Source: Ilex aquifolium
Lineage: Eukaryota > Streptophyta > Magnoliopsida > Aquifoliales > Aquifoliaceae
NCBI GenBank assembly: GCA_951799425.1
Contig: OX637401.1
Coordinates: 16,827,501 to 16,891,500 of the forward strand
Length of the DNA: 64,000 nucleotides
Direction: 5' to 3'
In this document: positions 1 to 64,000 of the stretch, piece by piece
Numbering within the stretch: position 1 is the stretch's first letter
Layout of the letters: each line of letters begins with the position of its first letter
Notes under the pieces: model-generated
Told to the model about the DNA's origin: nothing
Database searches by the model: none
What the model saw: the letters and a program-made list of their open reading frames with translations, nothing else
Translations under genes and position numbers: made by a program

Positions 1-3000
1 AGGGTAGGGAGAGCAGAGATTGAGTAAACTGTCTCTGCCATAAAAATAATATCATAGCCAGCAGATTGATCCGGCCCTGGACTATAATTTGTGTCCTTTC
101 CATTGGTAACTATATGAGGGAGAATTTGATGGACTTCACTCCAGTCACCAGCAAAAAAACGGAGTTCTGCTTGATCTGCCACATCTGTAGCCAAATTTTG
201 AGACTTCTTTAGACAATTAGCATTCACATTGGGAATAGTCAGACATTCCAGGACCTCAGCATTAAAATCCTGGAAATGAATGACAGCAGCACCCTGATAC
301 AACAAAACAGACGGTAAATACACCAAATAGTTTAAAGCACCTCATGATTGTAGTCTTACAGATTGATTGTTCTAGAAATGCACATATACCTTAAGGCAAG
401 CAAAAATCCCAGGAAGTCCATGACCACATCCAAGCTGAAAACCATTAGAGTGGGAATGAGAAAAGAAAAATAGTGGAGACATTCTCCATACATCCAGACT
501 TCTGCAGTCACGTCGAGGGTGTATTTCAAACATATATATATATATATATATACACACACACGCACACATACACACACATCACACTTACTTATTGCATACA
601 TACAAACTTACTTCTCTAAGGACAACATAAATTCTTTATCACCGTAGTACTCTAGTGATTATTCATTTTGAGAATCAACTCCCTACCATGGATGTCAAAT
701 CTCTATACTTTTAACCCAAATACAAGTGTCAAAATGTTGTATCATAAGTTTTGATTAATAAAGTTTAAACTTTTAAAATTCAAAAAATTATTTCACCACT
801 GCAGTAACTATAATTGGAGGGCAGGCAAATCAAACTTCACTGACAAGATGAAGTCAAAAATTAGTTCCACCTCACTTCTAAAGAGAAAAAATGATTAGTT
901 CCACTTTCCTGACCAAATGCCACAAAGCCTTCCTTCTCTTATGGGAAGTGTACATGGAGTTGTTCGAGTCATTTATTCCTGATTTGTAGAAATCTAGTGC
1001 ATCAAGTACTCAGGTCAATTTGAATGATAAAACTTGTTGGCCATCTAGTTACTAGTCATTTTTGCCATGGTGCCCGTACAGTCACATTCTTGTCAAAGAA
1101 AAGTTCTCTACTATTTAAACCTAGATGTTCTTCTTTGCTGATATAGTTTCTTATTAGGAACTTTCCAATCTTTGACCTACATTTCCTTGAAGTTATGGCT
1201 ATATAAGTCCAACCAGAAATGCTTCCTTAGTTTGGACTCCAGCTTGTCTTGGAATTAATTGTCTCTCAAAAACTCCAGCTTTAAGCTAATTTAAGATTCT
1301 TGGTTATCAAAATCCTGATCCAGCTCCTATGATTGCAAAATGACTCAAATCCCGCAAAAAATCGCACCATGGTAGAATCACTGGTGGATTGAGGTCCTGA
1401 TCCCACAGGATCGTGGGATCTCGATCCAAAATTAATTTAGTCCGACCCAGTTTTGGCTTATAAAAAGAACCCAACCCAAATCAGTCCAGTAAATTAGAGC
1501 TGACTATATGTTTTATAAATGAAGGCCCAACCCATAAGCCCTTATTCATACCAGATTATTTAATTGGGGCGTTGGTTGGGTAAACTAAGACATCTTTGGT
1601 TCCACGCCACTCTTCTGTTTTCTCTTCCTCGTTCCTAAAACGTTCGTCCACTGTTGTCTCTTGCTCGTTGCAGAGATGGCCAGAGACTCAATTAAGACCT
1701 ATTGTACAACATTTTGATTAGTTTGGATTTTTCTTAAATAGTTCTACATTTACACCAACTTTAACCTTTTGCCATCAAACCTCATTGATTCTCAACCAAG
1801 TCCACTGACAAGCATTTGTGATTTTGCCATCTAAGACGTAAAAACTCCACTTATTTGAGCCATATCTTACCACAAAAGTCATTGTAAAAACAGTATTCTG
1901 AGATACCAAGCACATTAATATTTAAAGGATTCGACAAAAGTTTTTGAAAATTTTGTTTGGTCAAACCATTTGCTTTGAATTTCTCTTCTAATGCATATCT
2001 GCTCACCTTCTAGAACTCTGCAAGTTATTGCAGCAAGTAAGACCCAATCCTACATTTCAAAAACCGATCCAATTGGAGACCTTCCCAACATCAAACATCA
2101 TTAACTTAACTCAGTTTTGACAAGTGCAAATCATACTTAACATAAAGCCTCCATTGATAAAAAAAAGTTCAAGCTGAATCATGATCTTTGTACATATTTA
2201 CTTTTACGTGACACTACATATCCTATCAAAAACATCATGATCCTAGACAGCTGAATCAACATCTCAGCGCAAGGAAACTGGCTCCAAATAATGAATTTAC
2301 TAAAACATAGGTAACCATACAGGTAACAGAATCTTTACAGAGATAATAGACGAGATAAATCCTACTCGTATTGCATAACTATAATATCAACAGAAAACTT
2401 TTGGCAATTGCTGAACAGGTTAGCCAGATAGAGCTAGTATGCAAGTACACAAAGGAGGTCAAAGACAAACAGCAGTGAGAATTTAACATGTTGTATCAAC
2501 ATATTTGTGCCTAAATGAATCACAAAATACCTCAATTGTACAGTCCCACCTCTAAAACTCGCTTTCCAGTAAATGATAATTGCCCAACTTGGACTTCTGA
2601 GCAAAGACTTTTAACTAAATCTAGTGAACCTTCCCACAGTTTCAGTCCACCTGCAGCAAAAAAACAAACCCTTTTAATATGCGCATTCATGTTCAATCTA
2701 CATCAATTCAGTAACAAACTTTGTTCTCATTTTCCAAGCAAATTTTAACATACCTTCATATTTTCCCGGAACTAAATCTGAGTTGGACAGTGAAAAAACC
2801 TCTTGAGTACTCACTCGTCCCTAAAGAAAATGCCACATTTAGTTTAAGTTAATCAACCTAGAATTACTGAAACCCATACATTCTCGATTTTACAAAAGAA
2901 TCATCTGTTTGGTTGCCAAGAACATTACTTATCTCTGATTTTTACTGTCGAAATAAAACAAATTATACAACCATATGGATAGATTAAGATGGGTCTTCAT

Positions 3001-3409
3001 CAGTTTTAAAGCCAAAGCAACATGACCCATAAAATTCAAAACTTTCATCTGTTCTCATTCACTTTCCTGTGCTTTCTCAGCATCCAAACAATAGGTTTCA
3101 GATAATAATTACCTTGAGCAAAGTAAGCCCATCTAAACTCACGGGCTCCACAGTGTATTTCACAGATGATGAAACCTATGCCACATCAAAAGAGCCAATT
3201 AGAACACATATACATATATTCTTTCCATGCATATATGAGTTACTCTGTGTGTATTTGTATGATACCTCTGAGGGAAATACTTCAAGGCAAGGTGGTGGAA
3301 GAGGGAGAGGCTTTTCTGGGGAATCGAGAAACCCTAATCCTGAACGAGCTTTGTCATCTGATGAAGAGAAGAGACGAAATGTTTGGATTTCTGATGGCTT
3401 TGCCTCCAT
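1..3409 (-). CDS. METTL18/HPM1-type protein-histidine N-methyltransferase, 3' end outside window
   Basis: Six exons by eye: 3409-3266, 3175-3113, 2820-2754, 2650-2550, 434-390, 293 to beyond 1. All junctions are GT-AG and the frame stays open for 237 codons. The start at 3409 is the first ATG of exon 1. SAM-binding motif I reads VLELGCGHGLPG (about residues 123-134) and is split by the 2.1 kb intron 4. It is followed by FQDFNAEV (147-154), an acidic motif typical of the family, and GYDIIFMAETVYS (220-231). Known of the family: yeast Hpm1 and human METTL18 methylate a histidine of ribosomal protein uL3. By inference this is a nucleo-cytosolic class I SAM methyltransferase acting on the ribosome. 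There is no signal peptide or membrane segment. The exons are too short to stand out as single ORFs. The last exon(s) lie beyond base 1. Identity is from remembered motifs, not a search. Confidence 0.88.
435..2549 (-). other. Intron 4 of the methyltransferase gene
   Basis: A 2,115-bp AT-rich intron separating the KRVLE and LGCGHGLPG halves of the SAM motif. It holds a TA/CA microsatellite (about 533-588) and no coding signal I can see on either strand. Confidence 0.75.
533..588. repeat. (TA)n-(CA)n compound microsatellite
   Basis: About ten TA repeats run into alternating CA/CG/CATA repeats. It lies near the 3' end of intron 4 of the methyltransferase gene. Only low-complexity reading frames cross it. 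Confidence 0.9.
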
Positions 3410-3636
3410 TGCTCACTTCTCTCTGAGTTTCAGTGTTCAGTTCCAGAGGCCAGAGAACAAGTCTTATGGGTCATTTGGGTTTTGGGTTGCTATTAAATTG
3501 GGCCTGACTCGACTCGACGGCCCGTAATGTTTTTGAACGTGAAAATTGGATTGACTCCTGAAGGACTTATAATGAGCTTACTCCATAAGAAAATTTATGA
3601 AAAAATTGTGAAAAGATACACCATAAGTTATTTATT
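3410..3636 (-). promoter_or_regulatory. Upstream region of the methyltransferase gene
   Basis: This 227-bp stretch lies between the start codon at 3409 and a TIR element at 3,637. It should contain the 5' leader and core promoter of the minus-strand gene. I see no clear TATA box, so the call rests on position only. Confidence 0.35.
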
Positions 3637-4848
3637 GGGAAATTTGGAGGTCAGTTCCCCTATATAGACTTATTTAGAGATAAGTCCAGCAAATAAACTT
3701 ATTTGGTTTAAGTCCACTTTTTGTCAAGTTTACTATTGTACCCCTACCCTTTGAAAAAGCAATAATTGACGTCTGACTTATCGTCTCTTTCACATAGGTT
3801 AGATCATTGAGGTATATATGGAAACTCTTTATTGAGTTATATATGAAAACCGTTTATTAAATATTATGATAATTAACGGAAGTTTTATATGAAAATTATA
3901 TATTCTGATAGTTATATATGGAAGCTTGATGTATGAATAAATCGTTAGTCTATTAAGTCAAAATAAAATTTTGAATTTCCTTAACATTAGTGTTACTATA
4001 GTGACACTAATTTTACTATAGTGACACGAATGTTACTATAGTGACACGAATGCGATTGTTTTCCTTAAAATACTCAATACCCAAAATGAAGAATTCCACC
4101 ATTTCAAATAGTAACACAAACTCAACCCCAATTTTCACTTACACTACCAATTGCAAACTTTTAGACGTATATTATGTAACATACACATTTAATTTTCACA
4201 GTAACATCAACAGTTTGTGCTCAGTAACACATCGACTTTTACAAAATACAAGGTAATAGGGTTTTCACAGTAACATCAATTTTCGAAAGATTGTAATGAA
4301 AATACGATCCACAAATTAAAAATTTACAAAATTTTTAATAGTAACACACCGTTGACAGTTGAATTAGGACACTCAACACCAATCAAGAACATTAAGACAT
4401 CGAAATTTTAAAATCCATTTTCTAGTTATCACACCGTAACATGATCTATTTCACTAATGTTAAGGAAATTTTGAATTGTTAAGGAAATTTTGTGATCTGA
4501 TTTTAACTTAATAGACCAACGATTTATTCGTACATCAAACTACCATATAAAACTATCAGAATATATAACTTCCATATAAAAATTTCATTAATTATCATAA
4601 TATTTAATAAACGGTTTTCATATATAACTCAATCAATGATTTTCATATATACCTCAATAATCTAACCTATGTGACTTTCTATAACTGGACAAAACCAACA
4701 CCGTTAGGGGTAATTTTGAGATTTAAAAAATAAGTGGACTTAAGTACCTACATATAAGTTTAAACATGGACTTACTCTCAAATAAGTTTTCTTTCCGGAC
4801 TCAAGTCATTACAAGTCCATCTAGGGAGATTCACCTTCAATTTTCACC
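3637..4848. mobile_element. Fold-back TIR element 1 (non-autonomous DNA transposon)
   Basis: The left end GGGAAATTTGGAGG and the right end (reverse complement GGTGAAAATTGAAGG) form the outer part of long imperfect inverted repeats. These extend about 340 bp on each side: the blocks at 3,790-3,985 and 4,490-4,690 mirror each other around a shared AACGATTTATTC-type motif. An 8-bp direct repeat TATTTATT flanks the element (3629-3636 and 4849-4856). There is no transposase. The middle carries repeats of a TACTATAGTGACAC motif near 3,990-4,050. Long TIRs with an 8-9 bp duplication suggest a Mutator-like or hAT-like fold-back element. Its ends match the element at 7,170. Confidence 0.8.
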
Positions 4849-4856
4849 TATTTATT

Positions 4857-5711
4857 TGTGAAAAAATATTTTAATATAAATTTTCTGTGTATAAATCTTT
4901 TTTTGTATACATGTTTTGTGAACGGATACACTTTGACTTTTTTTTTTTTTAATATTTTATTTACATAAAAACCATTTTCCTTTATTCGTGGAAGATAAGT
5001 TAGGTAGTTAATTGTGCGATTCAGTTTCCTATTTTATTGAGCCAATTTTTTTTTATTCTATTTTAATGGCTAAGTGGTTTCCTAAATTAAAGGATAATTA
5101 ATTGTTTGAATTTTGAAAGGATTCCATTAGTTTTAAAAAGATTTCCTATTCTATCTCTATATGTGACTTTCACCATTAATATTTCTCTCCCTATTTTATT
5201 TCTCTCTCTCTCTCTCTCTCCCCCTCTATTTTCTCTCTCCCATCATTACTCTCTTTTGCAAAACACTACATATGATATTTGTTTTGTAGTGTGACATTGG
5301 AGTCACACTTTTGATGTCCACACCATAAAAAAACAATGCATATGAAGTGTAATTGCATTGTGACATTGGATAGTGTAATACAATCCATGTGCAAACCCTG
5401 TATATAGTATCTATATACAATGTGACATTAATGCCACATTTGTGATGCCCACAGTGTGACATTGGCGTCACAGTATATGTGTCACAATTTTTTTGTCACA
5501 AAAAATATATATAGAGAGAGAAAAAATTTGTCTTTATCTTAGAAAGTATTTAAAATTAAAGAATTTTGATTTGCGTTAGTTTTATTTTGGTCATAGTTCT
5601 AATATAAGAAAATCCTAAAATTTTAGAATTTTAGAAAGAATTGAGAAAAAATTAAAATTAAGAAATTTAAAATTTATTTAAGTTTTGAATTTAGTTATGT
5701 ATATATGTATA
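4857..5711. other. AT-rich intergenic stretch with small repeats
   Basis: No gene is visible. It contains a CT microsatellite (about 5,199-5,222) and, at about 5,285-5,480, several copies of a TGTGACATT word, some followed by GGCGTCACA to make short palindromes. Confidence 0.6.
5285..5480. repeat. Cluster of TGTGACATT / GTCACA short palindromic repeats
   Basis: At least four copies of TGTGACATT, spaced about 30-70 bp. Two are followed by GGAGTCACA or GGCGTCACA, so each can form a small hairpin. I do not recognise the repeat family. Confidence 0.55.
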
Positions 5712-6199
5712 TCTATATAATAAAGTAGAGTTGAGTTTGAATTTTGGAGACAAAGAGAGGTCCAGATCGTTTTGAGACAAAACATAAACACATCTAACGG
5801 ACAACGTAATCCCAACATAAAAGATGGTTCAGATCGATTCAGTATTATTGATCCGACGATCCTAATTAATCTACATTCCAACAAGACTGTACTACATTCC
5901 TTTTATGTCTCCTCATCCCCATTCAAACCATTGGAGAGATTGACTAAGACTCTACTACATTCCTTTTATCTCTCATCATCCCCATTTAAACTATTAGAGA
6001 GTTTGGGTTAGACAGTTATATATATATATATCTATCTACACTAACAAGATAAATGCAATTTCAAATTTTCAAAATTAAAATTAACACTCTCAATTTAAAA
6101 AAGGAGAAGAACAACTAAGACTTAATTGAAATTGAAATTTACGGTTTAGATATCATCAAAATTCATCTAATCTAATCCCATCCAAATATTAAAACCCAC

Positions 6200-6725
6200 T
6201 ACACAAAACCCCAAAAAGGTCAATCTGTCTCCTCTCTCTCTCTCTCTCTCTCCTCTACGACAAACACTCTAGCCAAAAACCCACACACACACACAACGAC
6301 AGTCTCTCTCGCTCTCTCCTACGACAGTCTGGCTCACCTCACCACCGGCGATGCCACTCACCCAGGTAAGCCTCTCTCTCTCTCTCACGACACACACACA
6401 CATTCGAACCCCCTCCCCCCCCCCCCCCCACACACACACACACATTTGAACCAATACACACACAGAGCAGCGAAACCACAAACACAACATCACACACACC
6501 CTGCAACGAGTTGGGATTGAAAAAAAAAAGTTGTTTTCTTTGCATTTGTATATTTTCGTGGAAAAGGGTTATTTGGGTTAGGATTTTCTGGAGAAATCTT
6601 TGTTTGATTTGAGTGAAACACCATATCTGTGAGAAAATTTTTGAAGAACTGATAAAGCCAATAAATTGCTAGGGATTTCAGCAAAATTTCAAGAAATTAC
6701 TTCGTGCAGTTGCAAGGTGAGTTTT
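6200..6725 (+). pseudogene. Possible captured host-gene 5' fragment inside Helitron A
   Basis: A CT-rich leader-like stretch leads to ATGCCACTCACCCAG followed by GTAAGC, a good plant splice donor (about 6,350-6,370). A second donor-like site, TTGCAAG then GTGAGT, lies near 6,711-6,722. This resembles a 5' UTR plus first exon of a transcribed gene, which Helitrons are known to pick up. The coding part is only five codons, so the source gene cannot be named. CT, CA and poly-C tracts in the same stretch could mimic it by chance. Confidence 0.35.
6233..6445. repeat. CT, CA and poly-C low-complexity tracts
   Basis: A CT repeat (6,233-6,252), CA repeats near 6,280-6,295, a CT run near 6,370-6,386, and a long C run (about 6,412-6,430) followed by CA repeats. 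Confidence 0.85.
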
Positions 6726-7169
6726 TTTTTTTTGAATTTCAATATAAGCTTATAACTTTCTAAATTAGTGGATTATGATTGTGAAATTTCTTAATTGTTA
6801 CTGAGAATAACCCATCCATTATGAAATTGGGATTTTTATTTTCCTGTGTTTGTGGGTTATGAATTGGAGTTTACTGATTTGGGTGACCAATGACAGTGGA
6901 CATTTATGTGTTTCAATTTGTGTCTGTGTGCGTTGTGTGTGTCCTGTTTTGGGTTCAGCTTAATGGTGCAACGTTTTTTTGTTTTTTTTTGGCAAAAGCA
7001 AGTTATATTTGCTTAACTAGCTACCATAGTACCACTCCGTTTGTTGATAATGCACATCAACCATTTGTTGAAATTCCTAGCAGAACCAAATCATAAAAAA
7101 TCCAGCTAATGGCTAACATATTGTCATTATTTGAAGATGTCTTCTTTGGTTTTTATGTAATATTTTTTT

Positions 7170-8529
7170 GTGAAAATTAGAGGTGAGTCCCTGTAGATGT
7201 ACTTGTTTGGAGATAAGTCCGGCAAAAAAACTTATAAGGGGTTAAGTCCATGTTTAAAATTATGTGTAATGACTTAAGTCCACTTTTTTCTTTTATCTCA
7301 AAAATACCCTTAACAGTGTTAAATTTTGTCAATTATGGAAAACCATATGTTAGATGTTTGAGATATATATGGTAACAGATTGTTCAGCTTTTTATGGAAA
7401 CCGAATATATCATAATCTGATGCTTGAATTACGACAAAATCATTGGTCTATTAATTCAATTTAAAATCAAAAGATTCCATTAACAATTCAAATTCAAAAT
7501 CTGAATAAAGGAAAATTTGTTGATGCTTATAATATCCAATAATAGACTTGTTTCAAGTACCAACTGGAATTCTGAATCAAGGTGATTTCAAGCAGCAACT
7601 GGAATTCGAATTGTTCTGTGATTCCAGTTCAACTTACTGGTTCTACGAATTCCTGTGATTCAATTTCGTCTTTTGTTGTGCTGAAACATTATTATATGCT
7701 GAGGTATTTTCATTGTAATTGGTTGATTTACATAATATGAATAACAGTGTTGTTTTGAACATTTATCGTAGATTGAAAGTTGCTTGCCGAAAATTCGATA
7801 TTAATTACCGGAATTCATATTGCACTGTTATTTACCGGAGTTATTTTTTATTTTGAAATTAGGTTCTAAGTTTATTTTTTCATGTTATTGTTCGTGTTTT
7901 GGAATTAGAAATTTTTTTTTTTTGGTTTTTTTTTTCCTTTGTTTTTACTGAAATTCAATGTTACTTACCGGTATTCGTGTCGCGACGTTCTTTACCGATG
8001 TTTTTTTTTATTTTGTTTTTGAAATTAGGTTTTAAGTGTATTTTTCATGTTACTGTTTGTCCTTTATTGAAATTAGTATTGATTTGTTAAATTGAATGTT
8101 TCATGTTACTATTTTTTTTACTACGTTACTGTTCATGTTACTGTTTTTGTTGAGTATGTTACTGTTCATGTTACTATTATTTTGAGCATGTTACTGTTTT
8201 TGTTGAGCATGTTACTACTATTGCTTTCGTAAATATTAATATTCAATGTTACTATTTTTTTTTAATATTACTATTTTTGTGTTTGAATGATACTATTTTT
8301 GTGTTTGAATTTGAGAGAGATAATTACTGTTAAGCATGTTATTATTTTTGTTAAGCATGTTACTATTTTTGTTGAACATGTTACTATTGTTATTTTTTAA
8401 AAATATTAATATTGAATGTTACTATTTTTTTATGTTTAAATGTTACTTTTTTTGTGTTTAAATGGTATTATTTTTTATGTTTAAATGATAACTTTTTTTT
8501 TGTATTTGAATGTTACTATTTTTTATTTT

Positions 8530-8567
<38 letters not shown>

Positions 8568-8789
8568 CTAATTTATATATGGATATTGATATATATGAGA
8601 GAGAAAATTTTTTAATGTTAGTCAAACTCCAAAGATTTAGGAGTTTTTAATTTTTAGTTTTACTTCACTTCTAAAGGAAAATGATAGTCTGGTAAAAGTG
8701 ACAAAAAATGAATTTCATAACAAATAAGTTTCCTTGACGGACTTAAATTCAAACAAGTCCATCTAGGAGGACCGGCCTCCAAATTTCCC
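7170..8789. mobile_element. TIR element 2, nested in Helitron A
   Basis: The left end GTGAAAATTAGAGGTGAGTC and the right end (reverse complement GGGAAATTTGGAGGCC) match the ends of the element at 3,637-4,848. A 9-bp direct repeat TATTTTTTT flanks it (7161-7169 and 8790-8798), which fits a Mutator-like element. The left arm is homologous to the long arm of element 1. The interior is mostly degenerate GTTACTATTTTTGTT repeats, and there is no transposase. Confidence 0.75.
8090..8535. repeat. Degenerate GTTACTATTTTTGTT-type tandem repeat
   Basis: Dozens of variants of a 15-25 bp unit (CATGTTACTATTTTTGTTGA and relatives) fill the middle of TIR element 2. A TA microsatellite follows at about 8,535-8,566. 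Confidence 0.7.
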
Positions 8790-10743
8790 TATTTTTTTTA
8801 TTGATTGGGTTTGATTTTTGCAAGCCCATTCAAAGAATGAGGTGAGCTGAACAATGGTACGTAGTTGTAGTTACATTTATATGGAAGGCGTGAAAAATAT
8901 TTTTTATTGGCTTGAAGCTCTTTTGTTATATTGTCTGTTGGATTGTTGCCAATTTCAATCTTCTAATAGTTCCTTTATTTTGATCAAGTTATCAAGACAG
9001 TCAATCATGTGTTTATTATGCATTGGTCATCATAGTTTGATGGATTTGACTTTTCATGATGTGTGCGTCTTCTTGCAAGATTGTATTCAAACAATAGTCA
9101 TTCAATCTCTATTTCTTTTTTTTTTTTTTTCTATCTATGTGAAACACCTATTTGAAGAGAACTATTAAAGGTAGTGATATAGTTTGATACTCATGGTATT
9201 TGTGAAGTCTGTTCCTAGCAAAATTGCAATATTACTTTTTGTGCTTATTGGGTCAAATTTCATTTTAGCTGTGGGTCTTTCTTTATTCATGTGTTCAAGC
9301 TTTTGCCAAGTCAATATGTAATTCTATCTAACCACATTTGCGGTGGTTAGAGGTGTCGCTAGGTGGTTTTGAAAGAGTTGTATGGCGGCCTTTGATTTTG
9401 AGAAAAGTTACGAATTTTTTTGGGGCTGTTTGTTTGTTTTGGAGAGAAAATTTTTGAATTTTGTTGTGTGCGGTGGCCATAAGCTATTTGAATTAATTCA
9501 TTATGATTTATTTGTTACTGCTCATTATTTTTGCATGCATAATTCTGTGGAGAGACTTACGCTTGGAAAAATAAGTGGTGAATGTGGATCTAATTCACCA
9601 AACACTAGGTGTGAATTCAAGGTTTGCATGAACTTTTAAAATGCCTTTTTTAATCAAGATGTACCTGGTTTGTCTTTTGTATTTCCTTACTGCATGGCCT
9701 ATGAGTATTATTCTGGACTGTAAGAAAGTCATTTTTTAAAATACAGTTTTTTGATTTTTTTAGTATTTGGATATTTATTTTATGGTTATATGGTGACGAT
9801 ATTTAGTATCATTAGTGATGAAATCTGTTTGAAACCATTTTCTTTAGAATGTTGTGGATGCCATTATATTTTTCATATATGACTATCATTTAGTAAGTGC
9901 ATTAAGTGCAACATTTTGGTAAATGTTTGAATTATGATATTGTAGTAGTTGGTAAGTAGTTGTATTAAAGCATGACTGTGGTGCAATGGTATGCTGGTTA
10001 TTGGTTTCAGGCATTTTTTTTAAAAAATAGTTTTGCGTCAATTACTAAATTTGATTATATAAATGATATACACCAGGTGATATTATTCAATGGTTATGTT
10101 TTTAGATGAATTTTGTTGATTAGTTTTTAAAAAAATAGTGGGTCAATATTGTTTGACGATCTTTCTCAATTTTTTTAATGTGTTTTTTTTTTTTGTGTGT
10201 TTTGTAGTGCCTTCAAGCATGAGCAATTGCTTGCGATTCTGTTGGGGACAAATATAGAGAGGCATTGTGACTTGATTTTTGGGGTTATTTGGTTTCTATG
10301 GAATGAGTGAATGTACTTACTTACTTATTCTTATTTGTTTAAGTTTGGTGTTAATTCAGTTTATATTTATATGATAAATAGTGTTAATAGTACTATTAAC
10401 GTGATGCGATGAGATTATTGATTTAAGTCATGTTTATTTACATAAAGATCTAATTCTATAAGTTATACACAATGGTCGATATTGTTCAAGGATAATATTT
10501 TTAAAATAAATTTTGATGACATTTTAAAAAAATAATAGTTGGTATATACTAATTATTGAAATTTTGTTTGTTATAATAGTTATTTTGATCTGAGTGTGTT
10601 ATAGGTGGTGTAGAATTGTGACATACATCAACATGGATGCAGTTTGAGTTATTGTTTTTGTTGTTGTTATGTAGTGCCTTCAGGCACGGGCAATTTCTAG
10701 TACATATATATGACATATAAAGAGGGAAAAGAAAGAGTTCTAA

Positions 10744-12341
10744 TCTATACTACTTCTAAAAGCACCTTAAGGTGAAAATTTTTTGTTTGACTAAAATAAC
10801 CTTAATAAAATAGTTATTGTCTATTATATCCTTTTGGAGTTAATAGCATTATATGTAATCTATCTATATCTATCTATACTACTATAAAATGTCAAACTTT
10901 TATTTTTCTATTTTAACCCTAATTTTTAATGTAAATTCAATTGTAACCTTAAACTTTGAGAGTATTTTCGCCTTTTCATTAAGTGATAGTAAATTATTTA
11001 CAAAGTCTACTTAAATTACTTATTGATTTTAAATATAGCAACCCAAAAGTTAGTGCTCTTATATTGTTTTTGGAAAGTAAAGTGTGCCTTAAATTTATTT
11101 TTATAAGTTTTGGTTTTATAGGCCTATTCAGTTTCTTAACTGATTAAGAACATGCCTTCAAATTTCGTTGTGATGCAAATTCACAAAGACCTCATCAAGA
11201 TGGTCATTTGCAGCACCTACACACAATTCGGAAACAAAGCACAATGTTCCATTTTCTTTCTCTGCTATTGATTCAGATAGACTACAAGAGATGAATTAGA
11301 ATGACCTGGATCCTGTATAAGCTTTTCCTTTGATTATTTAGCTGTGTTATATTTTTTCCTTGTGTGGCTTCAAATAGAACACCATATCAAATAGTTCTTG
11401 TTTGGCAGGACGTGGTTCTCATTGCCACCAGAAGGATATGCGTCATGTTGTATAACCAGTACCTCCTCTATTTCTATAAAATATAGACAACAAAGCTTCC
11501 CCAAAATAATCCTCACCAAGTGGTTCGCTCTCCTATGTTCATATCATCTTATCACTATTTAGTAGTGATCATCATTCCTATTGCACCCATTGTTATTCCA
11601 CATGTTGGAGCAATTTACATTCCAGATAACATTATTTTGAAGCGATGTGTACACTTATCATGTCCAATGCAATATTACTTTGAAATATTGGCAATGAGAT
11701 TTGAAAAAAAAATCATAAAATTCGCAAGGTTTATGGATTTTTTAGAACATTTATTTGTTTTATTTAGAGGTTAAGTCGTTTGCTTTGTGGGGGCCTGAGG
11801 GGGAGCATTTGGTGAGGCCGATAGACATCAGTTAAGTGACATTGAAAACCTTGAAAATCTTTATACTTAGCTAGAGAAGTTTATGTGACTGGATTCCATA
11901 TGTTTTGCTTCAAATGGTGCCAACTTTTGAGTATGCAGCTGCATAACAAATAACTTCTGTGATAATTTGGGTAAAATCACCTTTCTAAGTGATCGGATGC
12001 CTGAAGACTTGGTCATCACCTTTTTTCCTTTTTGGTTATTGTTCAATTACAATTTAAGTCTTTTTTGAATTGTTTGCTTCAACACTTGGTCATCACCCTT
12101 TTTCCTTTTTGGCTATTGTTCAATTACAATTTAAGTCTTTTTTGAATTGTTTGCTTCAACACTTTAAAGTGGGATACTTCAAAAGGTTTCAGGTTTTTAC
12201 TATATTAGTGACCATTGTAACCTTTACTGTTTTGTGAATAACCATTATGATTTGTCTCCCTTATGTGTCCAAAAAATTAAAATATAAATTAGTATTACAA
12301 ACTAAAATATTTTACGTGCAACGCACGTGTGCATCTACTAG
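10744..12341 (+). mobile_element. Helitron C, head-to-tail behind Helitron A
   Basis: The 3' end has a perfect 6-bp hairpin, ACGTGC-AAC-GCACGT (12,314-12,328), then a spacer ending in CTAG (12,338-12,341) and a host T. Two candidate 5' ends of the form TCTATACTACT follow an A, at 10,744 and 10,873, so the element is 1.47 or 1.60 kb or is itself a double insertion. No helicase is visible. A Helitron 3' end of the same type occurs on the other strand at 40,010. A 77-bp direct duplication lies inside. Confidence 0.7.
12007..12160. repeat. 77-bp tandem duplication inside Helitron C
   Basis: Two adjacent copies, starting at 12,007 and 12,084 (ACTTGGTCATCACC), differ at only a few positions. The duplication is therefore recent compared with the element. 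Confidence 0.9.
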
Positions 12342-13158
12342 TACTCTAAAATTTAAGAAATTATCCATAAATTTAATTAATTAAACCATAACATCACTCA
12401 ACCATAATAGAATCTCCTCAAAACATTCATGCATCCATCAAACCTACTTTAAGTTTACAAACCAAAATCTTCTAATGACAGTACAGAAGCAAAACTAATA
12501 CTACTAAAATCTGAAAGTCAACATAGTCTAGAAAACTCTCACAGCTTACAAAAGATATAAACTAACTCTAGAGAATAATTCAAGCCCTTTGTAGATAATC
12601 CTTAACCACCTGCCCAGTCTCTGAAAAATGGTAAATGGTAATTAGTTATACTAGCACAGTACGATAACGGTTTTTAATCCTTATCAAAGTTTTTGGTAAT
12701 AATACATAAATAAATATTTGATAAATGAACATAATAATTTGGATACATATCTATCAAAACTACATGATGCAACAGGAATCGTGAGTATGCATGTCTTCTC
12801 AAAACAATAGGAATGCACGAGTACTGTAATAATAAATTTGAAGGCCTTAGAATGTAACATATATCAACACTGATAGTCAATCGATCACCGGTCCACGCAT
12901 GAACTCTTCCTAGGGAATTGTTGGCGTCTCTCACCCTAAGGAACACACTGTCCTACTTGCTTTTCTGGAAACCAGTATTGGGAATTTGTAACACTACATA
13001 TGCAGCCACGACATCCAATGCCATTAACCAAACCTCCTAAGGATTTGTTGAATTCTGTACAGTCTCACAAAGGACCACGGTGTTTGCAAAAGTAAATCAA
13101 AATATTTATAGGAATTCTGTGCATCATTGCAATGACCATGACATCTATAGACTCATTA
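12342..13158. other. Duplicated-segment remnant with an exon-like block on the minus strand
   Basis: A block from 12,620 down to about 12,580 is preceded on the minus strand by TTTTTCAG and stays open for 13 codons to a stop. It aligns loosely with a similar block at 20,995. The remainder is AT-rich with no recognisable gene. Confidence 0.35.
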
Positions 13159-13599
13159 GGGGTTGTTTGGTATGTGCGACAAGGGGGGATTTAGAAGATG
13201 AGTTGAGAAATAAAAGTCCACAAAACCTAGCAAACCCATATTTGACAACTAAATTTTTAACCCAGATTATCATACCCAACCCGTTTTAGACCTGCAATTT
13301 AAACTCAAGTTCACGGGTTTCATGAAACCCGGTTGGGGGGGGGGGGTTTCATATGGGGGTTAAAAGGTTGAACATACAAAATGACATTTATACCCCCATA
13401 TAAATATATGGTTAAGGGGCATAATAATTATTTATATGTAAATATATTGTCATAATAGTCATATATCCGTATGCATACCAAATATGGGTATGAATGTGAT
13501 TGAATGTTGAATCTCATCTTTGTAAAGAGGGGTTTGGGTTTGGAAGGGTTTGGACAAGCCAATCCAAACCCCTCCCAAAAAACCAATCAAACAGCCCCC
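13159..13599. mobile_element. Tourist-like (PIF/Harbinger) MITE
   Basis: The left end GGGGTTGTTTGG and the right end (reverse complement GGGGGCTGTTTGATTGG) are inverted. They are flanked by 3-bp TTA duplications (13156-13158 and 13600-13602). Length is 441 bp, with no coding capacity. The inner right half matches, in the opposite orientation, the stretch that starts at 63,081. Confidence 0.75.
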
Positions 13600-14635
13600 T
13601 TAATGTCAACACAGTGCATCCAAATTTTCAGATTAGGCCAATAACAATCAAAATTTACCATCTACAGTCCGAAAGTCCAATATCATATTCATATACTCTA
13701 ATTTAACATATTTAATTAACTTTGTCAGATGTTTGACACTAATCCGACCTATTTATTATCATGTCATATTCGAATTAAACAATATAATCCATGAATCAGT
13801 ATTAGTAAAAATTAAAAAGAAAGGTCTTCTTGCTGAAAAAAATTGACCTTTTATTCATAAATTATTAACTAAACATGTTAATCGTGTCAATTTTGAGTTA
13901 TTCATGTTAGCAGAATGCATCATTTTTGGATTTGTGTTGAAAAATAATCAACTTTAACCTATTAATTTTGTGTCAGGTTCAAGTCGTATTATCGTGCCGT
14001 ATCGTATCAAAAATTGACACCCCTATAAAATAAAATAAACAGCAACTAAAAGTCTATATACAGTACAACCACATCCACCGAGAGATATTCAACGCCAATA
14101 GAAAATCATTAGTTAATCAAATAAGAAACTTACCTCCAAGTAGAGTTGGTGTGTCTTCAGAATCCTCTGCCAGCCTCTTTTGCATACTTGAATGCTAGGG
14201 AAAAAGATTGAAAATCAAACTCATGGTGAATGCTAATGGCAAAGCAGGAAGTTGTTTCTTCAACAAAATGCCATAGAATTCATACCTAATTCAAGCTTGA
14301 AACTATCTAATATCAGATATGTGTGGTATATGCGTATCCTCAAATATGTGACGAGTATCATATTCGATATAGATACATTGAATATAAGAAAAAATCCTTA
14401 CCACATAAGCAGCACCCAAACAATTTACTCAAAAGTCACAATTAAATCTGAAAACACAAAAACAAAACACATAATTAAATCCAAAAGGATCAAATCTCAT
14501 TTAATAAAAACAAAGAAGTTGTTTTTCCGTAAGTAAAAAAAAAACGAAGTTCTCGGCTAATGGATGTCAGATTTGATCCCACAAACTCGACTAATTAAAA
14601 GACAACTGCATTTCTAATGAATCTATCTCTATAAT
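13600..14635. repeat. Duplicated segment, copy 1
   Basis: Blocks such as GAGAGATATTCAACGC, AAGTAGAGTTGGTGT and AATGGCAAAGCAGGAAG recur in the same order at 21,500-23,060, with substitutions and indels. On the minus strand, 14,194 down to about 14,133 is an exon-like block between CTAG and GTAAG. The first part includes an older repeat ending in TTGACACCCCT (about 14,010-14,025). Helitron B is inserted at the end of this copy. Confidence 0.65.
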
Positions 14636-14760
14636 ACAGTAGAGCTGAGTTTGAATTCTAAAATTTATCTTGAATTTTTCTTGAGTCAGATAAATTCTGA
14701 GCAAAACATAAGTTACATCTAAAGATCTATGCTAATAACCCTAAAAGATTCTGGCTGGAT

Positions 14761-15696
14761 ATGGGAGGTTTGAGTGGTCGTTGGCAGAAGATAGTGTTTG
14801 AGAAGAATGTATTATATTGTTCGAATTGTTTGAAACAGGGACATGACAATGGGAGTTGTCGAAAGAAAAAGCAAAAAGAGGGTGTGAATGTTTCAGTGCA
14901 ACATGCTGGGAAACCTTCTAATAAGGGGAATCTGGACCTTAAGAAGGGTGATAATGGTAAGGGTATTATGATGGAGGTAAATACAAATAAGGGAAATAAA
15001 GTTTTTAAACATAAGGAGGTATTGAAAGAAGTGGAGGTTGGAAATAGTTTCAATATTCTTGGAGTGCAGCAGGAACAGGTTCAAGGTTTGAATGTGGAAG
15101 TAGGTGAATGCTCTAATATGGATGCTGTTTTTCAGAGGGAAGATATGAGTAATGAAGTGAGTGAGAATACAAAAATTGATTCTGGTGGAGGGGGTAGATA
15201 TGATGATTTGTCGATGAGTTTGAATGAGGATGCAGGAGGTCCTAAAGAGAATGCTGAGAATGATGTGGAATTGATTTTAGAAAATGGGGATGTGTCTCCT
15301 ATTATTAATGAGTCAGTAATTGCTCTGAGTAAGGGGAAGGAGAATACAATGGAAAGGGAGGTTTCTAAGGAGAAGATGAATGAAAGGGAAGTTCCTGGCG
15401 GTGATATTAGTAAGCAATTTTCTCCATTTGCTGTTTCTTCTTTTTGGGTGAATAATGAGTATCGTGTTTGTGGAAAATGCTCTTTCTCTTTAGATGATGA
15501 GAATGGTTTGGTGAGGAATAAAGAACCTCCTGATAAGGGTTTCTGCTCTGATCAGGAGAGTTCCAGGAAATGCGCAGATCTCTCTGATAGTATGGAAGGC
15601 ATTGAAGAGCATTTGGTGGATCAAGAGGTTGCTAACTCTACTGATTCCAGTCCTAGGCAGACGCCTAGAGGTAATCTATCTATCTCCACCTTTTAA
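14761..15696 (+). CDS. LINE ORF1 (RNA-binding, CCHC zinc knuckle), N-terminally truncated
   Basis: 311 codons open. A CCHC knuckle, CSNCLKQGHDNGSC (about residues 20-33, spacing C-x2-C-x4-H-x4-C), sits close to the first Met. Family ORF1 proteins normally have a DUF4283 domain before it. The rest is low-complexity, rich in Glu, Asn, Lys and Ser. The role is binding of the LINE RNA. The stop overlaps the ORF2 start in the pentamer TAATG (15,694-15,698), an arrangement that would allow reinitiation. The chosen Met is simply the first in frame; the true start was upstream and is lost. Confidence 0.8.
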   Translation: MGGLSGRWQKIVFEKNVLYCSNCLKQGHDNGSCRKKKQKEGVNVSVQHAGKPSNKGNLDLKKGDNGKGIMMEVNTNKGNKVFKHKEVLKEVEVGNSFNILGVQQEQVQGLNVEVGECSNMDAVFQREDMSNEVSENTKIDSGGGGRYDDLSMSLNEDAGGPKENAENDVELILENGDVSPIINESVIALSKGKENTMEREVSKEKMNEREVPGGDISKQFSPFAVSSFWVNNEYRVCGKCSFSLDDENGLVRNKEPPDKGFCSDQESSRKCADLSDSMEGIEEHLVDQEVANSTDSSPRQTPRGNLSISTF

Positions 15697-17822
15697 TGAA
15701 TTTCATGTTATGGAATGTGAGGGGAGCTAGGAAAGATGCTTTGAGAAGCAGGTTAAAGAAGTTAATATACATGAATAAGATTGTTTTTTTGGCTGTCGTA
15801 GAACCTAAGATGGGATCTTCTAAAATTAGAGGATTTGCATCTAGTGTGGGCTTATCTTCTTTTGTGGTTAATTCTCTTGCTGAGAAGTATTTATGGTTGT
15901 TATGGAATGAAAGGATGGAGGTCAAAGTGGTTATGGAATATGAACAGTCTTTAACAGTGACTGTTTCTCATTTGGGTTCTTGTCCTGTGTTAGTTACTGT
16001 TGTCTATGCTTGCTGTGACCATGTGTTGAGGAGGCCATTATGGCATCATTTACATTTGGTTGCTGCTTCTTTTGATTTGCCTTGGTTAGTGATGGGAGAT
16101 TTCAATACTGTGCTTAACTCTGCTGAAAGATTAGGAGGGGCTTATCCTTCTAATGTTGCTATGAATGAATTTGGGGATTGCATTCATGAAGAAGGTTTAA
16201 TTGATTGTGGTTTTGAGGGGAGTAGTTACACATGGTGTAATAATCACCATGGAGTTTCTAGAATGTGGCAGCGCTTGGATAGGGTGCTTGTGAATAGTGA
16301 TTGGATCACTAAATTTGAGAGTACTCAAATCTTTCACTTGGCAAGAGGTAGTTCTGATCATTCTCCAATTCTAGTCAAGGTGGTGGAGTCTGGGGTCCAT
16401 CAAAGGATCTCATACTTCAAATTTCTGGACATGTGGACTGAAGATCATTCTTTTATGGATTTCGTAAAAGTAAATTGGTATGGAAGGTATTCAGATAATC
16501 CTATTGAAAATATTTTTTTAAAGATGAAGTTTCTGAAAGTTAAATTGAAAGAATGGAATAAGAATGTGTTTGGGAATATTTTTGAGAAGATTCAGGCTCA
16601 GGAGATGGAGTTAAAGGATGCTGAGAGGTGTTTGGAAGTGGATAGTTCTGAGGATAATCTCAGGTCTTTGGAGAATGCTAGAAGACAATTGGAGCATACT
16701 CTGAAACTGGAGGAATCCTTTTGGAGACAGAAGGCAAATGTTAAATGGGCATTAGATGGTGAGAGGAACACTAAGTTCTATCACACCATTGCCAAAAGTA
16801 AAGCTGTCAGAGGAAGGGTCAGCAAGATTAAAGATGAAGAGGGTGTTTGGTTACTTAATGAGGAGGAAATTTTTTCTCATGCTGTTTCTTTTTTCTCTAA
16901 ATTGTATAATTCAGAATCTCATGAATTGCTGGACAATATTTTTGAATCTATTCCTCGTATGGTTGGTGAGGCTGAAAATGTGAAACTGATTTGTGCTGCT
17001 TCTATGGAAGAGATAAAAGGTGTGGTTTTTTCAATGTCAGTGGAGAGTGCTCCAGGGGCAGATGGATTCTCTGGCAAATTCTTTCAAGTAGCTTGGGAGA
17101 TCATTCAGCAGGATATGTTTGAAGCTGTAAATTTCTTTTTGAATGGTGGGAGTGTGCCTAGGTCTGTTAATGCTACTTTGTTAGCATTGATACCTAAGAA
17201 GTCTAATCCAACTTCTTTTACAGAATTTCGTCCAATTAGTTTATGTAACTTTTTATACAAAGTTTTTACGAAATTGCTGGCTAAAAGGTTGGCTCTGTTG
17301 CTACCCTCGTTAGTATCAGAGGCACAGCATGGGTTCATACAGGGAAGGAGTATTGGAGATTGCATTTCTTTAGCTCAGTTTATGGTAGGAGAGCTTAATA
17401 GGAAGGTGGAGGCTGGGAACATTGTTCTTAAACTGGATATGATGAAAGCGTATGATAGAATGGAATGGGACTTTATCCAAAGAGTCTTAAGGTGTTATGG
17501 TTTTTCTGAGCTATTTGTGACTATTATTGGTAACTGTTTTAAAAATCAGTTCTTTTCAGTGTGCTTAAATGGACAGAGACATGGCTTTTTCCCAGCCTCT
17601 CGTGGTTTGAGACAGGGAGATCCTATTTCTCCCTCTCTGTTTATTCTGGCAGAAGAAGTTCTTAGCAGGGGGTTGACTAAGCTTTTTGTTGAAGGGTTGG
17701 TAAAGCACTTTCATACTGGTAGAGGGACAATGATAATTTCTCATCTGTTGTTTGCAGATGATACATTATTGTTTCTAAGGGGTAATAAGAGTTCTATGGT
17801 GAAGTTACTTGAGTTTGTATGA
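15696..17822 (+). CDS. LINE ORF2, N-terminal part: endonuclease and reverse transcriptase
   Basis: 708 codons. An AP-like endonuclease occupies about residues 1-230: LWNVRG at the start, MGDFN in the middle and SSDHSP near its end. The RT follows: FRPISLCNFLYK (about 510), HGFIQGRSI, KLDMMKAYDRMEW, GLRQGDPISPSLF and the FADD catalytic box (about 686). This is the machinery for target-primed reverse transcription. The frame ends soon after the FADD box because of one frameshift in the overlap with the next reading frame, so a full ORF2 protein is not encoded as read. Confidence 0.92.
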   Translation: MNFMLWNVRGARKDALRSRLKKLIYMNKIVFLAVVEPKMGSSKIRGFASSVGLSSFVVNSLAEKYLWLLWNERMEVKVVMEYEQSLTVTVSHLGSCPVLVTVVYACCDHVLRRPLWHHLHLVAASFDLPWLVMGDFNTVLNSAERLGGAYPSNVAMNEFGDCIHEEGLIDCGFEGSSYTWCNNHHGVSRMWQRLDRVLVNSDWITKFESTQIFHLARGSSDHSPILVKVVESGVHQRISYFKFLDMWTEDHSFMDFVKVNWYGRYSDNPIENIFLKMKFLKVKLKEWNKNVFGNIFEKIQAQEMELKDAERCLEVDSSEDNLRSLENARRQLEHTLKLEESFWRQKANVKWALDGERNTKFYHTIAKSKAVRGRVSKIKDEEGVWLLNEEEIFSHAVSFFSKLYNSESHELLDNIFESIPRMVGEAENVKLICAASMEEIKGVVFSMSVESAPGADGFSGKFFQVAWEIIQQDMFEAVNFFLNGGSVPRSVNATLLALIPKKSNPTSFTEFRPISLCNFLYKVFTKLLAKRLALLLPSLVSEAQHGFIQGRSIGDCISLAQFMVGELNRKVEAGNIVLKLDMMKAYDRMEWDFIQRVLRCYGFSELFVTIIGNCFKNQFFSVCLNGQRHGFFPASRGLRQGDPISPSLFILAEEVLSRGLTKLFVEGLVKHFHTGRGTMIISHLLFADDTLLFLRGNKSSMVKLLEFV

Positions 17823-19848
17823 AGGTTGTTCTGGACAGAGAATCAGCAGACAGAAAAGTTCCTTGATTTGTTCATCCAAAATTCCTCAGCACAGAGCTTT
17901 AATGTTGTCCAGATTAGTTCAAATTCCTATTAAACAGTGCCCAATTACTTACTTGGGCTGTCCTTTGGTGTGTGGTAGAAGTAGATTGAGAGATTTTGAA
18001 GATCTAGTTCTGAAATTTAAAGCCAGAATAGAAGGTTGGCAGGCTAGATTGCTTTCTAACATGGGGAGAGTGGTGATGGTGCAGTCTGTTTTAAACTCTG
18101 TTCCTGTACATTTGATGGCTTGTCTGAACTTGCCTAAAGGAATTCTTTCTAGATTGAATTCTCTTATGGCTTCTTTCATTTGGTCTGGTAAGGCAGGAGT
18201 AAGGAGGAGGCATTGGGTTTCTTGGCAGAAGGTTGCTAAACCAAAACAAGAAGGGGGTTTGGGGATTAGAAGGTTTGAGGATTTTCAGATAGCTTTTAGA
18301 ATGAAGCAAATTTGGGGGATTTTACAGGGGCAATCTCTTTGGGCTAAAGTTTTTACTGCAAAATTTTTGAAGGGGGGTCATGTTTTGAGATGTTCTAGTT
18401 ATGGCAAGTTGAAGAGCTTTAAAATGTTGCAGCCTTGGTTTGGTATGGTGGTTAGGAATGCTTTTTCAGTTGTTGGGGATGGCAGATCAGTGGATTTTTG
18501 GTGCTCAAATTGGTTGGGTTCTGGTCCTTTGTTGTTCAGAATCACTGGGTTACCTGTCTGCTTTCCTAAGCTTTCTGAGGTGTATGTTGGTAATAGGTGG
18601 CAGTGGCAAGTGTTGGGGGATTTTATTAATGATCAGTTGAGAGAAGAAATTTTAGCTACTGATGTTTGTTTATCTAACAGGCCTGATTGTTTGGTATGGA
18701 TGCCTAACACTAATGGTCTTTTTTCTGTTAAGTCAGCTTGGCAGCTTGTCAGGAATGGTGGGAGAGTGAATCAAGTGGCTTCTGTTATCTGGAAGCTAAC
18801 TGTTCCTCCTAGTGCTAAGTTGCTAGGATGGAGGCTGTTGAATAATGCTATTCCTTTGGATTCTAGGTTCCAGTCTATTGGGGTAAGTCTGGCCAGTAGG
18901 TGTGCTTTATGCTCTGCTGAAATGGAGAATGGTTCCCACCTGTTTGTTCATTGTAGTTTTGCTAATTTGGTTTGGTCTAAACTAGCAGCTCTGTGTGGTT
19001 TTCATTTGATTAATAATGAGTCTCCATTAGTTAGAATGATGAGATTGGTGAGAATTTTTAAAAAGGGCTCTTTGCATCATGCTTTGATGAGAGGTGTGTC
19101 AGTGACAGTGTACTGGATTCTTTGGAAGGAAAGATGTAGGAGAGTTTATGATGAAGGCTGTTTATCTACTCATGCTATTTTTGTAAGAGTTTGTGAGGTT
19201 TTGAGAATGCAGGCTAAGGTGTTCAGGCCTAATGCAGTAGAAGATGAAAGAGGAAAGGAAGTTTTACAGGCTTTGGGGATTGTATATGTTCAGAAGATTC
19301 AAATTATTGCTCTGTGGGTGAGATGGTTCCCTCCTCCTTTTGGAAAGTTGAAGATTAATGTTGATGGGGCTTCCAAAGGGAATCCTGGTAGAGCAGGGGG
19401 TGGAATGGTGGTCAGAAATCACTGGGGTAATCTGGTTATGGCTGCTTCATTATGTTATGGTGATTGTTCAAATATGGAGGCAGAGTTAAGGGCTTTGAGT
19501 GATGGACTGATTTTATTGGAAAGATATAACCAGCTGGGCTATCAGTTTCAGATTGAAACTGATTCTGAGGTCATGGTACAGATGGTGTTGAAAGGACATC
19601 ATAGAGCTTGGAAATTCTGGGGTTTATTGAGGCAGATTTTGGAGAGTTTGGACAGCTTGGAGTTCAGTTTGCAGCATGTTTATAGAGAGGCCAACTGCCT
19701 GGCAGATTATTTTGCTAATCTGGCAGTGCTGCAAGGTTATTCTTCTGTTTTTCTCCAAGATCAGATTGTTCCTGTGCAAGCAAGGCTACTGTTATTGCAT
19801 GACCAACAAGGGCTTCAGCTGCTGAGGAAGAAGAGGAAATTTATCTGA
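17809..19848 (+). CDS. LINE ORF2, C-terminal part: RT thumb, zf-RVT and RNase H
   Basis: 679 codons, beginning in frame at SLYEGCSGQRISRQKSS, which normally follows the FADD region directly. Next come the thumb region (ITYLGCPL, about residue 45), a zf-RVT segment (SAWQLV through CALC and HLFVHCSFA, about 305-395) and an RNase H domain (about 510-640) with NVDGASKGNPG, NMEAELRAL, ETDSEVM and REANCLADYFANLA. The acidic residues D, E, D, D are in place. It has no ATG of its own at the junction. A single net shift within 17,809-17,822 separates it from the upstream part. Confidence 0.9.
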   Translation: MSLYEGCSGQRISRQKSSLICSSKIPQHRALMLSRLVQIPIKQCPITYLGCPLVCGRSRLRDFEDLVLKFKARIEGWQARLLSNMGRVVMVQSVLNSVPVHLMACLNLPKGILSRLNSLMASFIWSGKAGVRRRHWVSWQKVAKPKQEGGLGIRRFEDFQIAFRMKQIWGILQGQSLWAKVFTAKFLKGGHVLRCSSYGKLKSFKMLQPWFGMVVRNAFSVVGDGRSVDFWCSNWLGSGPLLFRITGLPVCFPKLSEVYVGNRWQWQVLGDFINDQLREEILATDVCLSNRPDCLVWMPNTNGLFSVKSAWQLVRNGGRVNQVASVIWKLTVPPSAKLLGWRLLNNAIPLDSRFQSIGVSLASRCALCSAEMENGSHLFVHCSFANLVWSKLAALCGFHLINNESPLVRMMRLVRIFKKGSLHHALMRGVSVTVYWILWKERCRRVYDEGCLSTHAIFVRVCEVLRMQAKVFRPNAVEDERGKEVLQALGIVYVQKIQIIALWVRWFPPPFGKLKINVDGASKGNPGRAGGGMVVRNHWGNLVMAASLCYGDCSNMEAELRALSDGLILLERYNQLGYQFQIETDSEVMVQMVLKGHHRAWKFWGLLRQILESLDSLEFSLQHVYREANCLADYFANLAVLQGYSSVFLQDQIVPVQARLLLLHDQQGLQLLRKKRKFI

Positions 19849-20613
19849 ATTTCCTTTTTTGCAATTTTGAGATTTTTGGACTATCATTGATACTACTGAG
19901 TGTTTTGAAGGACTAAGCCAATTTGGTCTGATCCTCTTTGCTTCTTGTAAATTTTGTTTCATGAAATAAAACTTCTTTGATTGTTAAAAAAAAAAAAAAA
20001 AATTGTTATCTTGAACTTTTTATGACTTAGATCTATATTAGTGGGGTTATGCGGTGGTATTGCTCATGAAATGCTATGTACTTTTGAATTTGGGTTTTTA
20101 TTATAGTTGTAGATGTCGTGAATTGGGTACAAATTTTCGTTTATATGAATTGTAAAAGTCTATGTAAATTCAAAATTAGGTTGTTTTTTTTGAGCTAAAT
20201 CTAATAGCAGTATTAACGTGATGTGATGAAATTATTGATGCAAGGTAGTTTTTATTTACATAAATGTTTGATTAAGTGTGTACACACACAAGTTTATCTT
20301 GTAAATTGGATCATGTTTTCAAAAGAAATTATGTCGGATTTTTTTAAAAGATAACAGTTGATTTATATCAACCATTGAAATTTTGTTTGTCACACAAATT
20401 ATTTTGATCCGAGATTCACGTGCGTAGTCATAACTACATGTAATATGTTGTTGATAGTAGTGTTGTTGAATAGATAGTTTGTTGAAATAATGGAGCTTTG
20501 TGTAATGAAAGTCACATTTTTCAATGTCTTCAGCGCTCTTTTATTTGATATATCTTTTAATTGACAACAATTTTTTTTATTACTCTGTACTTTTATGCAC
20601 GGACAATTTCTAG

Positions 20614-21480
20614 TATATATATATGAGAAAGAGAAATAAATAGTCATATTCTATATATGAGTATAGATAGATATTAGAGATACAAAATTTTAATGGTAGT
20701 CAAACTCCTAAAATTTAGGAGTTGTTAGTTTTTAAATTTGTCTTAATTAAATATAACTATAATGAGTATTTTGAACAATAGAGATTAAAATAGACTTAAT
20801 ATTAAACAAATTTTATTGATTGACTTATTACCAAATAAGTTCACAAAAGCAGATCGAACTCCAAATTTTTCAAAAAATTACTTTTTGTTTTAGCACCATA
20901 ATTGGGCCCATAGCTATTAGGTCTGAATACCAAGAGAATGATGAATAATTAAGATCTCCCGAAGAACTTGCTGGACCTGAGCAAGATCTTCATCTCTATA
21001 CAAATTACTGTTCAGTCAGATACCAACAAAATGTCTCCTGCACCAAATTAAAATACAAAAAGTTTAAAATGATCACCACTCTAGAAATCATAGCAAATTA
21101 GGACCCATTTCAACCATTCTCACATTAAAATAGGGTTGTCAATGGGCTATGTCATGTCGTACATAAATCATGTATAAATTGTAATTAGTGTGTCTGTGTC
21201 ATATTTAATCGGGTTTGTATCGATTTATTTATTTAACAGGTGTAATGGGTTCTGTCATTTATTATCGAAACTTGCTAAAGCTAAAGCTAAACCTGTTAAT
21301 TTACTGTCGAATTCGCAGATCTTAGATCTTGAGTCATTAAATTGTTTTTGCGGAGTATTTAAAGTGGTATTGCCTGTTTCGTATGTAATGAGTGTAGTCC
21401 AAATCATTTCTCCTTTCAAATGCTAAAAAAATGACATGCATAAATTTCACTACAAATGGACCCATCATTATTTCAAATCT
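20614..21480. other. AT-rich stretch with transposon scraps and an exon-like block
   Basis: A scrap homologous to 8,570-8,660 (GTCAAACTCC and TTTAGGAG words) and a fragment like the right end of TIR element 2 (ACCAAATAAGTT) are visible. On the minus strand, 20,995 down to about 20,950 follows TTTGTATAG and reads DEDLAQVQQVLREIL. It is the counterpart of the block at 12,620. A TIR-like start, AGGGTTGTCAATGGG, lies at about 21,133. Confidence 0.4.
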
Positions 21481-23060
21481 ATTGCCTGTTTATGTTTGTG
21501 TAGAGTATTAGTCAATTTTAATTCAATTTATTTAATTAATCGTGTCAGATATTTGCATACTAACATGACCTCTTGAATGTTATGTTTGGGGCCGATCGGT
21601 ATAACTCGGGAATTAAAAATCTAAAATTAAGACATAACTATCTCTCAACAAAACCCATACTCATGGTTATTTCATAAAATAAAAATTCACTTAATCCATA
21701 TAATAGGAAAAATAAGTAAATTTTTTTTTCTTATTTTACAAGGATTCATATCAACACTTCATAAAAAATTATAAAGATTTGGTTAAACATGTTAATCATG
21801 TCAATTTTGAGTTCCAATTTGACCCTTTTATTATTCGTGTTAATAGGTCGCATCATTTTTTTTATTTGTGTCGAAAAATAGTTAATTTTAACCTACTAAC
21901 TTTGTGTTGATTTTAAATCCTATTGTATTGTCGTGTACAAAATTACCACTCCTACGTAATATAAGTAAACCGCGACCAGAAGTGTAGATAAAATACAACC
22001 ATCAGAGAGATATTCAACGCTAATAGAAAATGATTAGTTTGGCTAATAAGAAACTTACCTACAAGTAGAGTTGGTGTCTTGAGAATCCTTGCCAACCTCT
22101 TTTGCATACTTGACCCCTAGGGAAAAAAGATTGAAAATCAAACTCAGAGTGAATGATAATGGCAAAGCAGGAAGCTGGCTATTTCTTCAACAAAATGCCA
22201 TAAAATTCACATTTAATTCAAGCATGAAACTATCTCTAAACTCTATCAGAACTATGTCCAGTATCCTTGGAAGTACAAGTAGGATACAAAATAAAAATAC
22301 GATATGATACGGATACAACGATATAATAAAATTTGAAAAATTAGGATTACTTCCATGATATCTCTATAATAAACTATATTTTATATTTTTACTATTATTT
22401 GACAGTTTGATGATTTTAATTTTCTAATAATTTCTTCGACAATAATGCAAAAAAATTGGCAATTTTTACTTTCAAGAAAAGGTTTATCATCTCATTGCGA
22501 CTAATGAAAGAAATTAGAAGTGTGATTTGACTAGTGGTTTACTTAGAAATTGTATTGCCAAGAGATTAATATCTTTTGTGCTCTTTTGACATGTGATTGT
22601 AGATAGTATTTGAAAAACAAGCATATGTCTTCAAAGTCGTATATATTGTCTTTTTATTTATGTTTTGCGTTTTGTGAATCCCAGAGAAAAAGATAAATAA
22701 TAAAAATAAAATTTGTACATATTATTTTGATATGCACTTTTATGCCTGAAGTATAGGCAATGTGGGTATATATCGGCAAAATACCGAAATTTTTTATTAT
22801 TATCGGATACATATAGTATATACGATATGTATCCTCAATGTACGATGAATATTATATCCGATACGAATACATCAACTTTAACAAAATGTTCATACCTCAT
22901 AGGCAGCACCCGAAAAAAATACCCAAAAGTCACAATTAAATCTATATTAATCAAGCAAGATACAAAACTAAACAAAAAAATTAGAAACCCATACTCTCTT
23001 CATCTCTGCAAATGGAAATCAGATTTGATCCAAGAAACTCCACTACTAAAAAGTGACCTA
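21481..23060. repeat. Duplicated segment, copy 2, just downstream of the TNL gene
   Basis: Same order of blocks as 13,600-14,635, plus inserted AT-rich DNA near 22,300-22,830. On the minus strand (downstream of the TNL stop) it has exon-like pieces: one at about 22,120-22,070 between CCCTAG and GTAAG, and one ending at about 22,895 before GTATG. These could be 3' UTR exons of the TNL transcript or remains of an older neighbour. Confidence 0.6.
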
Positions 23061-23192
23061 TTTTTCTAATGAATATGGAAGATACAAAACCATTGTAGCC
23101 CAAATATTCACATGCAACAACCCACAAAAAATACCAATATAACTATTCGTTTTCTGGGTGGTACCTGGGCAAACTGTGTTGGCTGGCAGCCT

Positions 23193-26100
23193 TCATGTTG
23201 AATCAGGCTCAACCCTCAACCTTTTACTGCATCTGTCTTCCAAGTTGCTGATTGTTTCAGTTCCATCAATATTACGACTTCTCTTACCATTTACGTAATC
23301 CAGAAATACATGTGTGCCAACATCCTCGTCGATGTATAACGATTGTCCCTCATTACGTTCTTGAATATCTGGATTGTACATTAGATGAACACCACACTTC
23401 TTCACCTCTAGAGATGAGCTTATTTTGAAACAAACCACAATTCTTTCTCCACCTTTTATTGGGTACTCAAAATAACTTTTCGGTACATAGCTCACCCACG
23501 AATGCTCTTGCCTGGTTATTTGAATGCCACGGAAGGTCGACCGAAGGGTCCATTCATAACCATTGGTTTTGTCATAGATGATAGCAAAAGGAGCAGAGAT
23601 CAGGTTGCCTTTTTCCTCTGCTGCATAAACAGCCCAAAGAGTCATCCCCGAGAACTTATGCTCCACATCTAATGGCATATCGAAACATATTGAAGATCCC
23701 ATCACTCGATAGCTAAACCAATATGGAATCTTCCCACTTGGAAGGAAAATGTTGGAACCATTATGTTTAGAATATCCCTGTTACATGGAAATGGTGACAT
23801 GAGAGAGAGAGAGAGACCAACCTTAAAAAAAACTAGAGAGACCAACCTTAAAAAAACTATTCTTGAACACTTTTCCCAGATTGGTGCAGCAGTCCAGGTG
23901 AATCATTCGCATAGAATCGAGGTTGTCCAATTCCTCAATCTTAGATAGTCTAGTGCAATCAGAAACAAACAAGGTTGCCAATCTTTTGTAGTTTGATAGA
24001 TTTGGTAGTTTCTCCATTGATGTGCAATCATAAGCATATAATGATTGTAGATTAGGAGGAAGCTCTGTGAGTGATTGGAGACTTCTGCAGTTATGTAACC
24101 AGAGAGTTTCTAGCTTGGATAGTTGACAAAGGTTGGATGGTAGGCCACAGAAGTTATTCCTTGATAAATCCAATTCTTTCAGTGAGGATAAACTTCCGAG
24201 ATCAGTTGGAATATCTCCTTCATACAAACTGCAGTCACTCAGATTTAGTGTTCTTAAGGAACATAAACCAGTTATAAAAGGCGGTAGAAATCTGATGGAA
24301 TCGATATGTCTTCTTGGTGATACCCAAGACGAAATGAGAGTAAACCAAGATTTGGCTGATAAAATTTTGTTACATCCTTGTAGTGATAAGGTTGTAAGGT
24401 TCTTCAGAAGTCCACATGAAAAGGGCAATTGTTTAATAGCGGTTCCATCTGCAAGAAGCTCTTTGAGGCATTCTATATTCCCCAAATGCTCAGGCAATTC
24501 CTTTAGATTTGAGCAGCCAACGAGATTTAGAACTCTAAGTGATCTCAACTTGCAAATGCTACTTGGAAGCTCGCAAAGGTTCTCGCAATTTTTCAAACTC
24601 AACAAAGTCAGTCTATCCAAAACTCCAATTGATGGGTGAACCTCAAACAAAGTTGAACAATCTTCAAGGAATAATGTCTCCAACCTTGATACCCCAGTGA
24701 ATTCTGGGGTTTTTGTGAGGAACTTAGAGTGACTAAGATTGAGGACTTTCAAATTTTTCAGACTCTGAGACATCCAAGCAAAATAAGATTGTATAAGGGT
24801 TTCCTTCATGACAAACCATGCAAATTGTCCAACTATTAAAAAAAGAATAAGGTTGGAAAATTTTTCAATACCTTGATACCTGACCCAAGTTTTTTGATAT
24901 TACTATGTTGCATGTCTAGAGCAACAAGATTTTCTAGATGAAAATTGGATGGCAAATATTTCAAAGGGCAGTAATTCCAGCAAAGCCACCTTAACTCTCC
25001 TGATATATGTTCAAAGCTTCCAGCGAGATGCACGTAATTAATTTGAAGCAGTCTCAATTTCTCCATCCTTGCAAATGCTTTAGTCCTTAGATTTACATCC
25101 TTTAAAAACGGAAGGACTAGGACAATACCTTCAACTACTTCTGTTCCCTGATTTTAATGAAGAAACAACAAAATATTTGATAAATAATTTGCAACTTAGA
25201 GATATATGCAAGAGGAGAGAGAGAGAGCATGTTATGTATGTGTCTCTAAATATATCAAACTATTTATATAAACCTAAACTAAAAAATTGTGCTGCACTGG
25301 GAAAACTATTTATAGTGAAAAAAATTCGAGTAATTCTCTCTTACCTTTTGTTTTCCGAGTACATCACATATATCTTGATGATGCCACAGTCTGCTACGCC
25401 TTCCAGGCTCCTTAAGGGATTCTTCGCGAATAATTTCCCTTCCCATATCCCAAAGTAAATCATGCATCCTCAGTTCATTATTTTCATTAATTGTTAGTAA
25501 ACATCTATTAGTCAGAACATCAATTCCAATTTCTGAGAAGAAACCACAACCATTCAGTATAGTGATTACATATTCTTTATCCATTCCGATAAAGAAGCAT
25601 GCAATATCAAGGAATATATCTTTTACTTTATCATCATCTAGTGCATCGAAGCTTATTCTAAGTTTTTTTTGAATTTGATTGTGAGGGATATGCTTTAATT
25701 TCTCAAATGCACTTATCCATTCTGGCTTCGTTCTTCCAAACAAATACGAGCCCAAAACTTCAAGAGCTAGTGGAATTCCTTCGGCGTAGCTTAGTATGCC
25801 ATAAGAAAGCTCCAAATAATCGTCTAATGGCTTCGTTTGTCCGAAGGCATGCCAGCTGAAGAGGTTTAGAGACTCGGTATAGTTCAATTCCTTAACCTCG
25901 TATTTGTCATCTGCTTGAACTTGATTCAACAAATGCTCATCTCTTGTTGTGATAATGATTCTACTTCCTGAACCAAACCAGTAACGGTTCCCTGCTAATG
26001 AATTTAACTGTCCAATATGATCCACATCATCAAGAATAATAAGAATTCTTTTAGAACACAATCTTTCTTTCATCCAATTGATTCCTCTATCTATATTGTC

Positions 26101-29100
26101 AATCTTAAGGTCCTTGTACTTTAGAATTTCAGAAAGAAGCTGCTCTTGTAAATGAACAAGACCATTTAGCTGTTCAGAAATTTCTCTAACATTAGCAAGA
26201 AAACTGGAACTTTCAAACTGTTGAAAAATTAGATTATAAACAGCTTTGGCGAGGGTCGTTTTTCCTATTCCACCCATGCCATAGATCCCAATTATTCGGA
26301 CATCACTTGATTCATTGGTTAATAAAAAATTTATTTCACTAACACGAGAATCCATTCCAACAGGATGCTTGGCGACATTTAGATATGTATGGTTCACTTT
26401 GCACAAAACCTCCTCAACAATTTTTTGGATAAACTTCGATTCATGCCTGCAGTTTTGATCCAAACCAAAAAGTGAAATAACAAAGTTTAAGAAGTTTAAA
26501 TGAGTATTAAATACAAATAAAATACAGTAAATTGGGTGCTCAATTTTTAATAGGAGATTGGATCAAAGCAAACAGGCCGGAAAGAACATTATACTTAGAT
26601 ATTGTCTTTAAATGTTGTTTATAAGCAAATATGTCATTTTAATACGGATGCACCGTCAATACTGATTGTCACAAAAATGATATCTTTCCTAACCCCTAAT
26701 TACTATCCCTCATGTATGCAATGTATGAACGGGGGAGAAGACTTTCTTCCCCTAGGAATAGTGTCAAAAGAAAGGGCAATGAGGAAAGGGAAGTGGGACG
26801 ATGTAAATATGGGATATGTATGCACAAAAATGCTCCCCAATCGCAAGGAGACTTTTGTGTATTGTGAGTTACTTGGAAGAGTATTCCAAGGTCGTATCCA
26901 CAGGGAAGGTAGTGAATCAAGATTAAAGTGATTTGGTGAAAAACGGAAATGTAAAATCTTTTGTCTTGAGAGTTGATTGGTGAAGTGTATGCTAATGAAA
27001 ATGTAATGATAAAAACAAGTGTTGACAATTCCAAGAGATCACTCCAATGGGTATACCACCTCAACTCAAATCACTCCTCCTATTGAGCATGAATGAACGC
27101 TTGAATCACGGAAAGCCGAGGATGGCATCGATGAGTATCTAAGCATAAACCGTGACTAAGCCTACGGTTTATCAAAGACTCATCGACTAATCCATCTTCT
27201 ATCCGGTCAAAACGAACCATTTGACTCTAAAGGGAAAGAGGAGAAAGAGTTGAAATGGTATCCCCAAGGGAGATCCCTCTTGGTCTTGCCAACTAGAGGA
27301 TTTAGCTACTCATATTTGGAATGGAAATAACTATGTAATGGAGAAGCATTGCAAATCTATGAACTTCTAAAGTTACTAAGTATCAGAATTTATGAGCTAA
27401 AAGAACATGTATTTAAACCCATTGCATAGTTATGAGAAATGAAGAACTTGAAGCATTAATGGTGAAACATTAAATGAGCATTGAACTAACAAAACATGAA
27501 GGGAAAACAACATTCTTGGCATTCAATGAACTACTAAGAGTCTTACTCCAGATTACAAAACAGTGCAGTAGAAGAATATGCAAAAATCACAACTTTCTCT
27601 CTCTAAAAACTACTGTTCATCTTCTTCTCCGCCCAGAGTTTCTCTCTCTAAAAACCCTCTTACAGAAGTGCTCTGTGTCAAAAAAAAACTGCTTGCTCCT
27701 CCTCCCCATCCTTGGAGAACATTTCTTTCTCAAAAACGTGCCTGGGCATCCCCTGCAGCTTCAGCAGCAGCACCCAGCCTGCCAAGCCTGAACCAATAAG
27801 ATGCAGCATCCCTCTGCAACCCAGCTTGCCTTCTTCGTGTAATTTCTTTTGCTATGGAGAAAAACCCCTTTTCCCCCTCACTCCATATTCTGGAGAGGAA
27901 GGAGTCTCCTATCTGATTACTGGAGGGAGACAAACAGGGTATGACAGAGGTGTGCAGAGCTGGTCTGCACACCCAACAGCTCCTATTTTCTCTTTCTTCA
28001 ATTAATGCCATGGCTTCAAAGTCCAAGGATAAAGATATGGAGGGATATTCTGTATGTTGAGCGAGTCAGAGGAGTGAGGGAGACTAGCTGGTGGGGCCCT
28101 TGAAGCAGCAGAAACAGTTCAACAGAATTTTAGATGAAACAGCATCGGATACCGGTAGCTCGTGCACTGACTACCGGTAGCTGATACACCAGAAACAATT
28201 GGCTACCGGTAGTCGTGCGGTAGCTGCAACTCCAGTAGTATTTGGCTACCGGTAGCTCTGCGGTAGCTGATTCTCCAGTGGTATTTGGCTACCGGTAGCT
28301 CTGCGGTAGCTGATTCTCCAGTGGTATTTGGCTACCGGTAGCTCTGCGGTAGCTGACTGATGTTGATTCCTTCTTGCTTCCTTCTTTTAATTCAAAATCA
28401 AAGATAGCCCTCATCTCCATTCATCACAGCTTTGAAACAGTCGACATTTGCCTTGTTTAACTGCACAACTCACACATTACCAATAAGTGCTTGATTAACG
28501 CAATTCACATCAATATAATCTCCAAAAATTAATCTAACCCGAGATGATTTGCACAACAAAATATACAAAATTTGGTGTGAATCAAATACTACGAATAAAA
28601 AATCAAGCCAAAAGTAAGCTAGTAATTCTAGACATAATCCATAAACCGGTATTAAATTAATTATAAGTTAATGGATTTGGGTTTAATTTTAGTGAAGTTT
28701 GGTGATAACCAAGTGGACATACTACACATGTCAAATTAATGGGTAAACACGATGATGATGCATAAATCGGTCTTATGCACCACCGGTCAAGTGTTCAGTA
28801 ATTAACTCAAGTAAGACAAATATGTAGAGTGGTTCGGTCAACGTGACCTACTCCACTATAAGGGGCTAGGATGACCTAGGTATTTTATTACTTCGAGGAG
28901 TGTAGGTAGAGGAGGGAGAGCAATAGAGATACAAGCTAAGAGAGAGAGAGATGAGAGAATGATAGCAGATGTGCTCGGTGCCCCCCAATTATTGGTGGGG
29001 CTTACAATTTATAGTGCCTCCTAACAGACCGAGACGCCTTTTCAATAACTAAGTGGCTAATTTGGTGGAGCAGGCTCTATCTTCTCAACGGATGAGGCAG

Positions 29101-32100
29101 TTACGAAGCTCTCCTTAAGATCAGGTCAAACGATGACGTGGTTGACTTGTTCCAAGGCGGTGCAGATGAGGCTCCTGGGATGACCCTGTCTACTCTCAGG
29201 TGATGTAGCTCCTGAAACCCTGATGAGCCTGACTGGGCCTCTTTTGGGTTGGACCAATTGAGTTTCGTCTAGCTGGGCTCTTTATTCTCTTTATTTAGGC
29301 TGGACTTATAACTTGAGTTGGGCCCTTTGGCTTGGCATATCATTTGCCCCTCAATGCCCCAAGTCCAATAAAACTTGGAGAAGAGGGCATTTAGTTGAAT
29401 TTGGATTCTCGTGACAAAGACTCCTTTGACTGACGACTCTTTTACTTCATGATATATCTCACCAGGACACCTCCAACTATATAACCCCTTCATTTTATTT
29501 CCCCTCTAAAAGAACCCTAGGTCATAAATAAGAGCTTTTTCCTTCATTTCCCTTTTATACGAACTTGAGAGAGAGATCCTTCGTGAGATTCTTCAAGAAG
29601 AAAGGCAAGGAGTGAGATTCTTGAGTGGAGTGTTCAGAGGGCAATGTCGGTTGAAGGAGAAGATGTGCAAGAGTTCGTTGATCTTGGTGAAGAGCTTGGA
29701 GCGGTCGAGATCCCAGGCGGACACTGGCGTTGTCGAGGCTGGGAGACGAGCAGCAAAGGGGCAAGGCACCATAGGCTCCGCCAAGCATGGCGACCCAGGT
29801 TGCTGAAATTGAGGCGCCATGGGCGCCGCCAGGCGTGGCGACCTAGGAGGCACTGGTCTATGGAAAGACGTTGGCGCTAGAAGGAGGACAGACTATGGGC
29901 GTTGAAGGTGGAATTGGGCGCTCCCTGGGCACGGGCCTGATTAATGTGGGCCCTGGAGAAGAGGCGTCAAAGGCACCCTGCGGGGATGAACGATGGTGCC
30001 ATGGGCGCTGCTAGATGGTCGTTCTGATCACGGAGGAGTCATCGCGAGGGATACCAAGTATGCTCGGGATCGCGTCGACACCATAGCAGGCGAGCGCGCC
30101 AAGGCCTGGGCGCGGTCAGGCGGCGCCGTGTGTAGCTGGGTCGTCGTCGTTGGGCTAGCCAGGTGCGGCAGAGATGGACGCCAGGCATGGATCTTTACGA
30201 GGTTCAGAGAAGAGCCCTCTGGGTATTTTTGGTGGTGATGATTCTGGTAAAACGACAGATGATATAGCTCGCTCAAGTGGAACTCCACGGAGTCAGATCC
30301 CTCAAGGCTCTCCTGGTAGTGGCCCGGGCAATGTTTCTCGCCCTCGCAACAACAAACATTGAGGAAATGTAGCTCTTGATGATGACGGATCGAAAGTAAG
30401 TACCATATCTAGTACCCTCAATACTGATGCTGATATTTTGCGAATTGTATCCTCTTATAATATTCTCCATACGGTGTTGTGTCGTTGAGCTGGAATGGGT
30501 GGACCTGCTTGTGATGACTCTTTTGGAGATATTTCCATTTATGAGGAGGTGCTTGAGGCTGGGATGAGGTTCCCAATGCCTTCTTTTGGTTGTCGCATTC
30601 TCCACTGTTTTTTACTTGCCCCTGGGCTCGCGAGAGGGTTTCTCGGGCTGAGGCGGATCCGCGATTGGCTCATGAGAGGGCCGCCAAGTCTGATGATGAT
30701 TTAGAGAGTGGCCTCGCAGATGCCTTCATTGATAGCTACGAGGAGTTTCGGGGAAAGATTTTTGCTGCTTTCCCTGATATTGACCTTTTAGGCTTTGTGC
30801 CATATGAGGCGTCTGATGATGCTGATGGTGACTCTGACGGTGCAGAGGGTGAGGACGAGGAGGATGGCGGCCGTGAGAGTAGTTAGAGTGCTGGAGACTT
30901 TTGATTTTTTTTTTTTTTAGAAAGGCAGTGTGTAGCCTCCTTTTGTAAAAGTGGTTGTTTACAACTGATGTTCGTTTAAAATAGAATGCAAGGAACTTTT
31001 TCAAATAAATTTAGAAAATTTTATTTGATGACTGCTCGTGCTAAGCAATGGTGAGTAATAACCCAAAAAGGTATAGGAAAAAATAAAATCAAGCCCCCAA
31101 CTTTACTACTTCTGCCCTCCTAAAGTGTCATTGGTAGTATCTCTTCAAATGCTCAGCATTCCAGGGATGGGGTAAGACTTTTTCTTCAGAATATTGGATC
31201 TTGTAGGTGCCTGGCCTCACTACTTCTGTTATAAGGTAGGGTCCTTCCCAGTTTTGTCCAAGCTTCCCTTCTTGCAAATACTTTGTGGCGAGGATTACTT
31301 TCTTGAGGACTAAGTCTCCTGGTTGGAAGGAACGAGGCTTCACCCTCGAGTTGTAGTATCTTGTCATGCGGCGCTTGTACTCCGCATTCTGAACCATAGC
31401 CATTTCTCTTTCCTCATCTACCAAGTCGAGGTTGACGCGGAGTCCTTCCTCGTTGGTGATGGGATCATGGTGTTGGACCCTTAGAGAATGTACTCCGATT
31501 TCCATAGGTATGACTGCCTCAGTTCCAAAGGCGAGTGAAAAAGGAGTTTCTTCAGTCGGAGTCCTTGGCGTTGTTTAGTAGGCCCATAATACACCCAGGA
31601 GTTCATCTACCCACATACCCTTTACTCTTTCTAGCCTTGTCTTTAGGTTGCGTAGTACTATTCTGACTGTGACCTCTGTCTGTCTGTTGGCCTGCGGGTG
31701 CGCTGGACTGGAACGAGTTCAGGAGTTTGTTGTCGAATTTCTTGCCATTGTCACTGACTATGGTGTGGGGTACTCCAAAGCGACAAACTAGGTTCTTCCA
31801 GATGAAATCCTTGACCTTTGCGTCTATTATCTTCGCTAAGGGCTCGGCCTCCGCCCATTTTGTGAAGTAGTCGATGGCTATTACCACAAACTTACACTGC
31901 CTCCTGCTCAGAGGCAAAGGGCCCAAGATGTTGATCCCCCATTTGGAAAAGAGTCATGGACTTGTGATGGCTGTCAGTTCTTCTGGTGGCTGTCTGGGCA
32001 TAGTAACAAAGCGTTGACACTTGTCGCATTTCCTGGTGAACTTATGTGTGTCCCTAACCATGCTAGGCCAGAAGTAACCCCGTCTGAGTGCCTTGTGGGC

Positions 32101-35100
32101 TAGGGAGCGTCATCTAGAGTGGTTTCCACAAAATCCTTCAAGGATCTCTCGTAGGGCATAGTTAGCTTCCTCTAGGGAGATGAAACGTAGTAGTAGTAGG
32201 GAGTAGCCCTTTTTGTACAGGATGTCTTGCAAGATGGTGAACTTAGAGGCTTTCATTCTGAGCTTCTTGACCTCGAACAGGTTGTCTGGCAACGCGCCCT
32301 CCTAAAGGTATGCCCTTATTGGGATCCTCCAGTTCGACTCGGCAAATGTGCAGTTGACGTTAGTGGCTTCCACGTTTAGCCTGCTTGGTTTGAACTGGTG
32401 ACCGATGAATGCTAGTCCTGATGGGGCCTCTGAGGATGAGGCAAGCCTGACTAGTTCATCCGCAGCGAGATTGTCTCCCCTCGGGATGTGACAAATCTGG
32501 AAGTGGTGGAACTTAGTTAGCAAGGCTTGCACCATAGCAAGGTACTCTTGCATTCTCGTTCCTTTTGCTTCGAACTCGCCCTTCACTTGGTTGACTATCA
32601 ACTGAGAATCACTATAAGTGATGAGGTGTTGGGCTTCCATTTCAATTGCCAACCTTAAGCCAGAGAGGAGGGCTTCATATTTTGCTTCATTGTTGGAGGC
32701 CGCAAAGTGGAGCTTCGCGGCATACTTGATAGGAGCGCCATCGGGGTTGATCAGGATTAGGCCCGTTCCACCTCCTTCGCTAGTCGAAGAGCCATCAACG
32801 TAGAGCTTCTAGGGAGGCGGCAGAAAGGGGGCCTTGGAGGCCATGGTGGACGCCAAGGCGCCCGCCTTTGGTGCTAGGATGCCTTGGGTGCCAAGGCAAG
32901 GCGCCATGTTGTTCTGGGCGCCAAGTCTAGGTGCTTGATTGTCCTTCGGATGAGGCTTCTTGAGGTGCTGAGGTTTCGTTGTCCTCTTCCTCTGCCGGTG
33001 TGAGCTCGACAACGAAGTCCGCCAAGACTTATGCTTTGATGACTGCCCTTGGTTGGTACTGCACATCGAACTTGTCTAGCTCTACTGCCCACTTAAGGAG
33101 TCTTCCAGAGACATCTGGCTTTCCCATGACTCTCTTTAGAGGCTGGTCCGTGACGACGACGATAGTGTGACTCTGGAAATAATGTCGGAGACGCCTTGCT
33201 ATTGAGATTAGAGCGAGTGCCAGCTTTTTTAGCCTTGAATATCTTATCTCTGCTCCTCGGTATGCCTGCTCACATAATAAACAGGCTTTTGCACTCCTTC
33301 ATTGTCCCTAATGAGGATAGAGATTACTACTGATGGGGAAGCAGAGAGGTACAAGTACAAAGTTTCACCTGTCGTGGCATGTGAAAGGATGACGTGACCT
33401 ACTCCACTATGAAGGGCTAGGATGACCTGAGTATTTTATTACTTCGAGGAGTGTAGGTAGATGAGGGAGAGCAGTGGAGATACAAGCTATGAGAGAGAGA
33501 GGAGAATGATAACAGATGTGCTCGGTGCCCCCCAAGTATTGGCGGGACTTATAATTTATTGTGCCTCCTAACAGATTGAGACACATTTTCAGTAACTAAG
33601 TGGCTAATTTGGTGGAGCTGGTGCTATCTTATCAATGGATGAGGCAGTTATGGAGCTCCCTTTAAGATCAGGTTAAAGGATGACGTGGTTGACTTGTTCC
33701 AAGGCGGCGCGGATAAGGCTCCTGGGATGACCCTGCCTACTCTCAGGTGATGTAGCTCCTAAAAACCTGATAAGCCTGACTGAGCCTCTTTTGGGTTGGA
33801 CCAATTGGGTTTCGTCTAGCTGGACCTTGAGTTGGGCCCTTGGACTTGACACATCACATGGTATGGATCTGACTAAACACGATATAAAAATAAAATGAAT
33901 TTGATACAAAATGACCCCGAATAATCATGTTTATGAATGGATTAAATAAGAGGTGAACGAATTTTGACATGACATAATTTATAGGATTTCAAAGCATGAC
34001 ACCAACAAGACCATTGACAGTCCTTAGCCAAAAGGTCAAGATTGTGGATAAGACATGCACACAATTTGCCCAATGCAATCCTGAAATTTTTTTGGTATGT
34101 TTAAAATTTTATAATTTTTAAAATTTTATAAAATTTGCTCCCCCTAAAATATTTTAAAATTTTGATTACCTTTATACTTGATTAATACTTTTAAGATCTA
34201 AAAAAATTTGAACCTAAAAATGTATTAAGTGATGTAGTTTAATGAAAAATTTCATGAGTTACAACTCGAATAACGATACATTTACAATACCAAAAAGAGA
34301 TACTGTACTGAAAATTAAAATTTTAATTGTTATGGATGAAATTCAAGTTTGCATATTTTGTAATGGATTAAAATTTTCTTTCATATTCTTATAACTAAAT
34401 ATTTCTATATTTAAAATTTGGTTATTATAAATCATATTTGTAATATGATATATTGATTGATTGATTTTCTAGTATTGACATATCAACATATGTGATAAAT
34501 TGAATAGTTTTAACGTTATGATTTTAATTTTAACAATTAGTTATAATTTGCCCCTACTGCACATAAATCCTGGCTCCACCCCTGGGTAGGGGCCAGGGGG
34601 CTTGGGCCCACAATAAAAAAAATATTTTTAAAAAAAAAATATATGTTTCATATTTCTTTTTGAATAATTTCAACTGTGTCCATCCAATTGAATTAGATAA
34701 AACAAAATTAATTAGGTCAAAAAAATTGAGTACAGGTTACTGGAATAAAAGAAAAAAGATGGCTAAATCCCATAACAATTCTCTGAAAGTCAGTAAACTA
34801 AAGAAAAAATATTGAGTTACAATTATTTTATGAAAATTAGAGTTTTCCTTTTTCTTCTTCTTTTTTTTTTCCTCCGAAATCTGTTTGGTTAGTACAGTAA
34901 AATGTGATTTAGAATACTATTAATGTCTAAGTTGGGTTATTGCTTTTACTTGTGTCAAATATATTATATGGTTTATCCTTGATGTATAAATGTCATCTTT
35001 TTAAATTTTTTAATAGTCATGATGAAATACTTCAAAAGAAACCCATAGTTAGAATTGCCACTTCATACAAAAAGAGACGGTGATTCTAATTCTTCAAAAC

Positions 35101-36669
35101 AAAATCACATCGAATTTAACTTGGTGGATCTTCCATCGGATTCAGGCCCTACGACATCGAATTATGGATTATAATCCTAACGATCGAGACCAAATTCATA
35201 CAACATATCTACAATTAGCCTAATTTTTTTGTAAATGGATATAATTAACCTCTTTTTAGTTGTTGTTTATTTGCATAAAATATATATAGTGGCTTTAGGC
35301 TCTTTTATGTTTAATGAATCTTTTAAATATTAAATATGATGTAAAAAAATAAATATATCATGTTATTTTTATATATCGGACGACAAAATAAAACTTCTAG
35401 TTAAAGTGTGCTCACCCTAAATCATTCTCCTCACTCTGCCACTGCAAACAAGCACACAATACACACGTGCAATGACAGAACTACATTGCGCCCCCCCCCC
35501 CCCCCCCCCCCACATTTCAGAATTTACTCTATTCCCCTTTTAGATTTTTAAGAATTCTATGTATACTTACAGGTTTTCAAAAACTCCTTTTTGTATAAGG
35601 GGTATTTAATTAGTGCATACAAAAAGCTTAATAGCATGACACCAAACATTTAATAACCTAATGGGGGATATTGCTTACATGGACGCGCGAGATCTTATAA
35701 AATAAAATACGTATTTGTCCAAATTTAATGACCCTTGAAAAAGAAAAAGGAAAAGTGCTGCAAAATCAAATTACAAACGTGACTTTATATCATCAATAAT
35801 ATACTAAATCATGACTAATGTTTATAATTGTATTATTTGGAACTAATATATATGATTCTATATAATTTAAAACTATTACATCATGTCATAAATGAGGGAA
35901 TATATTTATAGGGACTAATTTTAGAATTTTATGAACTATATTTTTGTTATATATAGTATCATATAATTATAGGGACTTCATGATTAAGAATATAATACTA
36001 ATAGTAACTTATCGAATGACCTCTTTAATAAAATTCTTAACCATGTCATTGTTTCTGTTTGGCCCCCTCATCATAAAATTATGCTTCCGTCCCTGGATTT
36101 AACTACAAATAGAGATAATAAGTCCACAAGGAATAGAATAGAGATTACCCATTTGCAACATTTTGTAAATCCCACCCTGATAAATTTGCAACTTCAATAA
36201 GTGCAGCTCTCCATCTCTCCACCACCTCAATTTCGTTCGCAAAGCACTCTGAATGCCTTGCAAACGCTTCTTCAAAGCTCCCCGTTTGCTTGCATACATC
36301 GGATGGATCGACATCATAAAATACAGGAAGAACCAATTGCCTTATCGTTTTTCTGCATTTGAGGATCTCTGCAAGTTCATCCAGACACCATCTGGAAAAA
36401 GCATAGTTCTTCGAAAATACGACAATAGAAATCTTTGACTCTCGAATTGCTTTCTGTAGTTCCAACGAAATTTTTTTCCCTCGTGGTAATTCATCAACAT
36501 CCCTAAAGATGTGAATACCAGCCTGAACCAAAGCAGTGTAGAGATGATCGGTGAAGTTTTTTCGTGTATCTTCACCTCTAAAACTCAGGAAGACATCGTA
36601 CTTCCAGTGAGGTGTTGAAGAAGAAGATGAAGAAGAAGAAGGGTAATCTTGAGTGCATTTACCAGCCAT
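23193..36669 (-). CDS. TIR-NBS-LRR (TNL) disease-resistance protein, five exons, open frame
   Basis: Exons: 36669-36149, 26446-25345, 25147-24872, 24764-23847, 23777-23193; total 3,402 bp, 1,133 aa, all GT-AG. TIR about 24-170 (YDVFLSFRGEDTR; WCLDEL with the NADase glutamate E98). NB-ARC: GMGGIGKTT (230-238), LIILDDVD, GSRIIITTRDE, GIPLAL (397-402), MHDL (501-504). LRRs about 590-900 (NLSHSKFLTKTPEFTG is typical). C-terminal jelly-roll (C-JID) about 940-1133, starting near NIFLPSGKIPYWF. A basic tail (KRSRN, SKRLR) may be a nuclear signal. Known of the class: an intracellular effector sensor that oligomerises and makes TIR-derived nucleotide signals. Start: Met at 36669, before a Ser-rich leader; an in-frame Met 26 codons upstream (36747) is an alternative. 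Introns: 9,702, 197, 107 and 69 bp. The first contains a gypsy element; the donor of the last lies in a 25-bp tandem repeat. Confidence 0.93.
23797..23857 (-). repeat. 25-bp tandem duplication carrying the exon 4 splice donor of the TNL
   Basis: The stretch with AAG-GTTGGTCTCTC occurs twice, 25 bp apart (donors at 23,846 and 23,821). Only the first copy keeps the frame into exon 5, because the frame reaches a stop just before the second. The intron is 69 bp, with a GA run in the middle. Confidence 0.8.
26850..28560. repeat. Unclassified repeat-like block in TNL intron 1
   Basis: Non-coding sequence with the character of plant non-autonomous retroelement tails: AAGGTCGTATCCACAGGGAA near 26,889, and ACATCAATATAATCTCC near 28,508. 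I could not find matching termini or a reading frame of known family, so class and limits are uncertain. Short plus-strand frames near 27,470-28,005 are serine/proline-rich and look spurious. Confidence 0.4.
28146..28355. repeat. 43-bp minisatellite built on the palindrome CTACCGGTAG
   Basis: Units start at 28,201, 28,244, 28,287 and 28,330 (partial). The second and third are identical and the first differs at a few positions. More degenerate copies precede 28,201. Each unit carries GCTACCGGTAGC followed by CTGCGGTAGCTG, so the array is rich in short hairpins. Confidence 0.9.
28753..29342 (-). repeat. 3' LTR of the intronic gypsy element
   Basis: 590 bp, plus-strand ends TGATGATGCATAA and GGCATATCA. 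Its body matches 33,391-33,856 (ACGTGACCTACTCCACTAT through GGGTTGGACCAATTG). Confidence 0.8.
29478..30886 (+). pseudogene. Antisense ORF region of the Tat-type element
   Basis: GC-rich reading frames on the plus strand, opposite to pol (29,644-29,880 and 30,590-30,886), preceded by TATATAA at 29,478. The last frame ends in an acidic tail (DDADGDSDGAEGEDEEDGG). Tat-lineage elements (Retand, Grande) are known to carry such an antisense ORF between pol and the 3' LTR. Function is unknown; this copy looks broken. Confidence 0.5.
33391..33856 (-). repeat. 5' LTR remnant of the intronic gypsy element
   Basis: About 466 bp homologous to the left LTR; ends GACACATCA on the plus strand. It covers only part of the LTR length. 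Confidence 0.78.
33857..36148. other. AT-rich part of TNL intron 1
   Basis: No coding signal. It contains a C run (about 35,488-35,511) and two stretches with the wording of old plant DNA transposons (CACCCCTGGGTAGGGG near 34,575; CTTCCGTCCCTGG near 36,085), whose limits I cannot set. Confidence 0.5.
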
Positions 36670-36892
36670 GGACAAACACAAGACCTTATCAGGTGGATGA
36701 AGATTGGTTGAGCTGTGACTTTGTACAAGTGAAACATTTGATAGCATCTTGTGCTTCTGTTAGTCCATTATTGTTTGATGGTGGAAAAGTCTCAAGTGCA
36801 ATTGTAGACTATTTCAACCACACACAAAAAAAAAAAAAAAGAGAGAAATAAAAAAGAAAAAATCTGGAACCTTATTCTTAGGAAAGTAAGAA

Positions 36893-37237
36893 GGGAAAAT
36901 TACAATATAACCTCTTAACTATGATTATCATCTCACATTACCCCCTCAATTAAAATGTTGTTCTTTCTTTCTTTCTTTCTTTTTTGTTAAATCGCTCCGA
37001 AGATTAACCCTCATTACAAAATTTGAGGGAATGTTGTCCCATTTTACCCCTCGAAATGTGTGATTTTATTTCACTTTGGCCCAAAACAAGAATATTTTTT
37101 GTCCAAAAGGGCACACTTGCTTTTGGGGCAATATGAAACCAATTTAAGTAATTGAAGGTATAATATGAGAAATATATTAAATCAAAGGGAAAATGAGATA
37201 AATGTCATAATTGAGAGGATCAAATTATAATTTATCC
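36893..37237. mobile_element. TIR MITE upstream of the TNL gene
   Basis: The left end GGGAAAATTACAATATAACC and the right end (reverse complement GGATAAATTATAATTTGATCC) are inverted over about 50 bp. Length is 345 bp, with no ORF. It lies about 220 bp upstream of the TNL start codon and so within its likely promoter. A TTTC microsatellite lies inside. Confidence 0.6.
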
Positions 37238-38013
37238 AGATAAAAATGTAAGGTTTAGGTTATCTTGTATCTAGTTCACAAGTAATGCTATGCTTACAAG
37301 AACTTTTACCAAAAAATATTTTTACCAAATGACAACTCCATTTCACTTTTGAACCCACTAAATATTGATCAGAATATTTTTGATTGAAAATGGAGATTAA
37401 CTCATTTGATAAAAATAGTTTTTATAATTTTCTTTATAAAATTACATTTGGCCCCATAAAATTTGTACTTAATCAAACAAACCCCTTAATATTTTTAATA
37501 TTACACATTGACCCTACAAAGTTTGTGCGTGTGTAACACATAAATCCATACTTTCAATTTCCGTTGAGATAACAGTTAGAAATTGATGATGTCATCAAAA
37601 AATATTGAAATAATCCCCAAATTGCCCTTCCCTACTATAACTAGATCATTTTAACATAGAGAGACATGGATACCACAAGTTCCATCAGGGAAAGCCACTC
37701 TGTTGCTCAAAAAATAATTTGAAAAGCCACTCTAAACAATTTGCAACTAATGTTATTTAATACATTAAAAAGAGCAGGATGAAAAACCTGTATACATAAT
37801 TTTGGATTGATATACTAGTAAGTTGCATTTTTACAATTCCCATTGTCAACATATTACATCAAATAGGCAAGCATTCAATAATAGCAGGGATTCAAAAAAT
37901 AGCAGGCATATAAAAAAAATCACAAAAAGATGTATTACCACAAAAAACCTTGCCATACCATGCCAACAACAAAAGCTACGTACCTTGCTAACTATAAACC
38001 TATGCAACACAAA
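37238..38013. other. Intergenic stretch, no gene seen
   Basis: AT-rich. It has MITE-like wording at about 37,440-37,590 (ACATTTGGCCCCATAAAATT; CCATACTTTCAATTTCCG) without a matching end. The rest is featureless. Confidence 0.5.
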
Positions 38014-39212
38014 CTATAACATTGCATATTCAGACTCTGCTGATACATTAGGTGCATTAGCTTCACTCCCTCCTTGAATGACTATCTCTGTTGCTCCACT
38101 GCTTGAAGACCCAACTTTCTTCTTTTCCCGTCTCTGACAAATGTTTTAACATTGTGAACATATTAGTTATCAATAACAATTTCTAAGCATATTAATTCAG
38201 ATTTACGTATATCATAAAAGATTAAGAATTTAATCATATAGGTGTTCGTACACACCTTCTTAGTCATCATGGCCTCCAACTAGAACACATGATCAGTGGG
38301 TTCATAATAGAGTTCTACAGGTATATCAGATTTATAGCAATACATGATCAGATTTATACCAACACATTATAGCTCCTCTATTGAAACAAAAATAACCTTT
38401 ACCAAACAATATTTTCTCTAACAACATAACAACCTAGCCCCCAAAATAAACACAAAAAACATAATAATAAAAAAAATACTAGACATTTCTTGCATAAAAT
38501 AACAAAAAAAGAAACATGAAGGGCCCCTCGGTTTTCGTCCCTCATTCTGCCTCCCAAAAAAAAATATGAACTACCCAACTACTACATGGTATACTGCATT
38601 ACTAAAAAAAAAACATGAATAACCCCACCTCTAACATATTCAAAAATGAGCCAACATTGTATACTGTATTACTTTAATCTCCTCCGTTGTTTTGATGTTC
38701 TGTGACTCAGAAAAAGTGGCAGAAAGTTACTCAAAACTTTCGCAAGAAAAAAAAAAACCAAGCTTTATTGAATCAATTTGTCAAACACCTATGGCCCACC
38801 ATTTTACAATCCCAAAAGAATTCTTTTCCACCACACCCTGAGACTTTTGTTCACCAAGCCAAAGACTTTTGTGCACCAAGCCATCCATTTTTCATGTTTG
38901 AATAACGTAAAGGTAATTGCATGCTTTGAATCCATCCAAAGACTTTATGCACCAAGCCTAGACCTTTATTTTCCAGGGTTTTACTTCAATATACCAACCC
39001 CCTATTTTAACGTATATTAATTAGATCCGAAAACCCCCACATTTGTTTCAATCAAACCCCATTTCTGATTTTAAAAAACCTTAATCAAATGTTATTCATT
39101 CGTAAAAAAACAATAAATTTCATAATAATGTTTTCTGGGGATGATCTTCCCTAAAACATCACATGCAAACAACTCACCAAAACCCTAACTTATTGTACGT
39201 ACCTTTACCATA
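38014..39212 (-). CDS. Possible small spliced gene, unidentified
   Basis: The final exon 38,133-38,014 follows TTTGTCAG and reads 39 residues (RREKKKVGSSSSGATEIVIQ, then to SEYAML) and a stop. Before it a 24-bp micro-exon, 38,279-38,256 (LEAMMTKK), sits between CTAG and GTGTG in matching frame. A possible first exon, ATG-GTA-AAG before GTACGT, lies near 39,212. I could not place exons between. The Lys/Arg run could be a nuclear signal. I do not recognise the family; the pieces may be coincidental or a captured fragment. Confidence 0.3.
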
Positions 39213-40009
39213 GTTGTATGTTTCACTCTCTATTTTCTTCGCTCCCAACAAAGGCTTCAGAACACTACATATGAGAGAGAAAGAGAAGATGGAGCCGGGA
39301 CACTACAGAGCATTTCCCGCCTTGTGTAGTGTAGTGTATGGCAATAAGGGCATTTTAGTAAATGCATTGAATCCAAAAAATATCTTGGGCATTTTCGTCA
39401 TTCAGCTATTCCCGTTTGCTCCGTTACCATAAGGTTACTGACAAGACGTCCGTGTATAATTTATCTTTTTTTTAGTTTAAATTATAATTTTTGAAATATA
39501 AGTTATAACTATAAAAGATATGATCAATTTTAAAATATTATAAATAATCATAATTTTTAAAGGTCAAATTACAACTCACAAAAGAAAAGTTATAACTTGT
39601 AATGAAAAAGCTACAACTCATTTAAGTAATTTATTATGATCGATCATAACGTTTCATGATCGTTCACAACATTTTATAATCGATAATGAAGTAATTTTTT
39701 CCTTAAAAATAGTAACTTTCAGTACAATACTAAATTTTTTTTCGAAACCTTAAAATTAGCCTATTGTTAAACCAAGTTTTAAGATCCATTTTTAAACTAC
39801 AGTTATTTTCTAGCTTTATTACTTTTTTATAGTGATTTTTAACTTATTTTTCATTTATACGAATTTCTATAAAAGCCAATCTTCAATGCAAAATCATGAA
39901 TTCAAAACACTTGCGTCTTTTACGGAAAGCTTGTTCTGCAAATTGACTAAACCATGCTTTTATGTGAAGTACGGCAGAATAGGGAATAAGCTAGAAACTT
40001 TTATAATCA
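39213..40009. other. Intergenic stretch, no gene seen
   Basis: AT-rich. A short inverted pair, CACTACA and TGTAGTG, lies at about 39,300-39,330. Nothing else is recognised. Confidence 0.5.
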
Positions 40010-40050
40010 CTAGTTGGTGCACACGTACGTTGTACGTGAACCAATTCGAG
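40010..40050 (-). mobile_element. Helitron 3' end on the minus strand
   Basis: On the minus strand: hairpin ACGTAC-AAC-GTACGT (40,037-40,023), then GTGCACCAACTAG ending at 40,010, followed by T. It matches in form the end of Helitron C at 12,341. The 5' end, at higher coordinates, was not found. Confidence 0.6.
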
Positions 40051-41723
40051 TTGTAATTTCAGTTTTTTTGTTCAGAATGTGAGTATTTGAGCAAAAAAAA
40101 AAAAGACAAAGGAATATGTGTTTGAAGTTGTAGTGTTTATTAAATGACAAAAATTGAAACAAAAAGGAGATAGAAGAGTGCTTAGTACACATGATAGTCT
40201 ACCTCCTTATATACAACCCTACGATTTGCTACAACAAATATTCATTTGTTTAAGAAACTAAATTTTACTTCTATAAATCTAATTTGTCACACGATTAAGT
40301 CTTTTTTGCTCCTAAATCAATATAATAACTATTCCAGTTTTAAATTTTAATGTATCCCGAGCATAACATTATATTCAAAGTCATCTATTCAAAATAAACC
40401 ACATATTTTGAGCCAAAGTAAAATGTAACCATAGGATGCAAATAAAATTCTCTACAGCCACATACCCAAATATCAAAATTTTATTTTTGGTGCATTTGTT
40501 TATGTCACCTACAAAGCAAAAATATTTCAAAAATAGAATGAATTTTTTTTTTTAAATTTAATTCAAAAAAATCTCAAAACATATATCGAAATATATTAAA
40601 ACACCTTAAAATAGTCCAAAACATTGTTAAAAATGGGCAAAAATATGCCAACATATTCCAAAACACCTCAAAATATTGGAATGTTATTCAATCACTTATT
40701 CGTTTCGGCGTCCTTGAAGGTAGACATGTATTGGCCGTTTCGAATTTTTTTTTTTTTTAATCCTTGCACATATCTCTATACAACGTAAGTTCCTAATTGA
40801 GGTAAATAAAATCAATCTATTATTCAAATTATCCTAATTATATTCTACACAATGTAAGTTCATACAGAGTGGATAATGATAGTCATATTAAAAAGGATAC
40901 CCTGTTTTGCTTTCATCCAATGCTTAAGAAAAGAACTAACTAAAAGATCTAGAAAGATTTAAAACTTGAATTTTTCTGTCCCAGTTAACTGTTTTCCTAT
41001 CAAAAAATACCATCAAGGTCCCCCCTTCCAAAGAAGGATTTGAAACTTGAATTTTTCTTTCCCTAAGATGACTCTTTCCCCATTAAAAAAAAAAAAAAAA
41101 TTTGTCATTTGGGTGCCCCCTCCCTGAGGACAAAAACCTGGGATAGGAGAGCGTAGAAATTCATCAACAACTATAACATGATGGCAAATTTTATTTGCTT
41201 ATCTTATTGTTGCATCCAAAAATATTTTTCTTTTTTCTTCTTAAAAATAGGCTTAATCTGTGATTAGTATAGCAAGCATGAAAAGAACTTCATACCATCA
41301 TTATAGAAGTTCTAATTAACTAAAAATTCAAACAAGAAAACAACAATAAAGCTAAATTTCCAGAATAATGTTAGTATCACCGTGAATATCACTTGCAATC
41401 AATATAGATAAAGTATTCACATTAACAAAAAGCAGACATCCTTGTTCAACATGCATAATGTCTAAACATATTGTTCTTCAATCCCCTCTCTTTCTACGGG
41501 CCAACAACTGTAAAGGTTATTGTCACAAAACTTAACTCAAATATAACAATGCTTGGGTAGAACAATTTAAATCATCTTTCACAAAAGAAAGTATAAAGCG
41601 GCTAAGTTGTATTGCTCGAAACTGTGCATTCTTTTAACATTCAACATTTTTATTGTTTTTCACATGTTCTTTCTTCTCTTGGGTGTATCTAAAATGCAAG
41701 CATGAAAATAAAGGTGAAGGGGA
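40051..41723. other. AT-rich stretch, possibly the body of the minus-strand Helitron
   Basis: No reading frame, RNA gene or repeat of known family is seen. There are several poly-A/T runs. Confidence 0.45.
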
Positions 41724-42900
41724 TGTATCCCATTATTACACGTGTAAAGACTTTAAATGACATTAAATGAACTCACGTGAGGCTGACAAGACAGGGCACG
41801 TGACAAAGACGTAAGCTGCTTAAACAAATGAACCTAGCCGAGATGATCAATCAGTTTGGCAAAACATCAGTTGAGCTCGGCTTGTACCAAGCCGAGATGG
41901 TCAATCAGTTCGGCGGATATTGAATCTGTTTGTCCATGATTATAGCCGAGCTGTTTGATAAGATATACAGAAGAATAAATACGCACCTAAAGTTTCGGCG
42001 TTCAGATAAGCGAATCCGCGAAATTGTTGAGATTAGAAGGAATTGCTGGATAAATATCAGCAACTTCCCAAACTGAATGACCAAATTAAAGGAAGGTGTG
42101 CCACCTTGAAGAGAAAACTTCGGAAACTCTAATGGGGATAGCTATCTATAAGAGGCAGAAGAAAACGAAGGGGAAGGCACGCTGAACTCTCCTAGTCTTC
42201 TTGCAACTATTCAATTCCATTACTGACTTAAGCATCGGAGTGCCTTCGATCGAAGCATTTCGATCTTGGGCAGTTTGTTCGTTTTGCAGGAAGAAGATTG
42301 GGAAGCCAAGTTCATAAAATACTATCAGAATTCTCGATTTATCATCCGTAGGAGGTATTCTCAATTTTTACTTCTTACATTTTGGCGCCGTCTGTGGTAA
42401 TCATATTTTAAGCAGAACAAAAAGCTACTATGTCAAGACTCAGAAGTGCTATTGGATCACCCATAGGCAGTCTTGCCTTGGAAAATTCTGATCCAGTGTC
42501 GCTTCCTTCTGATGGCAACATCAAAGTACATGTCAACGAAAGCCCCATTCTGCTGATGCCCCAAACGCTGTCTCCTCCCCAAGTATAGAAGAGCTCTTCA
42601 GCGAGGCTCCTCTTGCTGATGTGGGCGAAGTGTTTAGTCCTCCTCCCCCAGTAGCCTAGACTTAGGATTTTTTCTTTGTTGTACTTTCTTTCCGTTGTAC
42701 TTTCCTTTCTTGTAGCTCGGGGACGCAAAACCCCTTTTTCTCTTGGAATGGAAAGTAAACTTTAGCTTCATAATTGGACTCTTCTGTATCTTCTTGCAAC
42801 ATTCTTTGTCATGCTGTATCTCTTTGTGTTTTGCGTATTGACAAATAACCTTTAACCTCTGACTTGGTGAGTTATATCATGACCCTCACCTCCGAGTATC
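41724..42900 (+). mobile_element. LTR-retroelement fragment: LTR, primer site, start of internal region
   Basis: A plus-strand LTR, about 41,724-42,379 (ends TGTATCCC and TTCTTACA), is followed by TTTTGGCGCCGTCTGTGG, a primer-binding-site form common in plant Tat-type gypsy elements. About 0.5 kb of internal sequence follows. No second LTR is seen, so it is a broken fragment abutting the large minus-strand gypsy element. Confidence 0.6.
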
Positions 42901-43020
42901 TAGATCGACCAACTTGGTGAGTATCGGTGCCGAGGGGACGTTTCCCGTCTGAGGGGAAACTACGTCGAATTTACGTAACTTCTCACTCCGGTTAGTTTCA
43001 TCTTTCTCACCCGGCGCCTC

Positions 43021-43038
43021 GGGGGGGGGGGGGGGGGG
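43021..43038. repeat. Poly-G run
   Basis: About 18 consecutive G next to GGCGCCTC, in the 3' non-coding part of the gypsy element. Confidence 0.9.
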
Positions 43039-43199
43039 ATCCCCCTTTCCTTACTAGCACCGAACTGGGTCAACCCCACCCATGTACTTGTGCAAGCATA
43101 CCCCAGGGATCGGTCTCGCCGCTTGTGAGGACTCCCGGGGGGTGATCCTTGCCCTGAGCAACGGTCGATCAGCACTCTTGTTCAAGGGTCATTTTCCAT

Positions 43200-43460
43200 T
43201 CAAGGGGCATGCCCCTGCATGCTAGTTGAAGGTTGGGATTCCCGAATCTCAGTTTTCGGGCCGTGGCCCTTCCAGGAGGCTTGCTCCTGTCTTTTGTGGA
43301 GGCAGGAGTCCCCGAGACTCTGCCCTCGAGCCATGCCTTTCCTAGGAGGCTTGCTCCTGTCCCCATTTGGAAGCCGAAGTCCTCGTGACTGCTTCCAAGA
43401 CCATGTCCTTTCCAGGAGGCGTGCTCTTGTCCTTTATTTGGAGGGGGCCATGCCCTTTCC
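43200..43460. repeat. Three tandem units of about 85 bp in the gypsy 3' tail
   Basis: CCTTTCCAGGAGGCTTGCTC-like words recur at about 43,268, 43,338 and 43,408. Each lies in a unit that also repeats CCATGCCCTTTCC and CCCGAGACT-like blocks. Divergence between units is moderate. Confidence 0.65.
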
Positions 43461-43612
43461 ATGATCATTCATTCGTCATAACAGTGTACTCCCCATTCTC
43501 AAATAAAGTATTTCTTCAAATTCATTATATTCCAAGGGCGAATTACAACATTTTCCTCTAGGTCCTCCAGTCTATATGCCCCGGAGCCTCCTACTGATGT
43601 GACTTTGTACGG

Positions 43613-44623
43613 TCACTCCCAGTTGGGCCCCATCTTTCCATCTATTGGGTCCCGAGTGTTTGCTACCACTCTTCTGAGTACTAGATCACCCGCTTGGAAC
43701 TCTCGGGGTTGGACTCTTTTGTTGTAGAGTTTGGACACCCCTTCTTGATACTTGGCCAATCTCAAGGCTGCCATTTCCCTTCTTTCTTTCGCAAGGTCCA
43801 AATCCAAGCTGAGTTGGTGGTCATTGCCCCCAGCGTCGAAGGCTTGTGTTCTAATGGTAGGAAGGCCTACCTCGAGAGGGATGACAGCCTCCATCCCGTA
43901 GGCGAGAGCGTAAGGCGTCTCCCCAGTCGATCTTCGAGGGGTGGTTCTATATGCCCAGAGGACGTTCAGGAGCTCTTCCACCCACTTCCCCTTGGCCTTT
44001 TCCAATCTCTTCTTGATCCCACTGATGATAGTTTTGTTCGAGCACTCAGCCTGTCCGTTGGCCTGTGGATATGCGGGAGTGGAATAATAATTCCGGATTC
44101 CAAGATGCTCGCAGAAAGACCTGAAAGGTGCACTGTTGAACTGTGTCCTGTTGTCCGATACGAGTGCGCGGGGAACCCCAAACCTTGTCACTACGTTCTT
44201 CCATACGAACTTCTTGGTGTCTATGTCCCTGATATGGGTGAGAGGCTCCGCTTCCACCCACTTGGTGAAATAATCGGTTCCTACGATCAAGAACCTCTTG
44301 TTTCCAGGAGCCGTTGGGAGGGGTCCGATCAGGTCGAGCCCCAATTGAGCGAATGGCCAAGGGCTAGTTAGTGGGTGCAAGTCCCCAGTCGGTTGTCGGA
44401 TGATTGGGGCGTATCTCTGGCATTGATCGCATTTTCGGACATAGGTCTGCGCATCTTTTTGCATTCGCGGCCACCAATACCCTTGAGACATGATGCGGTG
44501 GGCCATGGACCGTCCACCTGAGTGCCCCTCACATATGCCTTCGTGTACTTCGTAGATGAGTGGCTCAATTTTATCTTCGAGGACGCACAGTAGATAGGGC
44601 CCAGAGAACGACTTTCGGTACAA
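43613..44623 (-). pseudogene. Gypsy integrase region
   Basis: Shows the HHCC zinc-binding part (HEGICEGHSG, CDQCQRYAP), the DDE core (DLIGPLP, TDYFTKWVEAEPL, RFGVPRALVSDN) and a C-terminal FQAGDLVLRRV segment. Part of the fossil element above. Confidence 0.85.
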
Positions 44624-44734
44624 CTTCTGGTCCGGAGAGACCCAAAACCTTGGGGCCTTCAGCCTTATTTTCCTAGCTTCCTTGGAGCATTCGGGGAGTT
44701 CTCCGGAAAGGAGAAACTTGAGGAGTGGGTCAGT

Positions 44735-46798
44735 CTAGCTATGTGGCCTTTCTCCTTCCTGGACGGTCATCACGCGGCAAGTTTCATCTATGCTAGAGCT
44801 GGGAAGGTATTCTACTGTGATCCTTCGCGTTGTATCGGAGCTCAGCGCCGAGGCAAGGCAGGCCAGGGCGTTGGCGTGGGCATTCTTGTCCCGAGGCACT
44901 TGCGTGACCTCTACTTTCCTGAACTTTTGGAGCAGAATCATCGCCTCATTGTGATAAGCCTTCATCCGGGAGTCCCTTGCCTTGAATTCTCCATTGACCT
45001 GGTTGACCACAAGCATGGAATCGTAGCGGACAGTCAGCTCAGCGGCTCCTGCTGCTGCAGCAAGTTTGAGCCCGGAGATTAGGGCCTCGTACTCTGCTTC
45101 GTTGTTGGATGCCTTAAAACCCAGCCGGGCAGCTTGCTCCGTGATCGATCCATCCGGGGAAACCAACATTACTCTGATTCCGGAACCCCTGCTGTTAGAA
45201 GACCCGTCCACGCACAGGCTCCAGGGGAGCTCCTGACAGTCCGCCGAGGGTACCGCCTCGGGGAGGGGGGAACCCTCCGACTGGGGAGGCTCCCCGGAGA
45301 ACTCGGCTATGAAGTCTGCCGACACTTGTCCCTTTATGGCAGTGTGAGGTTTGAAGTTTACCTTGTGCTCCCACAGCTCTACTGCCCATTTGGTTATTCT
45401 CCCAGAGAGGTCCGCCCTCCTCAGGATTGCTTTCAGGGGCTGATCCGTCAGGACCGTGATCGGGTGTGTCTAGAAGTAGTGCCTCAAATTTCTTGCGGCC
45501 GTGATTAGTGCCAATGCTAACTTTTCCAAGGGCAAGTATCTCGTCTCTGCGGCCAGCAGCACTTTACTCACGTAGTAGACCGGCTTCTGTTTCCGTTCGT
45601 GTTCATGGACCAGCACCCCACTCATCGCGAATTCAGACACCGCCAAGTATAAGAACAACACTTCCCCCCTCGTTGGGACGGACAGGGTTGGAAGGACTCT
45701 AAGGTACTCCTTGATTCTGCCGAGCGCATCCTCGCACTCCTGGTCCCAGGTACCCTTCCCAGACCTCTTGATGGCTCCAAAGAAGGGTTTGCACTTGTCC
45801 GACGAGCGGGAGATGAATCGGTTTAATGCAGCCAACATCTTTGTGAGTCTTTGGACCTCCTAGACTTTTCGGGGGCTTCGCACATTCATAATGGCCTGTA
45901 TCTGTTTCAGATTTGCCTCCACCCCACGCCGACTCACAAGGTATCCGAGGAACTTCCCGGAACCAACTCCAAAGACGCACTTAGCCGCGTTCAGCTTTAG
46001 CCCGTACTCCCGGAGGGTGGAGAAGGTGTCTTCCAGGTCCGTAAGGTGATCATTCTCATTCTTGCTTTTGACCAGCATGTCATAAATATATATTTCCTTG
46101 GTGTTCCCTATCTGCCGCTTAAACATCCGGTTCATGAGTCTTTGATATGTGGCATCTGCATTCTTCAGGCCAAAGGGCATGAATTTGTAGCAATAGAATC
46201 CCCTTGGAGTAATAAATGCTATATTTTCTTGGTCATCCAAATGGAGGGGGATCTGATGGTAGCCGGCCCTGGCATCCAGGAAGGTCATGCGCCGGTGTCC
46301 GGCCATGGCGTCTACCAGTTGATCTACCTTTGGAAGAGGGAAGTCATCCTTGAGGCACGCTTTGTTCAGATCAGTGAAGTCGACGCAAACGCGCCATTTC
46401 CCTTCCTTCTTTTTAGCACAAACCGTGTTTGATAACCATTCCGGGAACTGAACCTCCCGGATGGTATCGGCCTCTAGGAGCCTTTCCACCTCGTCGTTTA
46501 CCGCTTGGGCGTGGTGCGGCGCTGCTCGCCGGGGTTTCTGTTTCACCGGCTTATGAACGGGGTTGACGTGAAGTTTGTGGGTCATGATGTCGGGACTTAT
46601 CCCCCTCATCTTTGTGGCCTCCCAGGCGAATACATCCATATTTCTTTTCAAAAAATCGGCCATCTCTTCTTGCTCAGCCGGTGGCATGGCGGAGCCAATC
46701 AAGAAGTATCTGTCCTCGTCTCCGTCCACCAGCAGTATTTTTCGGAGATCCTCCATCGAGCGGTCTGCTGGGTCTATCCACGGCTCATCGACCCCCAA
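44735..46798 (-). pseudogene. Gypsy reverse transcriptase and RNase H region
   Basis: RT words KKEGKWRVCVDFTDLNKACLK and MPFGLKNADATYQRLMNRMF (46,798-45,860), then KPVYYVSKVLLAAETRYLPL, then RNase H with SLCVDGSSNSRGSGI and SNNEAEYEALISGL. Part of the fossil element. Confidence 0.85.
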
Positions 46799-46816
46799 CC
46801 GCCCTGACTGTAACTG

Positions 46817-47305
46817 CTATTTGTTCAGGACCTCCTCGGGGTCCCGCTCCTTCTCCTTGCTGGCGACCCCTGCCCTTACTGCTGAATAAAAATAACTTTT
46901 GGCAGACGCTTGGTCCCCGTGGATTTCCCTCACTCCCTCCGGGGTAGGAAACTTCAACTTCTGGTGATAAGTGGAATGCACCGCCCCCAGCGCATGTAAC
47001 CAGGTTCGTCCCATAATGATGTTGTATGGAGAATCGGAGTCGATCATCACGAACTCTGTGCTGATTGTAATGGGCCTGGCGACAACCGGCAGTGTGATTT
47101 TGCCCAGGGGCAAGGCGTACGAGCCATTAAATCCAACAAGGGGTGTACTGACTTTGGTAAGATCTTGACAGCCCAGCCCCATTCGCTTCAAGACCTCTAG
47201 GTACATCACCTCCAAAGAGCTCCCGGAGTCCATCAAGACTCTTTTGACGTTAAAGCTTTCAATCTTCAAGGTCAGGACCAAGGCATCCTCGTGGGGGAGG
47301 ACCAC
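46817..47305 (-). pseudogene. Gypsy aspartic protease region
   Basis: MDSGSSLEVMYLEVLKRMGL contains the DSGSS active-site form of plant gypsy proteases. Part of the fossil element. Confidence 0.75.
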
Positions 47306-47817
47306 GCCCGCGAGGTCGGCATCGGAAAAAGTGATGTCCCCTTCGTCGGTCCGCGGCCTCTTCTCTGGTCAGCCACCCTCCATCTCATCCACTTTTCTGG
47401 TAAAAGCCATCCTCTTAAGGTCGGACCTAAAGAGGGTTTTGGACGTAGGACGCTCCAGAGGGCAGACGTGGATAACGTCAATCACATTTCCTCGAATGAT
47501 GGCCTCGTCGTTGGCGCCACGGATCTCCATTGGGGCCATTTCATCAATATATTCCATCAAATGCCCTTCCTGCACTAGCTTCTCCAGGAAAGACTTAGAG
47601 ACCCTGCAATTTTCGATCAGGTGACTGAAGTCTTGGTGGTAGGAGCATTTCACCTTTTGGTTTCGGGTGGACGGATCACCCTGCATCTTGGCCGGTCATT
47701 TGAAGAAAGGCTCCCTCTTGATCTTATGGAGGAGTTTGTAGATGGGCTCCTTGAACAGGGTGTGGACCCCCTTGAAAGATCCTCCTGACGGAGGCACGAG
47801 TCCCTTCTGGGGAGGGG

Positions 47818-49100
47818 CTACCTCCCTTTCTCTTTCCCTTCTCTTAGGGCGAAAGTCTTTCTCTTGCCCCCCATCATTTCATCCTCCACCCGGGAATACT
47901 TGTTGATCCGGGCCATCAATTCCCCCATGTCATTCGGCGTTTTCTTGGTTAAAGATCGGTAGAGGTCGGTGTCCCGCGACAGGCCTAGTTTGAAGGAGGC
48001 AGCTGCTATGACCTCGGAGCACCCCTCCACCTCATTCACTCCTTCCCAGTACCGGGCTGCGTACTGGCGGAGCGTTTCCCCTTCCCTCCGCCTTAGGTTC
48101 ACAAAGACCCAACATCCTTGGGGCGATTACTCCCGGTGATGAATCTGGCGGAAAACTGCCTGGTTAACTCCTTCCAAGATCCTATGCTGCCAGGAGGAAG
48201 GGTTTCAAACCACTTCATGGCGGAGTCTCCCAGGCTCATTGAGAACACTAGGCACAACAATCGCTGATCAGTGTAGTAGAGGAACATCATCTTCTTGTAC
48301 TGTTTGAGATGAGCCTCGGGATCCGAACGCCCATCATATACCTTGAACCTCGGCACCGCGAACTTATTCGGTACCTCCATTTCTGCAATTCTTTTAGTGA
48401 AGAGCGACTGAATAACTTCGTCGTCCGTGTCTTCCTCTCGAACAACCCTCCCATTCGTAGTGGAATCCAATCGGACCCTGAGGTCCTCTTTCTGCATGGG
48501 GCGTATTCCTTCGCCTTCTCGGCGTCGGTCAGTCAGCTCCCCCGTTCTAGGATGTCGGATGGAGAGGGTCGAATCCTCTTCGGACTCCCCCACGCCCCCT
48601 CGCCCGGACAGACCCCTACGGAGGTCGTTCCAAGCTAGAGGCCTGGGCCTCTTGGCTGGGACCTCAAGGGGCTGTTCACGGGCCCTCGGGCGCTTCGGAG
48701 CTTTGGAACTCCCCACCTTGCTACTCAGGCAGTTTCTCAAGTCCTCAGGTCCCACCTCCCTGACGGAGGGTTCTCGGGACTGCCTCAAATACCGAGATCC
48801 CCCGCCGGAGAGCGCAAATTCCTCAAGCCGGTTAAGGACATTTGCGTTGTCTTCTTCTAGCTTTCGTAATCGATCTCCAAATTTTTCCTCAATCACCTCA
48901 GCCAGTTGGCGGGCTAACGGGGCGGATTTTCCAGATCCAATACCCACACTGGTTTGACGGGTTTGCTCATTCGAGTGAACGGAAAGACCCTTGTTGACAC
49001 TCTCGACATGGTCTTTCGTTCTCGACGTAGAGGGCATTGGTAAATCGACATTCCTCTGTTGAGGGCCCTTCCCCTTTTGACGAGTATTCACCATGGTCAC
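47818..49100 (-). pseudogene. Gypsy gag region
   Basis: Starts MVNTRQKGKG just inside the primer site. It contains a retrotrans_gag-like segment (DPEAHLKQYKKMMFLYY, AMKWFETLPPGSI, NLRRREGETLRQYAARYWE). Part of the fossil element. Confidence 0.8.
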
Positions 49101-49143
49101 TGTTCTTCAGGAAGTTGAATCTTTCCCACAGACGGCGTAAAAT

Positions 49144-50314
49144 TGTGCGTGGTGATTTCTACACAATAGTAATGAAAGACATATTTCTCCCCTGGTGAAC
49201 TCGTCGAGGTCCCGAACGTCGGAGATCCCGTGGCAAGGAAAGGGTTGAAAGGGATAAAGGAGGCCTAAGGAATGGTGATGAATTGTTTCTATAGATCGCT
49301 CGATCCTTTCAGATGGGTCGAGGATGGTTCCTTGACATACAGAAAACAAGTTAGAAAGGGCACCGGAGTGTTTTTCGGTGTATCCCCTCTGACGATCAAG
49401 TCAGTTCTTTGAGAGAGGGGAAGAAGAAAAGCACTGTTTGTGTTCTTGAGAGATGATTTTGCGTACCTTTGCAATGTGTTTTTGGAGACTATTTATATCC
49501 ACCCGAACTCATCATTGCAGATAGTCTAAAAAGTAGGTAGTGTTAAGAGATGGGGCAGTATGCCCCCTATTTTGTGTGGGGGAGACCCCATTATTAATTG
49601 CTCGGACCCCCGAGCAATAAATGTTCTTTCTCTTTTGCAAAGGCATTAATTGCTCGGATCTCGGAGCATCCAATATTCTTTCTTCAATACTGAGGCATTA
49701 AATGTCCTGACATTGGAGCACTTAATGCCCCTCCTTCGTGGCTTCTAGAATCACTATTGATGTCCCATCACCTGAGGGTCCATTAAATGCCTGCCTAAGG
49801 CTGCCGCCTGCCAGTGGGGGTATTCTCGTCTGCTTTTTCCTCATTGTGCACTTTATGCCACGCGTCTTGCTTCCTTTGGTGGAGTGTCACGTTAGGCCTG
49901 CCATCCTGACTCCCCTTGTGCAGAGTACCCTCATTATCCCTAGTCTAGTTGAGGCTAACCGATTGTCAAATCAGTAGCCTTTCTGGAAGTCGGGGTTATG
50001 TGGTAGGGGCAGTCCCAGCAAGTAATCGTCGGCGTCGAGGACACGCGGGTGTCTTGGAGTGGAGGTACCCTCGAAGCCGAGGGTACGTAGTTTGTTCAAG
50101 AGAATATGGGCTTCCCGGGGGGCCGAGGGGACTTTGTTATCAGAGAACAACGCTCCTCGTCGCCAAGTACACCTTGTGGCCGAGGACACGTGTCTTCGTA
50201 AAAGAGGAGAATGAACTCGGCGGTGAGGACACATGTCTTTAACACAGGGGAGGATGCCCTCGGTGCCGAGGCCACGTGTCGTGATCTGCCTTGTCTCAGA
50301 AATGTCCCATCACA
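49144..50314 (-). repeat. 5' LTR of the large gypsy element
   Basis: About 1.17 kb, minus-strand ends TGTGATGGGAC and CACGCACA. GC-rich, with repeated GCCGAGG words near its start. No partner LTR lies in the window. Confidence 0.65.
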
Positions 50315-51133
50315 ATACATGATTGAATTGATTTTATTTATAGAAGAAACACCTATCAAACTGTGTAAGTGTAACCTATTATTCACCTACTTAACTCTAA
50401 AATTTCCAGCAGCCACATCTATCCAAGTAGTTTTGCAAATCAATGCCTAGCATAGTGCAATGATCAAGCATTTAAATTTGAAGACATAGCAGGGGCAGTG
50501 AACACTCATTCACCATGTTAGAGCACCCATAATCAGCCGCAAACATTGCAGCATAAAATTCAGAGCACGCAACTACACATTACATCATACCGAGCAATTT
50601 AGTACGCAATATAATAGCAAGAATACTCACAAATTAAGATTTAGGAGCAAATACGCATTGCACAAAACTAGAACTTTATTCATTAAGGGCTAAAACTGCC
50701 AATGCAAACTTCCTTCGGCCACTAGCCACAAAGACATCTTGAAGACAAACACAAACCAACATAACCGAAAAGAAAATGCACACACATATCTCATCACAAT
50801 AGTTAATTGAACCATAATAAAGGTTATAATTTGATCTCAAAAATTTTAAATTTCCTTTTATGGTGTAGAATGAAACATCTGTTCCTGAGCCTTTACCAAA
50901 TGTGAAATGGGTACTAGCGGATTTGTTCCAATCACCCTCTGTTCGTCGCAGATCTGTTAAGATCTAGATCAGTAAAGATCTAAATTTGTTCATCAAACTC
51001 AGATCCAGACCTGTTCGTCAAACAGAGGGTGAACGAAAGCAGATCTGGTCTTCGATGTGTGTTCTTCATTCTGTCCAAAGAGATAGAGAAAGAGAGAGAC
51101 ATATAGAGATAGAGAGAGCGATGTGAAACTTAC
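50315..51133. other. Intergenic stretch, no clear gene
   Basis: No supported coding region. The word AGATCTGTTAAGATCTAGATC and its variants recur near 50,950-51,040. Confidence 0.45.
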
Positions 51134-51247
51134 CTCAAGAAGAAGCTGTGTTCTTCGTTCTGTCCAGCGATGTCGTCTTCTTCGTCGACTCTGTGAAGAA
51201 GCTCTCAGCCACAGATGCAGAAAATTGGAGGACCTCGCCAACGCCAC
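51134..51247 (-). other. Possible first exon, unidentified
   Basis: A 38-codon open frame from ATG (51,247) to a good donor, CTTGAG-GTAAGT. It begins MALARSSNFLHLWLRASSQS and is Arg-rich, which could be an organelle presequence or chance. A near-copy of its end (GGACAGAATGAAGAACACA) occurs about 70 bp further downstream. No second exon was identified. Confidence 0.22.
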
Positions 51248-53010
51248 AATCGTCTTCGCCTCTGTGCAAACCCTTAGACGAGCTTAGCTGACAGGTGAAA
51301 GAGAGAGGGATTTGTCGCTGAGTGGGTGGAGAAAAAGAGGGGAAAATACGTCTAAGGGGGGATAACCCATTGCCTGGGTTTGTAACCGGGGGGGGGGGGG
51401 GGGGGGGGGGCTGAGTTACATGAGACCGACGTATTGGGGTTAAATGGAACTGTAGCAATCGGGTCAAGCGTTGACCTGAGATTTGTATCCCATCTCAAAA
51501 ATGGCTTCCCAAACAAAAGTTATCTGGGTCCCACTCTTATTTTATCCCATCCAACTAGTGGATAACCACCTTTAACCCACTATCCAAACACCACCCAAGG
51601 GTAGTTCGCCCTAAGTAGCTAAGGTGCTTGTTTGCCTAGGGCCCAAATTTTAGAAGACACCCAAAAATATTTACTTCTTTAATATAATAGGTTTAATTTT
51701 TTTATATATATTTTAGATATAATCCAAAATTTTAAGGTCCAAATTTTGAAAGTTTAAATTAATATTTAATTGTGTTAGGTCCAAAATTATATTCTACTTG
51801 GTTAAGCCCAAATTTTGGAGGGCCTTATAAAATTTTTCCTTTTAGTATAATAGGTTTATAAATTTTTTTTTGGGTATTTTAGATATAATTCAAATTTTAA
51901 TAGTTCAATTGAATATCTACTCTCTATGAGTTTTTATTCAAGTTTTTCTAGCTCTTTTGGTTGTATTTATATACATTATTTTTTGTGGTGAAAATTTATA
52001 AAATTGATTATTTTTTTATTAATATAAATTTTTAGTCCAAATAATTTATGTTTAAATTGTTTGTGTTATCAAAATTTTATACTTCATGCGTACATATAAT
52101 TCGTGGGTAACGAATGATTCTTTGTTGTATTAAAATTATTTTTTGCTCACATATTTTATCACTAAATTATTTGTTCAAAATTTAAATTGACAAAACGTTC
52201 AACTAACATTAGATGAATTAATTATATTATCTATTGAGAAAGATTTATTTTCAAAATTTGAATATAAAAACTTAATCAATATTTTTTTATTTCAAAAAAT
52301 AAAAAATATTTTTAAATAAATAAAAACATAAATTAGAATAATTAGAATATTATATATTAATAAAAAATATTAAAAAGGCCCCACATAAAATTTTCGCCTA
52401 GGACCCCACTTTGCCTTGGGCCACCCCTAGTTTAAACTTGACAATACTTTGAGGTCAACCTCTGAGAGATTCATTCTAAATGAATAACATAGTCCCGATA
52501 TGGATGGTCTGTCTTTTAACTCCTCTTGGGTGGTTATTAAACGACATGACATAATAGTTACTAAAATATGTAGGATTCACCTGTCTACATGGTATCTTAT
52601 TGAATGATTAGACCATGTCCGTAGGATGACATGGTATAACGGTTCCGCATTTGGCCCCGTACTCTTTCTCTCTCTCTCCCTCTCTCGATTTCGAGTAAAT
52701 ATTGAATGCAATGGTGATACCATGTCACCATTGATGACATAATATCATCAACCAATAATAAAATCTCAAATGAGAAAGGTGAATCTCACTTAGACTTATA
52801 TGGCAGAAGGGTGAGGAGTTATTTGCTTACATAGCATATTAGTTATTAATTTTTGTGAGGTCCATCTGCTTATATGTTTTAGTATTATTGATTGGTAATA
52901 TTACGTCATTTTGTCACGTGTATCACCGAAGTAATGAATATTTTCTCCTTGATTTCCTTAGATTCAGCAGTTAAAATCTTCAAAATTCAGAGACTAGGGA
53001 AAGAAGCAAT
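51248..53010. other. AT-rich transposon-like debris
   Basis: Poly-G run at 51,388-51,410. The wording near 51,545-51,600 (CACTATCCAAACACCACCC) suggests a MITE end with no partner seen. 51,600-52,440 is an AT-rich block bounded by GCCTAGGGCCCAAATTTT and GCCTTGGGCCACCCC, probably an old DNA-transposon copy. 52,860-53,010 precedes the cyclin relic. Confidence 0.45.
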
Positions 53011-53277
53011 ATGGGTGATTCTAAGACTCCGTTTTCCTCTAGCCCTTTGTGCCAAGAAGATATATTTCGGTCGAAGGGACACGAAGAAAAAGATATAGAC
53101 TTCAACCCATGTTCTATCTCCGAATCTGATGATGAGTATATGCAACAGCTAATCCAGAAAGAGACCACTGTTGAGCCAATTAGCTCTGTATCTTCCACTA
53201 ATTGTTCATTTACGAGTTACCAAAATTGGTTGAAATTTTCTCGCTTGGATGCCATCAAATGGATTCTTGAAGTTTGT

Positions 53278-53310
<33 letters not shown>

Positions 53311-54375
53311 GTATTTCTTTCTGTACGTATATACATTGTGTTCTGTCATATATTTTTCTTGGGGTTTCAAGAATTTCTACATTTCGATGCAGTCAAGAGC
53401 ATTCTTCGGTTTTCACTTCCGTACAGTTTATCTGTCATTGATATACTTTGATCGGTTTTTTTCAAGGTGTGTTATAGAGGTCAGCATCTCTTCTTATATA
53501 AACCTATACATTGTGTATAATTCTGATTGTGTCCTTCTTGTGATTTGAGAGTGTTGTCATTGATATTGATAGAATGGGAAAATATGAAGGGTTCGATTAT
53601 TATCGGTGGGCTGTTTATCGTTGGCTGCGAAAATGGAGGAGCTTAACGTACCACCATTATCCGAATATCACGTTGATGATCACAACTTTGAAGACAGTGC
53701 GGTTAATGGTGCTGGATGCATTGGGATGGAAAATGGGTCCAACCATTCCTTTTGATTATCTCCACTATTTTGCTACCATGTTCTGTGGTGATTCTGGACA
53801 AAAAGAATTGATCTCCAGAGCTACTGAACTGATTATGGCTCTAGCAAAAGGTAAATATAATTTAATGAGGATTTATTTCAATAGGGTTTTGGACATAATA
53901 CACTTGTTCATCAATTGTCCGGTTTGATGCAGAGATTAATTTGATGGAACATCGACCATCGATTATTGCTGCAGCAGCTGTCTTAGCAGCTTGTGAAGAT
54001 CAATTGACAAAAGCATCAATGGAGTTGAAGATTAGTGTAATTACATCATGGGGGTCTCCAGAAAAAGTGAGTTTCTTAATACTTTGAATCTTTGACAATT
54101 TAATAGCAAAACTATTCTTGCTTGTTTTAGTTATATCTGACTGTGTCTCATTATATTGCACTTCGACTGGAGCATATACTTCCTGTTATGGCCTTTTGCA
54201 AAAAATGCCAGTAGGAAAATCTAATACTGGTAAGTCAGACATTTCTCCAAATTTGTCTTCAACACCTCCAATTTGTGAGAATTCTCCAATTACCTCGGGC
54301 ATTGGCACTAGTAGAAGGAGATTGAGGTACAATAACTCCGATCAACATTGTCCTGTACAGAGGGTTCGTCGATGA
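53011..54375 (+). pseudogene. Cyclin-D5-like pseudogene
   Basis: Exons by homology: 53011-53271, 53393-53479, 53573-53850, 53933-54066, and about 54173-54375. Exon 1 (87 codons) starts MGDSKTPFSSSPLCQED, a variant LxCxE-like motif, and ends DAIKWILE. Exon 2 gives SRAFFGFHFRTVYLSLIYFDRFFSR, the cyclin box. Exon 3 carries the LLSVGCLSLAAKMEE and LDALGWKMGPTIPF stretches, but in two frames. Exon 4 gives EINLMEHRPSIIAAAAVLA, and exon 5 ends GTSRRRLRYNNSDQHCPVQ as in CYCD5. The family drives G1/S with CDKA. Defects: TGA at 53585-53587 where the family has Trp, a frameshift between about 53,685 and 53,715, and a frame offset at the start of exon 5. Assembly errors are a less likely explanation. Confidence 0.85.
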
Positions 54376-55722
54376 TATTGGAATTCGATACACCAGGTAG
54401 CTGTTTGATTGATGATATTTGATTGCATTACAGAATCTTTGTTATTGAAAGTTGATTCTTACTATTAGATCGGATAATAGGTTTAGGGAAGTCAACAATA
54501 TTCCAAATTATGGTATGATTTGAAGTTGATGTGGGAATTAAATTTCCCAATGCTCAACAAAGGTCTCGGAAGTGACAACGGAGCAAATAGTGTAAAGGGT
54601 AGTAGAAAAATAAAGGGAAAGAAAGATAACTTTGGCATACAGTAAGAAGTAAGAAGCAGACTACAGTTCAAATTCTCATGATAGAGGAAGTAAGGGCTAA
54701 AGACATGTTCATAAGGCCATCAAAGTCTGTTAATAGTCAATTTTTGTTGTGTGTGCTTTCACGAACGCGGCTAGTGCTTATCCACCTTTTCGAATTTGTT
54801 GTATTTCTTTATTTCCTCATTTTTTTATAGTTTTGATTGAGAATATTTGTGTATACATCACTTTCCCCTTTCTCCTGATGGGAGGGTTAGAGGGATGCTT
54901 CCTATGTCTTCATAAGGCTGAAAGTCTAAGGAATGAGTTGTTTTTGCTTGATTTGATACATATGTGTTGGTATTTTTGGGTCATCAAAAAGTATGCTAAT
55001 GTAAGTGTGGTGCAATTTGTTTGAATGGTTGTGCTTTTGTTTTCAGTGAGTAGGCAACTTCACTTTCACTGTTAAAATGTGATGAGTCTGGGGTCTTGCA
55101 ACCCCAGAAATCATTTTGGGAATCTAAGGAGAGGTCTTTTGTGGTTCGTAATGTTTTCTTGCAACTGATGTATTTGAATGTTGGATTAGATGGTTGCACA
55201 TAATAGCAGGAACAAGAAGGCAAAGTGTTTGGCTGTAAGCAGCTTCGATGTTGAACCGAGTGGAGAATAACTTTTATGATTTTGATAATGGAGATTCGTC
55301 TCAGCCACACGCCAATTGAACTCATAGCTGCAAAGCAAGACAAATCTAAAAAAAAATTATAAATATATTTACACACATTTTTATAGTTTATAAATATATT
55401 TAAGAAGAAAGTAGAAACTCAAAAAAAATTATATTTAAACCAAATTAAGGAATAATTGTCTTTAAGACAAGATCATTTAAGGATAAAATTAAAAATAAAA
55501 TTAATGGTTAAAATTAATTATTAAAGTTCAAAAGAATATAATTAAATGTTAAATTTATACACATAATTAATTTAAGAAGATGAAAGGATATAAAAAGATT
55601 TTGTAATTAATTGAATAAAGTGAAAAGAAATGAGAGGATATAATTGACTTTATAATAATAATCAAGGACAAAATAGTCAAACAATTTTTTTTCACTTTTG
55701 TTGACATTTTAACGTAGTATAG
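54376..55722. other. Downstream of the cyclin relic, no gene seen
   Basis: The first part may be the old 3' UTR and flanking DNA. From about 55,330 it is very AT-rich. 55,330-55,722 may be Helitron sequence running on the minus strand. Confidence 0.45.
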
Positions 55723-55745
55723 ACTAGTTGGTGTCATGAACCATT
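55690..55745 (-). mobile_element. Abutting Helitron 3' and 5' ends on the minus strand
   Basis: On the minus strand, CACCAACTAG (as at 40,010) is directly followed by TCTATACTACGTTAAAATG, a Helitron 5' end like that at 10,873. So one Helitron end meets the start of another at 55,723/55,724. The outer ends were not found, and the hairpin of the upstream element looks lost. Confidence 0.45.
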
Positions 55746-56299
55746 TGAATATAAAATATTAAATATGAAAGTCCATCTACCATTTTTCCAAAAAATTTTG
55801 TATCAATATCTTCTTATTGGAAAACCATGCAAAACTGGATTGGTATGTTTGTACTATTCTAGAGTTGGAAATTCTCTAGCCGCAAACTGAAGTTGGTATA
55901 GATCTCCCTCAAGAATCACATTGGCGAAGATACAACTTAGAAATTTGGTTTTTTTGACCACCATATCAGCATCCTCGAACACATTCAGACAAGATTCGAA
56001 CCTAGTCAAACAAAATGCAACAGCATTTGATCATTTAATCCTATAGAGGGATGTAAAATTAAAGATGCCAAGATCAAAAGCTGTAATGTTAAGTTTTATC
56101 TTGGCTACTCATTGATCAACCTCTACTAACTTCCTAGAAGTTAAAACTCCTCAGTGTATAAGCTTACTCATTATACTTACAAAACAAACTACAGAAATTC
56201 ACACGAATCATAGGATTAGAAAAGCCAACTTTAGGCGACACCATATATATTACATAACCAGTAGAATAAGTAGATACTATACAATATCAAAGAAAAATA

Positions 56300-56796
56300 A
56301 AAAATCATTACACTTTACCCTCCTAAATTATTACCCTTATTTTACTTTGCACCCTCAACTATAAAACTTATCACATTGAACTTTAAAGTATCAAATTTAT
56401 TTCATATCACTCCAATAAATAATGACAAACTAAAAAACTTAAAAATTTGTCAAATGAAGGAGGGAAACCGCAAAGAACTTTCCGCTAAGTGCCTAGTACT
56501 ACTTTATTTTGCCTCTTTTGAAAACAAATGGTTGCTAGGAAGACAAAGAATGTCGACCAAATGAAGAAAATTTAGAGCTTAGAAATGACAAAATCATGGA
56601 TAAGTATTTTTCTTGATTTTTGACTTGCATATATACAATAGGCAGTTGCTTATTGGCGGTGCAGACCACTCACTGTGCATTTACCGTCAAAAAATTGATA
56701 GTCATTATTTATTGGAGTGATATGAAACAAAATTGATACTTTATGGTGCAAAGTGAAATAAGGGTAATAGTTCAAGGGGTAAAGTGTAATTTACCC
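56300..56796. mobile_element. Fold-back MITE of about 0.5 kb
   Basis: The left arm (ATTACACTTTACCC, TTACCCTTATTTTACTTTGCA, ATCACTCCAATAAATAATGAC) is mirrored by the right arm over about 110 bp. There is no coding capacity. The family resembles plant elements starting GGGTAAATTACA. The target-site duplication is not clear. Confidence 0.75.
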
Positions 56797-57506
56797 AAAA
56801 ATTGGAGAGAAAAGATGAATAAACTTATCAATGCAAAAACTATTCTATTTCAGAAATCATAAAAAAAAAAAAATTAACCTAATAAAATTACAAATTAGAA
56901 ATTAAATAACCCAATAATAAGAGTCTCATATTTCACACACAAAGAAAGGTTTGGGTGATTCATGATTTTTACTCTTCTATCTCATGAATCAAAAGAACTA
57001 AAGGTTCAAGCAAGTTTCATAAACTTTTGGGTCAATCAAAATGTAGTTGACACTTGATAATCAAAGATAGACACCCAAAAACACATAAAATTTTAGATAC
57101 TAGATCATCATTAGCGGTTTGTAAAGGAATCCAGCCAGAAAAAAACCCAAGTTCCACCTATCCCTTAGGCTGCAGACAAGTTATATACCCAAAAAAAGCA
57201 AAAACTCCTTTTCAATACATCTTCACAAAAATATGACAAATTTAAATCATACTTTTTACTAACAAGTTTTTTTTGTTGTTCCGGACAAGATTTGATTAAC
57301 AAGTTGAAATGATAAATAAGCGAGAGCATATGCATGTGCGTTCCATAAAAATATATAAATTTGGGTACATATTTATCGTACTACTGTTGATGGCAAGTAT
57401 AAGTTTTTTAGTGCATAGATTACAAATTGTTTTTGTACACAAATTGAGGAACACAACCTCATATAACATGACAACAGTTAACTACAAAGACAATCGTCGG
57501 GTAAAT
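56797..57506. other. Intergenic stretch, no gene seen
   Basis: AT-rich. A short frame near 57,309-57,509 has one hydrophobic stretch but no supporting context. Confidence 0.45.
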
Positions 57507-57671
57507 TGATGATGCACAAAGTTCACTATGCACGATCAAATAAATCGATTGTGTTGTGTAAAGTAATTAATAATAAGAGACACAAATTGAGTGGTTGGGT
57601 CTGGGTGACCTAACTACTGAAGTCAACAACGGTGGCCGGAGAACTCTGTTAATGAGAGAGTACAAGGTAGA

Positions 57672-57705
<34 letters not shown>

Positions 57706-58015
57706 GCTCAATGTGTAGTGCGTGTTCCCTGTGTAAGGAGTTTATAATTTATAGACACAGAGTCTTAGCTGTAGCAGTGACGTGAAAGTCAAATTACTAA
57801 TCTACTGGGGAGAATAACTATATTTTGGGATGGACACTATCTTGAAGTAATGGTTATCCCGATGATTGCTCTTCCATGTGCGTTGACTCTTTTTGGACTC
57901 TTGAGCTTTGGACTGAACTACTAGTCATATGTTAGGCTTGACCCTCCTTTTGATGATTTGAGCTTAACCCATAAACTGGGCCTAGACCTAGTTGGATTTG
58001 AACTCGTCATAAACA
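57507..58015 (-). mobile_element. Solo LTR-like repeat
   Basis: Begins TGATGATGCAC and ends TCATAAACA. In layout (GAGTGGTTGGGT, a GA microsatellite, TTTATAATTTATAG) it resembles the LTR of the intronic gypsy element. A clear flanking duplication is not seen. Confidence 0.5.
57676..57702. repeat. GA microsatellite
   Basis: About 13 GA repeats inside the LTR-like repeat. Confidence 0.9.
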
Positions 58016-58380
58016 ACTGCAGGTTTCAAATCATTTCAATGCTAAATTGTCAAGCACCAATATTTCTTTTGAGTGCTCAATTAATAGCCCCTTCATATAG
58101 AAGAAATTACATAATTCACAACTAAAATTGAAAATGTTCAACTGCATTACGTGAAGTACTATGCCCAGAATAACATAGTTGGAATCATTCCCATAAACCC
58201 AGAGTGATAAGTATACCACTATATGCATAATCCCATAAGCTCGAATAACATCTTCATACATCAAATTCATCTCAATTTAATCCCATCAAAAACAAGGACT
58301 ATACAAGTAACCAAATTTTTAACAAATCTACTAATCGAGAGACATCAGAAATTAAGAATGAGAATAATTTCATTGAACTC

Positions 58381-58950
58381 TGAGGGTCAAGCCCAAATAG
58401 CCCAACTTATGTGAAAAGGCCCAACCTCGATTGAAGAGCCCAGCCATGCAAAGACCCACCAAGTCTAAGTTCAAGTCCAATCCAGCTGGGGCCCTCCTCC
58501 GAAGGAATTGGAGTACGAGGGAGAAAAATGCAGCGCACGGAGAAACCCTACCAAATTTATAATTACCAAAACAAGTAGGAAACCCCTCCCTCACGTCACC
58601 GCCTCACCTCCAAACCCTAACTCTATAAATGTAAGCCCTCTCATCATCTAGGGCACGCCTCCCAAAAAAACCTCCTCTCATACCTTGCACAACATTATTG
58701 TTCCCCTCTCCCTCAAAGCACTGTAGCTCTCCGGTGTAAACCCTCCGGTGACGATTATTCATTAATAAAGAACACCAAGGCCACCGCTGCCATTCAAAGT
58801 GGACGTAGGCCACGGTCGAACCACTATAAACCTCTGTGTTGATCCTTTATTTGCTATTTTGGTCATTGATTGTTTGTTTACTGCACATTGATTATACCTA
58901 TTTACCTTCTTGACTGTTAAACTTGCACGAAACCGATTTGTGCATCATCA
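58381..58950 (+). mobile_element. Solo LTR with perfect 5-bp duplication
   Basis: 570 bp, ends TGAGGGTCAAG and GTGCATCATCA, flanked on both sides by AACTC. It has TATAAAT at about 58,624 and a downstream GTGGACGTAGGCCACGG stretch. No internal region is present, so it is most likely the product of LTR-LTR recombination. The matching flanks suggest moderate age. Confidence 0.78.
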
Positions 58951-59079
58951 AACTCTATGTCCGAAAAGTTTCACGCCAATGATTTTGCTCTATCTGTAGT
59001 GTCCTGCCAAGAAACTATTAAAACTCTAATGACCCACCATAGAAACTATCAATATAAAAATGAGAATAAGAAAAGGCGA

Positions 59080-59627
59080 GAAGTGATTGGATTTTCAATA
59101 GATAACTGACACTAGTGAATAAGAGTGTTAGTTGAGCTTAAGTTCAAGCCTTTAAAGCTCGTTTTTTAAACAAGTCTAAAAAATTATTCAAGCTCGGTTT
59201 GTTTAGAACTCGAGTCGAGCTCAAGTCTGGGCCAATTACGAGCCGAACCCAAATAACTCGTCTATTTTACATATAAACGAGTGAATAAGAATGTTAATCG
59301 TGAAAAAACAAGTTTTAGGTAGTACACAAGTTAAATTTTCTCACTTGTTTCACAATTGGCACAAGTGATTGAACTTTCAATAGATAACTAACATAAGTGA
59401 ATAGAAGTGTTAATCGAATCGAGCTTTGCGAGCTTGAGGTCGAGCTTATTGAGCTCGTTTTTCTAAACAAGCCTAAAAAATTGTTTAAGTTCGGCTTATT
59501 TAGAACTTGAACCGAGTCTTTAAGGCTCGTTTTTCTAAACGAATTTAAAAAATTGTTTAAACTCAGCTCGAGCCGAGTTTTATCCGAACCAAGCCTAAGT
59601 AACTCGTCTTGATTAACACTCCTATTG
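59080..59627. repeat. Two tandem copies of a GAGCTCG-rich MITE-like repeat
   Basis: Copies at about 59,080-59,360 and 59,362-59,627 share GTGATTG..TTTCAATAGATAACT, AAGCTCGTTTTT and TCTAAACAAGCCTAAAAAATT. The second has inverted ends, AAGTGTTAATCG and GATTAACACTCCT. There is no ORF of meaning. Confidence 0.7.
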
Positions 59628-59926
59628 ACCAAGTAGAACACAATGTCAATTATTTTAACTTATCTATTCTATCTCATATTTAAAAACTAAATTCAACTGC
59701 ATACAAGAAATGGATATAACAATATAAAAGATCATTATAACATGATCTCCTTACCTTGTAGCTCTTAGAAAGTGCTAAGCAACCCATCACATTCCAGATC
59801 CAACATGACCACCGATGTTTAGCTCTTCGGTCCATTATTTATTTGCAGATTATTTATTTATGGATGTTTACCTCACCTTTTCTTCGACGTTCAGTATCAT
59901 TTTTGACAGGAGTACTAGTTCAATCA
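59628..59926. other. Short intergenic stretch
   Basis: No gene or repeat recognised; it flanks the copia LTR. Confidence 0.5.
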
Positions 59927-60538
59927 TGTTGTGGAAATTACCCCAGGAATTGAATTTGAATTGATATTGACACTCACACTCAAGTGGAAAAATAAGAGAA
60001 CAATCTCACAAGACAAAAAAATTTACGTGGTTCGGCAATTGCCTATGTCCACGACAACAACGATCGGATGTTTTCACTATTTGAAGTAATCAGAGATTAA
60101 AAGAACAATTATTCCAAACCTCACAAGTACTCAGTCCAACAAAAGAACAAAAAACCACAAGACCACTCTGATATCTCACTGGTGTCCCTCACAAATCTAA
60201 TAATACATAGACTGACACCTGATATCACTCAAATTGATACCGAAATATCACTTAATGTTTATACACTACAAGCACTGAAAATACTGAAGTGATTTTTGGA
60301 TGCTTGAACCACTTGCTGGGCATCTCCTTTTATAGGCAAACTGGAAAAGAAATGGACAAAGGCTCAAATCTAAAAATCAGAACAATTAATTCAGAGATCA
60401 AATCTGAATTGCGCATGATTCAGGCATTCACGTGCAACCCCATTTTTTTCTCTTGACTTTAAGGCACCAATTGTTGAAAAACAATGTCACCCTTTGTCTT
60501 CTTTCTAGCCATAGGTTGTCAGGCCATTTAATTCAACA
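59927..60538 (-). repeat. 3' LTR of the copia element
   Basis: 612 bp, inverted ends TGTTGTGG and ATTCAACA on the plus strand. It contains the TTTACGTGGTTCGGC stretch common in plant copia LTRs. Confidence 0.75.
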
Positions 60539-63080
60539 ATTCTCTACCTTGGCCTGAAGCCGGTCAAACTATCTGAAAACTCTTTTCCAATTGTCGTCTC
60601 AGATGCGCCTTGTAGGACGCTGAAACTTGTAGGATGTTGATCAAGTCCAAGCAATGCTCGAACTTGATTGTTGGAACCACCTTTGTCAACATATCAGCTG
60701 GATTATTTTTAGTGCTAACCTTTTGTAGAGAAATTTCTCCATCGTCATTAACCCTGCGGACAAAGTGAAACCAAACATCAGTATGGTTGATCCTTGCATG
60801 ATGAACTTGGTGTTTCGCCAAATGAATGACACTTTGACTGTCACAAAGGATGCTAACATGCTTTTGTGATATTCCTAAATCACCAATCAAACCCCAAAGC
60901 CATAAAGCCTCCTTGACGGCCTCAGTCACTGCCATGTACTCTGCCTCAGTTGTTGATAGAGCAACTGTTGGTTGTAGCATAGACCTCCAACTGACTGGAC
61001 CTTAGGCTATTGTGAAAACATAGATTGTTGTAGACCTTCGCTTGTCTAAGACACCAGCATAATCGGAATCCACATAACCACTGATATGAGACTCTGAACA
61101 ACTGCCCCACTAATACAGCAATCCTACATTCAGAGTACCACGAAGATACTGTAGTACCATTTCACCGCCTGTCAATGTTCCTTACCAGGATCTGCCATAT
61201 ACCTGCTCACCATATTGACTGCTTGTGAAATGTCCAGACGGGTGCATACCATAGCATACATCAAGCTTCCAATTGCACTAGCATATGGAACATGAGGCAT
61301 ATACTCACACTCCTCCTTGTTATTTGGAGACATGGCTGCTGACAGTCTGAAGTGGGCAGCTAAAGGAGTACTCATAGGCTTTGAGTTCTCCATACCAAAT
61401 CAAGAAAGCACCTTCTCCAAGTACTTTCGCTATGACAAACACAATCTACCCTTCTTTCTATCTCTCAAAATTTCCATGCAAAATATTTTCTTAGCTACAC
61501 CTAGGTCCTTCATCTCAAACTCTTTGTTGAGTTGAGATTTCAACTTGTTGATTTCCACCATGCTCTTAGCAACAATGAGCATGTCATCAACATATAAAAG
61601 CAAATAAACAAAAGAACCATCTGGTAGCTTATTGAAGTACACACAATGGTCATACTCACTTATGGTGTAGCTTTGTTTCAACATGAACGTCTCAAACCTC
61701 TTGTACCACTGTCTTGGAGATTGCTTCAGTCCGTACAATGACTTCCTTAGTTTGCACACATAAGATTCTTTACCAACAACCTTGAAACCTTCAGGCTGAG
61801 TCATGAAGATTTCTTCCTCTAAATCCTCATGGAGAAATGCAGTCTTGACATCCAACTGCTCTAGTTCAAGATCAAACTGAGCTACGATGGCCAATAACAC
61901 ACGGATTGAAGTGTGCTTCACCACTGGTGAAAATACCTCATTGTAATCCACCCCTTCTTTTTGTGCATAGCCCTTGGCTACTAACCATACTTTGGATCTG
62001 ATGCCTTATGTTCCTGAAGAACCTTCCTTCTTTGCGTACACCCATTTGCACCAAATTGCTCGCTTTTCCTTTGGTAATTTGACGAGGTCCCAAGTATGAT
62101 TCTTGTGAAGAGAATTCATTTATTCATTCATGGTAGTTTTCCATTCCTTGCAGTTACTATCGTTTATTGCGTCCTGAAATGTTGATGGTTCATCACCCTC
62201 CATGGTAAGTGCATAAGATAGCATATCTTCAAAACCATAACAAACTGGTGTTTTGACTATCCTTCTGGTCCTCCCAGCTGCTAAAGATGGTTGTGGTGGT
62301 TTCTCTTTTGATGTCCCTTCATCTAAAACAATATCTTCTGGAGTACTAAGCTTCACCTCCACAGGATCACCCTTTTCCATCTCTATTTGAATATCCTTCT
62401 GCTTGCTAGAAGTTAGCATAGCAGACTCATCAAAGGTCACATCCCTATTGATCACAAACATGTGCAATTCAGGACATCATAATATGTAGCCCTTCACTCT
62501 AGTTACATATCCAAGAAAGATTCCCTTCTTAGCTCTTGGGTCAATCTTACTTTCTTTGACATGAAAATAAGCTGTACACCCAAAGACTCTAAGAGAACTA
62601 TAATTAGCTGGCTCGTCTGACCAAACTTCATGAGGAGTTTTACACTCTATAGCTGTTGACGGTGATCGATTGACAAGAAAACACGCCGTGTTAACAGCCT
62701 CAACCCAGAATTACACCATGCTCTCTCCAATAAAGTTCGGTTCATTCTCTCTGCGACTCTGTTTTGTTGTGGCATTCCCTTGACAGAGAAATGCCTTGCA
62801 ATGCCTTCATCTTCATAGAACTTCAAGAATGGCTGGTAATGTGTACTAACCACCATTGTCGGTTCTCAACCACTTGATTTTCCTACCAGTTTGCTTCTCG
62901 ACCATGGCCTTCCACTTCTTGAATGTTTCAAAGACTTCATCCTTAGACTTTAGAAAGTATACCTATACTTTGCGGCAGAAGTCATCAATAAAGGTAAAAA
63001 AAAATATCTGGATCCCCCTTTTGAGGCTACCTTTGAGGGACCCCAAACATCTGAATGAATGTAGTCAGGAATGCCTTTTA
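59927..63080 (-). mobile_element. Ty1/copia retrotransposon, incomplete
   Basis: Fossil on the minus strand. A 3' LTR (60,538-59,927) is preceded by a purine-rich tract. Then, with rising coordinates: RNase H (60,980-60,564, STTEAEYMAVTEA, KNNPADMLTK), end of RT (61,393-61,172), RT (61,951-61,430, LEQLDVKTAFLHEDL, LLLYVDDMLIV), a linker (62,467-62,120) and the integrase end (from 62,647 up). The wording is TNT1-like (Tork group). Gag, protease and the 5' LTR are not in the window, and several breaks are present. A MITE adjoins it at 63,081. Confidence 0.88.
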
Positions 63081-63280
63081 GGGGCTGTTTAGTTGGTTTT
63101 TTGGGAGGGATTTGGATTGGCTTGTCCAAACCCTTCCAAACCCAAACCCCTCTTTACAAAGATGTGATTTAACATTCAATCTCGTCCATACCCATGTGTT
63201 GGTATGCGCACGAATATATCACTATTATGATAATATATTTATATATAAATGACTATTGTGCCCCTTAACCAATCTAATCA
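63081..63280. mobile_element. MITE related to the one at 13,159, adjoining the copia element
   Basis: After TTA it starts GGGGCTGTTTAGTTGG and matches, in the opposite orientation, the right half of the 13,159-13,599 MITE (TTGGATTGGCTTGTCCAAAC and on to TGCCCCTTAACC). The far end was not recognised, so it may be truncated. Confidence 0.65.
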
Positions 63281-63737
63281 AAACCATGTTTGTATACGTA
63301 CATTTTCTTGTGTCCTTATGGTTTTAATATTTGATTATTTTTTCTTCCTAACTGATGAAAAAAACATGAATGTTGATAAAATATAACTATTTGCAGGGGA
63401 TGATTCTAGGTGATTGTTGAATTTATTTAGATCAAATAGGAAATAGGTCACACAGTCTGTATTCAAGGGTTGGATTTACCCCAATCAAATGACTAGAAAT
63501 ACATGAAAACAAAGGGCAATCATTGCAATGTCAGGAGGATCATTTCTCTCCCAAAATAATTGACTTAACACCATATAAATGTGATCCAAATACCAAACCA
63601 AACTTGTATATAATCAGAAATTAGGTTGCCATGAAAGATTAGTTCAAAAGGAAACCCATGACCAGTTGGAGTTGGAGGACTCATCAAAAATGAACAACCC
63701 AATGACTTCTAGAATTCTATAGAAGGATTAATGATAC
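63281..63737. other. Likely intron of the gene at the right edge
   Basis: AT-rich and non-coding, between the MITE and the exon at 63,738. Nothing else is recognised. Confidence 0.4.
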
Positions 63738-63941
63738 CTCAAAGCATCCAAGCGGAGCTTGATCTAGGCCATTCTCAAAGGACTTGATGTTAATCAAAGA
63801 AGGGGAATAAGTAGAGTGATGGTGGAAGCGGACTCTCTCAAGGCATCTAAACCTCTCACAAGGAATATCCAAGAAACCCACCTCAAGAACCAAACCATCT
63901 AAGTGGGTGTCCAACTGAGCAGTACAAGCAACAATCCAGTT
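63738..63941 (-). CDS. Internal exon of an unidentified minus-strand gene
   Basis: 204 bp, exactly 68 codons, between an acceptor GTAGTCAG (63,944-63,942) and a donor TTTGAG-GTATC. It reads NWIVACTAQLDTHLDGLVLE, then a Cys/His-containing stretch, and ends LDQAPLGCFE. Codon use and clean boundaries in phase 0 support a real exon. The acceptor choice is uncertain by a few codons: an AG at about 63,953 is the alternative. I do not recognise the protein. More 5' exons must lie beyond the window. Downstream exons were not found before the MITE. Confidence 0.5.
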
Positions 63942-64000
63942 CTGACTACTATTCAGAACAACCCTTCAAAATGAAGCTATGAACAAAAACCATATTTCAC

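Follow-up and report, generated by a model that had tools for sequence, protein, structure and literature searches.

A predicted intact TNL gene of Ilex aquifolium with an old and a young sense-strand LTR insertion in its first intron

Results

Within the window, the 64,000-nucleotide stretch of holly DNA analysed here and to which feature positions refer, five exons on the minus strand between 36669 and 23193 join into a 3,402-bp frame with a single terminal stop and none inside; all four introns are GT-AG and the exons share one frame. Exon 1 (36149..36669) carries the start codon and a TIR domain. Exon 2 (25345..26446) encodes the NB-ARC domain and WHD_ROQ1, a ROQ1-type winged-helix domain, and is followed by exon 3 (24872..25147), a linker or predicted start of the leucine-rich repeats (LRR), exon 4 (23847..24764) with LRR-like repeats, and exon 5 (23193..23777) with the post-LRR C-JID domain and the stop codon. 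The exon limits come from the frame join, the domains of exons 1, 2 and 5 from Pfam, and the LRR assignment of exons 3 and 4 from the translation; together they give the TNL order of TIR, NB-ARC and LRR/C-JID. The motifs GMGGIGKTT, ILIILDDVD and RMHDLL, which we take to be the P-loop, kinase-2 and MHD motifs, are all intact when the translation is inspected by eye. Judged by its sequence, the locus is an intact TIR-NBS-LRR immune-receptor gene, and it is the lowest-coordinate member found in a tandem array that runs on one strand at 16.85-17.2 Mb of contig C11. An earlier note on this DNA had proposed the five GT-AG exons, their 3,402-bp sum free of internal stops, and a TIR exon lying 9.7 kb from the NBS exon; the exon join and the domain matches confirm these points, with intron 1, as defined by the GT-AG frame join, measuring 9,702 bp (26447..36148, minus strand).

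The 9.7-kb distance, taken by itself, could mean that the TIR and NBS exons are chance neighbours, or were brought together in assembly, and do not form one gene. The comparison covers 14 genomic copies, eight close and six farther; exon 5 lies outside it for the six farther copies, whose lesion counts are not used. Exons 2-5 are found in all eight close copies and exon 1 in seven, and in the seven close copies with the same exons intron 1 spans 0.7-1.4 kb, so the TIR and NBS parts belong to one gene. The pieces of intron 1 are colinear with these single-gene paralogs, in which the insertion points appear as empty sites, and this speaks strongly against an artefact or chance neighbours, an explanation that is extremely improbable; two unrelated genes were rejected on the same colinearity between the exons. 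Over about 1.9 kb, the upstream and TIR sequence likewise runs colinear with that of the copies. In sum, the shared exons, short first introns and empty sites of the paralogs bear out the earlier reading of one gene with a retrotransposon-filled intron. Three close copies (p17127, p17016 and p16957) have intact frames of 3,405 bp and p17163 has an open frame of 3,429 bp, and with these intact or open copies the present gene has an identical donor and a near-identical acceptor; departures from the conserved splice sites and ends are confined to n11800, whose acceptor is broken, and to some copies with changed 3' ends. Three of the eight close copies (c6_11966, p17071 and n11800) are already broken.

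Most of the excess length of intron 1 is accounted for by two separate LTR insertions, A and B, both on the same strand as the gene; without them, and without one copy of each target duplication, 2,666 bp remain. In this genome a long distance between TIR and NBS exons is no rarity: among 92 pairs, built from 104 of 151 TIR matches and 98 of 111 NBS matches, 12 exceed 3 kb, the present gene included, where the rows left out are mostly partial or weak matches and some gaps may come out too long. The present intron is not the longest of its kind, since gaps of 18.8 kb on C5 and 14.1 kb on C7 exceed 9,702 bp. The C7 pair has a stop in both exons; the C5 pair has none and may be mispaired.

Insertion A (28753..33856, minus strand) is an old Ty3/gypsy element of Tat-like type, oriented like the transcript and with its interior partly deleted; its limits come from alignment of its LTRs and from the empty sites in the paralogs. 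Its 5' LTR (33856-33392) and 3' LTR (29342-28753) differ by a K2P distance of 0.103, and it is flanked by an imperfect 5-bp target duplication, CCATG/TCGTG, with two mismatches. Profile matches along the minus strand place a remnant RT_RNaseH (33032..33298, profile positions 39-105 of 105) before RVT_3, a second, archaeal-type RNase H (aRNH; 32305..32808), then an integrase zinc-binding piece, H2C2, in an open piece of its own (32109-31957), and a separate open rve piece (31953-31606) that scores below the curated cut-off. An aRNH between RT-RNase H and integrase is diagnostic of the Tat lineage, and the order in A fits this label, the lineage being assigned solely by domain order. The pieces scanned yielded no match to gag, protease or RT, and no primer-binding site was seen. 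The site of A is empty in seven of the eight close copies. The limits and orientation first proposed for this element were recovered unchanged, and its description as an old Tat-type gypsy element stands as to age and domain order; it is not full-length, as the 3' end of the 5' LTR is lost and fails to align, and the interior is partly deleted. The transition/transversion ratio of the LTR pair is 3.0, against the 1.2 that six segments of intron and 3' flank give in comparison with n11800 (83:69, pooled by hand over the six segments; P 0.016), and suggests what long-methylated DNA would show; the share of LTR transitions in CG and CHG contexts, 12 of 33 (P 0.066), is a suggestive bias.

Insertion B (26663..28584, minus strand) is a solo LTR of 1,922 bp in transcript orientation, with TG...CA ends, delimited by alignment of its copies and by empty sites in six of the eight close copies. 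A perfect GTATT duplication lies on either side of it (28589-28585 and 26662-26658). The LTR ends 216 bp upstream of exon 2 and differs by at most 0.8% from each of two other genomic copies; by these comparisons B is a young insertion, later than A. A tRNA-Asp primer site, TGGCGCCGTTGCCGGGGA, adjoins the LTR in copy L079 and is absent beside copy L080 and beside solo LTR B. We take this site to be an Athila-like Ty3/gypsy feature, and on that basis B is tentatively assigned; a first impression of a Copia LTR was dropped when the site beside L079 pointed to an Athila-like element. The minisatellite reported earlier in the intron is present, with a 43-bp unit (28175..28356, minus strand), but not as an independent feature: it is part of LTR B, a second insertion that the earlier note had overlooked, and both of the other copies aligned to B contain it. 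Many full-length B-type copies vary in length by about 43 bp, which is one repeat unit.

A neutral model of the time since A arrived predicts 3.8 stops and about 5 frameshifts in the coding sequence, where none is observed (P(0) about 1.4e-4, with frameshifts derived from intron indel rates that may overstate coding indels; P(0) = 0.02 from stops alone). By this model, the open frame since the arrival of A runs counter to neutral expectation. The dN/dS between the present gene and p17127 is 0.31 (95% CI 0.24-0.40). On the branch of the present gene since its split from n11800 there are 32 nonsynonymous and 15 synonymous changes (outgroup state defined by agreement of at least four of p17127, p16957, p17201, p17163 and c6_11966; seven ambiguous sites set aside), a ratio indistinguishable from neutral (P 0.21) and resembling the 46:19 of the broken copy n11800 (P 0.30); branch-specific purifying selection was accordingly rejected as proof of function. 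B is too young for the open frame to say anything on function after its insertion. The gene may be recently dead or dying, with B, or A and B together, silencing it or blocking productive splicing, and the frame open for want of time. The near-identity of B to its two relatives, the neutral branch ratio and the three broken close copies are compatible with such a loss, against which stand the lesion-free frame since A and the intact splice sites; we consider it unlikely, though a serious alternative.

Exon 1 ends at the donor G|GTAA (GGG TAA), and retention of intron 1 would therefore place an in-frame TAA at the donor and close a TIR-only frame after glycine 174. This TAA is found, counted by eye, in 25 of 30 TIR loci examined out of 151 matches; an automatic count gave 22 of 30, including L034, whose donor is lost, and missing L020, L022, L023 and L031, where the match breaks off a codon earlier. 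The donor TAA is family-wide and not peculiar to the present gene. An enrichment of poly(A) signals in intron 1 was rejected: the intron has eight sense AATAAA hexamers, and 200 Markov sequences averaged 6.6.

Discussion

Comparison within the genome establishes the gene structure, both insertions and their relative ages, the empty sites and the frame free of lesions since A. Upon this anatomy, the explanation that we hold to be probable is an intact TNL whose intron was enlarged by A and then by B, and which would be transcribed through and spliced with partial dependence on heterochromatin machinery, giving some TIR-only messages. The TIR-NBS intron, about 2.7 kb without insertions, was first enlarged by the sense-strand, Tat-like A; later a recent, sense-strand, putatively Athila-like element entered, of which only solo LTR B is left. 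Transcription through the intron and splicing would provide the full receptor in at least one tissue, the silenced LTRs would impose some dependence on the general machinery of heterochromatic introns (EDM2, IBM2/ASI1, EDM3/AIPP1), and early polyadenylation within the intron would give some TIR-only messages, closed by the donor TAA. By analogy, EDM2-type read-through control of the present gene is plausible. Our confidence in this explanation overlaps with that in its rivals, the anatomy being common to them.

The most credible of these rivals, itself tentative, holds that A and B are passive passengers, spliced out as in any long intron with no regulation and no special EDM2-type dependence. 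The absence of excess poly(A) signals and the 12 long gaps among 92 pairs agree with it, as does a Brassica TNL whose first intron holds a 5,310-bp LTR element, judged by its authors to be without effect on resistance (PMC11140098). Against it, both LTRs are sense-oriented, the transition excess of A suggests methylation, and some Arabidopsis introns of similar kind alter 3' ends without EDM2 or IBM2 (PMC7529245, PMC10241880). Two transcription units, with a TIR-only message from exon 1 and a separate start for the NBS-LRR part, for example at LTR B, we consider improbable: the sense-strand LTR B adjoins the NBS exon, and starts downstream of exon 1 that yield a TIR-less protein are reported for RPP4 (PMC7529245), yet donor and acceptor are both kept in correct phase, and a promoter at LTR B is purely putative. 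More doubtful still is a switchable split locus, in which heterochromatin, when kept, would give the full TNL and, when lowered under stress, would let LTR A end TIR-only messages and LTR B start TIR-less NBS-LRR messages, so that both halves of the receptor would be made apart; as so young an insertion, B should still be segregating among holly plants.

The locus offers a dated and polarised example outside Arabidopsis, with an old and a young sense insertion in one coding intron. Its intact tandem sisters with short introns, together with a near relative with empty sites, make the readability of NLR genes through intronic retrotransposons testable within one plant.

An LTR-filled first intron of a TNL is already known. 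In the passages found of the published work, the closest arrangement is the Brassica rapa CRA8.1.6 or Crr1a-type TNL, whose 5,310-bp LTR retrotransposon in intron 1 is placed in the susceptible parent by those passages, the abstract being ambiguous on this point, and, according to the authors, leaves coding sequence and resistance unaltered (PMC11140098). The holly gene resembles it in being a TNL whose first intron carries an LTR element, and differs in having two such insertions instead of one, an older one and a younger one now reduced to a solo LTR. The passages found of the peach Rm1/Rm2 paper mention no transposon.

The earlier note had drawn a parallel to the control of Arabidopsis RPP7, in which EDM2 acts through H3K9me2 to suppress an early 3' end. 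In RPP7, COPIA-R7 lies in intron 1 and the early 3' end falls at its 5' LTR (PMC7529245); more widely in Arabidopsis, certain heterochromatic introns need EDM2/IBM2-type factors, 3' ends shifting upon loss of EDM2 or IBM2 (PMC7529245, PMC10241880). The parallel holds insofar as both are NLR genes whose first intron contains an LTR element, and an early 3' end at an LTR is possible in holly. It fails in that RPP7, as described in the passages found, is classed as a CNL with a 5'UTR intron, and its early-terminated transcript consists of non-coding 5'UTR (PMC7529245, PMC8116057), whereas the holly gene is a TNL with Ty3/gypsy-type LTRs in an intron that separates coding exons 1 and 2, such that early termination would leave a TIR-only frame.

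For that outcome, five FPA-sensitive TNLs (WRR9, RLM1B, RPP4, DAR4/CHS3 and AT5G40910), which form TIR-only messages via intronic polyadenylation (PMC8116057 Table 2), are closer known cases than RPP7; their TIR-only frame is seen in RNA, that of the holly gene being a possibility read from the DNA. RPP4 is also, like the holly gene, a TNL with elements inside it, and forms chimeric gene-element isoforms; its intron-1 insertion, ATREP15, is a Helitron and its LTR element, ATCOPIA4, lies in exon 6 (PMC10241880), whereas both LTR insertions of the holly gene are intronic.

Gene structure and close copies

The TNL gene lies on the minus strand (36669-23193) of the window (C11:16827501-16891500, in a plant assembly spanning 800 Mb in 103 contigs). 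Joining and translating its exons confirmed, and the results below extend, the earlier observation of five GT-AG exons with 3,402 bp in a single frame (1,133 residues plus stop). Exon 1 (36669-36149) encodes a TIR domain in its frame, exon 2 (26446-25345) encodes NB-ARC and WHD_ROQ1, and exon 5 (23777-23193) encodes C-JID, all recognized by Pfam, with exons 3 (25147-24872) and 4 (24764-23847) completing the spliced frame. By eye, the translation contains what we take to be P-loop, kinase-2 and MHD-type motifs. The TIR exon does lie 9.7 kb from the NBS exon, which is the third longest gap among the 92 TIR-NBS pairs listed (median 1.2 kb), after C5:32934791-32955195 (18.8 kb, free of stops and possibly mispaired) and C7:11716455-11732149 (14.1 kb, both exons with a stop).

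Close relatives have their TIR and NBS exons paired on the same strand in a tandem array (C11, 16.95-17.2 Mb), and a further copy lies on C6. We compared eight close copies with the studied gene. Three of them (p17127, p17016 and p16957) share its five exons and splice sites and have intact 3,405-bp frames. In p17163, where exon 1 carries a 27-bp insertion, the frame is open at 3,429 bp. The 3′ end of p17201 is altered, 4 bp are deleted from the NBS exon of p17071, and c6_11966 is interrupted by stop codons, of which the first falls at residue 249, and by 1-bp indels. The nearest relative by NBS DNA (94%), n11800 (C11:11799919-11801016; L040, L076, L077), is 5 Mb away; its acceptor is broken (AA), exon 4 contains one inserted base pair, and the shared intron includes ~3 kb of additional sequence private to this copy; no TIR exon was found in the ~6.4 kb read 5′ of its NBS exon. 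In all seven close copies having exon 1, intron 1 measures 0.7-1.4 kb. The studied locus is colinear with the copies upstream of the start and through exon 1, the intron pieces and exons 2-5, and its TIR and NBS exons are, as judged from sequence, one gene.

We note that two copies 55.5 kb apart (C11:17.017 and 17.073 Mb), each compared with the studied gene, show near-equal identities to it. Partial TIR copies adjoin both, and one of the two has lost 4 bp from its NBS exon; the pair would reflect either recent segmental duplication or duplication in the assembly.

Two insertions in intron 1

Read against the close copies, intron 1 holds two separate insertions, not one: element A (33856-28753; 5,104 bp, imperfect duplication CCATG/TCGTG) and solo LTR B (28584-26663; 1,922 bp, TG...CA, perfect duplication GTATT). 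The flanks of A match sequence no more than 20 bp apart in seven of the eight copies. Those of B adjoin in six, with few bases in common, as expected from target duplication; p16957 is without the intron part around this site, and in p17201 B is absent, with a small gap alongside. Both insertions are in transcript orientation, A as judged from its domains and B from the primer site 3′ of the LTR in another copy, L079. Without them, intron 1 would be 2,666 bp. The 43-bp minisatellite that the earlier note mentioned together with the element is present, but it is contained within LTR B and is part of the second insertion. In addition, an AT-rich stretch at ~34051-35448 is absent from the tandem copies and partly common to n11800.

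The domains of A are, in order, RNase H (the first found, N-terminally truncated), RVT_3, integrase zinc-binding and rve. Such an order is the mark of the Tat lineage, which A fits, in keeping with the Tat-type gypsy element proposed previously. A comparison of its LTRs (5′, 33856-33392; 3′, 29342-28753) gives 44 differences in 465 sites (K2P 0.103), and the 5′ LTR does not align at its 3′ end. Substitution rates between 6.5e-9 and 1.3e-8 per site and year would put A at about 4-8 million years; by transversions, this old element has ~0.74 of the age of the split from n11800. Transitions and transversions number 33:11 in the LTRs versus 83:69 in intron and 3′-flank segments compared with n11800 (P 0.016), an excess that long methylation would give; the sequence-context bias of the transitions is weak (P 0.066). 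Relatives of A elsewhere include five likely LTR pairs, inferred from coordinates, spaced 9.2-9.4 kb start to start, and others at 8.7 and 13.6 kb. The corresponding spacing in A is 4.5 kb, so that A appears to lack roughly half of the element.

Across the full LTR, the four best other copies are 99% identical to B. The two of these that were aligned each show a difference of 0.8% from B, which at the same rates sets an upper limit of about 0.3-0.6 million years on its age. Among its relatives, likely LTR pairs spaced 9.8-12 kb point to fuller copies of its element.

The window contains other elements. A further Ty3/gypsy element (43613-49106, minus strand) carries long open pieces with gag, RT, RVT_3 and integrase, its RVT_3 being 48% identical to that of A over 124 residues. 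A LINE (14701-19848, plus strand) with endonuclease, RT, zf-RVT and RNase H-like (RVT_3) domains is probably young, given its long open frames, and an RVT_2 match (61433-62005, minus strand) is an RT piece of Copia type.

Retention of the reading frame

Pairwise dN/dS of the studied gene is 0.31 against p17127 and 0.52 (0.37-0.76) against n11800. Taking intron rates as neutral, the coding sequence should have acquired 3.8 stops and ~5 frameshifts after A was inserted, and none is observed (P ~1.4e-4; stops alone, P 0.02). However, polarised changes on the gene's own branch (32 N:15 S) are not distinguishable from neutral and are similar to the 46:19 counted for the broken copy. Taken together, the lesion-free frame and the neutral-like branch mean that the frame was probably held during part of the time that A has been present, which speaks to past retention and not to present function, above all after B.

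Comparison with known systems

The earlier interpretation, that this gene may depend on read-through control, appears plausible in part. At the COPIA-R7 LTR in intron 1 of Arabidopsis RPP7, EDM2 is described as binding H3K9me2 and suppressing an early poly(A) site; when EDM2 is missing, a short non-coding transcript accumulates (PMC7529245). RPP7 is a CNL with 5′UTR events in Table 2 of PMC8116057, the same table giving TIR-only products by intronic polyadenylation for five TNLs (WRR9, RLM1B, RPP4, DAR4/CHS3 and AT5G40910). At the studied gene, a transcript ending in intron 1 would encode the TIR, one glycine and a stop, as would likewise be the case at 25 of the 30 TIR loci examined. Intronic elements are reported as tending to collect in resistance genes (PMC10241880), and a B. 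rapa TNL, like the studied gene, has an LTR element in intron 1, there of 5,310 bp and judged in that report to be without effect (PMC11140098). In sum, the locus is of a known kind, to which it adds two insertion layers that can be dated, each in sense orientation within an intron between coding exons, and sister genes that can serve as internal controls.
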